From Echinarachnius parma (Eukaryota; Echinodermata; Echinoidea; Clypeasteroida; Echinarachniidae): a stretch of 64,000 nt of DNA. Within the stretch, counting starts at the first letter, position 1, and every line of letters begins with the position of its first letter. Where the stretch lies: the NCBI GenBank assembly GCA_037951105.1, contig JBAMJV010012234.1:1-64000 (forward strand). The letters run 5' to 3'. Below are positions 1 to 64,000 of the stretch, one piece after another. The notes under the pieces were generated by a model. The model saw nothing but the letters and a program-made list of their open reading frames with translations, made no database searches and was not told the origin of the DNA. The translations under genes and the position numbers were made by a program.

Positions 1-130
1 ACAAAATCATCTATTCTGGGGGGGGGGGGGGGCAGGGGGCGCCCCCCCCCCCCCCCATTAAAATATTTGGAGCGGGGGCGAACATGTCGTTTCGCCCCCC
101 CCCCCCCCCCTCCCCAATGTGTTTTTTTTT
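1..130. repeat. G and C homopolymer tracts
   Basis: Runs of G (about 19-32) and C (about 41-57 and 95-111) separated by short AT-rich spacers. Open frames here are poly-Pro/poly-Gly artefacts. Confidence 0.9.
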
Positions 131-484
131 CTGAAGTCATCGTGGGGAACCTAGACCCTGTAATGAGGGCCCTATCAATGTCGACCCCTGCTTTCCACCC
201 ATATATGGCACGCCGATATAACAATATTCGAAATCGCTTGGTATGCCAGTCAATATGTTACACTCTTACAATTTTATAAACACACCGCTAAAAATGTTTT
301 TTTTCTTCTAAATTGATCGTTTACAAATTAATCCCCTAGACGTCGCCGGATACAACCCATGCAAGGATTCTCGCTACATCAACGCCATTCGCGCTAAAAT
401 TAACCCATGAAAGATCAAATATATTGTACCTTTTAAACCATATGTTGGGGGTGCTGAAATTGCAAAACCCAAAAGCTCCCGGGG

Positions 485-880
485 TACTTCTGTAATACAA
501 TCCGGAAGCTTCCGGGGGCTCCGCCCCCTGTACCCCAGTTAAGGTCTCTAATATGGGTAACACATTTAGGGGATCAAGCTTTCAATATATGCTATTTACC
601 TGTTTATGTAAGAAAATACATAAATAATCCTTCGATCTTTCTCTCTATCCTTTTTTAAAACACTTATATAAGGTACCCTTTTATAGCACATAGTTCTAAA
701 TGTGTACAATCAGGAAGCTCCGCCCCCTGGCCCTTCATTGAGGTCCCTATAACATAATGTGGGTAACCCCTTTACCAAAACCATTTAGGGGTTCACGCTA
801 TCAAAACGCTTTCAACATGTTATATGTGCGCTATTCAAAACCTTTTTTGTAAGAAAATATAATAGCCTTTGTAGTATGTT
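485..880. repeat. degenerate tandem duplication, period about 230 bp
   Basis: The sequence near 505-640 (tccgccccctg, then gggtaacacatttaggg, ending gtaagaaaata) recurs near 717-870 (tccgccccctgg, gggtaacccc, catttagggg, gtaagaaaata). No coding frame is convincing, and the origin is unknown. Confidence 0.6.
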
Positions 881-1174
881 TATGAAGACGAAAGATGAGC
901 GATACAAGATCTATGAACGATAAACATGAGGCCAAGGGCACCATATAAAGTCATTCAAACATTCCTTTACAAATGAAGATCAGATATTCATTTAAACATG
1001 GCGTATCCGGAGCTAAATACATTGAAACTCCTGATGGTCAACTGATGTAGTATCTGGTTTCAGGTTGACATGTACTACCAACAAACGTCTAGTGAATAAT
1101 TATGACATATTATTCCAACATTAGTTGCCATGGTAACAGTAAGCATACCATTCGATCAATTGGAAGACACCTAC

Positions 1175-1459
1175 GTTTTGTCGACGCAACTAGCCGAGTA
1201 GCGTTACTGTATCCAAAGCCAGTCTCACTCCGGAGGACGACGTGATACTGCGTCGATGGAGCTAGGTTGTCTAGGATTATCCAAGATGGCATGATTCCAT
1301 TAATTTCCCTGCAGCTGTTTAGGGCCTGTCCAGTGCAGTAGGTGAGTGTGAACGTCATATTCAACCCGTAAGAGTAGTCAGGGATCCACGTTAGAAGAAG
1401 AGAATGCGTGGTTGCAGATGACTTCACTGTCGTAAAGGCGGTCGGGGATCCAGGTAGCT
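1175..1459 (-). CDS. receptor copy 3, FN3-domain exon
   Basis: This 285-nt exon, read on the minus strand, has an acceptor AG just before 1459 and a donor GTAGGT after 1175. Its length and phase (1-1) equal the FN3 exons of copies 1 and 2 (20814-21098 and 44558-44842). It encodes a fibronectin type III-like domain: an ELPGSPTA start, the LLLTWIP strand, MTFTLTYC, LDNLAPSTQY, and the GYSNATRLVAS end. The exon is open throughout. It belongs to a gene or pseudogene that runs leftward out of the window, so the microexon and membrane exon expected at lower coordinates are not visible. Confidence 0.75.
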
Positions 1460-1499
1460 CTAAGTGGATGTTGGAATAAAGGTAAAACAGGATAATGCA

Positions 1500-1640
1500 A
1501 TATTACATGTAAGATAACTCGGGATTATTCATCAATGTCAGTTTGACAGTCATGCTCCAACCGTGACCATGATCCATGTAAACTTGCTTGGAATACATGC
1601 AGTCAAAGGGGTGGTGGAATGTGAAGTGGCCGATTTGTTA
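1500..1640 (-). pseudogene. intronic FN3 relic of receptor copy 3
   Basis: On the minus strand a fragment reading like the middle of an FN3 domain (MDHGHGWSMTVKLT) lies just upstream of the intact FN3 exon. The same relic lies upstream of the FN3 exon in copy 1 (about 20626-20750) and copy 2 (about 44343-44496). It runs into stops and has no convincing splice sites. It is probably a decayed, ancestrally duplicated FN3 exon. Confidence 0.5.
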
Positions 1641-1813
1641 GAGAGAAGACGGTGTACGTCCCAGGTGGCTTGTTATCTTCTGAACGTGAATTAAAAACGG
1701 AAAGACCAGAACCAGTAACCTTGGTGACCGACCTACATGTATATCAGATTTATACTATTCTGTTGGTCGCACAACCGGGTATTCCGTGACCCCGCATGCA
1801 CACGTCTGCACTG

Positions 1814-1848
1814 CACTGGAGTGAAAACGCTATGTTTTCACTCCAGTG
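1814..1848. repeat. short hairpin, 15-bp stem
   Basis: The arm cactggagtgaaaac (1814-1828) is complementary to gttttcactccagtg (1834-1848), with a 5-nt loop. It lies 34 bp from the large foldback at 1882-2035. Confidence 0.85.
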
Positions 1849-1872
1849 ATTCACGTGAACAAAACAATGACC

Positions 1873-2043
1873 AGGAAGTGACTAGTCTAGTTGTAGACTC
1901 TCGGAATTAATCTCCGCCACCCCGAAGATCTGTATACACAGCAGTGATCGCTGCCAGGTCTGGCAGCGATCACTGCTGTGTATACAGATCTTCGGGGTGG
2001 CGGAGATTAATTCCGAGAGTCTACAACTAGACTAGGAAGTGAC
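1873..2043. mobile_element. perfect foldback element with 10-bp flanking direct repeat
   Basis: Positions 1882-1957 and 1960-2035 are perfect 76-nt inverted copies separated by only 2 nt. The same 10-mer, aggaagtgac, flanks both sides (1873-1882 and 2034-2043) and slightly overlaps the arms. A target-site duplication of 9-10 bp suits an insertion by a Mutator-like enzyme, but no transposase is present. The element sits in the Ig-FN3 intron of receptor copy 3. An assembly or replication inversion would not readily explain the flanking direct repeat. Confidence 0.75.
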
Positions 2044-2212
2044 GGGATGCCGACCCAGAGAATACCAGGTGGTTGATTGTGGTGGGTACACTTACGGCAA
2101 TTACTTTTCCCTGCCCATTACTCAAACTATCTCCAGGTTCTTTCCATTTCATTCTCTTTGATACGCCCCCATATAATGATACATACCCCCTCAATCTAAT
2201 ACAAATGCTCAC

Positions 2213-2592
2213 CTCCAAATTTTATCAAAACACGTGTCGAAATCCAATCATCCGGATTACCCCGAAGTGGAAAGCCGAACACACAATCTCTATGTTTGCG
2301 TGATCGGGTAATCCAACTAGCGTTGCCGATTGTGACGAGAGTGTCAAGTTTTGGTTGAAGTCGCTTGGACGATTGATCTGGTCTTCAGCATCGAATGTGA
2401 CCACGGTATCTGCTGGTAATGATACTGGAAATGACCACGATATGTTTGGTAGGGGCTTGGAGGATGTCAGAATTGAGCATGTAAGAGTGTGACTTTCATT
2501 GATAATCGCGTAGAAAGTTCCATTGCTGTAGACACGGCCTGTTCTATTGTCGAATATCTCTAGCTCATCTTGCTGAAGTTGGCATGATTTCC
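2213..2592 (-). pseudogene. receptor copy 3, Ig-domain exon with frame break
   Basis: Read on the minus strand from an acceptor before 2592, this encodes an Ig-like domain very close to copies 1 and 2: QDELEIFDN, NGTFYAI, HTLTCSILTSSKPLPNISWS, then NQNLTLSS and the second cysteine in IVCSAFHF. The length to the donor-like GTGAGC at 2212 is 380 nt, which does not keep phase 1 (copies 1 and 2 are 369 and 366 nt). The open frame reaches TGA about 20 nt before that donor. I infer a frameshift near the end of the exon and hence a probable pseudogene, unless another donor is used. No signal-peptide exon was found upstream (higher coordinates). Confidence 0.7.
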
Positions 2593-2854
2593 CTGTGAAT
2601 TAGGACAGAGTATATAGAAATTGCATTTTGTACTAGATTTGAAGATATGTGACCTTATTTACCCGTACGTCTGACTGTTGCTATCTTGTTATTGTTTGTT
2701 ATTGATTTTAGTATTTCATAATTGGTTTTCTATTATGCCAATATTTAAACATAATTGTTGAAAATTGCATTTATTGTTTTTGCTTTAGTAAATGTAGTAT
2801 TTAAACCTGTACCACATTATTTCATAAGAATTTATTTTTAAACAAATTTGTTGT

Positions 2855-3378
2855 TTAAAGGGGAAGTTCAGTTTAGGTAGAGAGGGCGCTGCACATCACA
2901 ATTTTTTTGTGAGGTAATGAAAAACTGAATGTCGAATTCGAGAGAACATGCAATTTTAATGGCAGAATAAACTTTATTTGGTCAAAATCGACCCAGAAAC
3001 GGCTGAAATGTCAATAAATATATCTGATCTTATAATTATTTGGGGCCCAAATAATTAGATGATTTTTAGAAAAAAAAATTTAAATGCTTGCACTTTTTCA
3101 AAAATTTTCAAAAGCGTTTTTTAAATAGTTGTTGATGATCAATAAAACATCACATGCATAATTTTGTATGAAAAATGGTTGAAACCAATGCCTTTTAAAA
3201 AAGCGCCCTCTTGTGTTTGAATGGCTCTTTTTGAATGATAACAGGCTTTTTACTTAGTCGTTTGTAATTTTTGTATACCTTTCGAGCATGGTGGAGTTAT
3301 AACTATTAGTTTATAATGTTACTGTGCAGGTTTTAGCTACTTAAGTTCAGCCTTACCAAAACTAAACTACCCCTTTAA
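2855..3378 (+). mobile_element. TTAA-bounded MITE, family I, copy A
   Basis: It begins TTAAAGGGGAAGTTCAG, followed by a gagggcgctgcac box, and ends ctaaactacccctttaa. The ends are inverted copies and TTAA lies at both boundaries, as in piggyBac-type insertions. No open frame is present. Eight copies or fragments of the family are in the window. Confidence 0.8.
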
Positions 3379-4042
3379 GCGGTACATACCCATATTACAT
3401 TATACATGGTCAGCCCACAGTCTATTTGAGCTGGTTTTCACGAGAGGTGACGTAATGCACTTTTGGGACAAAATATGGAAAGGGGAAGGTACATTTCTGG
3501 TCAAACTGAATTATGGTGCCTCAAACTTGATAATAAGCAATTAATTACCGCTTGTGAAGGTGATAGTTTGCCATCGCCTGAAACCAAAAGGTGAGTATCA
3601 GGGGTGTATCAGCTTTGTATTCCACATCGGAAACATGTCAGTCACTGGTAGGGTCTACGTGAAAGACAATCTAACTGTTGTTTGTGTTATGCCTAGTTCT
3701 AACAGCAAACGGTGTACGATGTACACTGCATGCAGTACAAGTTACGTACGTACACGCAACGTATGAATCAAATGTGTAATTCGCGCCACATCACCGGCGG
3801 TGATCACAGCGTCACGTATTTATAAATGATTTTTTTTTTTTCTTCAGAAAGTATCTGAATTAAAAATTGGAAGAAAGAAAGAAGAACCATTATGCAAGTG
3901 TGTGCATGTGAATAAGTGCAGGTGAAATGAATGTTTCATTAGGTTTCTTATGAAATTAAATTAATTTGTATGAACAAACAATTACAATCATTAAGATCTT
4001 TATAATGTATATGAATATTTGGATATTAAATGTTTTTCCGTG
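3379..4042. other. no gene recognised
   Basis: Unique-looking sequence. The only open frame of note (3554-3766) lacks recognisable domains, splice signals or support and is not called. Confidence 0.5.
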
Positions 4043-4625
4043 TCCGGACTACTACCCCCTGGACAACCACCCCCCGGACGATTACCCCTCAGACAACTAC
4101 CCCCTAGGACAATTACCCCCCGGACAATTACCCCCCTAGGACAATTACCCCCCAAGACAATTACCACCCAAGACAACTAACCCCAAGACAATTACCCCCA
4201 AGACAATTACCCCCCAAGACAATTACCCTCCCAAGACAACTACCCCCCAAGACAACTACCCCCCGGATAATTACCCCCCGGACGATTACCCCCCAGTCAA
4301 TTACCCCCCGGACAACTACCCCCTGGTCAACTACCCCCCGGAAAATAACCCTCAAGACAACTACCCCCCGGATAATTACCCCCCGGACGATTACCCCCCC
4401 CCCCCCCCCCGACAATTACCCCCCAGACGACTACTCCCCAGAATATTACCCCCCCCCCCCAAGACAACTATCCCCCAAGACAACTACCCCCAATACACTA
4501 CCCCCCCCCCCCGGAAAATTACCCCCAAGATAATTGCCCCCCCCCCCTCCCCCCCCCCCCCCCGGTCGACTACCCCCTGGATAATTACCCCCTGGACAAT
4601 TAAACTCCAAGACAATTAGCCCAAG
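4043..4625. repeat. C-rich minisatellite, about 15-16 bp unit
   Basis: About 35 diverged copies of a unit like GACAATTACCCCCC, with AAGAC, CGGAC or CTGGA junctions. It is the reverse complement of the array at 7950-8218, so the two arrays flank the LINE as mirror images. Both strands give low-complexity Gly/Val open frames that are not genes. Confidence 0.9.
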
Positions 4626-4635
4626 ACATCTTCCC

Positions 4636-4700
4636 TTAAGACCAGTGGCGTAGCGAGGGTCAACGGATGGGGGGGGGGGGGGGGGGGGGGGGGGGTTGGA
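4636..4700. repeat. accagtggcgtagcg terminus plus long G tract
   Basis: The motif accagtggcgtagcga is followed by a G tract (about 4669-4695). The same terminus is at 47875-47886, where the opposite end is also present (ctacaccactgg at 48035-48046). It is likely one end of a dispersed MITE. Confidence 0.5.
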
Positions 4701-4897
4701 GGGGCACAACTGCGAGGTAGTGGAGCGATGGTGCATATCCTAGACAGTGATATTATGTGATACGTAGTTCAAGCTATGGAATCAAACATTTATAATGTAC
4801 GCATATTAAAAAGTGGAGGGAGAATCACCTCCACTTTCAAACGTATGGGGGGGGGGGGGGGGGGGGGAGGCATGTCCCCCCTCCCCGTCCCCCGGGT

Positions 4898-5302
4898 GCA
4901 TTACGTATTAAGAAAAAAGAATCGCCGTGGATAAATGATGATATTGTACAATTAATTCGTGATCGTAACAAATTAAAACAAAAGGCAAAACGATCGCAAA
5001 CATTAGATGATTGGAATGAATATAAAAGAGCTAGAAACAAGGTAACAGCTGAAATACGGAAAGCTAAACGTGAATATATACAAAGTATTATACAAACAAG
5101 TAATGGTCAGTCAGGCGATATATGGAAGTCTTTAAATTATGTGATGCCAAAGAAAAATAAATCGGACAAGATATTGGAAATAGAACGAGATGGTATTCGA
5201 TACACTGAGAAAAGAGCGATTGTGGACAATTTTAATGATTACTTTGTAAACATTGGAAAACAACTTCAGAGTGATGCTGGGTTAATTAATGATGATACTT
5301 AA
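4898..5302 (+). pseudogene. LINE ORF2 linker region, out of frame with RT
   Basis: This frame reads ALRIKKKESPWINDDI, a Lys/Arg-rich helix (KRARNKVTAEIRKAKREY), and FNDYFVNIGKQL, which is typical of the segment between endonuclease and RT in Jockey/CR1-type elements. It ends in TAA at 5300-5302. The downstream frame (LIQEEYYP, then the RT) resumes at 5299 in another phase, so a small indel has broken one long ORF. Confidence 0.8.
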
Positions 5303-6867
5303 TTCAAGAAGAATATTATCCTTGTCATGCGAATTTAACAAGTTTTAGAAGTATTGAAGAAGATGATGTTTTGAAAGTAATCAAAAGTATGTCAGATAAG
5401 AAAGCTTGTGGTAATGATAACATCCCAATGTCTCTTATTAAGCCAATTGCTCATATTATAGTAAAACCGATTACACATATATTTAATTTATCAATACAAC
5501 AAGGATTGGTACCAACAGGATTAAAGATTTCTAGAGTAACTCCAATTTTTAAAGGTGGAAATAAAAATGAAATTGGAAATTATAGACCTATAAGTGTATT
5601 ACCAGTTTTTGCTAAGATTTTAGAGAAAATCATTTCTCGTCAATTATATGACTATGTTACTAGTAATTCACTTTTGTCAAATCATCAATCAGGTTTTCGA
5701 CCGAAACATTTTACTATGACAGCACTATTGAATGTAACGGAGAGCTGGCTAGACAGCTTAGATAGGGGTAATTTTGTTGGTATAATAGCGTTGGACTTGC
5801 GAAAGGCTTTCGATACAGTGGACCACGATGTATTGTTGCTTAAATTGAAAAGAATGGGGATCGATGGTAATGCCTTGAAATGGATACAGGATTATCTTCT
5901 TGACCGTCATCAGTATACTATTCTTGATGGGGTACAGTCAACAATGTGTGAAGTTAAGTGTGGTGTGCCTCAAGGGAGTAACCTGGGCCCTCTTTTATTT
6001 GTTATGTACATTAATGACTTGGCTGAATGCCTTGATCTGTGTCAGGTATCCCTTTACGCAGATGACACATGCATCTACGTTGAAAATAAGAATGTCGACT
6101 TAGTGGTAAATACACTTAATAAGGAACTGACTGTTGTATCTAAATGGCTTAAAAATAATCGATTGGTCTTAAATACAGCTAAATGTGAATTGTTATTACT
6201 TGGTTCTAGAAAGAGACTTAAAAATGTTCACCCTCAGAATGTAAGCATTGAATCAAATGTAATTCATAGAGTAACACACCTTAAATATCTAGGTATTATG
6301 ATTGATGAATGTCTAAATTGGAATATACAAGTAGAAAAGATTATAAAGGACATAACATCCAGTATATATTTGTTAAAACGGATTAGACCGTACATAACAC
6401 AAAACTCAGCCATGTTGTTCTATAAAAGTATTATTCAAGCAAAATTTGATTATTGTGACGTTATATGGGGAAATTGTGGTAAGGGCAGTTTAAACCGATT
6501 ACAAAAATTACAAAATCGAGCATTACGCATTGTTCTGAATGTCGAGTGGATGTATTCTACACAGTTACTTTATAATCAAACTGGAATAAGAACCATTGAG
6601 ACAAGATTGAAAACTCGACTATTGTATGTGATGTATAAAATATGTTATAATATGTACCCACCTAGTTTATGTCAGATTTTTACCTTTAAACGATCTTCTT
6701 ATCATTTGAGAAATGCTTGTTTGAAACTTGAGATTCCTAAATGTTCAACCAATTTTAAACATAGAAGTATGATGTATAGGGGAGCAAAACAGTGGAATTG
6801 TCTTTCAGATCAAACCAAATCCTTAACTGTAAATGCCTTTAAAAGTTTTCTTAAAACGGTAGAATAA
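5299..6867 (+). CDS. reverse transcriptase of Jockey/CR1-like LINE
   Basis: The open frame covers the RT domain and C-terminal region. Counting from TTG at 5371 (about 498 residues), landmarks are NYRPISVLPVFAKILEK, SGFRPKHFT, the motif A aspartate in ALDLRKAFDTVDHD (about residue 140-150), GVPQGSNLGPLLFVMYINDL, and the catalytic YADD at about 228-231. LLLLGSRKRL and the C-terminal QKLQNRALRIV and KQWNCLS signatures follow. The protein copies LINE RNA into DNA at a nick. The ORF lacks its own start because the 5' part is lost. The catalytic aspartates are intact, so decay is recent. Confidence 0.9.
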   Translation, partial: LIQEEYYPCHANLTSFRSIEEDDVLKVIKSMSDKKACGNDNIPMSLIKPIAHIIVKPITHIFNLSIQQGLVPTGLKISRVTPIFKGGNKNEIGNYRPISVLPVFAKILEKIISRQLYDYVTSNSLLSNHQSGFRPKHFTMTALLNVTESWLDSLDRGNFVGIIALDLRKAFDTVDHDVLLLKLKRMGIDGNALKWIQDYLLDRHQYTILDGVQSTMCEVKCGVPQGSNLGPLLFVMYINDLAECLDLCQVSLYADDTCIYVENKNVDLVVNTLNKELTVVSKWLKNNRLVLNTAKCELLLLGSRKRLKNVHPQNVSIESNVIHRVTHLKYLGIMIDECLNWNIQVEKIIKDITSSIYLLKRIRPYITQNSAMLFYKSIIQAKFDYCDVIWGNCGKGSLNRLQKLQNRALRIVLNVEWMYSTQLLYNQTGIRTIETRLKTRLLYVMYKICYNMYPPSLCQIFTFKRSSYHLRNACLKLEIPKCSTNFKHRSMMYRGAKQWNCLSDQTKSLTVNAFKSFLKTVE

Positions 6868-6890
6868 TTTGCATATTTTTCCTTCTTTCT

Positions 6891-6892
<2 letters not shown>

Positions 6893-6930
<38 letters not shown>
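6893..6930. repeat. poly-T tract in LINE 3' region
   Basis: An uninterrupted T run soon after the RT stop codon, inside the LINE 3' untranslated region. Confidence 0.9.
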
Positions 6931-7619
6931 CGTGAGTTTGTTTGTTTTGTTTTTTGTTTTGTGTATACTAAATTGTGTAAAATATGTTGTTTTTTTATAT
7001 TTGTAATATGTAAATACTGTGTTTAATATTTTGTTATCTTGATGTATTGTTTTTATTTCAGGGACCGTCTGAAAAACAGTCTTTGGCTGAGTACGGTTCC
7101 CTGGTGAAATAAAATGAAAATAAAAAATAAATAAATTATGTGCATTCAATTTCGCCAATTTTGTTACCGCAGTTGTATTTAGCAGTTCAACATCGTTTTT
7201 TAGCATTATAATTCATATATTGATCATTCGGAAACATTTTGTTTGCATTCGATTTCAAACGTATTTCGATTCGAGTAAATTCGTGGTTACGTAGTACCGC
7301 CCTCCTGGAAATCCGTTGTCGCAATTGAATGCAAATAGTGTGGGTTTTTTTTAATTGAATGCTAAAAGTGGTAAATAACTTGATCGAAGAGCTAAATCGT
7401 ATGAACATAATGCAATTTTGAACCAACATTGCAAGCCCTCAGCTCAGTTTCATGAAACTGAATGAAACGAATGAAAAGCTTACGAAATTGGCCGAAAAAC
7501 ATTATAGAACATGTGATATGCCTAGGTCATAAATGCACTGGATGCCGCACAATATTTTTACCTACATTTCGGATAGGGATATCGTACGATGTCTGCAATA
7601 TATGCGTGTATTGGCAGTC

Positions 7620-7905
7620 CCGTAGCATAGGGGTGCGTTGGGTGCGTAACCCCCCCCCCCCCCCCCCCCCCTCCCCATTCAGAAAGGTCCACTTTTTATC
7701 GTTCTCGGTCTCGGGCAGCGATCGGTCCATTTGACATTTGACGACCCCATCTCCCTGCTTACACAACTAAAACAGTGGTCAAAATCAGCGACGGACCCCT
7801 CTCCTCCCCCCCCCCCCCCCCCCCACACTCACACTTACACGACTCAACCAGTGGTCTTGGTCCCGTTTTTGCAAATACGCACCCCCAACGCCCAAACCCA
7901 CCCCC
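7620..7905. repeat. poly-C dispersed repeat with (ggtgcgtt)-type terminus
   Basis: Contains gtgcgttgggtgcgtaac plus C tracts (about 7651-7671 and 7805-7824) and gaaaggtccactttttatcg. The same modules occur in reverse order and orientation near 30160-30250 (aaaaagtggacctttccg, G tract, cgcacccaacgcacccc), so this is a dispersed element, not a gene. Confidence 0.65.
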
Positions 7906-7949
7906 TTGAAAAATCCAGGCTACCGGCCTGAGCGGTCACATATTTTGTC

Positions 7950-8218
7950 TTGGGGTGGTTGTCTTGGGGGGCTATTGTCTTTGGGGGAGGGGGGGGGGGG
8001 GGGAATTGTCTTGGGGGGGGGGGGAATATTCAGGGGGGTAGTTGTCCGGGGGTATTTGACTGGAGGTAATCGTCCGGGTGGTAATTATCCGGGGGTAGTT
8101 GTCTTGGGGGTAGTTGTCTTGGGGGTAATTGCCTTGGGGGTAATTGTCTTGAGGGGTAATTGTCTTGGGGGGTAATTGTCTTGGGAGGGGGGGGGGGGTA
8201 GTTGTATTGGGGGGTAAT
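7950..8218. repeat. G-rich minisatellite, mirror of 4043-4625
   Basis: Tandem GGGGGTAATTGTCTT units, the reverse complement of the left array. It includes G tracts of 10-20 nt with quadruplex potential. Confidence 0.9.
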
Positions 8219-9253
8219 TTAAATGAATAAAGAGATGCTCAGTTTTTAATATTGTCAGGTAAAGCCTGGACCATAGTGCCTTTGCTTAGCTTTTTAGTGA
8301 ATCCCTCTGTTTCCAATAGGTATTTATTTATTTGTTCACATGATTGTAATATAGTATGTTTAATGTGTTGTAAGTAACAACACAATTGAACAAAACATTA
8401 AAAGCATTTATGAGAATATGGAAGATTATACAAAGCTGGCTTATCTAGGGTAAACTCATTTACCTGCACAAATCTTCTATATTGATGGAGGCAGATTAAT
8501 CAGCAGAAGAGCAATAATACGACTTTCGCTATGGCCTAATTGTATGGAAGAAAACTGGGTTCTACTCACCAAACGCTGAAATAAATATCCAAAGCGTTAT
8601 GATGCAGTGCTCCCGTGTCGTCATAATCGCAAACAGAATAGTTAATAGCCTAATCGGTTATATCCCAGATATTGTCAGCTCCGTAAATATAAGGCGTTCT
8701 TGTATGCGATACGTCCGGACATCAATGTGTATTAGTATATCATCGGAAAAGTAAGTCGAATAAGATTCACGTAAATGTAACTTTTAAGAAACCTTCCGAT
8801 GATCTTTGTTGAACATGTTGTCTCACTATACAGCTAACGAAGTATAGTTATGGTTTATATTCACGGAAACTTCGCATTTATTTGTATCTTGGTGTATTTA
8901 TCATCTTTTCTTAAATTTCCTAGTAGCTGTAAATATATCAGCTAAGTTATTTATTTGATATTTAAGTGCTATTGGTGCCCATATATTTCGTAGATGAAGT
9001 CTCATCTTACCTTTACAAAAAGTAAAGATATGGTTGTGAAAATTTGAGAGATTTACTACTAATTAAAACAAAATATTGCATTCGATGAAATTTAATTTAA
9101 TCTATGAGTACTCTTGAAGCACAATCAATGTTAAATGCAGTTAATGAATTACTGAAGTAACTACATCGATTAGGGCTGTGTGAGATAACATTAATAATTG
9201 CCTTTGGAAGTTTGATCTAGTAGGACCGTATGTTTCATGTTACCTCCCCCCTT

Positions 9254-9292
<39 letters not shown>

Positions 9293-9590
9293 TAGCCTAC
9301 ATAAGAACTTCCCTTTGGTTTACCAGGAAACTCAAACCATAATATTGCACTTAAAGACTGTATTTGTGAGAAGAAAAAAACCGGTTGTCCAGTATACCAA
9401 AAATGATTGATCTCCACAAAATTTTCAAATTTATAACCTCCAAGAAAGTTTGCATTTGTTTTTCGAAAGTACTGTCTTGTTTTGCGTTTAGATAATATGC
9501 TAATGAGCTCCGCTTAGTGTCTGCACTGTTTATGCGCATGCACGTATGACCTTTGTACTCCATGGTATGCCCATGCATACTTGCGTCTAG
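8219..9590. other. no gene recognised; AT-rich
   Basis: AT-rich sequence without coding signal. It contains an A tract followed by (TA)n at about 9256-9293. An inverted pair (atcatcggaa near 8741, ttccgatgat near 8792) may mark a small hairpin. Confidence 0.5.
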
Positions 9591-9856
9591 CACTGGATCG
9601 GCACTGGCTTAAGCCTAAGACTGGATCGGCACTGGCTTAAGCCTAAGACTGGATCGGCACTGGCTTAAGCCTAATACTGGATCGGCACTGGCTTAAGCCT
9701 AAGACTGGATCGGCACTGACTTAAGCCTAAGACTGGATCGGCACTGGCTTAAGCCTAAGACTGGATCGGCACTGGCTTAAGCCTAAGACTGGATCGGCAC
9801 TGGCTTAAGCCTAAGACTGGATCGGCACTGGCTTAAGCTCGGCACTGGCTTAAGCC
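9591..9856. repeat. 28-bp minisatellite, about 9.5 copies
   Basis: The unit is ACTGGATCGGCACTGGCTTA followed by AGCCTAAG, nearly identical between copies. One unit carries ctaat for ctaag, another tgactt for tggctt, and the final copy is shortened. Each unit holds the palindrome ggcttaagcc. The homogeneity suggests recent expansion. Confidence 0.95.
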
Positions 9857-10970
9857 ACTGCATTTTTAACTGCTACTACCAGCGTCGTAATGCGCATGCC
9901 AAGAAGCACCCAGGACACCGTTGCAGCACATACCTGCGCGAGTCTTGTCCAGTGTCGATGCCTAGTATGAATGGGTAGACATCTTATCCCTGGTTGATTT
10001 GTTATGCTTTTAAAAATCAAATGTGGCACAAGTTAAAACGTTTTCATGTATTGATTGATATGACATGGTTATCTACAATCATGATTTTAATTATGATTGC
10101 AGTGAATTTCGCCAATATACTGTTCTTTATCCCTATAAACGCCAAGCTACTTTGGCGTTCCCAGGTCCAATCTCCAATTCCTGTATTATCAGATCTACCA
10201 CTGTCATATTTAGCACACATGTCAAGCAAGTCAAGCAGCTCTACAAGTTTTTGTTTTTGTATTCAATGATATTTATTTTCTTCATTGCTTACATACAAAT
10301 AATAAAAAATAAAAAATCAGTACATAAAGTAATCTGCAGAATAACATAATATATCATTCGATTTTACATTCACATCTAAATAATACAAATTAACAAATAA
10401 AGGTGTATGACTATTTAAATTATTACAAAATCATTGAAAATACAGATCAGCATGCATGAAGAGAGCATGAGTATAAAAAGGGAAAAATAGGAGGGAAATA
10501 AACCATTGCTCCCCCCCCCCCCCCCCCCCCCCAGACAAGCCACATCACAACACGTACATACACACACACACACGCGTGCAAAGATACCCAAACATACATC
10601 CACAGATAACATGCCTACACCCGGATACATATCTTGTGAGGATCTCGACCATTATACCAGTCTTGTTCACTTCATTGCTTCTATTTGGCCTTCCCTATTG
10701 TGCTCTGCACAAAGCTATGCTAAATTGTCCCACTTTCTAAAATGATATAATAATGTACTTCGATCCCCTGCTAATTTCTTCTCCTCCTGTCTATTTTCCA
10801 ATAATTTTTATCTTAATTTCCAAAGCAGTTGGTGGTCTACTTTTATTCTTACTATTAATAAATATCATATATTTTATCAAAATTATAATATGATTTAATA
10901 TTTGTTCCTTCCCTATATTTAACTCAACTATTCCTACATGGATACCTTTCCAATTTAGATTTGTAATCCC
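9857..10970. other. no gene recognised; repeat-derived AT-rich DNA
   Basis: Contains a C tract (about 10511-10532) with CA repeats (10560-10573). From about 10740 onward it probably includes the 3' part of the degenerate L1-like element coded on the minus strand at 10971-11174. Short open frames here have no recognisable domains. Confidence 0.4.
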
Positions 10971-11174
10971 TTATAAATTAAATAAATTTCCACACTCTTC
11001 CCAGATCGGTTTTACTTTCTCACAAAGACAAAATAAATGCTCATAAGTTTCTTCATATTTACTACAAAAAGAACATAAATTACTAATAACCATTTTAAAT
11101 GTATATAAATGTAATTTAGTATAAATAATATTATAAAACATTTTAAATTGAAATCCTCTAAGCTTACTAATCAA
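10971..11174 (-). pseudogene. L1/Tx1-like RT C-terminal zinc-finger fragment
   Basis: The minus-strand frame has the Cys/His pattern SFCSKYEETYEHLFCLCEKV followed by PIWEE, which matches the C-terminal zf-RVT-type knuckle of L1-like non-LTR elements (C-x2-C-x7-H-x4-C). Surrounding sequence is AT-rich and full of stops, so this is a decayed LINE remnant. Elements of this type differ from the RTE and CR1-like copies elsewhere in the window. Confidence 0.6.
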
Positions 11175-12235
11175 TGTGCATTGTATAAGTCTTACAAATA
11201 TTAATTGTATACCATAATATTATAAATAAATTATATTAATAAATAGCCTGTGGAGGGCTCAACAATTTGAAAAAAAAAAAAAAAAAATATTATAAATCTG
11301 TTCTAAATTCCGTTCTGCACATGATTTTTCTACTCTCTTATTTAATAAAAATGCGTATATAATTGTTGAGGTTAATTGATCTAACACATATACCTTTTAA
11401 AAAAAAAAATCAATATCTAATTCCCTATCTATATTTGAGTGAGTATTTTTATTTAAAAATTGTTTCCATGAGGGGGGATGCCAAGAAAAATACGTTGTTT
11501 TTTAATAATTTCTCAACTATTTCAACCCTTTCTTTGAAATTCCTCATTTGATTTTATATTGCCTTCCCCATCAACAATATGATGCAACTTATAAATATTT
11601 TGTTTTAAATAATTGTTCATCAAAAGGAACATGACCATCAATAAAAACAAATCTATTATTCTAAATACTCCCATTCCTCTTAGAAGTATTTTTTTTTAAC
11701 AAAAATATTTTCGTGGCCATCCAAACATCCAAACAAGTTGTCAGTAGCATCTCTAAAGGTTCACACTATGATGGCGCTATTTACGATAATATGATGAAAT
11801 ACATATATACAATGCTCTGAATCTAACATTACCGAGATGTTCTCGCCAGTTAGACTGATTAATGTAGACAAATTGAACCTTATTATGTGCAGGTGACATG
11901 CAAATTAGTAAGCAAACACATTACAGTATATAATGAGGTGTGTATGTGCAATTTCTTGAATTTTTACTCAGCAAGCCAGAACCAAAGTGAAATTTGTCAC
12001 TACGAAATATTTGTAGACATCATGAGAACCTCATAAGCAAATTGTAATCACCAAAATAACCTGAAAATACATCACAACATTACTTGCTGTAATACATATA
12101 AATTATTTTATTGATTTTGCGCCGTTTTGTCTTTAAAAAACAAGAAAAGTAATGAGGAAATAAATTTTGGTTAATAACAACCTGTTACTAAAGATTTTTT
12201 CAAAAGAAAGGAAACTGACCAGAAATATAATGTGA
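11175..12235. other. no gene recognised; likely decayed LINE plus unique DNA
   Basis: A/T-rich, with a poly-A run at about 11271-11287 and no conserved frame. The first part is probably further L1-like remnant, because it continues the same minus-strand composition. Confidence 0.4.
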
Positions 12236-12236
12236 T

Positions 12237-12403
12237 TAAAAGCGAGCAAAGAAAATGGGATTCTAACGGGATTCGAACCCGAGACCTCCGGATTGCTAGA
12301 CCGGTGGTTTTCTATAGCTCAGTCGGTAAGAGCACCGGTCTAGCAATCAGGAGGTTTCAGGTTCGAATCCCGTTAGAATCCCATTTTCCTTTGCTCGCTT
12401 TTA
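12237..12403. repeat. tRNA-like palindrome (head-to-head tRNA halves)
   Basis: Left part 12237-12302 and right part about 12335-12403 are inverted copies (agcgagcaaag, gggattctaacgggattcg, gattgctagaccgg and their complements). The right half has a box A-like tagctcagtcggtaagagc and box B-like ggttcgaatcc. The left half carries the same box B on the minus strand. A real single tRNA would not carry its 3' half twice in inverted orientation. Confidence 0.75.
12309..12382 (+). pseudogene. tRNA-like sequence, AGC anticodon position
   Basis: Box A (tagctcagtcggtaagagc), an anticodon-loop-like ctagcaa and box B (ggttcgaatcc) are correctly spaced. The 5' acceptor strand (gttttcta) pairs poorly with the 3' strand (tagaatcc), and the anticodon stem is imperfect. 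A related piece lies at 18893-18945. It is best read as a tRNA-derived repeat, not a functional tRNA. Confidence 0.5.
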
Positions 12404-12789
12404 AAGGGATCTAGTAACTTTGTTGACATGTGCAGAAAGGGATGAAGGCGGGTTGATGCAATGTATATTGTTGTTATCTCATATGTCCACAGGGTATTGT
12501 GTGAAAGTTCCAAGTCAAATGGACATTGCATGGCCAAGTAATGAGCGAAAATGCAAAGTGATATTCACTAACTCACTGCAATCACTTTGTACACGGTCTC
12601 AAAACTCCGGGGGAGTTTTTCTTATCTGAATACTTCGATCGTACATATCTTTGTAACGAAAGGGAAATTTGAAAAACAGAAACCGGTCCCATGATTTTAT
12701 TGTTAATACGAATACAACAAGGTATGAGGGAACCGCTAGAATTAAAATTTTATTTTGAGGATTTGGACAATGTTACTAAGTCCCTTTAA
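12401..12789 (+). mobile_element. TTAA-bounded MITE, family II, copy A
   Basis: Starts TTAAAGGGATCTAGTAAC and ends ggacaatgttactaagtccctttaa: inverted ends at TTAA. Related copies are at 17125-17299 (partial), 23016-23087 (internally deleted), 40446-40831 and 48968-49352. Non-coding. Confidence 0.8.
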
Positions 12790-13353
12790 TCACTAAAGGT
12801 TTTTTGGTAAGAAAAGAACAAACTTCACTTGTTTACGAAGAGAAAACACACATTTTCGAAAACAACAAATACAAATTACTCTTCAGAGCCATGGTTTCCA
12901 TGGCAAAGGCGATTAGCCAATGCATTCAGATTTGATACCATAATATTTTCGAAATATGAATTTTGGAAAAATCACCAAATTTAGTGAAATTCGAACGAAA
13001 ATTGTGGAAGCGATGGCACCGCTCTCCAAATTTGGTACGTATGTATTTTTATGCTGTCAATGATATGCATTACTACACCACTCCTGTAATGGGCATTGGC
13101 ATAGCTATAACTATAAGGGCAAGGAGTGCGCTTGTGTCTCCCCAATAATTTGATAAGTACAATAAAAACAAAAATTATGTTATATTTTAAAATGAACAAA
13201 TGCATAAAATGTGTCCCCTAAACGTTCGCTTACAGCTGCCCCAATCAGTCGGACCACACTTCTTTACTTGATTTAGTAATGCAAGTAGGCATCAATTCTC
13301 ATAAATGTTAGATGCACATTACCTAAAATCATAATGTGCTATATTTTCTTTCT
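12790..13353. other. no gene recognised
   Basis: AT-rich intergenic DNA with no repeat or conserved coding frame identified by eye. Confidence 0.4.
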
Positions 13354-13732
13354 TTAAAGGTGCACCTGTAAAGTGTCAGATATTACCCCAAAATGACATT
13401 TGAGACTTCAATCCTGTACCAAAATCATTGTAAGATATATCCGAATGATGTATGAAAGTTTCATTGAAAAAGAACACTGCTTTCCTGGTTAAAAAGGCGA
13501 AAATATGCGTCAGCTTTTACAACGAATTACTGTATGATGTTTATGACCGTTCATTAACGCTTTTGAGCTGAACGATAGATATCGTCATACTAAAGGGGCA
13601 TTAAAAAAAAGCTAACACTATTTCATTCTTCTCTTACCATAAGCTAAACAACACGGTAGAAGAGAAACGAGGAAGCTCCAAGTAATTTTCGTGGAGTTAG
13701 ACACTTTAAAGGCATCCCTTTAAATGACTATT
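13354..13732. mobile_element. TTAA-bounded MITE, family VI
   Basis: Ends are inverted: TTAAAGGTGCACCTGTAAAG at the left and ctttaaaggcatccctttaa at the right, both with TTAA outermost. About 380 bp, non-coding, single copy in this window. Confidence 0.6.
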
Positions 13733-14101
13733 AACCATATTTATATTTTGTACATGTCAGTTTAGACATTTGACCGGTTAAATATAAAAAATAATTGATT
13801 ATTATTATATGATAGGCGATGAAAAATATATAATTATTGGTTTCACAGAATACATCTAGGTAGTTTTGAAACATGAAAGCAAGTACGATTATAATGACTT
13901 ATGATGATTGTAACCACTTGTTATTATATTTGAAAATCAACATAGAAATAGGTATGTGTCAACATAATATGATAACAGATTCGATGGCGTGATATATTAT
14001 CATCTTATAGCGGTGCTGTTGGCATATTAATGGACCTTTCTTTCTTCTATTTCAATTTCTTACACCGCATAGAAACATATGTGATATGCTCGTTATGAAT
14101 A

Positions 14102-14134
<33 letters not shown>

Positions 14135-14489
14135 AGAGTTTCGTTTTAAAAGGAAATAAGCTCGAGGTTTGAATGATTTTATTCAAGGTAACCATGGTAT
14201 GATTATTCACAACAACAAAAACGAAGCCTTTACAAAAAATACATTCTGCACAAAAAGATTTGGAAATATAAGGAAAATATCAATTTTGAAAAAAGACAGG
14301 TAATATCCACAATAAATGAAAACTTGAAGAATTATTCTGACAATAACATTTTAGAAATAAGTCATGGCTCTACAAGTATTACAGACCTGAGTATTATTCC
14401 CATTTTACCTATTGACATGTAAATTACATCAAAATGAGGCAAACTGAGATAACTTGTTTTCCAATTTTTGTTTAACTCTTAAGAAATTA
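13733..14489. other. no gene recognised; contains (ATT)n
   Basis: AT-rich, with a perfect ATT microsatellite at about 14102-14133. That microsatellite may be the tail of a decayed SINE or LINE. Confidence 0.5.
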
Positions 14490-14729
14490 ATATAAATCAT
14501 TTCAAGTTTAAGTGCAATTATGGTTTCGAGTTACGTGGTAAACAAAAGAGATTTCCTTATTTATGAAATTATACAACTCACCATAGGATTAGGCTGAAGT
14601 TGTTGTTTTTTATTTCGGGGGGGGGGGGGGGGGGGGGGGTGGTGTGGGTGAAAGGGAGGGGTTTGTTTCCGTATCGTATTACTTTATTACTTCCCCTTAC
14701 ATACTAAAAACCAAGGTACATATTTGGGT

Positions 14730-14955
14730 TTATGTTCTCTTGGTCTACACTCAGTTGGTCTATAACTCATTTGGTCTACTACCTGATGCCTTTAACTTCA
14801 ATTTCCCCCAACTCCAAACACGATCCCTAACCCTAACATTAATCCATACCCCTAACCCTAATCATAATCCCTAATTATAATCATAAGCCCCCGAATTCAT
14901 CATTTTCTAGTAGACCAAATGGATGTAGACCAATTGGCAAGTTATCCATATTTGC
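14730..14955. repeat. small inverted-repeat region (ttggtctac) with telomere-like runs
   Basis: Left copies of cttggtctac/gttggtctat/tttggtctac (about 14738-14781) are inverted as gtagaccaaat and gtagaccaatt (about 14910-14945). Between them are ccctaaccctaa stretches (14824-14872). No coding signal. Confidence 0.5.
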
Positions 14956-15420
14956 ACCCTATTAAAAAGCAGCACCGTAGACTTGCACCTTTATACAGGG
15001 GTGTAAGTATGCAATATGCACTTTTAAAGGTGCCGAATTATCATGATTATAGCACATTTAATGGTTCTGATATTATTGAACGGTTTGCACCCTTAAATGG
15101 TGCAAATTATAATCTGTATTTTTTAGTATCTAAGAGATTGCAGATTGATTACTCTGCTTTCACCCTCTTGCATGGAAATACCCATAGCAACCCACCCACT
15201 AGTCTCGAAACTTGTCCAACGTCAATAAATGTCAACTCACACAACTCACGTCGATACCGTACTAATGTGTCGATCATAATTCATAATTGTAATTGCTTGC
15301 GAAAGTATAGGGTACTTTGGTAATTGTGACAAATAGATTGATTAGCTGAGATTATGCATGCACGTGATTCGAAAGTACAACCATAGCATAACATCTTAAA
15401 GTTTTACAGCGGCGTTTCTG

Positions 15421-16096
15421 TACAGGGTGGTCCCCCAAAAAACGCAACGGGATACTTCCCATAACAGAGAAACGTTATCACTAGCTTCACAAGATAGGTA
15501 ACCTTCCACATATGATATGTGAGAATCGTAGGGCGTCATTAGTGACACCATGTCAGGTTCCAATTCTTGTCTATTTCTACAAAGTTTGTGCCTGAAAATC
15601 ACCCTTCCTGCCCCTCATAGCACCAATCAATGAGTAATTCGTACACCTTTGTTAATGTATATTCATCTGTATAACCAAGGTTACCCGAGAGAAGGGGCAT
15701 GGTATTGAGTAAGTGGGGTCAACATTGATGAGGTACGTTTAACATAAGAGCCTTATGTACATGATGTACTGTACATGTCCTGAACTGGAACCATATTGTG
15801 CGTGTGACGGTATTTTGATATTCTGATTCAACTTGAATAGAATGGGAGGAGAGAGAGGGGTAGAGATGAAGATGTGTGAGAGGGGAACACAGCCTGGGGT
15901 TCCCCCCCCCCCTTCCTTCTACCCGTTATTTGCATTTCGCCTCTGTTGAGCACGTATACAACAATGTACAATCGGTTGTAGCGATCACTCTGTCAAATAT
16001 CTTATCTTGTTATCATCGCCCTATCTAGTGAACATAGTCGTTACGTTTCTCTATAATGGCAAGTATACCGTTCCGGTTTTTCCGGGCCACCCTGTA
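15421..16096 (+). mobile_element. ACAGGGTGG foldback element, divergent copy
   Basis: Begins tacagggtggtcccccaaaa and ends cgggccaccctgta, with inverted termini. Its internal motif gacaccatgtcaggttcca also occurs in the copy at 18272-18812, and agtcggtgcctgaaaatcac links it to the fragment at 53033. Lies inside the 5' flank of receptor copy 1. Confidence 0.7.
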
Positions 16097-16739
16097 TAAG
16101 GGTATGATATATAATGTTATTAGTCTTGATTTGCTGGACAACATAAACGCTTTCGTCGCCAGAAGTTGAACGTCAAATACTCCAGCGCACAGGGCAATAG
16201 GCACTCATAACACTTAAAAGGTTAACTAAAACATTTTAATAAACCTGCAGCAAATAAATGACACCAACGGCACTTAAAATATTTAATGAAAGCCTTAATT
16301 GATACTAATGTCATTATTATCCATTGTTTCAGGTACCGATAAAATCATCAGTATCCAGATTAAAATAAAAACTTCCGTGATCATAACCTGAAGTAGGCTA
16401 GGTGATACAGTACTGCATTTATAAACTGACTGTGCTTTGACGGGATTCAAGTATTATGTAGATATAATCTCGTTTTGTTAATTATAGTATTGGAACTTTC
16501 GACGGTCGATAAACACGTCAAGTTCGAAAATACTTCCTTATTTAAGGCACAACTTCATCAAACCTAATATGCGCACACCAACGGAATTCGAATAGTTAAT
16601 TAAAACATGTAGTTATGTTTTGTTCTCTAGTAGTAAAACTTGCAGCAGCCAAAAAAACACATCAAGTTCGAAATTAATGCAAAATTCCGTAATAATAAAC
16701 CATTACAAAAATGCATTAATTCCTTCGGACTTTGTTAAG

Positions 16740-16929
16740 ACCTAGTGTTCCAGACCGTTCAACAATGATGATTAAAAAGGTTCACATATACAATTTAGTC
16801 TGATTCGACTAACTGTTTGGATTATAGTAGGACAATCTGGATGTCTGCACACATCCTATCCAAGACGTTTTATAACGCGATTGACAATTTATTGGATTGT
16901 ACTGATTAATAATCTCTCCGATAGCAATT
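16740..16929 (+). promoter_or_regulatory. conserved 5' flank of receptor copy 1
   Basis: Shares tttagtctgattcgactaac, the ccaagacgtttta/aagaacgtcttg region and caattatgaag with the 190 bp before the start codon of copy 2 (about 41800-41967). Retention of these blocks may reflect promoter function or just shared descent. No clear TATA box can be assigned. Confidence 0.3.
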
Positions 16930-16973
16930 ATGAAGAACCGCGAACACCGCTTTATTGCGCTTTTCAGTGTTTA
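16930..16973 (+). pseudogene. receptor copy 1, signal-peptide exon, out of frame
   Basis: It aligns with exon 1 of copy 2: atgaagaaccgcgaaca matches atgaagagccgggaaca, and the donor context gtgagtagacatc is identical. It is 44 nt where copy 2 has 55, so it ends in phase 2, while the next exon (19117) needs phase 1. Joined at this donor the frame would meet TAG at the junction. A weaker GT at 16967 would restore phase but leave too short a hydrophobic stretch for a signal peptide. Either this exon is dead, or copy 1 uses another first exon that I cannot see. Confidence 0.6.
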
Positions 16974-17124
16974 GTGAGTAGACATCGTGTTTTACGTTCT
17001 AATCAGGCCATTTTCCTATATTCTTCAGGTGTGAATTTGTATCCAGTTGTCATAGTGTGAAAAAAATTATGAATGGTGGGTAAAATGAGTAGTTTTGTAC
17101 GCAGTTGTGACTATCCAGTGGATA

Positions 17125-17299
17125 GTTAAAGAATCCGAACAGATGAATAGAAAATATCTTTATAACAATAGGGAAATGTGAAAAACAAAAACCTGTTCCA
17201 TGCTCGATTTCGGCAATACGAATACAACAAGATATGAAAGAATTTCTAGATTTCTAATTAAGTTATGTGGATTTGGACAATGTTACTAGATCTCTTTAA
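17125..17299 (+). mobile_element. family II MITE, 5'-deleted copy
   Basis: Contains gggaaatgtgaaaaacaaaa, aatacaacaagatatg and the end ggacaatgttactagatctc followed by tttaa. It matches the right half of 12401-12789. Confidence 0.65.
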
Positions 17300-18045
17300 G
17301 TATAATAATGAACAAAGTAGTCTTCCCAATCAGTTAATTTAAACCTTACTATACAGAAACAAGGTAAACCATTGTCAACTCAATGTGAAATATAAATGAC
17401 ACTGGAATATCTGCTTCAATGAAAACCTGCGTGTAATGATCATCTCTCTATATATAAACGATTTTATATTGATTCATTTCGGAAGGTTTTCTGACTTAAA
17501 GGGGACCACCAGGCAAAAAACAACACATAATTATATGTTTTGGTGCCGTTTGTGATATCAAATAGATACCCATCATTTTGCAAAGGGTTGTATTATTCAT
17601 AAACAATGCAATAAATTACCACCACTTACGGAACCACTATTATGTTGTGGTTCCGTACGCGCCAAACATTAGCGAATGCACCAAGTCTATTCACGCGTAC
17701 GTTTGGAAACAATAATATCCGGACGATTCGTTCGCTCTGCAAAAAGGAGGTAGTCTTCGTACATGCATACCCATGAACGCATGCTTTAGAATGGTGATGC
17801 GTTTTCCAATTTGTTATACTTGATGCATTTGTTAATTAAACTACACAGTATAATGCGCTATACAAATTTAATTTATTATTATTATTATTATATTTCCATT
17901 GTCAAGATATTTGTTTGTTTCGTGATGGACAAGAGAACTACCAACATAATATGAAGCATGTAAACAATTAATGCAATATTTTTCACTGAAGTTTCGATTT
18001 TGGTATCATACAAAATCAGTCTATCCTACTATAATTAAAATATTG

Positions 18046-18391
18046 TAGAGTCTAGATAAGTTGATTCAATTATCCTATGATTAGTGACCGGTTAAAACAG
18101 GGTGGCCCAAAAAACGGAACGGGGCACTTCCCAATATAAAGTAACAAAAGTATTATGTCCATCGGATAGGGTGTCTTTTCCAATGAAAAACGATACCAAG
18201 AACAGTCATTTTGGTCATTCTAGAGTCTAGATAAGTTGATTCAATTATCCTTTGATTAGTGACCGGTTAAAACAGGGTGGCCCAAAAAACGGAACGGGGC
18301 ACTTCCCAATATAAAGTAACAAAAGTGGTATGTCCATCGGATAGGGTGTCTTTTCCAATGAAAAACGATACCAAGAACAGTCATTTTGGTC
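18046..18391 (+). repeat. recent tandem duplication, period 175 bp
   Basis: Positions 18046-18216 and 18221-18391 are nearly identical (differences include cctatg/cctttg and attatg/ggtatg). Each contains an ACAGGGTGG element end, so the left arm of the element at 18272-18812 has been duplicated together with its flank. Confidence 0.9.
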
Positions 18392-18812
18392 GTGTAGTCT
18401 TTATTTTAGGGCGCTGTGAGTGACAGCATGTCAGGTTCCCATGTTTGTACATTTTTACCAAGTCAGTGCTTGATAAATCGCACTTATTGCCCGTCATAGT
18501 ATCAACAAGGAACAATACGCGCACCATTGTTAGTGTGCATTCAGCTGTGTGCCGAGAGAATGGGCACTGTTGTTCAATGCTATGACGGGCAAGTGCGATT
18601 CTTCAAGCACTGATTTGGTAAAAATTGACAAAAATGGAAACCTGACATGGTGTCACTAACAGCGCCCAAAAACAAAAACTACCCGTCCAAAATGACTGTC
18701 TTTGGTGTCGTTTTTTTTATTGGAAAAGACACCTTATCCAATGGACATACCAATCATGTTGTTAATATATTTTGGGAAGTGCCCCGTTCCGTGTTTTAGG
18801 GGCCACCCTGTA
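18272..18812. mobile_element. ACAGGGTGG foldback element with about 270-bp arms
   Basis: The left arm starts acagggtggcccaaaaaacg and the right arm ends ttaggggccaccctgta. Inverted matches continue inward: atgtccatcgga, aacgataccaagaacagtca, ccatgtcaggtt/aacctgacatgg, and tgcccgtcatag/ctatgacgggca. The arms almost meet near 18540. Non-coding, and possibly able to fold when transcribed. Confidence 0.8.
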
Positions 18813-18892
18813 TAGCTTCTGACTAATCGAGCAATGACAAGGGTTTCATAGGAACGTCCCCCATTCAAGAGTCTTCATGGCTCTGTTACGGT

Positions 18893-18945
18893 TGAGCACC
18901 GGTCTAGCAATCCGGAGGTCTCGGGTTCGATTCCCGGCGAAGCCC
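18893..18945 (+). pseudogene. partial tRNA-like sequence
   Basis: Shares gagcaccggtctagcaatcc with the tRNA-like repeat at 12309, and has the box B gggttcgattcccgg. The 5' third is degenerate (ctctgttacgg), so it is a fragment. Confidence 0.5.
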
Positions 18946-19116
18946 TTTTCCTGCTCATGTTCGATCATTTACACACTATTCCTAGTCAGTTTCCTCTGGA
19001 TACAATGATAATACAATACAGTCAGTCGTATGAAATGAAAAAATGACACATTGTTTTAACATGTTTAAGTCAATGTGCATAACTAGCATTGCACGTTCTA
19101 CTATCGAAATTGACAG

Positions 19117-19485
19117 GGAAATCATACCAACTTCTGCAAGATGAGTTAGAGATCGTCGACATTACAACGGGTCGTACCTACATCAATGGGACTCTTTACG
19201 CCATTTTCAATGAAAGCCACACCCTCACCTGCTCAGTTCTGACAACCTCCAAGCCTCCACCAAACATATTATGGTCGTCACCAGATGAAGATGCCGTAGT
19301 CATAATCGATGTCACAGACCAGGTCAATCGTCCGAGTGACATCAATCAAAACTTGACACTCTCATCGAGAACAGCAATACTGACTGCAGCCGCGTACGAT
19401 GATGCGAGCAAGAGGATCCTGTGTTCGGCTTGGCATTTTGGGCTAAGTCGGAGATTTTCGGTATTCGTTAACCTTGAGGTTGGAG
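19117..19485 (+). CDS. receptor copy 1, Ig-domain exon
   Basis: Acceptor ttgacag, donor gtaagc. Encodes GKSYQLLQDELEIVD, the first Ig cysteine in HTLTCSVL, the tryptophan in NILWSS, and the second cysteine in KRILCSAWHF. Several N-glycosylation sites (NGT, NES, NLT). It is one codon longer than copy 2 (an extra Ala before YDD). Confidence 0.85.
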
Positions 19486-22400
19486 GTAAGCATTTATATA
19501 TTTATAATCATTTATTGACAGGCTACAAGTCGGCGTATCATAAATGAAGGAATTTGAGAGCATTGATGAATTATTTGTGACATAGACTTTGGAATGGCTA
19601 CATAATTATTTATAGGTTTCTTACTTTATGTGTTTTTTCTTGCTTGATGTCATAAACAATCCATTATGATCTACCCAAGCCTCTCTTAAAATTAACCAAC
19701 ACACATTAATGACAGTCGATCACTCCTTATACAGTCAAACCTGTCAATGCGACCTCCTGTCTATAGCGACCACCTGCTCATAACGACCGCTCTCTGGTCC
19801 CCCCGTGAAAAACCATGTGTTAAGCGACCTGCGTAATGCGACCACCTGCCTAACGCGACCAGCGACCACCCTATTTGTGTCCAGACACACATATAAATCT
19901 GTGTATAGCGACCACAAAATTAGCGCTTGAGCGCCCAATGCATCAAATCTCTTGCCTCTGGTCGCTCAAGGCTCCAATTCTGAACATGTCGATGCATAAA
20001 ACAAGTTTTTAAAATGACAATGAACTTCAGACAAACCACGCTAAATTACCGACAAAAAGTGCTTCAACTCATGAACAAAGAATATTCAAGCTCTTCAGTA
20101 CCTGGTGCTGATACGGATATGCGTTGAACAAAGGCACTATACTACATCACAACATCACTAACAAACTTGAATAGCCGAGACGAGTTTTTCTCACTCTTTT
20201 TAATGATAATCCTTGCGCTCCTTGCATTTTTACTTCAGAATTATATAGAAAACTATACTGTGCATTAGCGTAGCTGATTCTGTCATGATGAAAAACATAA
20301 TAAATGGCACATTGACACATTTTGTAATTTCAATTTCACTAGGGTTAGATAATACAAACATTTAATATCATTTTAAATATAACGCCATTGATATATCATT
20401 TCAATTTTGTTGTGGTTATTCATGCAACAAATACTAAATGTAACTAACTATCGAAATGTGCGTGTACAGATGTCAATTAATTACACATGTGCATATAGTC
20501 ACGATATGCGACCATAAATTCAAAATGGCCGCCATCCTGTCTAATGCGACCAACTGTCTATAGCGACCGCTTTTCGCCGGTCCCTTGAGTGGTCGCTATA
20601 GACAGGTTTGACTGTACTTATAGTATAACATGTACCCCGAGCAACTTTTACATGAACCTTGGTTATGGTTGGAATATTACTTTCAAAATGCCCCTGGACC
20701 GGCTTTACACCACTGCATGAAACCTCTTCTATCATGATTGATGAATTTCCCTGAACCATTGTACTTCATATTGCATTATCTAATTTTATTTTCGTTCATC
20801 CCCATCGACTTAGAGTTACCTGGAACCCCAACCGCCCTCTCGATAGTGAAGTCATCTACAACCACTAACTCTCTTCTCCTCACGTGGATCCCCGGCTACT
20901 CTTACGGTTGGAATATGACTTTCACACTGACCTACTGCACTGAACCGACCCTAAACAAATGCAAGGAGGCCTCTGGAATTCAGCCTTCCTGGTTCGTCCT
21001 TGACAACCTGGCACCATCGACGCAGTATCGGATGGACATCCGAAGTGAGAGTGTCTTTGGATACAGTAACGCTACTAGACTCGTTGCATCGACAAAACGT
21101 AGGTATTTTTTAACTGATGTGTTGGTTTGTATGGTTACCATGACCGCAACCACATCGACATCATTCAGTAGACTGTCAGGAATGGCAGTGACTTTAGCCT
21201 GAGTTATGTCACACATTTCGTTGCTCTGACGGCACGTCATGAACTACCGACTACTTCGTCGCCTATGTATCATAACCCTTTTATTCAAAGTGATCCATTT
21301 AGTTCATATTCTTTTTCCAAAAGTGATATTTCAGAATTCATATAATATGACGAATTTACATAGCGCTTAATGCAAACAAGCCTCTAAGCGCTTTAGAAAA
21401 GGAAATTATAGTATACGAAGTAAAGAAATAGAGAGTGGTTGAGCTATGACTGATAATGTTGTTTGACGAGATGATTTTTTAGATTATCTTTGAATGAGTA
21501 AATTGAGGGAGAGTTCTTGACCCAGTTAGGCAGAACTGAAAAGAAATCTTAAATTTCTAATCAATTTTGTTTGAATTTAACAAAGTTTATGGATCACTTC
21601 AATCTTAATAATATCATGGCTATAGCTGAAAATGTCTTGTATCCGTCAAACTCCTGATAATGCTTCAGCCAGGTTCGCAGTATCACATGATATTAATGGG
21701 CGAGACTGTCTTTGATCATGTTAAAGGGGTAGTTCAGTTTTGGTATAGAGGGCGCTGCACAAAATAATTTTGCTGTGAGATAATGAACAACTGAGTGTGG
21801 AATTTGAAAGAGCATACAATGTTAATGACAGAATAAACTTTATTTGATCAAAATCGGTTCAGAAAGGGCTGAGATATCAATAAATATATCCGATCGGAAT
21901 AAATCTAGGCCCCAGATTTATTCGATGATTTATTTGTATTTTTTTTAATGCTTACAATTTTTCAAAAATTCTCCAAAGGGTTTTTTAAATAGGTGTTGAT
22001 GATCTCTTTATTTAATTCTTATTTCAACAAAACATCACATGCATACTTGTGTATGAGAACTGATTGAAACAAATGCTTTTTTTTTTACAGAGCCCCCTTT
22101 TGTGTTTTAATTGCTCTTTTTTAATAATAACAACCTTTTTACTTATTCGTTTGTAATTGTCTATACCTTTCGAGCATGATGGAGTTATAACTACAAGTTC
22201 TTAATGTTATTATGCAGGTTTTGGTTACTAAAGCTCATCCTTACCAGAACAGTACTACCCCTAGTGCTCCATTCACATTACAATATTTTTCCAAAAGTAA
22301 TATTTGAGACTAATAATAATAATATAAACGTTTATATAGCACAGCTATGATTTTATAATGTTCATTTGTATTAGACATCTTCAATGTATGATACTAACAT

Positions 22401-25400
22401 GCTGCGTTTGTGTTTATGGGGGTTTTTTTCAGCTCTGACTCCGACTGAGATCGGTAAGTTAAATGTGCTTTGAATAAAAATTAGTACAACATTTAAAAAC
22501 GTGTCAAAAGTTCATGCCGACGTACACATCTCAAGTGACCAGACATAGGTAAAGACTACGCCATCTTATGAGGTCAAATCCAAATTCATCAAGTATAGGT
22601 TTTCCCGCTCAATTTGACACTTTTTGTAATCGAATTCATTAAAGGGGCCCTGCAACCCAAATGCATGTTGACCTCTGTTCATCTGTATTAGTGTACACAT
22701 TCAATATTTGTAAACGGTTTGACCCAAATATGTTTTGTATATTTTTAAACATTTTATCATTTATTTGTCTTCATGTTGCTAAGCCCCACCTCCTAAAAAA
22801 CCGTCCAGAGCAAATTCTATGACCTGCAGTGACTGCGAAATTAACTTCCAATCATCAGTATGGGATGAGATTTAAACTTTTGCTACCTACATCATTATTA
22901 ATATTTGTGTTTGTTTTGTTGAGGGGGGGGGGGGGATACGTGCATAATTGGTTAGCAGTCCATGGTTAAGTTTCCATTATAATCCATACAAGGGTGGTAT
23001 TACCCAGTGCCTGCCTTAAAGGGATCTAGTAATCTAGAATTAAAATTTTATTTTGAGGATTTGGACAATGTTACTAAGTCCCTTTAATGGAGTAACCTGT
23101 CCTAAACCCATACCGGTAATGATTTTCTCATTTATTTCAGTCAGGGGACATATTCCTCATAGCTACGCCACTTGGCATGGTTAACTTGATATATAATTGG
23201 TCGTAGTTCGACGTTGTTAAATTTAGTTTATAGGGAAATATAATTTTTCTTTAAATTTTGGGCAATTTGTAAATACAAATGATCTGTTTCATCTTCAGTA
23301 AAGTCTATGTTTCTTGTTTTTGACCGATTAAAGGACAATGAAATCCAGACAAATTGTTGTATGCACTATAAGACATACTATAATGAATAGTTTCTGAAAA
23401 TTTGAGCACACAATCGGTCAAGAAATAAGAAAAATATGGCTCTTTGAAAAGAGCCATGTATTTCATCGAGTGACTCAAATTGGCAACGCACTCTGGCAAA
23501 GTTGTGGACAACTCCCCATACATTTTGTACACAAAATTTCAGTTTCGTTCAATTTTCTCAAAATGTATGTTTACCCTTCGTTCGAGTTCAACATATGTTT
23601 TGTAGAATGCTTTTTTATACATAAAATATCATGAGTCGGGGGAATGGAAAAATGTGACTATGAAGAAAACTGTAAAAATGGGAATATTTGTGTACAAAAC
23701 ATATGGGGAGTTGTCCACACACTTATCAGAGTGCGTTGCCAATTTGAGTTCCCCATAGGAATAAATGGACATCTTCAAAGAGCCGTAGTTTTCTTGTTTC
23801 TTACCCGATTATGCTCTAACTTTCAGAGATTATTCTTCTTAATCTCTTCAAGACTATGAAAGCAACATTTTGCTTGGGTTTCATTGCCCTTTAAGAGGTA
23901 TAAACTATAATATTTCTAAAGACAATTATATGTCCATGTATATTTTAAACGGACCGATCAGTCCTGGTCAAACCTAATTTTAGTAAATACAATTGTTGAG
24001 TTTTCATTAAAATCTAACACTCATAATTCAATGATGCCTGAATGGTAGAAAAAATCATACAAATAGGCTAAGTTACAGGGCCTTTTCATTATACACTGCT
24101 ATTAACACAAGAGGGCGCCGTTTAGACCCCTCAAGTTCCAACCATTTGTTATCAAATATGGGAATGTGATGGTTGTGAAAAACATGATTATAGAGATATC
24201 ATCAAAAACAATCATTTTACCAAAATCAATACAAACATATAGGGGATATCCGTAAAAAAGGGTAAAGAAAAACATTAGTATTGGTGTTCTCCCAATGACT
24301 AAACTCGGCCACTGATAGCTAAGGCCACGTATTGTGGAAAACACGCTTTGTATATTGTTTTAATCTTTTGTTTTTGCTTGTTTTTGTCAAATAATTTAGA
24401 GGGTCACGTACATCCTAGACCACCTCAAACATGTCGCCTATCCTTTCCCGAAAATGATATTAAACACAACGGGATTAAGCCCAAAAAGGGTATGTTTTCC
24501 TCCAATGTTTGACATAACCTTAAACGCAATTCCATGAGATGTCATGTTAATTAGGTGAAAACAAATATGTCATAAGTTTTCTTACCATGTACCATTGTCT
24601 TAGGTGTGTATGGTGTGTATAACAGTGACACTGGAGAAGTTGACATAGTCCGTAAAAACATCTCTACCGGACCAATACCAACCGGACTATGTTTTGTCCT
24701 AATGTTTGAAAAAGCCACAATCACGACCGATGAGGCACCCAGATCTGCCTGCAAATATGTAGGGCAGAGCATAGATATCCCCGTGGGGAGATCATGGAGG
24801 GACGCGATCATTGTCGGTTATGGGAACAGTGTGTATAGCGCGCCTTCGCCGGTGACACAAGAAAATGATGCGCCTGCTCATTCTGCGACTTCAACAGGTA
24901 TGCTGGCTCTCCATAATTATCAAGTCAAATATGTTTTATACACACAGCTTATTCAGATTTAATGCAACGCCGGTTTATACTATAAGCTTGATCACTTAAA
25001 GGTAGATTGTGTTGGTTGGTGTTAAATGAATAGTTAAAAACTTGGTAGAGAAAGAACTTGACTTACTTTTGACTTAAGCCGTCCACACCATCGCTGGCAT
25101 GTGTGATGGCCCCTGCTTCTTTTGGCCTTGGTCAGGGAGACAAGGTGTCTGTTGTTACAGTTTGTCTTTATACAGTCAATCAATCTCTTTGCTGGTCTTC
25201 CCCTTGGGCGTTTACCATGACTTTGTATTTTTCCACTGGGTAGAATGTGGGGGTATCTTTGGGGTTCAATCTATTTATATGTCCAAAATATCGAAGTCTT
25301 TTTGTGGCAACTCTGTCGATGATGGTCTCTTCCATTCGTATATGCGTGTTTCGTATCCTGTCAAGTGATTCGTCTGAGGCATGCCATCTTAAAGGTGTGG

Positions 25401-28400
25401 AGTCTATTTTCATCTATCCTTTTCAATGTCCATGTTTCTGCCCCGTATAGCAGAATCGATAACATCCGGACCTTGTTGAGCAGCGTACATCTTTAGAAGC
25501 CCAGATTTTGTTGAGAGCTTGGAATACTCCCAGTGCCTTCCAAACACTTTGCCTGCATGACTGTGCAAGCTAATATCCCGGTAATTTCCGCAATCGAGTT
25601 TGTCTTTTTTCTTGTAAATTGGGGTTATTATGGCCTTTCCCCCAATAAGTTGGGAAGTTTTCTTCCTGCCATATGTTATTGCACAGAGTGTGGAGTATGT
25701 CAATGCCTGTTGACCCAGCAACTTTAACTTCCTCTCCTGTAATACAGTCGAATCCAGGTGAGTTTTCGAACAGTACTTTCAACTTCTTCTCGCAGAATGT
25801 CTAGGACTAGATCGAGGCTGGTCATCTGTGGTATGTTGGTAGCTTCTTCATTTGTTGGGTTCTGAGTATTGTACAGTTCTTCAAAGCTTTATTTCCATCT
25901 CTCGTTAACGTCTTCTATCTCGGTAAGAATTCCTCCATCTTTGCTTTTCACTGCGTTTAATTGTAGCGTAGACTTCCTTGGATTTGGTGCCCTGGTGTGA
26001 GGTTTCCACTTTCTTGCATAGATCTTGTATCCACTTGTCCTTGCAAATATTTGTTTTCCTTCGAATGTATCTGTTAAGGAAGTTATATCTTGATCTCTTG
26101 TTTGGGTCTCTTTGTTTTTCTTGTTTAGCTTTCTTTCTCTCGTCACTCAGCTGGAGAACCTCTTATCTTATCCAGGGTTCTTGTTGCTTGGACTTTTTAT
26201 ATCCCAGTGATTTACTGTGATGTTTCGTTAAAAGCTGTGGTCTTGGTTTCGCTTTAAGTTTTAGACGTAAGTTGGTCATAACTAGCTGGTGTTTCGATCC
26301 TACATCGGCACTCGGAAAGCTTCTTGAATACTGATCGAGTTGTTCCACTTTTTGTTGATCATAATAAAAATCAATCTTATTATAAGTTTTTTGATCCGGT
26401 GATTCCCACGTCCACTGTATGTTTGTTTTTGATTTGTTTTACTTTGTTTGTATAGAGTATTGCTGATGATTAGGTCGTTTGCTGCGCAAAATTAAGAAGC
26501 TTTTCCCCTCTTGGATTGGCTTCCCCGAGTCCGTATCGACCTGTAACCTGGTTCAATTGCTTGTAGTCAGATCCGGCTTTTGCGTTCAAGCCACCCATTA
26601 CCACAATCATGTCTTTATTTTTCTGTATTGTTGCTTACAGTAGGTTGTATGATTCCTCAATTCCCTATTCGCTATTGGCTGTGTTTGGAGCGTAGACCTG
26701 CATTATGTTCATTGACCCTGTCTGTAATTTGAATCTTGCTGAAATCATTCTTGGTGAGATAGGGTTGTTACCAAGAAGAGCATTTTGGGCCGTATTGCTA
26801 AGAACCAGTGCAACCCCTTCTCTATGAATGTTATCTTTGCCTGAGCATAGCATGTTCTATGACCATCGTAGATGAAGTCGCACATGTCTGTCCAGTGGGT
26901 TTCTGCGATCCCGATGTAATTTGAATCTTGCTGCAATCATTCTTGGCGAGATAGGGTTGTTACCAAGAAGCATGTTGGGCCGTATTGCTAAGAACCAGTG
27001 CAACCCCTTCTCTATGAATGTTATCTTTGCCTGAGCATAGCATGTGCTGTGACCACCATAGATGAAGTCGCACATGTCTGTCCAGTGGGTTTCTGCGATC
27101 CCGAAGACTTCCCAGGTAAATCCTTTCAGCTAATGTAGCAACATATCCCGATGTCCCGATTCCTATCTGTTTGTTGGTTGTTAGTTGTGGTGCTTTCCTT
27201 GCCGGTGGTTCGTCAGCAGCAACTCCTCCAGGCATAGTTCGGTCTGCTCGTAGTCCATCTGGTGGTGGGCTATGATGTGCACCGATAGGCTTTCGAGTTG
27301 TTGCGCCATTGTTCTCTGCTTATTGTAGGCAACAAGCTGTGTTGGTAGGTTAGTTTTGGCAAGGGGTTTAACCCTGGTGCTATTGGTGTGTTCCTCCATT
27401 GTGAAACAGTTTCGCTCAGGTTGTAAGCTAGAAGGACGAGACACTCCTCTCCTAGCCATGCTGGTCTGCTTTTCCCTGTTGTACGAGTCAACAGGTTAAC
27501 AGTCCCCACCACGAGAAGGTAGACCAGGACGATTACCCGTACACTCACAAGTCGGTCATACCCCGTTTTGCTTGTTACAGCAGTTTGTTACCGGGGATGT
27601 CTCCTCCTTGTATATGGTCCACCAAAGTGTGTTATGGTAAGAGAGCATAGACTTTATAGACAGAGTACAGTTTTGGTCAAACTGAATTTTCATTATTTCA
27701 CAAAAACATTATTTTGTGTAGCGCCATCTATACCAAAACTTATTAATTAATGAGAGACCTCATTAATCTCAATTCAACAAGAATTTTCCAATGTAACATA
27801 CAAAGACGCGTGTATGTGAGTGTTTGTACATAAGATTAATCTATCGATTTCGTACAACAAGAAATCTAGTTGCGATATGTTTTAGCCGCATATTTCATCA
27901 TTGGTGCGTTCATTCATGCGTAAAGTTAAATTCGACTAAACTTATCTTTGTGTAAATGTTTGTTTATGTTCCATAATGTTACACTCAATATATAAATAAT
28001 GGCAACGGATTTAAATTGATCCGTTAATTTAACATTCGGCGCCGTTTTTACTATGATTGATGTGTGTACAAATATATTCATCATTTATAGGGGAACCCCA
28101 AGTTCTTAATATAATCAAATAGGTAGTTAGCAAACTATGGCAATTTTTTCCCGGCCGAGACCTCTCAGTGGAGGGGGGGGGGGGGGGGGGGGGAGGGGGG
28201 GGGGGTTCCGTAGCCAACATTTTCCCGGCCGAGACCACCTCACAAAATTTTTCGAGACCAAGGCAACCGGCTTAAAGCACTCTTAGCGTGTGTGAGGGGG
28301 GGGGGGGGGGGGGTCCGTTGGCAATTGTATTGCACATCCCAACAAATGTCGAGACCAAGATGAAATGCGTGCAAGCTCTCTCAGTGGGGGTGGGGGGGGG

Positions 28401-29890
28401 GGGGGGTGACCAACGGCAATTTTTCCCGGCCGAGACCATCTCACACAAATTTTCGAGACCAAGGCAATCGGCTGAAAGCTCTCTCAGTGGTGGTGGGGGG
28501 GGGGGGGGGGGGGGTGGGAGGGTGGGTCCCAAAAAATTCCGAGACAAAGTAGACAATTGGCGGACATTATGATCATTATTATTATTTTTATTATTATTAA
28601 TATTATTATTAATATTATTTGTATTAATGTTATAAATCATTATTAACATTCTTGCAGTTCATATTATTTCTAAATATGTTAATTGAATCTCATTCTTATA
28701 CCCCTCATTTCCCCGTTACACCCCTGGTATCATTTCTTAAATAATTGTTAATTTATGCTTAATATGTAAATTTGTTTTAATCCAAAAAGGTGAGGGGACT
28801 TCAGCCCCCCCCCCCCCCCCCAGCTCTCTCCGTTACGCGGCCCCTGTATATTAAAGACAGTGCATCAATTTTCCGTACAAATAAATGCGGATTAACAACG
28901 GAATGTTGACGGTGGCAGGATCTGAAGAAACTTAGCGGCTTTATAGCTACATAACTAATGTCTAATCATTTATTTTTCTTATATGTCAACTAGACCAGAA
29001 ACTCAACATTATCTCGGTATCACTTGATGTGACACGCGGGATTATTGCCTGTCTTCTCTTTGTTGCCATGATGACTTTCGCTTTCAGGTATGCAGCACGC
29101 ACACAACTTAGAGGTACGTAATTTGGTTGACCCTAGGCTAGGCATACATTGCATAAGGGTTCACAATGTTTACCACGCTGATGCAGATAAGTTACATTAC
29201 TGTATAGGTTTCATTATGTCAGTTGTGATCTGCGAAAACAAAGATGAATTAGGCCCTACATGTATTACACGTATGCTATAACTGTTTTTTAATGAACTAT
29301 ATCAACAGAAGCGGCAGTGCCCATTTAAAGGGGCAGTTCAGTTTTGGTATAGAGGGCGCTACACGAAATTTGTTTGTGTGAGATAATGAAAAACTTTGTG
29401 TAAAATTGTAAAGAGCATACAATTTGAATTGCATAATAAACTTTATTTTATCAAAATCGACGGCGCCCTTTTTGTTTTAATGGCCCCTTTTTTAATGATA
29501 ACATGTGCTTTACTTAGTCGTGTGCAATTTGGAGTACCTTTCAAGCATGGTGGAGTTCTAACTATTTGTTAGTATCGCCGGCCTCTACGGCTAGGTCCAG
29601 TTGGGGGAAATAAAACGAATACAAATTTGCGAGAAGCTCGACAAGCCTCGTGGTATTCTCCCAAAATTATAATGACCAGATTTCAGACGGATTTGGCCTA
29701 ATATTGATACTTCAAAACTAGCAATTATAAACCTACGATGTCAATAATCTCATGTTCATCTCTTTACATTTATTTACAGCTAGATAGTCAACGTAAAGTC
29801 ATTCTCTGTATTGAAATGATGGCGACACGCGTGTTCACATGTCTGCATACAGGTCACAGAGCAAACATGGATATTGCGATGACGACATGA
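19117..29890 (+). CDS. receptor copy 1: Ig-FN3-FN3-like membrane protein, short tail (gene model)
   Basis: Exons assembled by eye: 19117-19485 (Ig), 20814-21098 (FN3), 22433-22453 (microexon), 24604-24897 (second FN3-like), 28994-29113 (membrane span), and a candidate last exon 29853-29890. All junctions are GT-AG, all internal exons are phase 1-1, and the joined frame is open. The expected protein is a single-pass surface receptor of the same type as copy 2, probably at the plasma membrane. The tail would be only about 20 residues after the span, with no tyrosine motif. The start is unresolved because the matching signal exon at 16930 is out of frame. It could be a short-tailed partner, a decoy, or an early pseudogene. 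Confidence is high for the exons and low for the two ends. Confidence 0.6.
19730..20616. mobile_element. TA-flanked MITE with CAGTCAAACCTGTC ends
   Basis: Left end cagtcaaacctgtcaatgcg and right end gctatagacaggtttgactg are inverted and flanked by TA, as in Tc1/mariner-type insertions. Subterminal motifs gtctatagcgacc and taatgcgacc repeat inside. No transposase frame. Inserted between the Ig and FN3 exons of copy 1; copy 2 lacks it. Confidence 0.8.
20626..20759 (+). pseudogene. intronic FN3 relic of receptor copy 1
   Basis: ccgagcaacttttacatgaa and ggttggaatattactttcaa match the relic in copy 2 (44380-44500), but the frame is broken. It lies just before the real FN3 exon. Confidence 0.55.
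20814..21098 (+). CDS. receptor copy 1, FN3-domain exon
   Basis: 285 nt, phase 1-1. Encodes LPGTPTALS, LLLTWIPGYSYGWNMTFTL, TYCTEP, PSWFVLDNLAPSTQY and FGYSNATRLVAST. Acceptor cgacttag, donor gtaggt. It is one of three near-identical FN3 exons in the window. Confidence 0.85.
21660..21722 (+). pseudogene. decayed FN3 exon fragment in intron
   Basis: Reads LQPGSQYHMILMGETVF, equivalent to the LAPSTQYRMDIRSESVF strand of the neighbouring exon. No splice donor is preserved, and it is cut by the TTAA MITE at 21721. Suggests more FN3 exons were once present. Confidence 0.5.
21721..22262 (+). mobile_element. TTAA MITE family I, copy B
   Basis: Starts TTAAAGGGGTAGTTCAG with the gagggcgctgcac box. 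The right end is degenerate (cagtactacccctag). Within the FN3-to-microexon intron of receptor copy 1. Confidence 0.75.
22433..22453 (+). CDS. receptor copy 1, 21-nt microexon
   Basis: Acceptor tttttttcag, donor gtaagtt; encodes the linker P-L-T-P-T-E-I-G across its junctions in phase 1-1. The same length, phase and near-identical sequence exist in copy 2 (46544-46564), which is strong evidence that it is real. Confidence 0.8.
22640..22880 (+). repeat. possible TTAA element fragment (aaggggccctgcaaccc)
   Basis: Begins attaaaggggccctgcaa like other TTAA elements here, but no matching right end was found. Low confidence. Confidence 0.3.
23016..23087 (+). mobile_element. family II MITE, internally deleted to 72 bp
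   Basis: Both TTAA ends remain (ttaaagggatctagtaa and ttactaagtccctttaa) but the middle 310 bp of the family is missing. Solo-end derivative. Confidence 0.75.
23328..23894. mobile_element. TTAA-bounded MITE, family IV
   Basis: Ends TTAAAGGACAATGAAATCC and gggtttcattgccctttaa. Longer inverted blocks lie inside: gctctttgaaaagagcc versus tcaaagagcc, and tggacaactccccatacatt versus aacatatggggagttgtcca. About 567 bp, non-coding. Confidence 0.75.
24604..24897 (+). CDS. receptor copy 1, second FN3-like exon
   Basis: 294 nt, phase 1-1, acceptor ttgtcttag, donor gtatgc. Encodes VYGVYNSDTGEVDI, GLCFVLMFEKA, IPVGRSWRDAII and the end GYGNSVYSAPSPV. It aligns with 47427-47714 of copy 2 at G-CF-L and at the Gly-Arg-Ser-Trp tetrapeptide. 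It resembles FN3 in strand pattern but is divergent, so the fold is inferred. Confidence 0.8.
25085..27560 (-). mobile_element. decayed RTE-type LINE
   Basis: A series of minus-strand frames in shifting phase. From 5' (high coordinate): TRTTGKSRPAWLGEECLVLL near 27480, an endonuclease-like GIAETHWTD segment (about 26900), the Arg/Lys-rich ADVGSKHQLVMTNLRLKLK (about 26280), the RT thumb-proximal GKVFGRHW and CGNYRDISL (about 25600), and the 3' RVATKRLRYFGHI signature (about 25310). Many stops and frameshifts: a dead copy inside the intron before the membrane exon of receptor copy 1. It also carries an internal tandem duplication. Confidence 0.75.
26729..27112 (-). repeat. internal tandem duplication in the LINE, period about 202 bp
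   Basis: gaatcttgctgaaatcattc at 26731 recurs as gaatcttgctgcaatcattc at 26933, followed in both copies by gggccgtattgctaagaacc and gatgaagtcgcacatgtctg. The unit covers the endonuclease HWTD region. Confidence 0.85.
27655..27745 (-). mobile_element. TTAA MITE family I remnant
   Basis: gagtacagttttggtcaaac and tgtgtagcgccatctatacc match the family I right end. Only about 90 bp remain. Confidence 0.55.
28135..28560. repeat. tandem G-tract repeat, three or four units
   Basis: Repeating module: ttttcccggccgagacc, then ttttcgagaccaaggcaa, then ctctcagtggg plus a G run. Units start near 28140, 28220 and 28420. Similar modules (gagaccacttgcc, ttttcgaggccgagac) occur at 30060-30130 and 59000-59120. 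Poly-Pro/Gly frames here are artefacts. Confidence 0.85.
28994..29113 (+). CDS. receptor copy 1, transmembrane exon
   Basis: Acceptor caactag; encodes DQKLNIISVSLDVTR and a hydrophobic span GIIACLLFVAMMTFAF, then RYAARTQLR. The donor is chosen at gtacgt (29114), because it keeps phase 1 like copy 2. The alternative gtatgc at 29088 gives phase 2. Copy 2 counterpart: 49389-49487. Confidence 0.7.
29335..29573 (+). mobile_element. TTAA MITE family I, copy C (truncated)
   Basis: Left end ttaaaggggcagttcagttt and gagggcgctacac are present. The middle is deleted (tcaaaatcgac joins directly to ggcgcccttt) and the right end is missing. Confidence 0.75.
29853..29890 (+). CDS. receptor copy 1, candidate terminal exon (short tail)
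   Basis: Acceptor tgcatacag at 29852; phase 1 gives GHRANMDIAMTT then TGA. The start resembles the copy 2 tail exon (RTRSLDIN against GHRANMDI). A second acceptor at 29779 would stop after two residues. Both options truncate the tail. Inference only. Confidence 0.4.
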
Positions 29891-29911
29891 CGACAAAGGT
29901 AAGATCAATCA

Positions 29912-30337
29912 GGGCCCCGGCCGTTGCAGAAAGAGATACAATCGATTGTATAAGTTATAATTAATTGTAAGTCAGATAATTTTAGCGTTTCAACCAATCA
30001 GATTTGCGCATCTAGACCACATGCCGGCCCGTAGACAGGATTTTTCATGGGAGATGCGGAATTTACAAAACGGGACCGAGACCACTTGCCAACAATTTTC
30101 GAGGCCGAGACTACAGGCTGAGAGTCGTGTAAGCCGGGTTAAGATGGTCGAGACAAAAAGAAAGTGGACTCGAGACCGGCAAAAAGTGGACCTTTCCGAA
30201 TTGGGGGGGGGGGGGGGGAGGGGGTGCGTACGCACCCAACGCACCCCTCCCCCTGGCTGCGGGCCTGACATGATCTGACTTACAATTAATTGTAACTTAC
30301 AATCGATTGTACATGTATCTCTTTCTGCAACGGGGCA
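29912..30337. mobile_element. MITE with CCGTTGCAGAAAGAGATAC ends, interrupted
   Basis: Left ccgttgcagaaagagatac with caatcgattgta and right tacatgtatctctttctgc followed by aacgg are inverted. A G-tract repeat of the gagacc family (about 30013-30266) is nested inside. A cleaner copy is at 33248-33455. Confidence 0.75.
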
Positions 30338-30388
30338 CTGATCTGATAGGATGGATACAACGCTGACTTCGCCATTATGGCACATTTA

Positions 30389-32213
30389 CGGTTCATCATC
30401 ATCAAGTTCAGGTGGCGCTATGTAGCGCTGCTTTGGTCTTCACGAGAGCACGCCATGCAACTCTATCTTCCGCCAACCGCGTTGCCCCCTTCATCCCTCT
30501 CTAGACACTCGCTTTACATTATCAGTCCAAGATGTTGGTGGACGACCTCTTCCATGTTTCCCTTCGATTGCTCCTTCATTTCTCCTAACGATGTGCCCAA
30601 AGTACTTTAGTTTCCTCTCCATAATTCCCCTTCTGATAGATAAGTCTGTACCAATCTTGTTCAGGATCCACACATTTGTCTTTCTTTCTTTCCACGACAC
30701 CTGCAACAGCTTTCTGTAGCACCACATCTCAAAAGTGTCAACTCTTTTTCTGTCATTCTTTGTCATGGCCCAAGACTCGCATCCATAGGTAGCAATGGAG
30801 AATGCAGTTGCACGGAGAAGTCGAACCTTTAGACTCTGTGAAAGGCCTCGGCTCTTCCAGATGTGAGACATATTCTGTACGGTCGATCTTGCAATTGCTA
30901 GTCTTCTTCTAATATCGGTGGTGCTCTCTCCCTTGTTGCTGATTATAGAGCCCAAGTATTCAAACTGATTGACCACTTCGATCTTCTTTCCATCGATGAT
31001 GAAATCATTGTTGTTACTGTCTCTGTCAACTACTATTATTTTCGTCTTCTTGGTGTTCGATAAAAGGTCCCTCTCTTCGCTTGCCTTTTTGATGCGTTCT
31101 AACAAGACAATGAGTTCCTCTCTGCTGCTGCAAATGAGAGTGGTGTCATCTGCATACCGCAGGTTCGTGATCTTTGTACCTCCGAACTTCACTCCTCCAT
31201 TGAACCCCTCTAGTGCATTTTTCATTATGTCTTCAGAATAAACATTGAAAAGGTTTGGCGACAGTATACAACCCTGACGAACACCTCTGCCAATTTCAAA
31301 CCATTCTGTATCCCCACTACTGGTTCTCACTGTAGCTTCTTGGTCCCGATAAAGATTCTTGATCAGTTCTACTATGTGACTTGGGAATCCCATCTTTGTC
31401 ATGGTGTCCCACATTTGATGGTGGCTTACACAGTCAAATGCCTTACTGTAGTCTATGAAGCACATATAAAGAGGATGTCTGTGTTCCCTGCATTTCTCAA
31501 TTATGTTCCTGATATTAACAATCTGATCTCTTGTCCCCCTGCCTTCACGGAACCCTGCCTGCTCTTCTGAGATCTCTTCTTTCAACTTGACTTTCATTCT
31601 CCTTCCGATGATCTTCAGAAGTACCTTACTTGCATGTGAAATCAGGCTGACCGTACGATGATTTGCACATTCCTTTAAATCTCCCTTCTTTGGTAACGGT
31701 AAGAATACAGCTCTACACCAGTCTTTAGGCCATTCATTCCTCTTCCATATGTTGCAGCAGAGACGCCACATCAAGTCTACTCCTTCTTCGCCTGTAGCCT
31801 TCCACATCTCAGAAACTAAGTTGTCAAGTCCAGGGGACTTGCCATCCTTCAATTGTTTCATTGCCAGTTCAACTTCTGATCTTAGTGGAAGGGGCTCCAT
31901 TTCACTGCTTTCCTCCCACTGTATGTCGTCCTCATTATCCTGTGCAGCGAACAGCTTGGTGCTATACTGCACCCATCTGCTCTTGATGTCCTCACTATCT
32001 GTCAGTGTTTTGCCGTTTTCGTCATTAATTACATCCAATCTAGTGGCCCTTTTCTTTGTGATTTCTTTCACAATAGCAAATGCTGCCTTGGAGTTGTTCT
32101 TGTGCCATTCTAATTCTTCACACTTCCCCTCGATGTAGTTCCTTTTGTCATCCTTAACACTACTTGTAACCTCTTTATTTAGTCTCGTCCATTCCCCTCT
32201 GTCATATTTACGG
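30389..32213 (-). mobile_element. 5'-truncated RTE-type LINE, nearly intact RT
   Basis: The 3' end at the low coordinate has gaacttgatgatgatgaa, the short GATGA repeat tail typical of RTE-clade elements. The 5' end is cut inside the region between endonuclease and RT. One uninterrupted frame spans the whole remainder. No long poly-A. Confidence 0.85.
30491..32206 (-). CDS. RTE-type reverse transcriptase
   Basis: Open from YDRGEWTRLNKEV at the 5' edge through the RT. From ATG at 32071 the ORF is 526 residues: LFLPLPKKGDL-type motif (here FLPLPKKGDLKECANHRTVS), EEQAGFREGRGTRDQI, motif A with FIDYSKAFDCV, VRQGCILSPNLFN, catalytic YADD near residue 306-309, FEYLGSIIS and the C-terminal KLKYFGHIVRR. 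Catalytic aspartates are present. Copies its own RNA; the endonuclease is missing, so the copy is not autonomous. It ends with a premature stop after RVSREG, close to the usual length. Confidence 0.9.
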   Translation of the reverse strand, partial: YDRGEWTRLNKEVTSSVKDDKRNYIEGKCEELEWHKNNSKAAFAIVKEITKKRATRLDVINDENGKTLTDSEDIKSRWVQYSTKLFAAQDNEDDIQWEESSEMEPLPLRSEVELAMKQLKDGKSPGLDNLVSEMWKATGEEGVDLMWRLCCNIWKRNEWPKDWCRAVFLPLPKKGDLKECANHRTVSLISHASKVLLKIIGRRMKVKLKEEISEEQAGFREGRGTRDQIVNIRNIIEKCREHRHPLYMCFIDYSKAFDCVSHHQMWDTMTKMGFPSHIVELIKNLYRDQEATVRTSSGDTEWFEIGRGVRQGCILSPNLFNVYSEDIMKNALEGFNGGVKFGGTKITNLRYADDTTLICSSREELIVLLERIKKASEERDLLSNTKKTKIIVVDRDSNNNDFIIDGKKIEVVNQFEYLGSIISNKGESTTDIRRRLAIARSTVQNMSHIWKSRGLSQSLKVRLLRATAFSIATYGCESWAMTKNDRKRVDTFEMWCYRKLLQVSWKERKTNVWILNKIGTDLSIRRGIMERKLKYFGHIVRRNEGAIEGKHGRGRPPTSWTDNVKRVSREG

Positions 32214-32426
32214 TTATATTACGTGAAATACAAGATGAGGAGTTTCTTAGCACAATACCATGGATGTAATGAAATAAAATTAAGTATTAATTGCTCCCTC
32301 AAAAATACACAAGAAAATATTATAAAGCATATTTTTGTTACGCATTGATAATCTTACTTTATATTCAAAGCACCACACTAAAAATTGAAGGTTTTAAATT
32401 TGCGGACCATTGCAACAATATCAGCA

Positions 32427-32590
32427 ACTTTTAGGGTGCAGTTCTGCACTCCAAAGTGGGGTCTGCACCTTAATCATGGGATGCACATGCACCCTTTAGT
32501 ACCCCACATTTATGTGAACAAATGCTGCTGTTGTTACAACGATCTGTATCATTAATGGTGCAAAGTGCAACCTTTACTTTTTGTGTATGC
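32427..32590. repeat. ggtgca-rich region, possible small repeat
   Basis: Short inverted and direct motifs (gggtgcagttctgcactcc, tctgcacctt, atgcacatgcaccc, ggtgcaaagtgcaacc). Related gcaccttta motifs lie at 14980-15110. No TIR resolved. Confidence 0.35.
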
Positions 32591-32822
32591 TGTTTATATA
32601 TTTGATACCTAAACACAAATGATAACAATACTGACAGCACCGATACTATCTTGACACTTGCAAAACCTTTGTAATTTTGTATCCGTCGTCATCATAACTA
32701 ATTTAGTTAGAAACGTATTTAAATGTTCAATAACTACAATGTTTTATTAAAGGAGAAATTACTGTCGGTATTGCCTAAATAGTAATTGCCTATTTGGTTG
32801 TTGCATTCTATTCAAATAGGGG

Positions 32823-32963
32823 AGTTGCATAAAGAGTTTCGATTAATTGAAAAGTTGTGGTTAATCGCAAGGCTAAATACGCAAGTCTGATGGCTCAGAT
32901 GCGCGTATTTTCTTTATTCCGATTAATCACAACGTTGCGATTAATCGCAACTCTTTATGCAAC
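32823..32963. mobile_element. small hairpin MITE, about 140 bp
   Basis: gttgcataaagagtttcgat and attaatcgcaactctttatg (followed by caac) are inverted, with a second inverted block ttaatcgcaa/ttgcgattaa inside. Confidence 0.75.
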
Positions 32964-33247
32964 ATCTAATATTTCATTGTATCTGTATGTGGGCTGCAAA
33001 ACTGCAATTATGGTATATCACATGACTATGCAGTAAAAATATGATTTGTTTTTCAAATTATTTACATTGTAACTTTGTTGTTTGAGAGAAAAGTAAAATA
33101 TTATTGCAAAACCAAAAACATCCCCCTGGTCCACTATCGATATTGTCATGTACAAACGATCATGATTGTGTTAGTATTAATTTTAAGAAATATAAACATG
33201 TGAGATTATTGGATAATATGAAAGAATAATGCAAGAGCCAAGATGAT

Positions 33248-33455
33248 GGCCCCGTTGCAAAAAGAGATACAGGTTACAGTTGATTGTACATCAGAAACTT
33301 TGCGCGGCTCAACTACGGTAATCAGATTAGCGCATGATTTGACTTACAATAATCCCGTTGGAATCTCATTTCTTTGCCCTCTTTTAATCACATTAAATTT
33401 CTGGTCAATTTCTTTATATATGTTTTAATTAATAATCTCTTTCCGTAACGGGGTC
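33248..33455. mobile_element. MITE with CCCCGTTGCAAAAAGAGATAC ends
   Basis: Left cccgttgcaaaaagagatac and right aataatctctttccgtaacg followed by ggg are inverted. Same family as 29912-30337. Confidence 0.65.
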
Positions 33456-33457
33456 CA

Positions 33458-33612
33458 TGTAGCCCATTTCATAAAACGTGCAATTGTTGCTAGTGTCCAA
33501 TTATTGTAACTACCATGACAACAGCTGTAATGCTCCATGCTGATTGCTCTTGACCAAATAATTACAATTGGACACTTACAGCGATTGTAAGTGTTTTATC
33601 AAATGGGCTACA
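33458..33612. mobile_element. small MITE with TGTAGCCCATTT ends
   Basis: Left tgtagcccatttcataaaac and right gttttatcaaatgggctaca are inverted, as are gtgtccaattattgtaa and ttacaattggacac inside. It abuts the previous MITE. Confidence 0.8.
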
Positions 33613-35060
33613 GGACTAACCAATATCTTTTAGTGGAGTTATATTGATTTCTATAACAAACGCTTGCTGGAACCGTTTAATTAGTCTACTATCTGTATAT
33701 TGACACTTTACTGTTTATACTTTATGTTCACAAACCAAACATTACAGGACAATTATTTCATATTTATCATAAAATTTATGAGAAATTGCATTTTGTATGC
33801 GCTAAAAGTATTATGTGACATTTTCGTAGCAAACTTCTAATAATTGACATATAATGGGCCGGAATTTAAAATATAAGGTGATCAAAGTAACTCATATGTA
33901 TTGATCATTTAGCCCAAATCGTGTATGTATCTCTAAAATGTCGACACTACCTATACAGTACATGAGTTAGACAAATTATATTTCAAATGAGGAGTTTTGC
34001 AGTTTACCCTATAAATAAACCTCCTCCTTACGTTTTATTAATTATGTATATGATTAAGACATATTGTATGATTGTGTACAAATATTGTTTTTTTAAATAA
34101 CGTATATTTTCTTTATGTATAAATAAAACTGACTGATTAATTGTAATATCAATATTTTAACGTCTTATTTTGTTTATACCTTTATGCCTTGTGTGTATGA
34201 TAAGTTTTTGAAAAGTTGTGTAAATAAATACGAATCAACTCAAATCAAATCAAATCAAATCAAATCAAATCAAATAAGATCAAATCAACCCAAATCGAAT
34301 CCAAGTACATTCAAACGAGACTATAATGAATGCAACTAGTTGATACCCAGTGAGAATTCCTGCGCCATTATGTCTGAGGGTGTTTAAAAAAAATCCTAAG
34401 TTGAACTTGACTCTAAGTTGGACCTAACTATCATGGGAAGCCATTTGTAGCCTTGGTATACAATTTATTAAAAAGCAAAAATGCTAGAATTCCAGACTTT
34501 TCATAAGTGTTGCATCAAGAACATGAAATCTCCTTGATAATAGAACATTATGAATGATTTGAATCAACATGTTATGCTTTTGAAAAGGGACTTTTAAACA
34601 GGTTTTCAGTCATGAAACTAATGGCTCCCATACCTTGGCTTTTAAGTCCAACATAGGATCTTTGTGAAACACCCCCTGGATTCCCATGAGTGGCGCAACT
34701 TTAGTCTGGTCTAAAAGGACATAAATTACCAGTAACCAGTTAAAACAGTTCACATCTGTTATATTTCACTGTCCATGATGGTTTCATCTGCCATCTGAAG
34801 ATTTTCTTATTTTTCGTTTCATTATCCAGCCAATCCCTCTAGTTCTGCATATGCAACAGAACTATTCCAGTCATAATAAACATTGACAATCGGTTAACCG
34901 TATTATGATGCTCTAGGTGATTCAGGACGCAATATAAATGGTGACCGGTTATACTCCGACTCGAATGCAAAGCGGCACTTTGTCTATAATGACGTTGCTG
35001 AGGGATAGAGGTGCGACATAGAGTCACTTGGTGAAGTGTGATGTCATAAACATGATAAAA
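33613..35060. other. no gene recognised; (AAATC)n tract
   Basis: AT-rich DNA with an AAATC microsatellite at about 34231-34300. No coding frame is supported. Confidence 0.5.
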
Positions 35061-35220
35061 GATGTCATAAATATTCTTTTAAGAATTTTCAAATTTGGAC
35101 TTCATTTTCAGAAAGAGCATAACAAATAATGTCCAAATACCAAAAATCAAAGGAATAGGTTACATATTGGCTGAGATATGCCCATCCGAATGATTTTGTT
35201 TGTCAATGGGCAATCAGTGT

Positions 35221-35262
35221 TATAGTGCACTGGTTCCTAAATTTAGGAACCAGTGCACTATA
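35221..35262. repeat. 42-bp perfect palindrome
   Basis: tatagtgcactggttcctaa followed by its exact complement around a central aaattt. In the right arm of the parent element the equivalent site is a plain gttggcactataac, so the palindrome is a later insertion or a local inversion. Confidence 0.95.
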
Positions 35263-35420
35263 CAACCTGTTCTCTCGTCTGAAATGACTCTATAGGTCAT
35301 TGTACCACACCTTCTAAAAACACCCATATAGTCATTTTAGGTGCACCTGAATATGCTGCCATCTACCTTTGGAAACTGTATAATATCGAACATCGAGTAC
35401 GAGTTTACGCAAGAGAAACC

Positions 35421-35498
35421 ACGGCAAAACCGGGTATCGAACTAGGCGTCTTTAGATTATCAGGCTAGCACGCATCCAATTGCGCCACAGTGAGTGGC
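35421..35498 (-). pseudogene. tRNA-like sequence, GAT at anticodon position
   Basis: On the minus strand: gtggcgcaattggatgcgtg (box A-like), a ctgataa loop and gttcgataccc (box B). Stem pairing is imperfect and there is no clean acceptor stem. It sits inside the inverted-repeat element, so it is probably a tRNA-derived repeat part. Confidence 0.5.
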
Positions 35499-35527
35499 TT
35501 GATTTGCAGCGGGTTTTGGGGATATAT

Positions 35528-35560
35528 AACCCTAACCTAAACCCTAACCCTAACCCTAAT
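35528..35560 (-). repeat. interstitial telomere-like repeat
   Basis: About five CCCTAA units (TTAGGG on the minus strand), with two imperfect. Too short and too internal to be a chromosome end. Confidence 0.85.
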
Positions 35561-35660
35561 TTGGTGGCTATAGGTCAGATTAGTGGATATAGGTCAGATT
35601 TAGTGGCCATAGGTCAGATTTAATGGCTATAGGTCAGATTAATGGCTATAAGTCGGTATA
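35561..35660 (+). repeat. 20-21 bp tandem repeat, about five copies
   Basis: Unit like tggctataggtcagattta, varying at one to three positions per copy. Confidence 0.85.
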
Positions 35661-36041
35661 TTATACAAGTCGGAAATTTTATGCGCGAGTGATAGTCTCT
35701 CTCAAGTCGCAGAAAAAATCAAAAGTAGGCTCTGCGACGCATTAACGATCCATACAGTTTCCAAACGTAGATGGCAGCATATTCAGGTGCACCTAAAATG
35801 ACTATATGGGTGTTTTTAGAAGGTGTGGTACAATGACCTATAGAGTCATTTTAGATGAGAGTCCAGGTTGGCACTATAACATTGATTGCTCATTGAAGTA
35901 AAATTCATTCGGATGGGCATATCAAATTCATTTGATTTTCGGTATTTGGACATTATTTGTTATGCTATTTTTGAAAATGAAGTCCAAATTTGAAAATTAA
36001 AAAAGGTGTTTTTATGACGTCATGGCTTCTGTACTCTATGG

Positions 36042-36581
36042 TTAAAGGGGTAGTTTAGTTTTGGTAGAGAGGGCGCTGCTCATCACAATTTTTTTGTGTG
36101 GTAATGAAAAACCGAATGTCGAATTTGAGAGAACATGCAATTTTAATGGCAGAATAAACTTTTATTTGGTCAAAATCGACCCAGAAACGGCTGAAATATC
36201 AATAAATATATCTGACCTAATAATTATTTGGGGCCCAAATAATTAGGTTTTTTCAAAAAATAAAAAAAATGCTTGCACTTTTTTAAAAATTTTCAAAAGC
36301 ATTTTTAAAATAGTTGTTGATGATCTCTCTATTTAATCATTGATTCAATAAACCATCACATGCATAATTTTGTATGAAAAATGGTTGAAACCAATGCCTT
36401 TTTAGAAAGCGCCCTCTTGTGTTTTAATGGCTCTTTTTGAATGATAACGGGCTTTTTACTTAGTCGTTTGTAATTTTGTATACCTTTCGAGCATGGTGGA
36501 GTTATAAGTATTAGTTTATAATGTTACTGTCCAGGTTTGGTTACTAAAGTTCAGCCTTACCAAAACTGTACTACCCATTAA
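36042..36581 (+). mobile_element. TTAA MITE family I, copy D
   Basis: 540 bp with both ends: ttaaaggggtagtttagttt and aactgtactacccattaa. Closest to copies A and G (shared atttggggcccaaataatta). Confidence 0.85.
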
Positions 36582-36703
36582 GACGGTTAATGGTAATTTC
36601 GTCATTTTTAGAATGGACTCTAATTCGTGCCCCAATGCATAGTTTGAATTACAGTCACCACATATTGTGTGGGTATAGCCACTATCAACTGCTTTGACTG
36701 CAA

Positions 36704-36904
36704 CACTGGAGGCTGCCAACGGTTCCGTACGAAACGTCGTCTGAGCGCATTTGAGCGTGCACTAACGAAAGCGGGTTGCGTAACCACTGACAAAGCAGCA
36801 GATTCAAGAACAGTGGTTACATGACCCGCTTTTATATCGCACGTTCAGATGCGCTCAGATGACGTTCTGTATGGAACCGTTGGAAAACATGGAAGCCTCC
36901 AGTG
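36704..36904. mobile_element. hairpin MITE (cactggaggct ends)
   Basis: Left cactggaggct, caacggttccgtac and gtctgagcgcat are inverted at the right as atgcgctcagatgacg, ggaaccgttgg and agcctccagtg. A second copy at 59514-59692 shares agcgggtta/agcgggtt, agcagcagattcaa and the ends. Confidence 0.75.
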
Positions 36905-37015
36905 CTCATTCAAAACAGTTTTTAAAAACATTGATTATGTTCATTATTAGTGATACCCATGAGGAAATATACGACTTGAAGTGACATGAATTATGCTCTT
37001 AATCATGTTAATCAG

Positions 37016-39057
37016 TTAACAACAGTGTTGGATGACTCGAGGCCGGCAATGCCGTTTGGCCATTTTCGCCCAAATCGTGCCCAAAACGCGCTGGTAAGCC
37101 AAGACTAGCGCCTGCTGTATGCGATACAATTTATGTGCATCAAAAGCCTAGCCATTTTCTCAATAAAATCGTAGTTTCACACACCATGATGACTGTGAGT
37201 GTATTGTACTACGCCTAGATTAATATTCCTTGTCTCATCATCGTGGTCGTAGTCCGCATCGAGATCAGCCACTTATTAAAGGTCACCCTCGCCCGCAGAG
37301 TCGCAGAGTTTGATGCATAGAAATTGTATCACATACAGCAGGCGCTAGTCTTGGCTTACCAGCGCGCTTTGGGCGAAAATGGCTCAACAGTGGTGTACAA
37401 AAAATATACGCTGCTGGCCAGTCGGCCTCGGACTCGCCCTCGGGGACCCCGGCTTAGGCCTCGGACTCGGACTCGAAGGTCGCGGACTCGATGACTCGGG
37501 CCGAGTTCAGCTCGGGGCCGGCCAGTTTTCCCTTTTCCGCCACTAGAACTTTCCGGATAGACAAAGTCTCTAATTCTGTCTGACCAATCACGATGATTGA
37601 TTCATTTTACCTCTTTTTTTAATTTGTTTTTTAATTTCTCTGTCGCGCGTAACAGTGGATGTTGCTGCACGTGTGTGCATTAATATTGTGTGCCTGTATA
37701 TTATGGGTGACATGTACGCTACGTGCGATGCGCGATTCACATGCATCAGAGTAGAAAGCCGAAAAATGATTGTTTGTTTCCGAGTGAGGGCGACCTTCTA
37801 TAACAATGAGGGTGCTCTACATAAAACTCTGTTGAAAATGCATGGTTATAAAATACGTTCAAAATTATCTTAAAAATTCATAGTTTATCTTTTAGAAAAT
37901 AGTATAAATCATATTTTCGCATATTTTGTAGTGACATGCACGCACAGTTTTGGCAATAAAAACGCTTTCAAACGTCCTATGAAGAAAACCTTTTTCCCAG
38001 AAAGATAACAAAATATGCTACAATTTGTATGTAAACATTGGTTATGTTGTGGTCTGGTGAAGAATTGATTTTGAAATAAGGGAGTCATCGGGTTTTCGGA
38101 AGATTGTACCAAAATTGAGGCTTTACGCGTACGTTTATGGCACAGCCTGTGACGCACGCATTTAAAGTACAGAGCTCTATGCAGAATTTCCGCGTGCGTG
38201 CGTGAATTCTCCTAGTGTTTCGTTACGTTTGAAAGACCTGACCCCCCAAAAAATCACCTTAATCCTAAAATATATAAAATTGAATAAATATAACCATTCA
38301 TTTTAATTTTCAAACTTGAAGCAGGCTGAATATTTTTTTTTATAATAGAAATCACATCTTTGCCCGTTTTCAACACTTAAAAGATAACAGTACACAAAAA
38401 TCTACGTATGGGGCCTTTTCGATTTCAATAAAAGCCCCGATACGAACAATACCATTTTTGTCAAAATCCGAAAATGAATAGAAAAATAAATTTAAAAAAA
38501 TCAGTCTTATGTATATGAGATGTCTATCATGATTAATTCAGAAAAACATTTATGACTTCGAGCCAAATTTCCCGTGAAAACACGTTTCAAATGTGTCAAT
38601 AATTGCACGAAGGTCTATGTGACAACGGGCAATATCGATGTTTTTGGTACAGTGAATTTTCGTCTTAGAAATTGGCGCATGCGCAGTTTGTAAATATGAA
38701 CTCCCTTATTGTCATTGCATAGCTTAGTGAGGGCGCCCTACTCAACAATGAGGGCACTATTTATAAACAAAAATAAAAGTATACCATAAGCTTCAAAATT
38801 ATATGACATGTTGGGAAAGCTTTGAAGGAAGTGTTACAAAATTATAAATCAACTAGTCACTCCAATTCACCATAAATATGACCGACATTGGCAATAGTGC
38901 CTATGTGACATATTATAGGGTTAATCACTTGATTGAGTGATAGATCAATTGCCTTTGGTAAATGAAAAATTAAATTAATACAAAAAAAAGAGTTGGACTC
39001 GGACTCGGACTCGGATGGTCTGGACTCGGACTCGGCCTCGGATACAACACTGGTTAA
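37016..39057. mobile_element. 2.0-kb TTAA-bounded element with GACTCGGACTCGG ends
   Basis: Left: ttaacaacagtgttggatga followed by ctcgaggcc. Right: ctcggcctcggatacaacac followed by tggttaa. These are inverted, with TTAA at both edges. Subterminal ctcggactcgg repeats lie at 37431-37500 and 38993-39040. There is no transposase; the longest internal frames (such as 37655-37873) show no domain. A separate hairpin element is nested inside at 37059-37383. Confidence 0.65.
37059..37383. mobile_element. nested hairpin MITE
   Basis: Arms of about 75-85 bp: gctggtaagccaagactagc, gcctgctgtatgcgatacaa and their complements (gcaggcgctagtcttggctt near 37350). Confidence 0.85.
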
Positions 39058-39271
39058 CATCAAGCCGAAATTCCAGCGTTTTCTTCCCCTTTGAAATGTC
39101 TAAATTTGGAAAAGGAATTAATATAAGCAGTATAGATGTTATATTCCTTGTAATGTAATGATTAATGAAATTACTGACAACTGTAATGATTACTCTGACA
39201 TGCAATAATAGTAAAATAAAATAAGCCGAGCATATTCCTCTACCTGGTTCCTTGAATTTAAGCGACTCTAA

Positions 39272-39848
39272 TTAAAGGGATAGTTGAGTTCTGGTAGAGA
39301 GAGTACAGTTTTAGTCAAACTGAATTTTAGTAACCAAAACCTGCACCATTACATTACAAACTAATAGTTATAACTCCACCATGCTCAAAAGGAATAACAA
39401 AATTACAAACGACTATAAAGTAAAAACATGTTATCATTCAAAAAGAGCTGTTTAAACGAAAGAGAGCGCTTTCAAAAAACGAATTTGTTTAAACTATTTT
39501 AAATAAAATATTGTGCATGTGATGTTTTGTTGAAATAGTGATTATATAGAGAGATAATCAACAACTATCTAAAAACCTCTTTTGAAAATTTTTGAAAAGA
39601 GGAAGCATTTTAAAACGAATTTTAACGGCTGGTTCAAAATTATCGAATACTTGTGAGGCCCCACATTTATTACAAATGGTTATTTTTATGGATATTTCAG
39701 ACGTTTCTGAACCGATTTTGATCAAATAAAGTTTATTCCGCCATTAAAATTGTATGCTCTTTCAAATTCGACACTCAGTTTTTCATTATCTCACTAAATT
39801 CTTTTTTTGTGTAGCGCCCTCTCTACCAAAACTCAACTATCCCTTTAA
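39272..39848 (-). mobile_element. TTAA MITE family I, copy E
   Basis: Reverse orientation: starts ttaaagggatagttgagttc, ends gccctctctaccaaaactca followed by actatccctttaa. Confidence 0.85.
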
Positions 39849-40445
39849 ATCTAAAGTAATTAACATGAATCATGTCAAGTTAAGATGCAATTAAATCGTT
39901 TCGAGTTTCGTGGTAAACAGATTGAAGGAAAGTTCGAATAACTGTCTTCGTTTGATACAACCCTAAATTTGGCTCATATGCTCAAGTTAGATCTGTTTCT
40001 TCTTGGGGGGGGGGGGGTGTCTTCGTTATGTATTCTTAAGTTATGTTTGGATGTCTGCCTTTATAATATAGACCCACTTTATATATTAAGTTTCGTTTGT
40101 AGCATGCGTAACCTTAACTAATTTTACCCCAACCCAGTGTTAGTAACCAAAGTACGAGAAAGGACACAACTAATATAATTACCTACTATAACCCATCCAC
40201 TAGATTGAAACTTTCCCAACGTCAATAAATGTCATCTCACTCAACCCACGTCGATACCGAGCAGATACAGTAATTGTACTTGATTTGAATTATTGCCTTT
40301 GCTCTTTTAATGTTGACGCTAATTTGATTAGTTGCGAAAGTATCAAGTACTCTCCTAATTGATTGATTAGCAGAGTTTAAGCATGCGTCGAAAGTAAATA
40401 ATAATAAGAGCTTAATTCCACAAGGTGCTAAATCCACTTTTCAAC

Positions 40446-40831
40446 TTAAATGACTTAGTAACATTGTCCGAATTCTCAAAAGCCAATTGGAACTCTAGCG
40501 GTTCCCTCATACCTTATTGTTGTATTCGTATTAACAATAACAAACATGGGACAGGCTTCGGTTTTTCAAATGTTCCTTTCATTAAAAAGATATTTACGAT
40601 TGAAGTGTTCAGATGTTAGATTTTCCACTGGATCGTCAAAACCGTGTACAAAGTGAGGGCAATGAGTTAGTGAATATCACTTTGCATTTTTGCTAATTAC
40701 TCGGCCATATACCGTCCAATTAACTTGAAATTTTCACCAACACCCATTGGACATATTAGATAACAACAATATACATTGTCAACCACTCATCACTTTTTGC
40801 ACATGTAAACAAAGTTACTAGATCCATTTAA
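40446..40831 (-). mobile_element. TTAA MITE family II, reverse copy
   Basis: cttaaatgacttagtaacat at the left and aaagttactagatccattta at the right; inverted relative to 12401-12789. Confidence 0.75.
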
Positions 40832-41799
40832 GAGAAAAGAAGGTTCCAACTTTGTACACATGCCTATGGCAATATGAAAATGGAACGTTCCATATTTTGA
40901 TTTTTGATTGTGTAATTTGTTCTAAAATTTTAAAATTGTAGATAGCTACGTAGCTTATGTACTGATACAATTAACTCAATATTTATAGAAAGCAGATTCA
41001 GGCATTCAGCGCCTTTTGGAACTAAGCTCTTCATATATTGATTTTACAGCATCGTAGCTACAGTATATAAGAGAGTTGTTAAATTATGTTATTATGTCTT
41101 CATTCGCTGAACAACTTAAACACTTTTCTTGCACGCAAAGCACACTAGCGCACACGGCGATCGGTACTCAGAACACTACAAAGGTTAACTAATTTATCAT
41201 GATAAACGGTCATGCGGCTCTCGAAGCGTGTAGTGCAAAACAATGACACCAACAGCATTGGAATGATTGAATGTTAACCTTATACAGTTGATAATAATTA
41301 TTTGCATTATTAGTATCCATTGTTTGAGATACCGACAGAAACAAAATTATCTAGATAAAAATCTAAACTGAAAGTATACTTTTCTAGGCATGATGATGCA
41401 TTAACAAATTAATGTACTCCAACGGGACTCAAATATTTAGTACAAATATTTACTTTTTTTATGACCTGTTAATTAGACACTAAGTATAACTGTTACATAT
41501 TAAAATGCACATCAAGTTCGAAATTAACGCAGCGCTTCCTTGTTAATAAATCATATTCATACTTCGTTATTTAAGGCAAGACTACATAATATCAAATACA
41601 TTTGTAAACTAACGGGATTTAATAGGTTAAGGAAATTAGTGTGTTATTCGGTTTCTGTTTTTAGTACTAGTTCAAGATTCATACACCGAGAAACATACAA
41701 GTCTCTATGTACGAAGCTTCCATGAACACAAGCAATAAAGCGTGTGTTTATCGTGTATAATTAGACAGGGCGTCCAACAAAAAATGATTGAAAGGTAGC

Positions 41800-41967
41800 T
41801 TAAAAGTGACATATAAATTACTTTAGTCTGTTTCGACTAACTTTGTCGATGATACTATAGTGCACTTGGTATCTCTGCTCACATTGCATGCAAGAACGTC
41901 TTGTGACTGGTGACTGGATTAACAACATCTTGGATTAAGCGTTAACACGACTACTCGGTGTGTAATT
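41800..41967 (+). promoter_or_regulatory. conserved 5' flank of receptor copy 2
   Basis: Contains the blocks shared with copy 1 (tttagtctgtttcgactaac, gaacgtcttg, taattatgaag). Candidate proximal promoter and 5' UTR; no defined core element. Confidence 0.35.
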
Positions 41968-42022
41968 ATGAAGAGCCGGGAACAGTGCATCATTACCCTT
42001 TGGCTATTTATGTCATTGTTTG
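41968..42022 (+). CDS. receptor copy 2, exon 1 (signal peptide)
   Basis: MKSREQ followed by the hydrophobic core CIITLWLFMSLF; donor gtgagt; ends phase 1. The ATG is the only one that gives a leader and an open join to the Ig exon. Confidence 0.8.
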
Positions 42023-45000
42023 GTGAGTAGACATCCATTGTTCCCCTCTACATTTAGGCCATGGGGAGGGGGCACTTGATACTTTTAATCATCTTCATCA
42101 CATAGGCGTTGGGGCAAATTTTCTCAGTGGGGGTGGGTGTGTGAAGTCTCTCGCCCAAATGATGATCTTTCCTGCATTTTTACCTTACAAGCAAACCGAG
42201 ACAAATTATTTATGAAAATCGGTTCATATTTATTTCAGACTCATTTAGTTCAAACATACTATGAGCAAAATAGGATTCTCTTCAACTATGAACAGATAAA
42301 AGAAAACATTTGCCAATGGTAAACTATGAATAGCTTCATGTAATCGCCATGATTATTGTTGTAGACGTGTAGCAAGATTGGTAGAGCGCGCGCTTTCCGA
42401 TAGTGAGATCCCGAGTTCGAACCCTGTATAGGCCCACTGCGTTTGTCCTTCAGCAAGACAATTAATCCACAATTGCTGCTCTCTACCCAGGTATATAAAT
42501 GGGTATAAATTATGGTCGGGTGTTAATTAGCCTGTAGCGACATCATCAGTGGCAGCTCGGCTAGTATACTCCCCAGGGCGTTGATAAATTACGCAATATT
42601 ACGCATTGTGTTGGTTTGAAATGTACCTGATGGCCATGGGTAATAATACTTTAAATAGTCATTTAAGCGCAGAAGAGTATTATATTTATAGTAGCTGCAC
42701 TATATAAATGTTCATATTATTATTATCATTATTATCAGCTTGTTCATGCAGAATGTCTGGTTAAACACAATCTTGAAAAAAATATGTAGATGTACAATGC
42801 ATATAAATATGATTTCTAAAATGAACGCATTGTCTAAGTAAAACATAACATATCTTTGTAGAAAGACCACCTTTTCATAATGCCAACTTTATCCCGTTTA
42901 TCTATGAAGCAATATAATGATCATGCAACTTGGTTTGAAAATTAATTATCATCCGGGCTGTCGGTGTTGTCATGTGAGCTGTCCTGCATTCATAAATTAA
43001 CTCTTTGTCAGCTATATTGGGAGTAATTTAGTTATCATAATTTGCTTCATTAGCTATTTAAGATTCATGTATGTTCCCATCGTCAATCAATTGACCGTAA
43101 GATTAATCGTGAATCTTTATTTTCCTACAAATAGATAGAACATTGGTTATTTGGTCTTGATTTTCATTGCAGGTGTTTGTTTGGGGCTCAAAATAGTTGA
43201 ATTATAGGCTAGCTAGAAACAACAAATAAGCTAAAAAAAACATAACGAATAACCTGGCTCTTCCATTTTTAGTTGCTGTATTATTATTCCAAATGGTTTT
43301 TATCGAATAACTAAAAAACAATGTTTAATCATCACAAATATATGATTTATGGGCAAAATATGAATTGAATGACCTTATTTGGCAATTATGGCACCCGGGC
43401 CCCGGCCTTAATAGAGTTAAAACAAATGCAAAACATAACAGCAAGTAAACGAACCCAACTAATTATCATGGTTGAGATCATCGAAAAACACATCTGACAA
43501 TTTATAATCAGTTAGACACAACAATGAAATGTATGAAATTAAATTAAAATGTCCAAACACAAAGTGAAATTTAACATTGAATCTCGTAGAAACACGCTTT
43601 CTTTGCTCTTTTTATTTATGCTAAATAAAAAATAAAAACATGACTGCTAATAACTTATTTTAAATTATACTATTGACCTATTATCTATTATAAACATTCG
43701 CAGGGAAATCAAACCAACTTGTGCAAGATGAGTTAGAGATCGTCGACAACGCAACGGGTCGTACCTACAGCAATGGGACTCTTTACGCCATTTTCAATGA
43801 AAACCACACCCTCACTTGCTCAATTCTGACATCCTCCAAGCCTCTACCAAACATATCATGGTCATCACTAGCTGGAGATGCCGTGGTCATACTCGATGTC
43901 ACAGACCAGATCAATCGTCGGAGTGACATCGACCGAAATTTGACACTCTCATCGAGAACAGCAACGCTGACTGCAGCGTACGATGACGCGAGCAAGAGGA
44001 TCCTGTGTTCGGCTTGGCACTTTAGGCTAAGTCGGATGCTTTCAGCATTTGTTTACTTTGAGGTTGGAGGTAAGCATTTATATATTGTATATATTATATA
44101 TATTGAGAGGCTAAGGGGCGTATCATTACAGAAGGAAATTGATGAACATTCGAGACATAATAAGGGAAATGTGAATGGCATAGGTCCGCGCACCAGGATA
44201 AACGATTTTGAATGGTGATAGTAGATTGGCCTACTGAGTTATTTGGAAGTTTCTTATTTTATGTGTTTTTCTCTTATTTTATGTCAAATCCAATCCATTA
44301 CGACATACATGAGACTCTCTAATGAATTAAATAATACACATTTAAGACATTCGGTCACTCCTTATAGTATAACCTGCTCCCCGAGCAACTTTTACATGAA
44401 CCCTGGACATGGTTGGAATATTACTTTCAAACTGTCCTGGACCGTATTTACACCACTGCATGAAACCTCTACTATTCTACTTGATGAAATTCCCTGAACT
44501 ATTTTACTTCATATTTCATTATACAATTTTAATTTTCGTTCATCCCCATCGACTTAGAATTACCTGGAACCCCAACCGCCCCCTCGATAGTCAAGTCATC
44601 TACAACCACTAACTCTCTCCTCATCACGTGGATCCCCGGCTACTCTTACGGTTGGAATATGACGTTCACACTGACCTACTGCACTGAACAGGCCCTAAAC
44701 ATTTGCAAGGAAGCTTCTGGAATTCAGCCTTCCTGGTTCGTCATTGACAACCTAGCACCATCGACGCAGTATCGGGTGGACCTCCGAAGTGAGAATGTCT
44801 TTGGATACAGTAACGCTACTCGACTCGTTGTATCGACAAAACGTAGGTATTTTCTTTCCTTCAAACTAATCAAATATTATTATGTATCATCATTAACCAT
44901 TGTTAACGCGGCAATGAACTTTGAAGCTGGCATATGCATTGAAACACCCTTGCTGTATTTAAACATGTATTCGCGCTTACAGCAGTTGACCGACAATACC

Positions 45001-46796
45001 TTCAGCTACAGTAACGCCACACCATACGCTGTTCTGACCGCGCGTAGATATTTCTGTCCGATGGCATCGTTATCTGATATACTCCTTTGATCTACAGATG
45101 GTAATTAGAAAATACCATGTTATTTCCTTAAAACTCTTGATAAAGGTTCGCCACCTTCAACCATTCAGTACAGTATCTGGTGGCCCCTTGAAAAGACTTT
45201 GTTTGGATATAGTAACGCTACTCGACTCGTTGCGTCGACCAAACGTGGGTATTTCAAGATCTTCTGAAGGTAGCTTTTCATAAACCTCGTGTATGGATGT
45301 AGTGAAGATGGGGTGATAGGGACAGAAGCCCATTACTATCTCTCCCCATTCAAAATGAAAATCAAATAATTTTGTCTTTGAATGAAGACTGTTAATGGCA
45401 TGTTCATAAAATTACATATGTTTTAATTGTCTTTTGTTGTGATGTTCAATTCCATATTATAGTATCAAAGACGCTTCATTCTATACTCTCCGAAAGTACC
45501 TATGCCCAAAAGGTCATCACCGTGTGGGAGCTATACCTCCACACCCATCTCCACTCCCACTGTGCGGTTTCACTCCTTGCCCCACACCCCCGACCCAAAT
45601 TTCTGATCTTTATGTCATGTGTAAATCTAGCTTGGAGAGCATTCTTTTTATAAACTTATTTTCAGCAATCTGAAGAAAAACTATTACCTATCATTTAAAG
45701 GAGTATCCCACTGAGCGGCGAACGTTTGCGAATATAGCAAATTTGGGATTTCGCCAGGATTCGTTAAAGGTTGCAAAAGGTTCGTTAACGGTCGCAAACG
45801 GTTGCAAGAAAATTCGCAAACGGTTTTAATTGTCGCAAACAGTTTTTCTTGTCGCAAAGAAATTTTGGACATGTTCAAAATTTCTTTGCGAATTTATTTT
45901 TTCGCAAACAGTTGCAAACGTTCGCAAACGGTTTTAAGACGGTGTCGCTAACGTTCACCAATGCTAGCGATTACATGACCATATGGTTCCTAAATGCAAT
46001 CGACCCATTGAGCGGCGAATGCTTACGAACATTTGCGAATTTTCGATTCGCCAACTTTTCTGACATATGTTGGCAAAATTCAGTGTGGCAGAGGCAAAAC
46101 CCTGATTTTCGCTAACATTCGCTAACATTCGTCAGAAAAGTTGGCGAATCCAAAATGTGCAAAGTTCGATAACGTTCGCAAACGTTCGCCTCTCAGTGGG
46201 ATAGCCCCTTTAAGATTGCCTGCATTCCATTGATAATGTGCATATTATGTTTTGCTACGAAAAATGTACGTTTACATTGTTGCATATGTGCAGTGTGCTT
46301 ATTATTTACTGTTATTGAACCAAATCTTGCACAATCTACGAATCTTCCCCATTCTATTTACTGTTTTGTCAAAAGAGTTAAAAACATGTAACAATAACTT
46401 GCATAATTTGTATTATGTTATATATCATGTTATAATATAGCAAATTACCTTCTCCTTTTTTTGTAACATAAAGCACCTCTATTTCATAATAAAGTATGCT
46501 GTTTTGTATTCATGGCTGTTCGTTCTGTTTTTCCTCTCTGTAGCTTTGGCTCCGAGTGAGATTGGTAAGTTTGATATAGCAATGAAAAATAAACTGTATT
46601 TGCATTATTATGGTTTTAAAATTATTCAAATTAATATGTGACCGGGTCTATAAGTGGGTTACCGTCTAGTTAGATCGTTAGATTAATTTTTATTATTTAT
46701 ACCAAGACATGTATCCTTATTGGATCCAATAATTCATAAATGATCTTCTGGGGCAAGACAGCCTGGTGAGCTGGTTGCGTGTTTGTGTGTGTGTTT

Positions 46797-46871
<75 letters not shown>

Positions 46872-49800
46872 GTGTATGCGTGTATGTGTGTGTGTGTGTA
46901 TGTATGTGTGTGTGTATGTGTATGTATGTGTGTATGTGTGTATGTATGTATTTTGAAGGGAAATAAATGTGCGTGCATGTGTTTGTTTGTTTGTGTGTGT
47001 GTGTATATAGCTTTACCAGTTCTGAGGCAAAATGTGGTAAAATGCCTGCCATAATGGAGCAACCTGTATACAAAATCGTCACGTTCTCCTTTTAATTAAA
47101 TAATTATTCATTTCTTATTGTCAAAAGTGGTAAATAGCTATGCCACTTAGCATGGTTATCCATAATTGGAGTTTCATTACATTTACACATTGATGTTACA
47201 CTAAGTAAGGGTTACTACGAAACTGTTTTACCAGTTGACTTCCAACTAAGACTTGGTGATCCAATCGAACGATTCTCTAAACAAACTTTTAAGAGAGCTT
47301 TACTCGAAGATTATCGGTTAAGCTTAGACAAGTCAAATGATGCATACACATTGTTTTGCCATTGTTGATTTGTTTAGTTTAATTATTTAATTTGATTGTG
47401 TTTGATATCATTTCAATTTGATCCAGGGGTTTCCGCACTTTACCAAATGTCCGCTCATTCAACTGAAGTGACACGTGCCGAGATCTCTCCAGAACCCCTT
47501 TCGTCGGGTGTTTGCTTCAAGCTGACTTATTTCACCGGCTCATCAATGTCGGATGAAACCAATGTGACCACGGCAACTGATTGTGTCCAACCAGACGACA
47601 CCCTGGCCCTTGATTCGGGGAGGTCGTGGCAGGAAACCGGTCTTGTGGCATGTCTCCATGACACCTGTAGCGACCCGTCCCCTCTTGAATGGAAATTCAC
47701 AAACGTTTTCCAAGGTGAGCACAATACCATAAGGGTCCCGTTAGCTTCGGTCCCCGTTAAAGTGGAAGTTCGGTCTGGTTTCGGTTTGGATTCGGTTTGG
47801 CGGTGTGACTGCTACATTACAATCGATTGTATCATGTCAGTCCCTGAACATGATAAAAGAGGTAAAGAAATGAAGTGGCGTAGCGCCATGGGCATGGGGG
47901 GGGGGGGGCAAATTCCCCAGATAATTTGATAAAACAATACACATAATTATAGAGATAAAATCATTTTTGAAAAAAATAAAGAAACACGTAAGGTGTTCCC
48001 CCTAATAATGTGTGTGCCCCCTCTCCGACCACGCTACACCACTGGAAACAAGACTTTCGCTTCATACACGAAGTCGTTTGTTAAATTTGCATTAAATAAA
48101 TTCCTACTAATTACACACGTACATTAGTAAAACTATACAAATTACCGAGGATTCTCACGTTCGCATATCATAGATATTTCACCACGTTAAAGGGATAGTT
48201 GAGTTCTGGTAAGGAGAGTACAGTTTTAGTGAAACTGAATTTTAGTAACCAAAACCTGCATCATTACATTACAAACTAATAGTTATAACTAGAAAGGAAC
48301 ACAAAATTACAAATGACGTAGTAAAGATCATGTTATCATTCAAAAAGAGCCGTTAAAACGTAAGAGGGCGCTCTCTAAACACTCAGCGGTTTCAACCATT
48401 TTGAATTAAATATTGTGCATGTGATGCTTTGTTGAAATAGTGATTAGATAGAGAAATAACCAACAACTATTTAAATACCTATTTTGTAACTTTTTGAAAA
48501 GAGGAAGCATTTTTTTGAATTTTTAACGGCTGGTTCAAAATTCTCTAATAAACCCGGGGCCCCGGGTTTATTGCAAATTGTTATATTTATGGATATTTCA
48601 GCCGTTTCTGAACCGATTTTGATCAAACAAAGATGATTTTATTGTTTAAATATTATGCTCTTTCAAATTTTACACTCAGTTTTTCATTACCTCACAAAAC
48701 AATTAAGTAGTCTAGCGCCCTCTCTACCAAAACTCAACTTTCCCTTTAATTGTTCTGACCTTCTTATTAGATTTATAAACATAATGAAAGCATGGCAAGT
48801 GTAATACGGACATTTCAAAATTGTATGTTTTTATAATTGGGGGAATTAAAAGATACCAAATACAAAGTGATCCCTAGATCCTTAGTATTTGATATCATAT
48901 CTATACACTAAACAGATAACAAATCATACCGTTTATAATAATGATATAACTAGTTCGTCTTTATGACTTAAAGGGACTTAGTAACATTGTCCAAATCCTC
49001 AAAATAAAATTTTTAATCTAGCGGTACCCTTATATTTTGTTGTATTCGTATTAACAATAAAATCATGGGACAGGTTTCTGTTTTTCAAATTTCCCTTTCG
49101 TTACAAAGATATGTATGATGAAGTATTCAGATAAAAAAAAACTCCGGGCGAGTTTTTCTTCAGTGTACAAAGTGAGTGCAGTGAGTTACTGAATATCACT
49201 TTGCATTTTCGCTCATTACTTGGCCATACAATGTCCATTTGACTTGAAATTTCACACAATACCCTGTGGACATATGAGATAACAACAACATACATTGCAT
49301 CAACCATTCATCACTTTTTGCACATGTCAACAAATTTACTGGATCCCTTTAAATAGGTTTCTTATTATAATTTATATTATCTCCATAGATCGGACCCTTA
49401 TGACATATCTAGTTGCGTCATGTGTAGTCTTCTTCTTGATCGTGATCAGTATCGTTGTATGCGTATGCATCTGTCTCATGAAGAAGCGTAAGTTCATCTC
49501 ATTGTTCATTTATAATAATCAGTATAATACATTTCTGAACAGATGAATAATTTCCTAATCAATTGAAATATATATAACAAAACGTGAGTTGCTTCATTTG
49601 TGTCGGCTTTTTATGTTGGTCTTTAAAAAACTACAATTGTCTGATTTTTTTTAGACTTGATTTTCTCAAAATAATCTTCGTTTTAATGAAGCCAATAGCA
49701 GTACTAGTACAGTATAGTTTACGACATTCTTTACATTAGGCATGTTAAATAAATTGGTTACTAGGTTAACAATCATAATTTTATTTTCATTATACAAGTT

Positions 49801-51126
49801 CGACTGGAAATTTGAAAAAGAATTACTTTATTTGAAATCTTCCATGTTACGCATGTTGTGATTCCTTAGGTACAAGGTCGCTTGATATCAATAAGGAAAC
49901 CAACGACTTGAACATTCGTGAGCTTCCTCTGCTCGAAGACCAAGTGGTTGACAACGGGACATCCCGTAACAACGATGACTACTCTTATCCATCGGATCAC
50001 CATGGCAACCGCACTAACCCGTCTAATGTTCATGTCAGCAACACTTGCCCGATCAGTCGCGATAGGATCAGCACTAAGACAGGGAGTTTGCATGACAAGT
50101 ACGCTAAGCCGTGGAAATCCCGTGGCAACAACGCTAACCCGTCGGGTAACCCGGATAATGACGCCTTCAATATGGATCAATACACTAGCCTGACTGCATA
50201 CAGCGCTAAGTCACCGAGTTGTCATGGTAACGGCGCTAAGAAATTGAGTTACCATGGAAACAACGCTACTGTGGCCCTGGATGGCGATGGTACTGCCGAG
50301 GATGGGCTGGCGACGTACACTAACTGCCGTGTGTCTTGCACGGATAATGCTCCTCCGAGTGATGGTACAGACCCGTTTAAAGAGGTAATAGTTGGTGTGC
50401 TTGGAGTTGATCCTAATATTCCTCCCCTTTTTATTTTATTTTTTCGGGGGGGGGGGGTAAATTATTTCACTATACTACTATGAATAACCACATAACCAAT
50501 TTATAACCAATATATTCTTCACATTCCTCTTGTTCATCCCTTTCTCAAACGTCTTGTGATTGGTCAATTTGTTTAAGCGTCTCATTCATCTCCTCTCTCT
50601 ATAATTTCTGTCCGTGCACTTATAAGAAACAAGCAACTCATGTTGCTATCCTTTTAAAGGTGTTTATTACCGACCTACAACAATTCAAGTACACATTTTG
50701 TCAAGCCTAATATTATTGATAACCACCTGTAAGCGCTCTACCTTGATATAAAGGGTGTGTTTAAACAAATCTTCTTTCGCCTATGGTCTGCAGCGCTCTT
50801 GATAACTTGTTAAAGATTAGCTTGAACACCTTCATACAGGATTAACAACGCCGATTATCGCTTGAAAAGGTGTAAATAAACCATTTATGTCCATAAAGCT
50901 ACATTATACAGTACAATAAAACAATGTGAAAATCCATGTATTTATAATGACTCTCCTTTTGGTCTCTCTATTTCAGTTAATTGAGGACGACGCCTACGAC
51001 GACACGGCCTTGGAATTCCCAGATCCACCCGACTTCCTCAGGCTAGGACAACCGACACAGTTCAATGCGTATGAGATCAACCTTCTCTCAGGAGGGGAAT
51101 TCGCCCTCGGCTCGACCAGGCTGTAG
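41968..51126 (+). CDS. receptor copy 2: Ig-FN3-FN3-like single-pass receptor with long tail (complete gene model)
   Basis: Exons 41968-42022, 43704-44069, 44558-44842, 46544-46564, 47427-47714, 49389-49487, 49870-50384 and 50977-51126 join to 1779 nt, 592 codons plus TAG. Every intron is GT-AG, and every junction is phase 1 except the last (phase 0). Protein: signal peptide 1-18; Ig domain with C57, W71, C120; FN3 domain 141-235; linker 236-242; second FN3-like domain 243-338; membrane span about 345-369; basic stop-transfer MKKR; cytoplasmic tail 370-592. The tail has tyrosines at 409, 411, 449, 476, 482, 499, 521, 550 and 575. Likely a plasma-membrane adhesion or immune-type receptor signalling through phosphotyrosine. 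Ligand and exact family are unknown, and I assign no symbol. Confidence 0.85.
42366..42740 (+). mobile_element. tRNA-derived SINE in intron 1
   Basis: The head (42366-42437) has a box A-like tagcaagattggtagagcg and box B gagttcgaaccctg. A conserved body follows (ctctacccaggtatataaat, gggttgataaatt-like segment) and then a tail gcactatataaatgttcata with ATT repeats, as in LINE-mobilised SINEs. Absent from the equivalent intron of copy 1. Confidence 0.75.
42741..43703. other. intron 1 remainder, nothing recognised
   Basis: AT-rich intronic sequence before the Ig exon; no repeat family identified. Confidence 0.4.
43704..44069 (+). CDS. receptor copy 2, exon 2 (Ig domain)
   Basis: 366 nt, phase 1-1. 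GKSNQLVQDELEIVD, HTLTC (C57), NISWS (W71), RILCSAWHF (C120). Five N-glycosylation sequons: N34, N42, N52, N68, N97. The C to C spacing of 63 residues fits a small Ig fold. Confidence 0.9.
44343..44500 (+). pseudogene. intronic FN3 relic of receptor copy 2
   Basis: SNFYMNPGHGWNITFKLSW and a following stop (TGA after LLDEIP). Homologous to relics in copies 1 and 3; resembles the FN3 strand GYSYGWNMTFTL. Confidence 0.5.
44558..44842 (+). CDS. receptor copy 2, exon 3 (FN3 domain)
   Basis: 285 nt, phase 1-1, with the FN3 tryptophan in LITWIPGYSYGWNM, the tyrosine of STQYRVDL and the terminal GYSNATRLVVST. Acceptor gacttag, donor gtaggt. Confidence 0.9.
44984..45245 (+). pseudogene. two FN3 end fragments in intron 3
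   Basis: TFSYSNATPYAVLTARR (about 44998-45050) and a second copy near 45200-45245 (ggatatagtaacgctactcg) repeat the last strand of the FN3 exon including the donor-like cgtag/cgtgg. They indicate past tandem duplication of the FN3 exon end. Confidence 0.6.
45695..46212. mobile_element. TTAA-bounded MITE, family III (GAGCGGCGAACG)
   Basis: Ends ttaaaggagtatcccactga and ctcagtgggatagccccttt followed by aa. Dense internal inverted motifs gcgaacgttcgc/gttgcaaacg, and an inner sub-terminus ccattgagcggcgaatgc at 46006, suggest a composite or nested copy. Confidence 0.8.
46544..46564 (+). CDS. receptor copy 2, exon 4 (21-nt microexon)
   Basis: Acceptor ctctgtag, donor gtaagt, phase 1-1, encoding linker P-L-A-P-S-E-I-G. 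Found by comparison with copy 1. Confidence 0.8.
46782..47008. repeat. (TG)n microsatellite
   Basis: About 220 bp of TG with TATG interruptions toward the right. Long open frames on both strands here are artefacts of the repeat. Confidence 0.95.
47427..47714 (+). CDS. receptor copy 2, exon 5 (second FN3-like domain)
   Basis: 288 nt, phase 1-1. Encodes GVSALYQMSAHSTEV, SGVCFKLTYFTG, LDSGRSWQETGLVAC. Four cysteines suggest disulfides not seen in the copy 1 domain. The FN3 assignment is inferred from strand pattern and position. Confidence 0.85.
47874..48049. mobile_element. small MITE with AGTGGCGTAGC ends and G tract
   Basis: Left aagtggcgtagcgcc and right gctacaccactgg are inverted. Contains an 11-13 nt G run. 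Confidence 0.55.
48187..48749 (-). mobile_element. TTAA MITE family I, copy F
   Basis: Starts ttaaagggatagttgagttc, ends gccctctctaccaaaactca. Same sub-type as copy E. Confidence 0.85.
48968..49352 (-). mobile_element. TTAA MITE family II, reverse copy
   Basis: ttaaagggacttagtaacat on the left, ttactggatccctttaa on the right. Ends 36 bp before the membrane exon of copy 2, so it forms most of the region where an intron branch point is expected. Confidence 0.8.
49389..49487 (+). CDS. receptor copy 2, exon 6 (transmembrane)
   Basis: 99 nt, phase 1-1. TYLVASCVVFFLIVISIVV then CVCICLMKKR. Juxtamembrane cysteines (C363, C365, C367) may be palmitoylated. Confidence 0.85.
49870..50384 (+). CDS. receptor copy 2, exon 7 (cytoplasmic tail)
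   Basis: 515 nt, starts phase 1, ends phase 0 at donor gtaata. Low-hydrophobicity Asn/Gly/Ser-rich tail. Possible SH2-type sites: DQYTSL at 474-479 and TYTNC at 520-524 (Y-x-N). A degenerate repeat HGNRTNP / RGNNANP / HGNGAKK / HGNNATV recurs four times, with matching DNA (catggcaac...gctaa). Confidence 0.85.
50385..50976 (+). other. intron 7, with possible retained-intron end
   Basis: Read-through from exon 7 stays open to a stop at about 50481-50483 (VIVGVLGVDPNIPPLF and a short G-tract tail). AATAAA-like acaataaaaca lies at about 50911. Intron retention could give an alternative tail end lacking exon 8. Confidence 0.35.
50977..51126 (+). CDS. receptor copy 2, exon 8 (C-terminal tail)
   Basis: Acceptor ctatttcag, phase 0, LIEDDAYDDTALEFPDPPDF and the end FALGSTRL, then TAG. 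Acidic, with Y550 and Y575. Seven decayed copies of the second half of this exon follow. Confidence 0.8.
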   Translation, partial: LIEDDAYDDTALEFPDPPDFLRLGQPTQFNAYEINLLSGGEFALGSTRL

Positions 51127-53020
51127 ACATGGTAGATGTTCGGATTACTGACCTGCATTATCTTGATCTCGAAGTTTGTAACATATCGTGCCCAAAAATC
51201 GGATCAAGGGTTCGGCCGACCTCTGGTCCACCAGACGTCCTGATGATCGGACAACCTACACAGTTCAATGCGTATTAAATCAACCTTCTCTCATGTGGTG
51301 AATTCGCCCGCGGCTCCACTAGGGTCCAGATGCTCGGAAAACTGATCTGCCTTCTCTTGATCTTGAAGATTGTATAATACTTGATCTTGAATATGGCATT
51401 CTACTTGTCCTTAGCAGCCCTACATGTATGCCCATACATGTACAGGGTTCGTCCTATGACCCACCAGACTTCATTAGGCTAGGACAACCCGTACAGTTCA
51501 ATGCGTATGCAATCAACCTTTTCTCAGGAGGGGAATTCGCCCTTGGCTCTACCAGGCTGTAGACATGGTAGATGTTCGGATTACTGACCTGCATTCTCTT
51601 GATATCGAGGTTTGTATAAACATATCGTGCCTGATAATCGGATCGAGGGTTCGGACGACCTCTGATCCACCAGACTTCCTGATGATCGGACAACCTACAC
51701 AGTTCAATGCATATGAAATCAACCTTCTCCCAGGCGGAGTATTCGCCCTTGCTCTACCAGGCTCTAGATGTTCTGATTACTGACCTACATTCTCTTGACT
51801 TGATGATTATATAATACTTGAAGTGATCCATTAACTTGATATTTCGCAAAGAAAGTAAGGGTTGGGACTTCAATCATATAACAATGTCACTGTAAGTTTC
51901 TTGAGAATGATATGTGAGAATTTCAAAGAAAAGGAATACAGTTAACCTAGTGAGAAAATCAGGGTTTGATTTAATCCCGATCGTTTGCGTGAAGTATCCG
52001 AATTCGGATACTATGGACAATTGAGTATCCGAATTCAGATACTCGTGGCTACGGTCGTATACCGTTTATAGACGCTCTTAATTTAAATTCAATCTTAAAT
52101 ATATCCATGATTATGGAGACATTTGAAAAAATCAAAACCCCATATCATTCTTCTGTTATCATAAGCCAAATAACGACGTACAAGAGAAGTGGTGATATTG
52201 CTTGAAATTGTACAAATTTAATGTAAAAGTAAAAGTCCGACCTCTGATCCACCAGATATCTGGGCAATCTGACAACTTGCACAGTTCAATGCGTATGAGA
52301 TCAACCTTCTTTCATCAGGAGAATTCGCCCTCGGCTCTATCATGCTTTAGATGCTCGGAAAAGATGCATTCGCTTGATCTCGAAGATTGTATAATATTTA
52401 ATTTATCAGCCAGATAGTCGGACCAAGGGTACGCCCAAGCATTAATCCACCGGGTATCAGGGCAAACTGACAACTTGCACAGTTCAGTGCGTTTGATATC
52501 TATCTTCTATCAGGCGTAGAATTTACCCTCGGCTCCACTAGACTGTAGATGCTCGGCGGTGAGCATGGTGAGGTAGCTGTTGGGCACGGGAGCGTGGGGA
52601 TCGGGGGGCAATGGTAAATCCCCACTGTCTCCTTATTCCTAATTCCCTCATTGTGAAATCTTTTATAACCTCTAGTTGTACTTTTTTTTATCAGGCATTT
52701 GTATGGCCCGCCTGATTTCATTACGCTAGGACAACCTGTACAGTAGGTTCAATGCGTTTGATATCAACCTTCTGTCAGATGAAGAATTCACCTCCGGTAC
52801 CACCAAGCTATAGATACTCAAAGAGCAAAGAGCAAGATAGAAGAGGAAGAAGTATTTTTGGCCCTCCCCTAATACTTTTACATTATTGATGACTGTCTTA
52901 CGTGTACCTATGTATATAGCCCGGCAGATATCTATTTATACAGACTATCACTACCGGCACAGTTCAAATCAGTATGAGATCAACCTTCTCCCAGGCGGAA
53001 ATTCGCCCTTGGCGCAAGGT
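51127..53020 (+). repeat. array of decayed copies of receptor exon 8
   Basis: At least seven copies of the DPPDFLRLGQPTQFNAYEIN region, near 51219, 51448, 51658, 52241, 52440, 52700 and 52961. Landmarks are ccaccagac, cacagttcaatgcgtat, atcaaccttct and gaattcgccc. Intervals of 200-230 bp also include a shared spacer (tgttcggattactgacctgc). Copy at 51219 has TAA in the tyrosine codon context; others have frameshifts. Copies at 51448 and 51658 keep most of the reading frame. Confidence 0.85.
51993..52047. repeat. gagtatccgaattcggatac palindromes
   Basis: Two adjacent imperfect palindromes centred on ccgaattcgg and ccgaattcag, within the exon-8 array. Confidence 0.7.
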
Positions 53021-53032
53021 CCTAGAGGCTAT

Positions 53033-53330
53033 ACAGGACGGCCCCCAAAACGGAACGGGTTAGTTCCCATATTAGATAAGCATAATGACTAGTTTTACAG
53101 AATTATATAGATAATCTGTCACAAAGAAAAATTATACCAAGAACAGTAATTTAGGTCTAGTAGTTTGTATATTAGGGTGCCTTCATGTACCAATTTTTGT
53201 CAAATTATACAAAGTCGGTGCCTGAAAATCACCCTTTCTGCCCGCCATAGCATCAATCAGCCATCAGAACGTACACCTTTGTCATGTTTGTTAGCTGTAT
53301 AACCAAGGTTGACCGAGAAAATAGGATTGG
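53033..53330 (+). mobile_element. ACAGGGTGG element, left-half fragment
   Basis: acaggacggcccccaaaacg and gtcggtgcctgaaaatcacc match 15421-15720. No right end. Confidence 0.65.
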
Positions 53331-53345
53331 CAGGGATTAGGCGCT

Positions 53346-54521
53346 GTAGACCGCCGGGTGAGTGGCCGAAACTGCTTTAGTTTTCACTTTTTGTAACACC
53401 CCCTTGACATCTACATGAAATTCTACCAGAAGGTAGAGAAAAATATACTGAAAATAACTCCACATCTCGTCAAGCTCAAAAGATGCACATTTTTTTTTAA
53501 AGTGGAAAAAACTTGAAACAATTTTGTACAACGCTCTCTTAAAAATAATCCAATCCCAGTGAACCTCTCATTAGAACGTAACGCTGTCCCATAAGCTAGA
53601 TAGAGCCAATCAGATCGCTTTTTTTATCGTTGTGCTAAAAGTTTATTTTGATGCGAAGTGATTACACGAACTTTATCTGGATTTTGTTGTATACATGGAA
53701 TCTCAACTCACAATAAATGTATTCGTCTAGACGAATTAATTCTAAAGAGATGAGGAATGAGTACCACTTTGACAAATTACCAAAAACACATTTGAAGTTG
53801 ATAAATAATTTTAGGAAAAGAGACCGATCCGCCACTAGCACTTCGGCTAACGAATATTATCAGGCTATTGTCGCCTGAGCTCCGGGGCACTGGTCGGCTA
53901 CGTAAGGTGGCAGGGAGGCATAATGCAATCGCCATCAGCATGAATCTGGGAGGTAGTCCTTTCTTAAGATTACCCCAAATGTAGAAAATAAAATAGAAAC
54001 AAGGCTTTCCTCCCGTATTCATGCTGATGACGTTTGTGTTGGGCCTACCTGGTGCCTCTTTTCGTAGCCGACCAGTGCCCCATAAGCCCGGCGGGAAGAG
54101 CATGTTGATGTTACGTACATCATATAATTTAGCTCAACGACAAAACAAGCAATCTGATTGGCTCTTGCTAACGGGGTCGCGTTATGTTCCAATGAAAGAT
54201 GCAATGGGATTGGATACATTATTTTTTACGCCGTGTATATAAGGCGCGCGGTTTAAAAACAAAGCTTGTGATTGGCTTATGACTCTGACGCACTGTAATC
54301 CGTACTTGAGAGACGCACAGTGATTGGACAAAATGTATCCAAGTAAATCGATATTTTTCGATGATTGTTTTCATTTTATGAATTTATGTACACGTTTCGC
54401 GATTGACGAGATATTGATTCCATACTTAAATATATTTATAAACAATCTCCACTACTTAAAATGTAACTGTACGAGGGGTGTCACAAAAGTAACGAATTTT
54501 CACCCTCGCCCGGCGGTCTAC
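53346..54521. mobile_element. nested long inverted-repeat element
   Basis: Outer ends gtagaccgccggg and cccggcggtctac. Further inward: gagccaatcagatcgc against caatctgattggctc, then ggcactggtcggctacg against cgtagccgaccagtgcc, then gccatcagcatgaat against attcatgctgatgac. No transposase. The longest frames in this region are shadows. Confidence 0.75.
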
Positions 54522-54650
54522 TGGGGTCTGGGGCGAAATTGCCGGGGTCCGTTTAGGGGGCTCCCCCAACATCTCATGTATGGGAAATCAATTGTGCGTT
54601 TAAGAAAAGAAAAAAGAGCAGTGCCCTTCATGCCCTTGCAGAGAGATTAT

Positions 54651-54730
54651 CCTTTAAAAAAGATACGGTTTGTACTATTATTCAAACCGTATCCTTTAAA
54701 AAAGATACGGTTTGTACTATTATTCAAACC
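54651..54730. repeat. 42-bp tandem duplication containing a hairpin
   Basis: cctttaaaaaagatacggtt occurs at 54651 and 54693. gatacggttt and aaaccgtatc pair within the first copy. Confidence 0.9.
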
Positions 54731-56250
54731 CACCGGATAGTTCATTTGTTAGTACATAAAGAACATAATTCCAGCATAATAATACTACTTGAGACATATA
54801 GATCATTGTATACTATTTTTGCTTTTACTTTTTTTTGCTGTAAATACCGTACTTTCATTAGTGATAATTGAATACACTGTTATTTGCATTAAATTTGGAT
54901 AAATACAATTACATGTATATGTGCAGACAATTAAATTATTATAATGATACATTTTAGATCATGATATGAATAACAAATAAGAAAAGGCTAATATGAATAA
55001 TTAAACTCTCTAGTTATATTAGATTCAATTACAAAATGTACATAATAGTTTTATTTCAATGTCAAAATATATTCTTGTATTTATGTTGCTATATTTGCAA
55101 GGAAATAACCAGTCACACACACATTTGTAATATTCTTGTGTTAATGAGTTGTCTCTTTTTTGTACACGCTTTCCTAAATGTAGATTTTCACTAAAATGTA
55201 ATACTGTTGAACACACTTCCCATGCAAAATTAACATAGGCGTAGACTTTGAAGGCGGTGGTTGGGAAGAGGTGGGGGGGGGGGGGGGGTGGCTGCACCCC
55301 TGGAGTTTTGAAAATGGCCATAATTGGGCAACAAAACATGTGAAATTCGGGCAAACCATATCATATTCGGGTAAAACCGTGTCTTATCCCTTACATTCGG
55401 GCAAAGGCATCTTATTTTCAGGCAAAACCGTCTCATATTCGGGCAAAATCGTGTTAGTTTCGACTGAGCCATAAAAAACAAATCATTTTCGGGCATCAAA
55501 AACGCGAGGACCGTTTTTTGTTTGGAGGGGGGTGGGGTTATCAGGTGAAAAGTCGGGAAATATATTCTGACTAAAATACCTCAGGTCCCCTGAGAAAAAC
55601 GTTCCCCTACGCCCCATGAAAATGAACCAGAACAATTCACGACTGCCAATTCTCACGAGACCCATTTCAAACATTTCTCAGGGTCGAACGCCCACGCCTC
55701 AAACTATCAATAATAATGACACGATAAAGCCTGTCAATCATTTATCTTTTGATACATTGATTGAGTTTCGTGGTTAAACAAAAAATGAGACGCGTATACG
55801 GTATGTGAAGTAACCGGACCGCCGTGTATTAATGTATACCTTGTGCACGTTCATAGCCTCATATTCAATTAAGTTTTTGTATAATTCATTTTGTGTGTGT
55901 CATAAGATCGCGATATGTACTTACAAATAATTTGCTAAAATAAAAAATGAGTTCATAAAAAACGTTCATAGCCACCTCATCAATCAGGTTTCTGGATAAT
56001 TATATTTTGTTGTTGTCATAACAAAAAAAGTGGCTTTTCAAAGTGCTATCATTTGCCTGGTAACCGTTAACCATTACAACAGAGAGGTGGGAGACGACGT
56101 GTCTCCCACCTCTCTGATTACAAGTTATGCAGCAAGCAAAATGTACTATGAGCAAATCTGGTAGAGTTTCGAACAAATCTTGCACATTTGCATGATTTAT
56201 TCTTTGAAATTCAAAGCCATACAATAAACCACTACATGTTACAATGATCA
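54731..56250. other. no gene recognised; G tract and attcgggcaaaa repeats
   Basis: G tract at about 55272-55288. Degenerate repeat of catattcgggcaaaaccgt with five or six copies at about 55340-55497. A 15-bp-stem hairpin agagaggtgggagac/gtctcccacctctct at 56081-56115. Frames are shadows or low complexity. Confidence 0.55.
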
Positions 56251-56251
<1 letters not shown>

Positions 56252-56288
<37 letters not shown>

Positions 56289-58546
56289 GGTGCAAATGTG
56301 AACAATAGCCCACCAGAGTGTTATTGTGACTCTAGAGGGCCAATCAAATGGTCCACTGCATCAAACTCAAAAAATAAAATTAAGCAAACAAAATATATAT
56401 TAATACTAAAAAACTACTTTAACAAGAGGTGAACATGCGCACGGCCTTTAAAGGATTGAAGACCAGTGGTTGTTATGTTGCCAACAATATGATCTGGAAG
56501 AGAGTTCCATGTTCGAACAGCCGAGTGAATAAAACTTCTATCCAGAGTGTATGTTCGAGCATCAGGAATGGTGAGTGCGTGGTCTGGCAGTGATGTGCTG
56601 TACCTAGTCACACGCCGTCTATCCAGAGGAGGAGGAAGCATATCAGCCAGGTCTTGTGGGCAGTTGCTAGTATGCATTTTGTAGAGTGTTGACACTGCAG
56701 CAATCTGTCGTCGGGGGGACAGGCTAGGGATGGAGAATAGGTTGCGTGCAGTGGTCTCATCAATTCCTATTATTTTGAGAGCTTTCTTCTGGATGTTGTC
56801 AAGTTGGGTGAGAGTGGTTGGTGGGGCGTTAGTCCAGCATAGGCAGGCATACTCCATAATGCTCCTGACTTGTGACTTGTAGACAGTAGATCTGCCTGTA
56901 GTGTCGAGCTTGCCGGCAACTCTCCTCAGAGCTCCTAGTTTCTGTCCAGCTCTGGTGGCGATAGCTGAGATGTGTTTGGTCCATGAGAGCTTGCAGTCAA
57001 ACGTGACTCCTAGAATATCAAGTTGGTCATTTGAGTCTAGCTGACAGTCCCCGAGATAGATGTTCGGTTTTGATGGAGTTCGTTTTTTTGATATCATCAT
57101 TGTCTTGCACTTTGCTGGCTAAAAGGTGACCTTCCATTTGTCAGCCCATGCTTTCATCTTGGCAAGATCCTTGTTTAGACTGGCAGCAACAGCGTTGATG
57201 TCCTTAGGTGAGTGGATGGGAGCAAACAGCGTTGAGTCATCTGCATATAGGTAGAGTTCGTTCTCGCATATGTCAACAATATCGTCAATGTAAATAGAGA
57301 ATAGCAGAGGCCCAAGAATGGATCCCTGGGGAACAGAGGCGTTGATTGGCGACGCTTCCGAAGTCTGGCCCGACATGACGACTCTGATTGATCTCCCTGA
57401 AAGATAACTGTGTAGCCATGTCAGCAGTTTTCCGCAGACACCCTTTGACCGAAGTTTGGCTAGCAGGCCGTTGTGCCACACCTTGTCAAAGGCTCCCTTG
57501 ATATCCAGCGCTATGACACACACCTCCTCTCCTTTGTCCAGGGCGTTGTTCCACTTCTGAGACAGTATGGTGAGAAGATCTGCAGTGCTGTGGCCTGGTC
57601 TGAAACCAAACTGTCTGTTTGAGATAAGGTCATTCTGGAACATGTATCTTTGTAGCTGCAAGTTTACTGCTGCTTCCATGAGCTTGCTAATGATGCTGAG
57701 TAGGGAAATGGGACGATAGTTGGACGGGTCTGCCTTTGAGTCCCTCTTGTGTATTGGTGTCACTGTGGCTGTCTTCCATAGACCTGGGAAAACACCTTGC
57801 GAAAAGCAGAGATGGAATAAGCGACTAAGTGGGCTGGCAAGCTCTGCGCTGCACTCTTTAAGAACTCTTGCAGGGATTTGGTCTGGGCCAGTTGCTTTGT
57901 CGGGTGCAAGCTGCTTCAACAGTCTATTGATGATCTTCGGCTTGAAGATGACATTGTGGAAGGTGGTTGCTGTGACTTCGTCTAGGTGTGGGGCGGAGGT
58001 TTCAGCATCTCGCAGGTGGCATTTCTCAGCAAATGCCTTGCAGAAGACTTTAGCTTTCTCTCCAGCTGTAATATGAGCTGCATTATCGTTAACGATGACG
58101 GGAATGTTGCAATAAGCTGCCCTCCCAGCAAGAGTGTTGACTACCCTCCACCACTTTTTACTGCTAAGATTGTTATTAGTTAGATCTTCTTTGAGTTTCG
58201 TGTCGTAGTTCCTCTTGGCCTCTTTTTCCGCCGTGTTATACGATTTCCTAGCTTCAGAAAAAGTGTCCTTCATAGAGGCTGTGTCGTTCTTTTTGAGTTT
58301 CCGAAAGATCCTGCGTTTCTTTCTTGCAGCCCTTCTGCATTTGTCATTGAACCATGCTTTGTCGCCAGTCTTTTTTGTTACAGATTTGCTAGGGATGTAA
58401 ATATCCATGGCATCAGTTATGATCTCTGTGATCCTGTTGCATGCCCTCTCTGGGTCGTTCTCCTTGAATGCTTGCGACCAGTCTGTGGAGGCAAAGTGGC
58501 CTCTCATTTCCCAGTAGTTGGTGCGGTCATATTGCCATACCTACTT
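56252..58546 (-). mobile_element. 5'-truncated CR1/Jockey-type LINE with poly-A
   Basis: Read on the minus strand: a coding region from about 58546 to 56414, a 3' UTR, and a poly-A of about 30 nt (T run at 56252-56282). The uninterrupted poly-A suggests a young insertion. The endonuclease domain is missing. Confidence 0.85.
56414..58540 (-). pseudogene. CR1/Jockey-type reverse transcriptase with one nonsense codon
   Basis: From VWQYDRTNYWEMRGHF, through PWFNDKCRRAARKKR-type region (AWFNDKCRRAARKKRRIF), DKATGPDQIPARVLK, NYRPISLLSIISKLME, FGFRPGHSTADLL, motif A ALDIKGAFDKVWH, SVPQGSILGPLLFSIYIDD and catalytic YADD about 419 residues after the ATG at 58507. TAG at 57119-57121 interrupts KVTF-PAKCKT; the frame then continues with LGVTFDCKLSWTKHI and KALKIIG to 56414. 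Only one visible lesion, so it is otherwise full-length from the linker onward. Confidence 0.9.
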
Positions 58547-58639
58547 AGTCAAAAACACGATTCATTGTGGCAATCATAGTATTCAGAGCTTATGAATTAT
58601 GTAGGTGCTATACGATTTGGAAGTGTAAATAGTTTTATT

Positions 58640-58718
58640 ATCATTATTATTATCACGGTTATTATCATTATTATTAGTAGCAGCAGTAGAAGTAGAAATA
58701 GCAGTAGTAGTAGTAGTT

Positions 58719-58754
<36 letters not shown>

Positions 58755-58755
58755 T

Positions 58756-58826
<71 letters not shown>

Positions 58827-58872
58827 ATATAAGTAGTAGTAGAAGTAGTAATAGTAGTAGTAGTAGTATTCA
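58640..58872. repeat. (AGT)n / (ATT)n microsatellite
   Basis: About 190 bp of AGT with ATT on the left. Poly-Ser and poly-Thr frames on both strands are artefacts. Confidence 0.95.
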
Positions 58873-58884
58873 TATGCGTACCCA

Positions 58885-59130
58885 GGGGGGGTTCAACCCC
58901 CCCCCCCCCCCCCGCCCGTTTGACCAAAAAATTACAGTTTTAGGGGGTTTGAACCCCCCCCCCCCCCCTTTTCAAATGGTAACTGGTCTCGAGACCCAAG
59001 TTTAGCGGTCTCGACCGTCATTATCGATGGCCTCGGCCGCGAAAAGTGCGAATAAGCTTGGTATCGGCCTCGAAAATGTCGAAGATTTTCGGTCTTGGTC
59101 TCGAAAATTTGAACCGGTCCTGGTCTTATT
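58885..59130. repeat. C-tract and ggtctcga dispersed repeat
   Basis: Two C tracts with ggggttcaacccccc / gggtttgaacccccc palindromic joins, then ggtctcgaccgtc, cctcggccgcgaaa and ggtctcgaaaattt. Same family as 28135-28560 and 30013-30266. Confidence 0.75.
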
Positions 59131-59513
59131 ATTAACGTTATTATGTGATACATAATGAAACAACCTGTAAAACTTTCACCTACATATTTTGTGAGGCGAA
59201 ACACAAATGAATAATTAATAATTATGTCGTATAGTACATCATGATGTTATCTAAACCCAAATGACAGTAATGGGAAGATTACAGACGTCCACCATGTTGG
59301 CCTAACAAACTGATCAACATGATTGAAATAGTGTAAAAGAGGGTTTTATGTGGTAAATTATGAACCAAAGTTTTATAATCCCATATTAGTAAAAAATATA
59401 TTCTTTCACATGGTTAGTAATAAGAGCGCACATTACATTTTCTTTTATGGGTGGGGCGTTTCACAATACTGTCATTTAGCATTTAAATGTTACTGTTACT
59501 GATAAACGCATTT
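59131..59513. other. no gene recognised
   Basis: AT-rich intergenic sequence; nothing identified. Confidence 0.4.
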
Positions 59514-59692
59514 TTGCGGCTGCCATGTTTTCTAACAGTACCTTATGAAACGTCATCAGACCTTGTACTAACTAAAGCGGGTTACGTTACCACTGACCCA
59601 GCAGCAGATTCAACAACGCTTACATAAGACGATGTTGTTAGTGCACGCTCCAATGCGCTCAGATGAGGTTTCATACGGCACATCTCCTTGAA
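59514..59692. mobile_element. hairpin MITE, second copy
   Basis: Matches 36704-36904 in order: ggctgccatgttttc, atgaaacgtcatcaga, aaagcgggtta, ccactgac, agcagcagattcaac, gcgctcagatga. Arms are more diverged. Confidence 0.65.
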
Positions 59693-60824
59693 CATAGATC
59701 ATGACATTTGTGTGGTATTGATGGGGTCCATTGTGGCCGCAAAACCATTATGGAATTGACCAAACACATTACATAAGAATATATGGATCTATGGTATGCA
59801 ATGTTTACCTGTAAACCTCAGTTCAGTTTATTGCACATCCAATAGAAAAATTGCAACAATTTAGCAGCCAAATACAATATTATGAAATACAAAATATAAA
59901 AAAACATCATTATAATGAGAAAAATGCAATAACAACAATAACACTAACAAAATAATTGAATGGGTAAAGCAGGGATGTGAGGGACCAGAAAAGGCCATTG
60001 ACCTGCCTAGGCTTGTACAAACCCAATCATCAGTAAAAAGCAAATATTTACAATATGAACATTATTTTAATGAGACATATACATACACACATACAGAGGG
60101 TGGGCAATATTCCATAAAGTTAAATAAATACATTGTAGCTTGTTATTTGCTTGTGTTTTAATTAACGCTTAAAACATGATATTGTTGGAAATTCTTTTTA
60201 AAAATCTGGTAAGTTATTCCAAATAACGGAGCCCGTATATGTAATAACTGTAGGAACATAGAGTTTGTTTGAATTTCTAGTAGTATATTGATTTACATCG
60301 CTATTAAAGATAAAAAGCTGGTTCTCTTGTACATTAATTTTAAGAAAACATAAAAGCTCCAACACTTATATTATATAAATCATGAAGTTGTTTAACAAGT
60401 TAAACAAAATAATGTACATGTATGTGCTATGTTTTATTATAACACTGACGGCTTATAATTTTACAATAAAAAAATATATTATGAATCAAGTACGAGGCGC
60501 AATTGCCCCTACAAAAATACAATAAATAAAATATGGCAAAATCATAGTGTTATACAAATTTACAAACAAGCGTAATGGTAAAAGGTATAATTGATTTGGT
60601 CCTTGCAAGTTAATTTTGATAAAAATGGACACCTAAGAAGGTTATTTCGTGAACTTACTTATGTTTTGTATTATTCATACAAATCTAAATAATGTCTTTA
60701 TTTGCATAATATTATTTGTTTTTGTTTTAAGAATGACAAAATTGATCAACAACTCATTGGCAAGGAACCACTTATGTATTTTATAAATTTCAGTATTCAA
60801 TAAAACATTACTTTTACGAGGTCT

Positions 60825-61367
60825 TTAAAGGGGTAGTTTAGTTTTGGTAAGGCTGAACTTTAGTAACCAAACCTGGACAGTAACACTATAAACTAATGGT
60901 TATAACTCCACCATGCTCGAAATGTATACAAAATTACAAACGACTGAGTAAAAAGCCCGTTATCATTCAAAAAGAGCCATTAAAACTCAAGAGGGCGCTT
61001 TTTCAAAAGGCATTGGTTTCAACCATTTTTCATACAAAATTATGTATGTGATGTTTTATTGAAATAATGATTAAATAGAGAGATCATCAACAACTATTTT
61101 TAAAAAGCTTTTGAACATTTTTGAAAAAGTGCAAGCATTTTTTTTATTTTTTGAAAAATTCATCTAATTATTTGGGCCCCAAATAATTATAAGATCAGAT
61201 ATATTTATTGATATTTCAGCCGTTTCTGGGTCGATTTTGACCAAATAAAGTTTATTCTGTCATTGAAATTGCATGTTCTCTCAAATTCGACACTCAGTTT
61301 TTCATTACCTCACAAAAAAATTGTGATGTGCAGCGCCCTCTCTACCAAAACTAAACTACCCCTTTAA
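60825..61367 (-). mobile_element. TTAA MITE family I, copy G
   Basis: Both ends perfect: ttaaaggggtagtttagttt and aaactaaactacccctttaa. Inserted into the RT pseudogene, so it is younger than that pseudogene. Confidence 0.9.
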
Positions 61368-61453
61368 ACCAAAATAAAAACAAAGTGGTATTATCAGCAA
61401 ATAAAATAGTAGATGAAATGATACTTACAAATGGCAAGTCATTGATATACAAT

Positions 61454-61575
61454 TTACCAATACATGGGCGTCGATCTGTCATTGATACCCATTCATCAGG
61501 GGGGGATGATCTATTCATTCATCCCCCCCTGATGAATAGGTATTACGTAAGTATCGACGCCCATGTACCAATATA
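61454..61575. mobile_element. foldback with atgggcgtcgat arms
   Basis: Left accaatacatgggcgtcgat and cattcatcagggggggatga; right tcatccccccctgatgaata and atcgacgcccatgtaccaat. Near-perfect pairing around a short centre. Confidence 0.85.
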
Positions 61576-62566
61576 ATACAATAGATAACTGTGATGTCAG
61601 TATTAATTACTTAAACTAACATATTCCTTTCGGTTTAAATAATAACTTTGAATCAGAAGAAGAGGAATTCCCCTGAAACCAAAAAACATAACTTATTTAT
61701 AGAAATATCATGATTAATACTATAAAAAGCTTTATATTAATCTAAAAAAACACCAATCAAAAATTCATTCAATTCAAAAGCATTATAAACTTTATCAATA
61801 CATTCAAGAATAGCATTGCAAGAACTAACCTTTTCTAAAACCAGAGTACGTTTCATATAAATATTATTTTTACTTATCACATAAAATCTTTTAATCATTT
61901 TGCTTAAACAGATCAAACTGATATTGGCCTCTAATTATTCAAAATTATTTATTGCCACTTTTCAAAACGGGAATCGCCTTTGCAATTTTCAGGGCTTTGT
62001 GTTACAATCATATACATTGAGTTTTTCGATACCACATCAATGAAAAAATCAATTAAAACACATCAATAATATATGTGTTGGTAACTGGGCGTAAAAACGA
62101 TGAATTAAGATGATTACCAGCTTTTTAAGTACTTATCATATGCTATCGAATCACTATTGAAAGTAATCGAACCAGTGGGTTTTTCATTTCAACATGTCTG
62201 TAGCATCATGAGAAACCTCATAAGCATATTTTTATATCAAAATATAATATAAAAATGCACTCGAATCTTATTTTTGATATTTCTTATTATTTCCATAGTC
62301 TTGCGCATTTTTTTCTTTGAAAACAAAGAAAACCAATTTTATTCAATAATGTAATGAAATTAAATTAAAATCCAGAATGGTTTGTATATTGGTTTGGATG
62401 ATCTCTCTATTTAATATTTTTACCTAACACATATTTTGAAGAAAAAATTATTGAAATTGAGTTGCCTGGAGGGTGCCCTCTTTTGTTAGCGGCTGCTTTT
62501 AAAACAGCCCTGTATCTTAACCGTTTCTATGTTTACTGCTATTCAATCATTATTGATTTATAACTG

Positions 62567-63038
62567 TTAAAGGGATAGTGCAGTTTTGGTAAGGCTGAGC
62601 TTTCGTAATCCAAGCCTGCGAAAATACTCCACCATGATCGAAATGTATAGAAAATTACAAACGAATAAGTAAAAAGCCTGCTATGGTTAAAAGTGAAACC
62701 TTGAAACACAAGAGAGCGCTCTCTTAAAAAACATTCTTTTAAGGCATTTTTCATACAAAATTATGTACCTATTTGATGTTTTGTTGAAATAATGCTTAAA
62801 TAGATGGATTATCAACAACTATCTAAAAACCTCATTTGAAAAAAAAATGTAAGCATTTTTTTAATAGAAAAATCATCGAATAAATCTAGGCCCCGGATTT
62901 ATTCCGATCGGATATATTTAGTGATATTTCAGCCGTTTCTGAACCGATAAAGTTTATTCTGTCATTGAAATTTTATTCTCTTTCAAATTTTACACTCATT
63001 TTGTCATTATCTCACAAAAAACTGAACTACCCCTTTAA
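62567..63038 (-). mobile_element. TTAA MITE family I, copy H
   Basis: ttaaagggatagtgcagttt at the left, aaaactgaactacccctttaa-type right end. Internal deletion compared with copies D and G. Confidence 0.8.
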
Positions 63039-63504
63039 CTAAATGATTAATGATAACTTACAAGCTTTAGTCAAATTATGATTGCCCAAAATGTTACGCT
63101 CCGTGTAAAGCAGGGTGGTTAATGATAGCTATTACGTATTAACTGTCAATGATAAAAAGCTCAGGTGGAACTGACTGAAGCTATTCCATTTTGTAGGCAA
63201 ATTCAACTATCGGTTCATATACAAAATTGTTGCTAAAGAGAGGAAAAACACATGAAGTAACATTTTAACAATGAAACAAAAATAATACATAATCATTGTA
63301 AATTTATTTGAAATGTCGGTGCTTCAATATGCATGTCGATAAACAAACGACATACAATATAATTATATTGAAATATAATACTGAAAATGAATATGCACGA
63401 AATTACATACAAATTATCATAAATACCCGTAATAATCTTGCTTATAATCAAAATGTTAATAAGGGCATTTTAGACTTCAGATTATACTACGTGTATTACT
63501 CATA
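63039..63504. other. no gene recognised
   Basis: AT-rich intergenic sequence; nothing identified. Confidence 0.4.
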
Positions 63505-63625
63505 ATACTAATCGGGTCCTCCAAGCCTTCGCCCGGGTCCTTCACATCTCCGCCGGACTCCGTCGGGTCCGCCGCTCCTCTCGGGTTCCGCCGCGCCTCT
63601 CGGGTCCTCCAAGCCTCCGATGGGT
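63505..63625. repeat. GC-rich degenerate tandem repeat
   Basis: Repeats of cgggtcctccaagcct, cgggtcc(gccgctcct) and ctcgggttccgccgc. Abrupt GC-rich island in AT-rich DNA; unit 15-25 bp. The remainder to 64000 shows no gene. Confidence 0.6.
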
Positions 63626-64000
63626 CTTCCTCTCCCCTGTAGCGTCATCTACGCTTCTGTCGCGTTTCCCATGATTCCAGTGTTAGTGACCGTCTTCAAG
63701 CAGGACCATGATGTGAGCGCCAATCTGCAAAAGATAAACAACAAGAAAAAGAGCCAGTATCCACTAAAATAAGAGAGAGAAAGAGAGAGGGAGGGGAACA
63801 TTGCGGCACAACAGTTATAAATAGCGTTATTGTTTGTTTTTTTGCAAATAGTATATAAAGGTAAATTTTTGATGATTCATATCATCTGAGTTTTATATCT
63901 GAGTTCTGAGTTCTAGCTGAGGTCCATCTGCTCATCTTCGTCGAGCATCTCCATCTCCCCTGGATGTGGGAAATATAATGGAGATGATTAAGTTACTACC

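Follow-up and report, generated by a model that had tools for sequence, protein, structure and literature searches.

A predicted immunoglobulin-superfamily recognition receptor in an unstable gene cluster of Echinarachnius parma

The focal gene of the Echinarachnius parma stretch analysed here (the window: 64,000 nucleotides, C12210:1-64000 in a genome assembly of 1.2 Gb in 14790 contigs) is one of a small, unstable cluster of receptor genes. Comparison with its relatives indicates that it probably encodes a working type I transmembrane recognition receptor of the immunoglobulin superfamily (IgSF), the outer domain of which has been diversified, a reading to which we give a probability of about 0.55.

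Structure of the focal gene and its predicted protein

The gene lies on the plus strand and its eight exons sum to 1779 nt, or 593 codons including the stop, with consistent phases. All seven introns are bounded by GT-AG, in phases 1,1,1,1,1,1,0, and exons 2 to 6 are thus each of phase 1-1, such that skipping any single one preserves the frame. Exact recomputation reproduces the exon borders, codon total and absence of phase conflict put forward in a sequence-only reading of this DNA, and chance can be discounted as the source of the open frames by three further complete copies: copy A (C12881:14220-24640), copy B (C12881:40375-51335) and g14018 (C14018:26468-17013). All four genes, the focal one included, keep the eight exons, splice dinucleotides and frame without an internal stop.

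Exon 1 (41968..42022), present in all four complete copies, carries the start codon and a leader, judged by eye to be a signal peptide. It is followed by a C2-type Ig domain in exon 2 (43704..44069) and an FN3 domain with an additional cysteine pair in exon 3 (44558..44842), both supported by Pfam, the copies and alignment; by a 21-nt micro-exon, exon 4 (46544..46564), supported by the gene model, the copies and like-sized counterparts in relatives; and by an orphan domain in exon 5 (47427..47714), delimited from the copies and alignment to a wider family. Protein features and the copies place the membrane span in exon 6 (49389..49487) and, together with self-comparison, a cytoplasmic tail that consists in part of internal repeats in exon 7 (49870..50384); exon 8 (50977..51126) encodes the tail end, an STRL C-terminus and the stop, on the evidence of gene model, protein features and copies. 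The model is weakest at the micro-exon. Equal-length counterparts flanked by AG and GTAAGT occur in copy A, in a chimeric relative in the window (copy2, described below) and on contigs C11268 and C8803, with alignment scores of 108, 44, 33 and 34, respectively, against best-of-30-shuffle scores of 31, 34, 29 and 34; the C8803 counterpart, which only equals its best shuffle, is supported by borders, length and position.

Intron 3 contains two partial duplicates from the 3' end of exon 3 (44993-45053 and 45194-45254). Exon 7 contains imperfect direct repeats of 44 and 68 nt, and some of the tail tyrosines may therefore have arisen through repeat duplication. After the stop codon, self-comparison reveals about seven degenerate plus-strand duplicates of the 3' portion of exon 8 (51228..53014), two of which have low dN relative to dS (0.07 and 0.08 versus 0.34 and 0.73; p 1.4e-4 for the second), as constraint would produce. 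A role as alternative last exons was considered and rejected, as their best alignments begin inside exon 8 without an acceptor and there are stops in other copies. We read the duplicates as debris, despite the low dN in two.

The predicted protein comprises, in order, a hydrophobic N-terminal leader, a C2-type Ig domain, one FN3 domain, the orphan domain, a single strong membrane span and a tail of 223 residues; eight N-glycosylation sequons precede the span. In Pfam the focal protein scores just below the curated cut-offs (fn3 21.9 bits, cut-off 25; C2-set_2 19.2 bits, cut-off 21), and close copies score above them (fn3 27.1 bits in exon 3 of copy2; C2-set_2 22.5 and 28.8), as does the C8803 relative (fn3 42.9 bits). 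Exon 2 residues C38, W52 and C101 are invariant in all seven aligned sequences. The core cysteine pair and tryptophan, with C2-set_2 above cut-off in close copies, assign the predicted protein to the IgSF, and exon 3 makes it an FN3-containing receptor, predicted to have at least one such domain. Exon 5 finds no match in Pfam, nor in the PDB as a profile. It is homologous to exon 5 of the wider family at 20-23% identity in an alignment of five sequences, across which C29, C52, RSW and S-PSP are invariant; fold prediction gave models too poor for use both here (pLDDT 61) and for exon 2 (pLDDT 50).

The tail has nine tyrosines in 223 residues (4.0%), including one pYxN-type site (YTNC) and one YxxL (YTSL). 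YTNC fits the GRB2-type pYxN consensus, and the C-terminal STRL fits the class-I PDZ consensus, paralleled by the DTRL end of CFTR. When the nine tyrosine contexts were compared by eye with the consensus ([SIVL]xYxx[IVL], or paired YxxL/I), no ITIM and no ITAM pair was found in the tail, only the single YTSL. The full focal protein has no kinase domain match in Pfam, unlike a Tie-like receptor tyrosine kinase. Its PDB matches are weak (Robo3, E 0.022; Tie2, E 0.058; as a profile, SYG-2 is best at E 0.014) and all are to adhesion and guidance receptors; its Pfam matches are to generic Ig and fn3 only.

The sequence-only reading had proposed an adhesion or immune-type surface receptor not obviously equal to any named family, with an Ig cysteine pair, FN3 motifs, a membrane span and a long tyrosine-rich tail. 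The cysteine pair (C38 and C101), the span and the 223-residue tail are borne out, and as far as Pfam and PDB were compared, no named family emerges as its equal. The surface-receptor assignment agrees with the IgSF layout, the generic Pfam matches and the weak adhesion and guidance matches, but two of its details do not stand: FN3 is recognisable in exon 3 but not in exon 5, so the plural was too generous, and at 4.0% tyrosine the tail was overstated as tyrosine-rich. The same reading suggested a lineage-specific receptor family; the family does prove to be multi-copy in its own genome, the one animal genome covered here.

Complete, broken and chimeric relatives

Outside exon 2, dN/dS among the complete copies is 0.37-0.46 (focal-A, A-B and focal-g14018 comparisons), and these ratios indicate that the receptor body is under constraint. 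All nine tail tyrosines are conserved among the copies, which carries little weight because exon 7 is 87-100% identical to that of the focal gene.

The window also contains two broken or chimeric relatives that the sequence-only reading had not recorded. On the plus strand, copy2 (16930..24896) has an exon 1 with an 11-nt deletion (16930-16973), exon 2 (19119-19484), exon 3 (20816-21097), a like-sized counterpart of the micro-exon (about 22433-22453) and exon 5 (24606-24896). It is chimeric, focal-type exons 2 and 3 being joined to an exon 5 of wider-family type that is 69% identical to C8803 and 26% to focal exon 5. A broken minus-strand copy (1176..8624) has exon 1 at 8571-8624, exon 2 at about 2246-2590, with a 5-nt insertion at its end, and exon 3 at 1176-1457. 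Open frames with reverse-transcriptase domains (Pfam) lie at 5296-6867 (+), between exons 1 and 2 of this broken copy, and at 30491-32218 (-) and 57119-58540 (-). A repeat some 550 bp long is dispersed over both strands of the window in at least six copies (2852-3383, 21721-22262, 36042-36584, 39272-39848, 48187-48749, in focal intron 5, and 60825-61374), and near-perfect tandem duplications with periods of 175 and 190 bp are found at 18042-18391 and 26723-27104.

Contig C14018 runs colinear with window positions 23943-35262 (97.2%) and 36578-42356 (93.9%), and g14018 therefore occupies the place of the focal gene; in exons 2 and 3, however, it is almost the same as copy A on C12881. To the right of the focal gene, 42 kb are common to C12210 and C12881 at 99.8% (C12881 was compared up to 90000), and the two contigs could be allelic or stem from a very recent duplication. 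These arrangements imply unequal exchange, or an assembly that combines more than two chromosomes. Three differing contigs around a single locus suggest that the DNA came from more than one animal or that the assembly is faulty.

Beyond the three cluster contigs, whole-genome comparison, in which only the best candidates were scored so that counts are lower bounds, gives at least 17 exon-2-like matches. On at least 14 contigs among these an exon-3-like match follows in the same orientation, and in at least 13 of these 14 a V-set-like exon lies upstream, although in C13664 it is split and has a stop. C8803 and C11268, which were read further, both have V-set, C2, FN3 and exon-5-like frames, followed in C8803 by a membrane-span frame and then a tyrosine-bearing frame. 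No V-set exon was found in the examined parts of the three cluster contigs, and among the best candidates scored, matches to tail exons 7 and 8 are confined to those contigs. From this, the focal cluster appears to be a V-less branch, distinct in its tail and related to a V-set/C2/FN3 family, that retains the micro-exon and the orphan domain. In the same assembly, a mitochondrial COX1 contig reads TGA as Trp, and AAA as Asn, AGA as Ser and ATA as Ile at sites taken to be conserved, which is the echinoderm code. On the same strand, COX1 is immediately preceded by the large-subunit rRNA, and tRNA-Arg lies downstream. This gene order agrees with that of sea urchins or sea cucumbers, and starfish are rejected because of their inversion.

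Divergence of the Ig exon

Coding differences between the focal gene and copy B fall almost entirely in exon 2 (37 of 40), with three in exons 1 and 6 and none in exons 3, 4, 5, 7 and 8. Over 42100-50400, a stretch of our own choosing from which a GT repeat (46779-46999) and an insertion edge (47690-47780) are omitted, exon 2 differs at 37/366 positions (10%), compared with 0.96% elsewhere (Fisher p 6e-23); the coding count is independent of this choice. Per 100 nt, differences number 0-6 in 42000-43799, rise to 11, 17 and 14 in 43800-44099, fall to 6 and 6 in 44100-44299 and then to 0-3 in 44300-50400, again setting the repeat and insertion edge aside. Exon 2 is not the sole diverged stretch, because the flank left of 41300 is diverged as well: between the focal contig and C12881 there are 5-16 differences per 100 nt in 40200-41299 and 0-6 in 41300-42199, and the two contigs cease to align before about 40170.

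The part of exon 2 diverged from copy B spans 43809..44069 on the plus strand, with a conversion-like signal at 43889-43976. At 43704-43808 the focal gene and B differ at only 1/105 positions, and at 43809-43900 B is closer to A (3/92) than to the focal gene (10/92). Within 43704-44300, all ten sites uniting the focal gene and copy2 against A, B and g14018 fall in 43889-43976, and none of the 27 sites uniting the focal gene and B against the other three lies before 44020. Nearest-relative relationships within the exon thus switch over about 90 bp, as expected of gene conversion. A simple transfer is disfavoured because B differs from A at 12/100 positions in 43901-44000, two sites in the tract unite B with the focal gene and copy2 against A, and B has private sites. 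No sampled donor fits the tract, and what fits best is a putative short conversion tract with either B or the focal gene as recipient and a copy outside those sampled as source.

Positive selection on the Ig exon is not statistically supported: exon-2 dN/dS ranges from 0.45 (A-B) to 0.88 (focal-g14018), values not significantly higher than in the remaining exons (p 0.13 and 0.24).

Recognition, alternative explanations and known systems

A constrained body joined to a diverged outer domain suggests recognition of a variable partner. The outer Ig domain would bind this partner, either microbial or a self/allogeneic marker, and exchange between related copies would renew the domain with the remainder held constant. 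Binding could then be signalled through phosphorylation of tail tyrosines, YTNC being the candidate GRB2-type site, and the STRL end may anchor the receptor to a PDZ protein. On this reading the receptor may serve immunity or allorecognition.

The divergence of the Ig exon can be accounted for differently. The gene could encode an ordinary cell-adhesion or guidance receptor, with cluster instability incidental and the Ig-exon difference a chance conversion that has no part in recognition. The generic Ig/FN3 layout, nearest solved relatives in adhesion and guidance, an island seen in a single contig pair and the lack of a significant rise in exon-2 dN/dS all speak for this, and conversion tracts arise neutrally among tandem copies, where gene conversion can homogenise as well as diversify. 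Broken copies, chimeric exon sets and rapid rearrangement are nevertheless unusual in conserved adhesion genes, and there is also a wider multi-copy family; we regard an ordinary receptor as possible, though distinctly less probable than a recognition receptor. It is more doubtful that the gene is real and the island an artefact, with consensus or polishing having mixed related reads or contigs having been mis-joined. Such an error might be expected where three contigs differ in arrangement and a diploid should give two, where C12210 and C12881 agree at 99.8% over 42 kb, and where near-identical copies invite read mixing. The B stretch, however, is not the same as any assembled copy (it differs from A at 3/92 and 12/100 positions), and its intact frame, splice sites and cysteines are something that simple read mixing would not guarantee. 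The two broken relatives and nearby mobile elements might also denote a decaying cluster, with the focal gene a non-functional remnant of recent date; this seems very improbable, because all four complete copies are free of stops and, exon 2 apart, dN is well below dS.

The predicted receptor has partial counterparts elsewhere. Nephrin/SYG/Kirrel-type receptors share the C2-set-like Ig, single span and long tail (the SYG-2 profile match, although the best, is very weak), and nephrins have an FN3 close to the membrane as in the focal protein, but the latter has far fewer domains, the orphan exon-5 domain and an unstable cluster. The V-C2 layout of Nectin/CADM/CD80-type receptors resembles the start of the wider family, with its V-set and C2-set_2 domains, except that FN3 and the orphan domain replace further C2 domains and no V-set exon is detected in the examined parts of the focal cluster contigs. 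A variable outer Ig domain and broken copies are also features of the Alr allorecognition receptors of Hydractinia. By description, those too are clustered IgSF receptor genes; the focal gene differs in its C2-type Ig, true FN3 and orphan domain, and its outer domain is of C2-set_2 type where Alr has a V-set-like outermost domain. The Alr family is described as comprising 41 IgSF genes, their domains being of V-set and I-set type (PMC11999971). Among echinoderms, the focal cluster resembles sea urchin SpTransformer (Sp185/333), described as a clustered, duplicating and diversifying gene family (PMC13428168). SpTransformer proteins are immune effectors, whereas the focal protein is a predicted membrane receptor. 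They are not known to have Ig or FN3 domains.

A bolder version of the recognition reading, which we consider unlikely, is that the cluster is a polymorphic echinoderm self/non-self locus, in which receptors trade short stretches of the outer Ig domain and individuals differ on a constant signalling body. Among the papers that literature searches listed, no title or displayed abstract concerns an Ig/FN3 family of this kind in echinoderms. In the available text of PMC9763293, echinoderm allorecognition comprises sea star allograft rejection, sea urchin mixed-coelomocyte cytotoxicity and sea star coelomocyte rejection, and echinoderm histocompatibility genes figure only as assumptions taken from other animals. 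Were the cluster such a locus, its members would be candidate genes for the rejection of grafts and cells by echinoderms.
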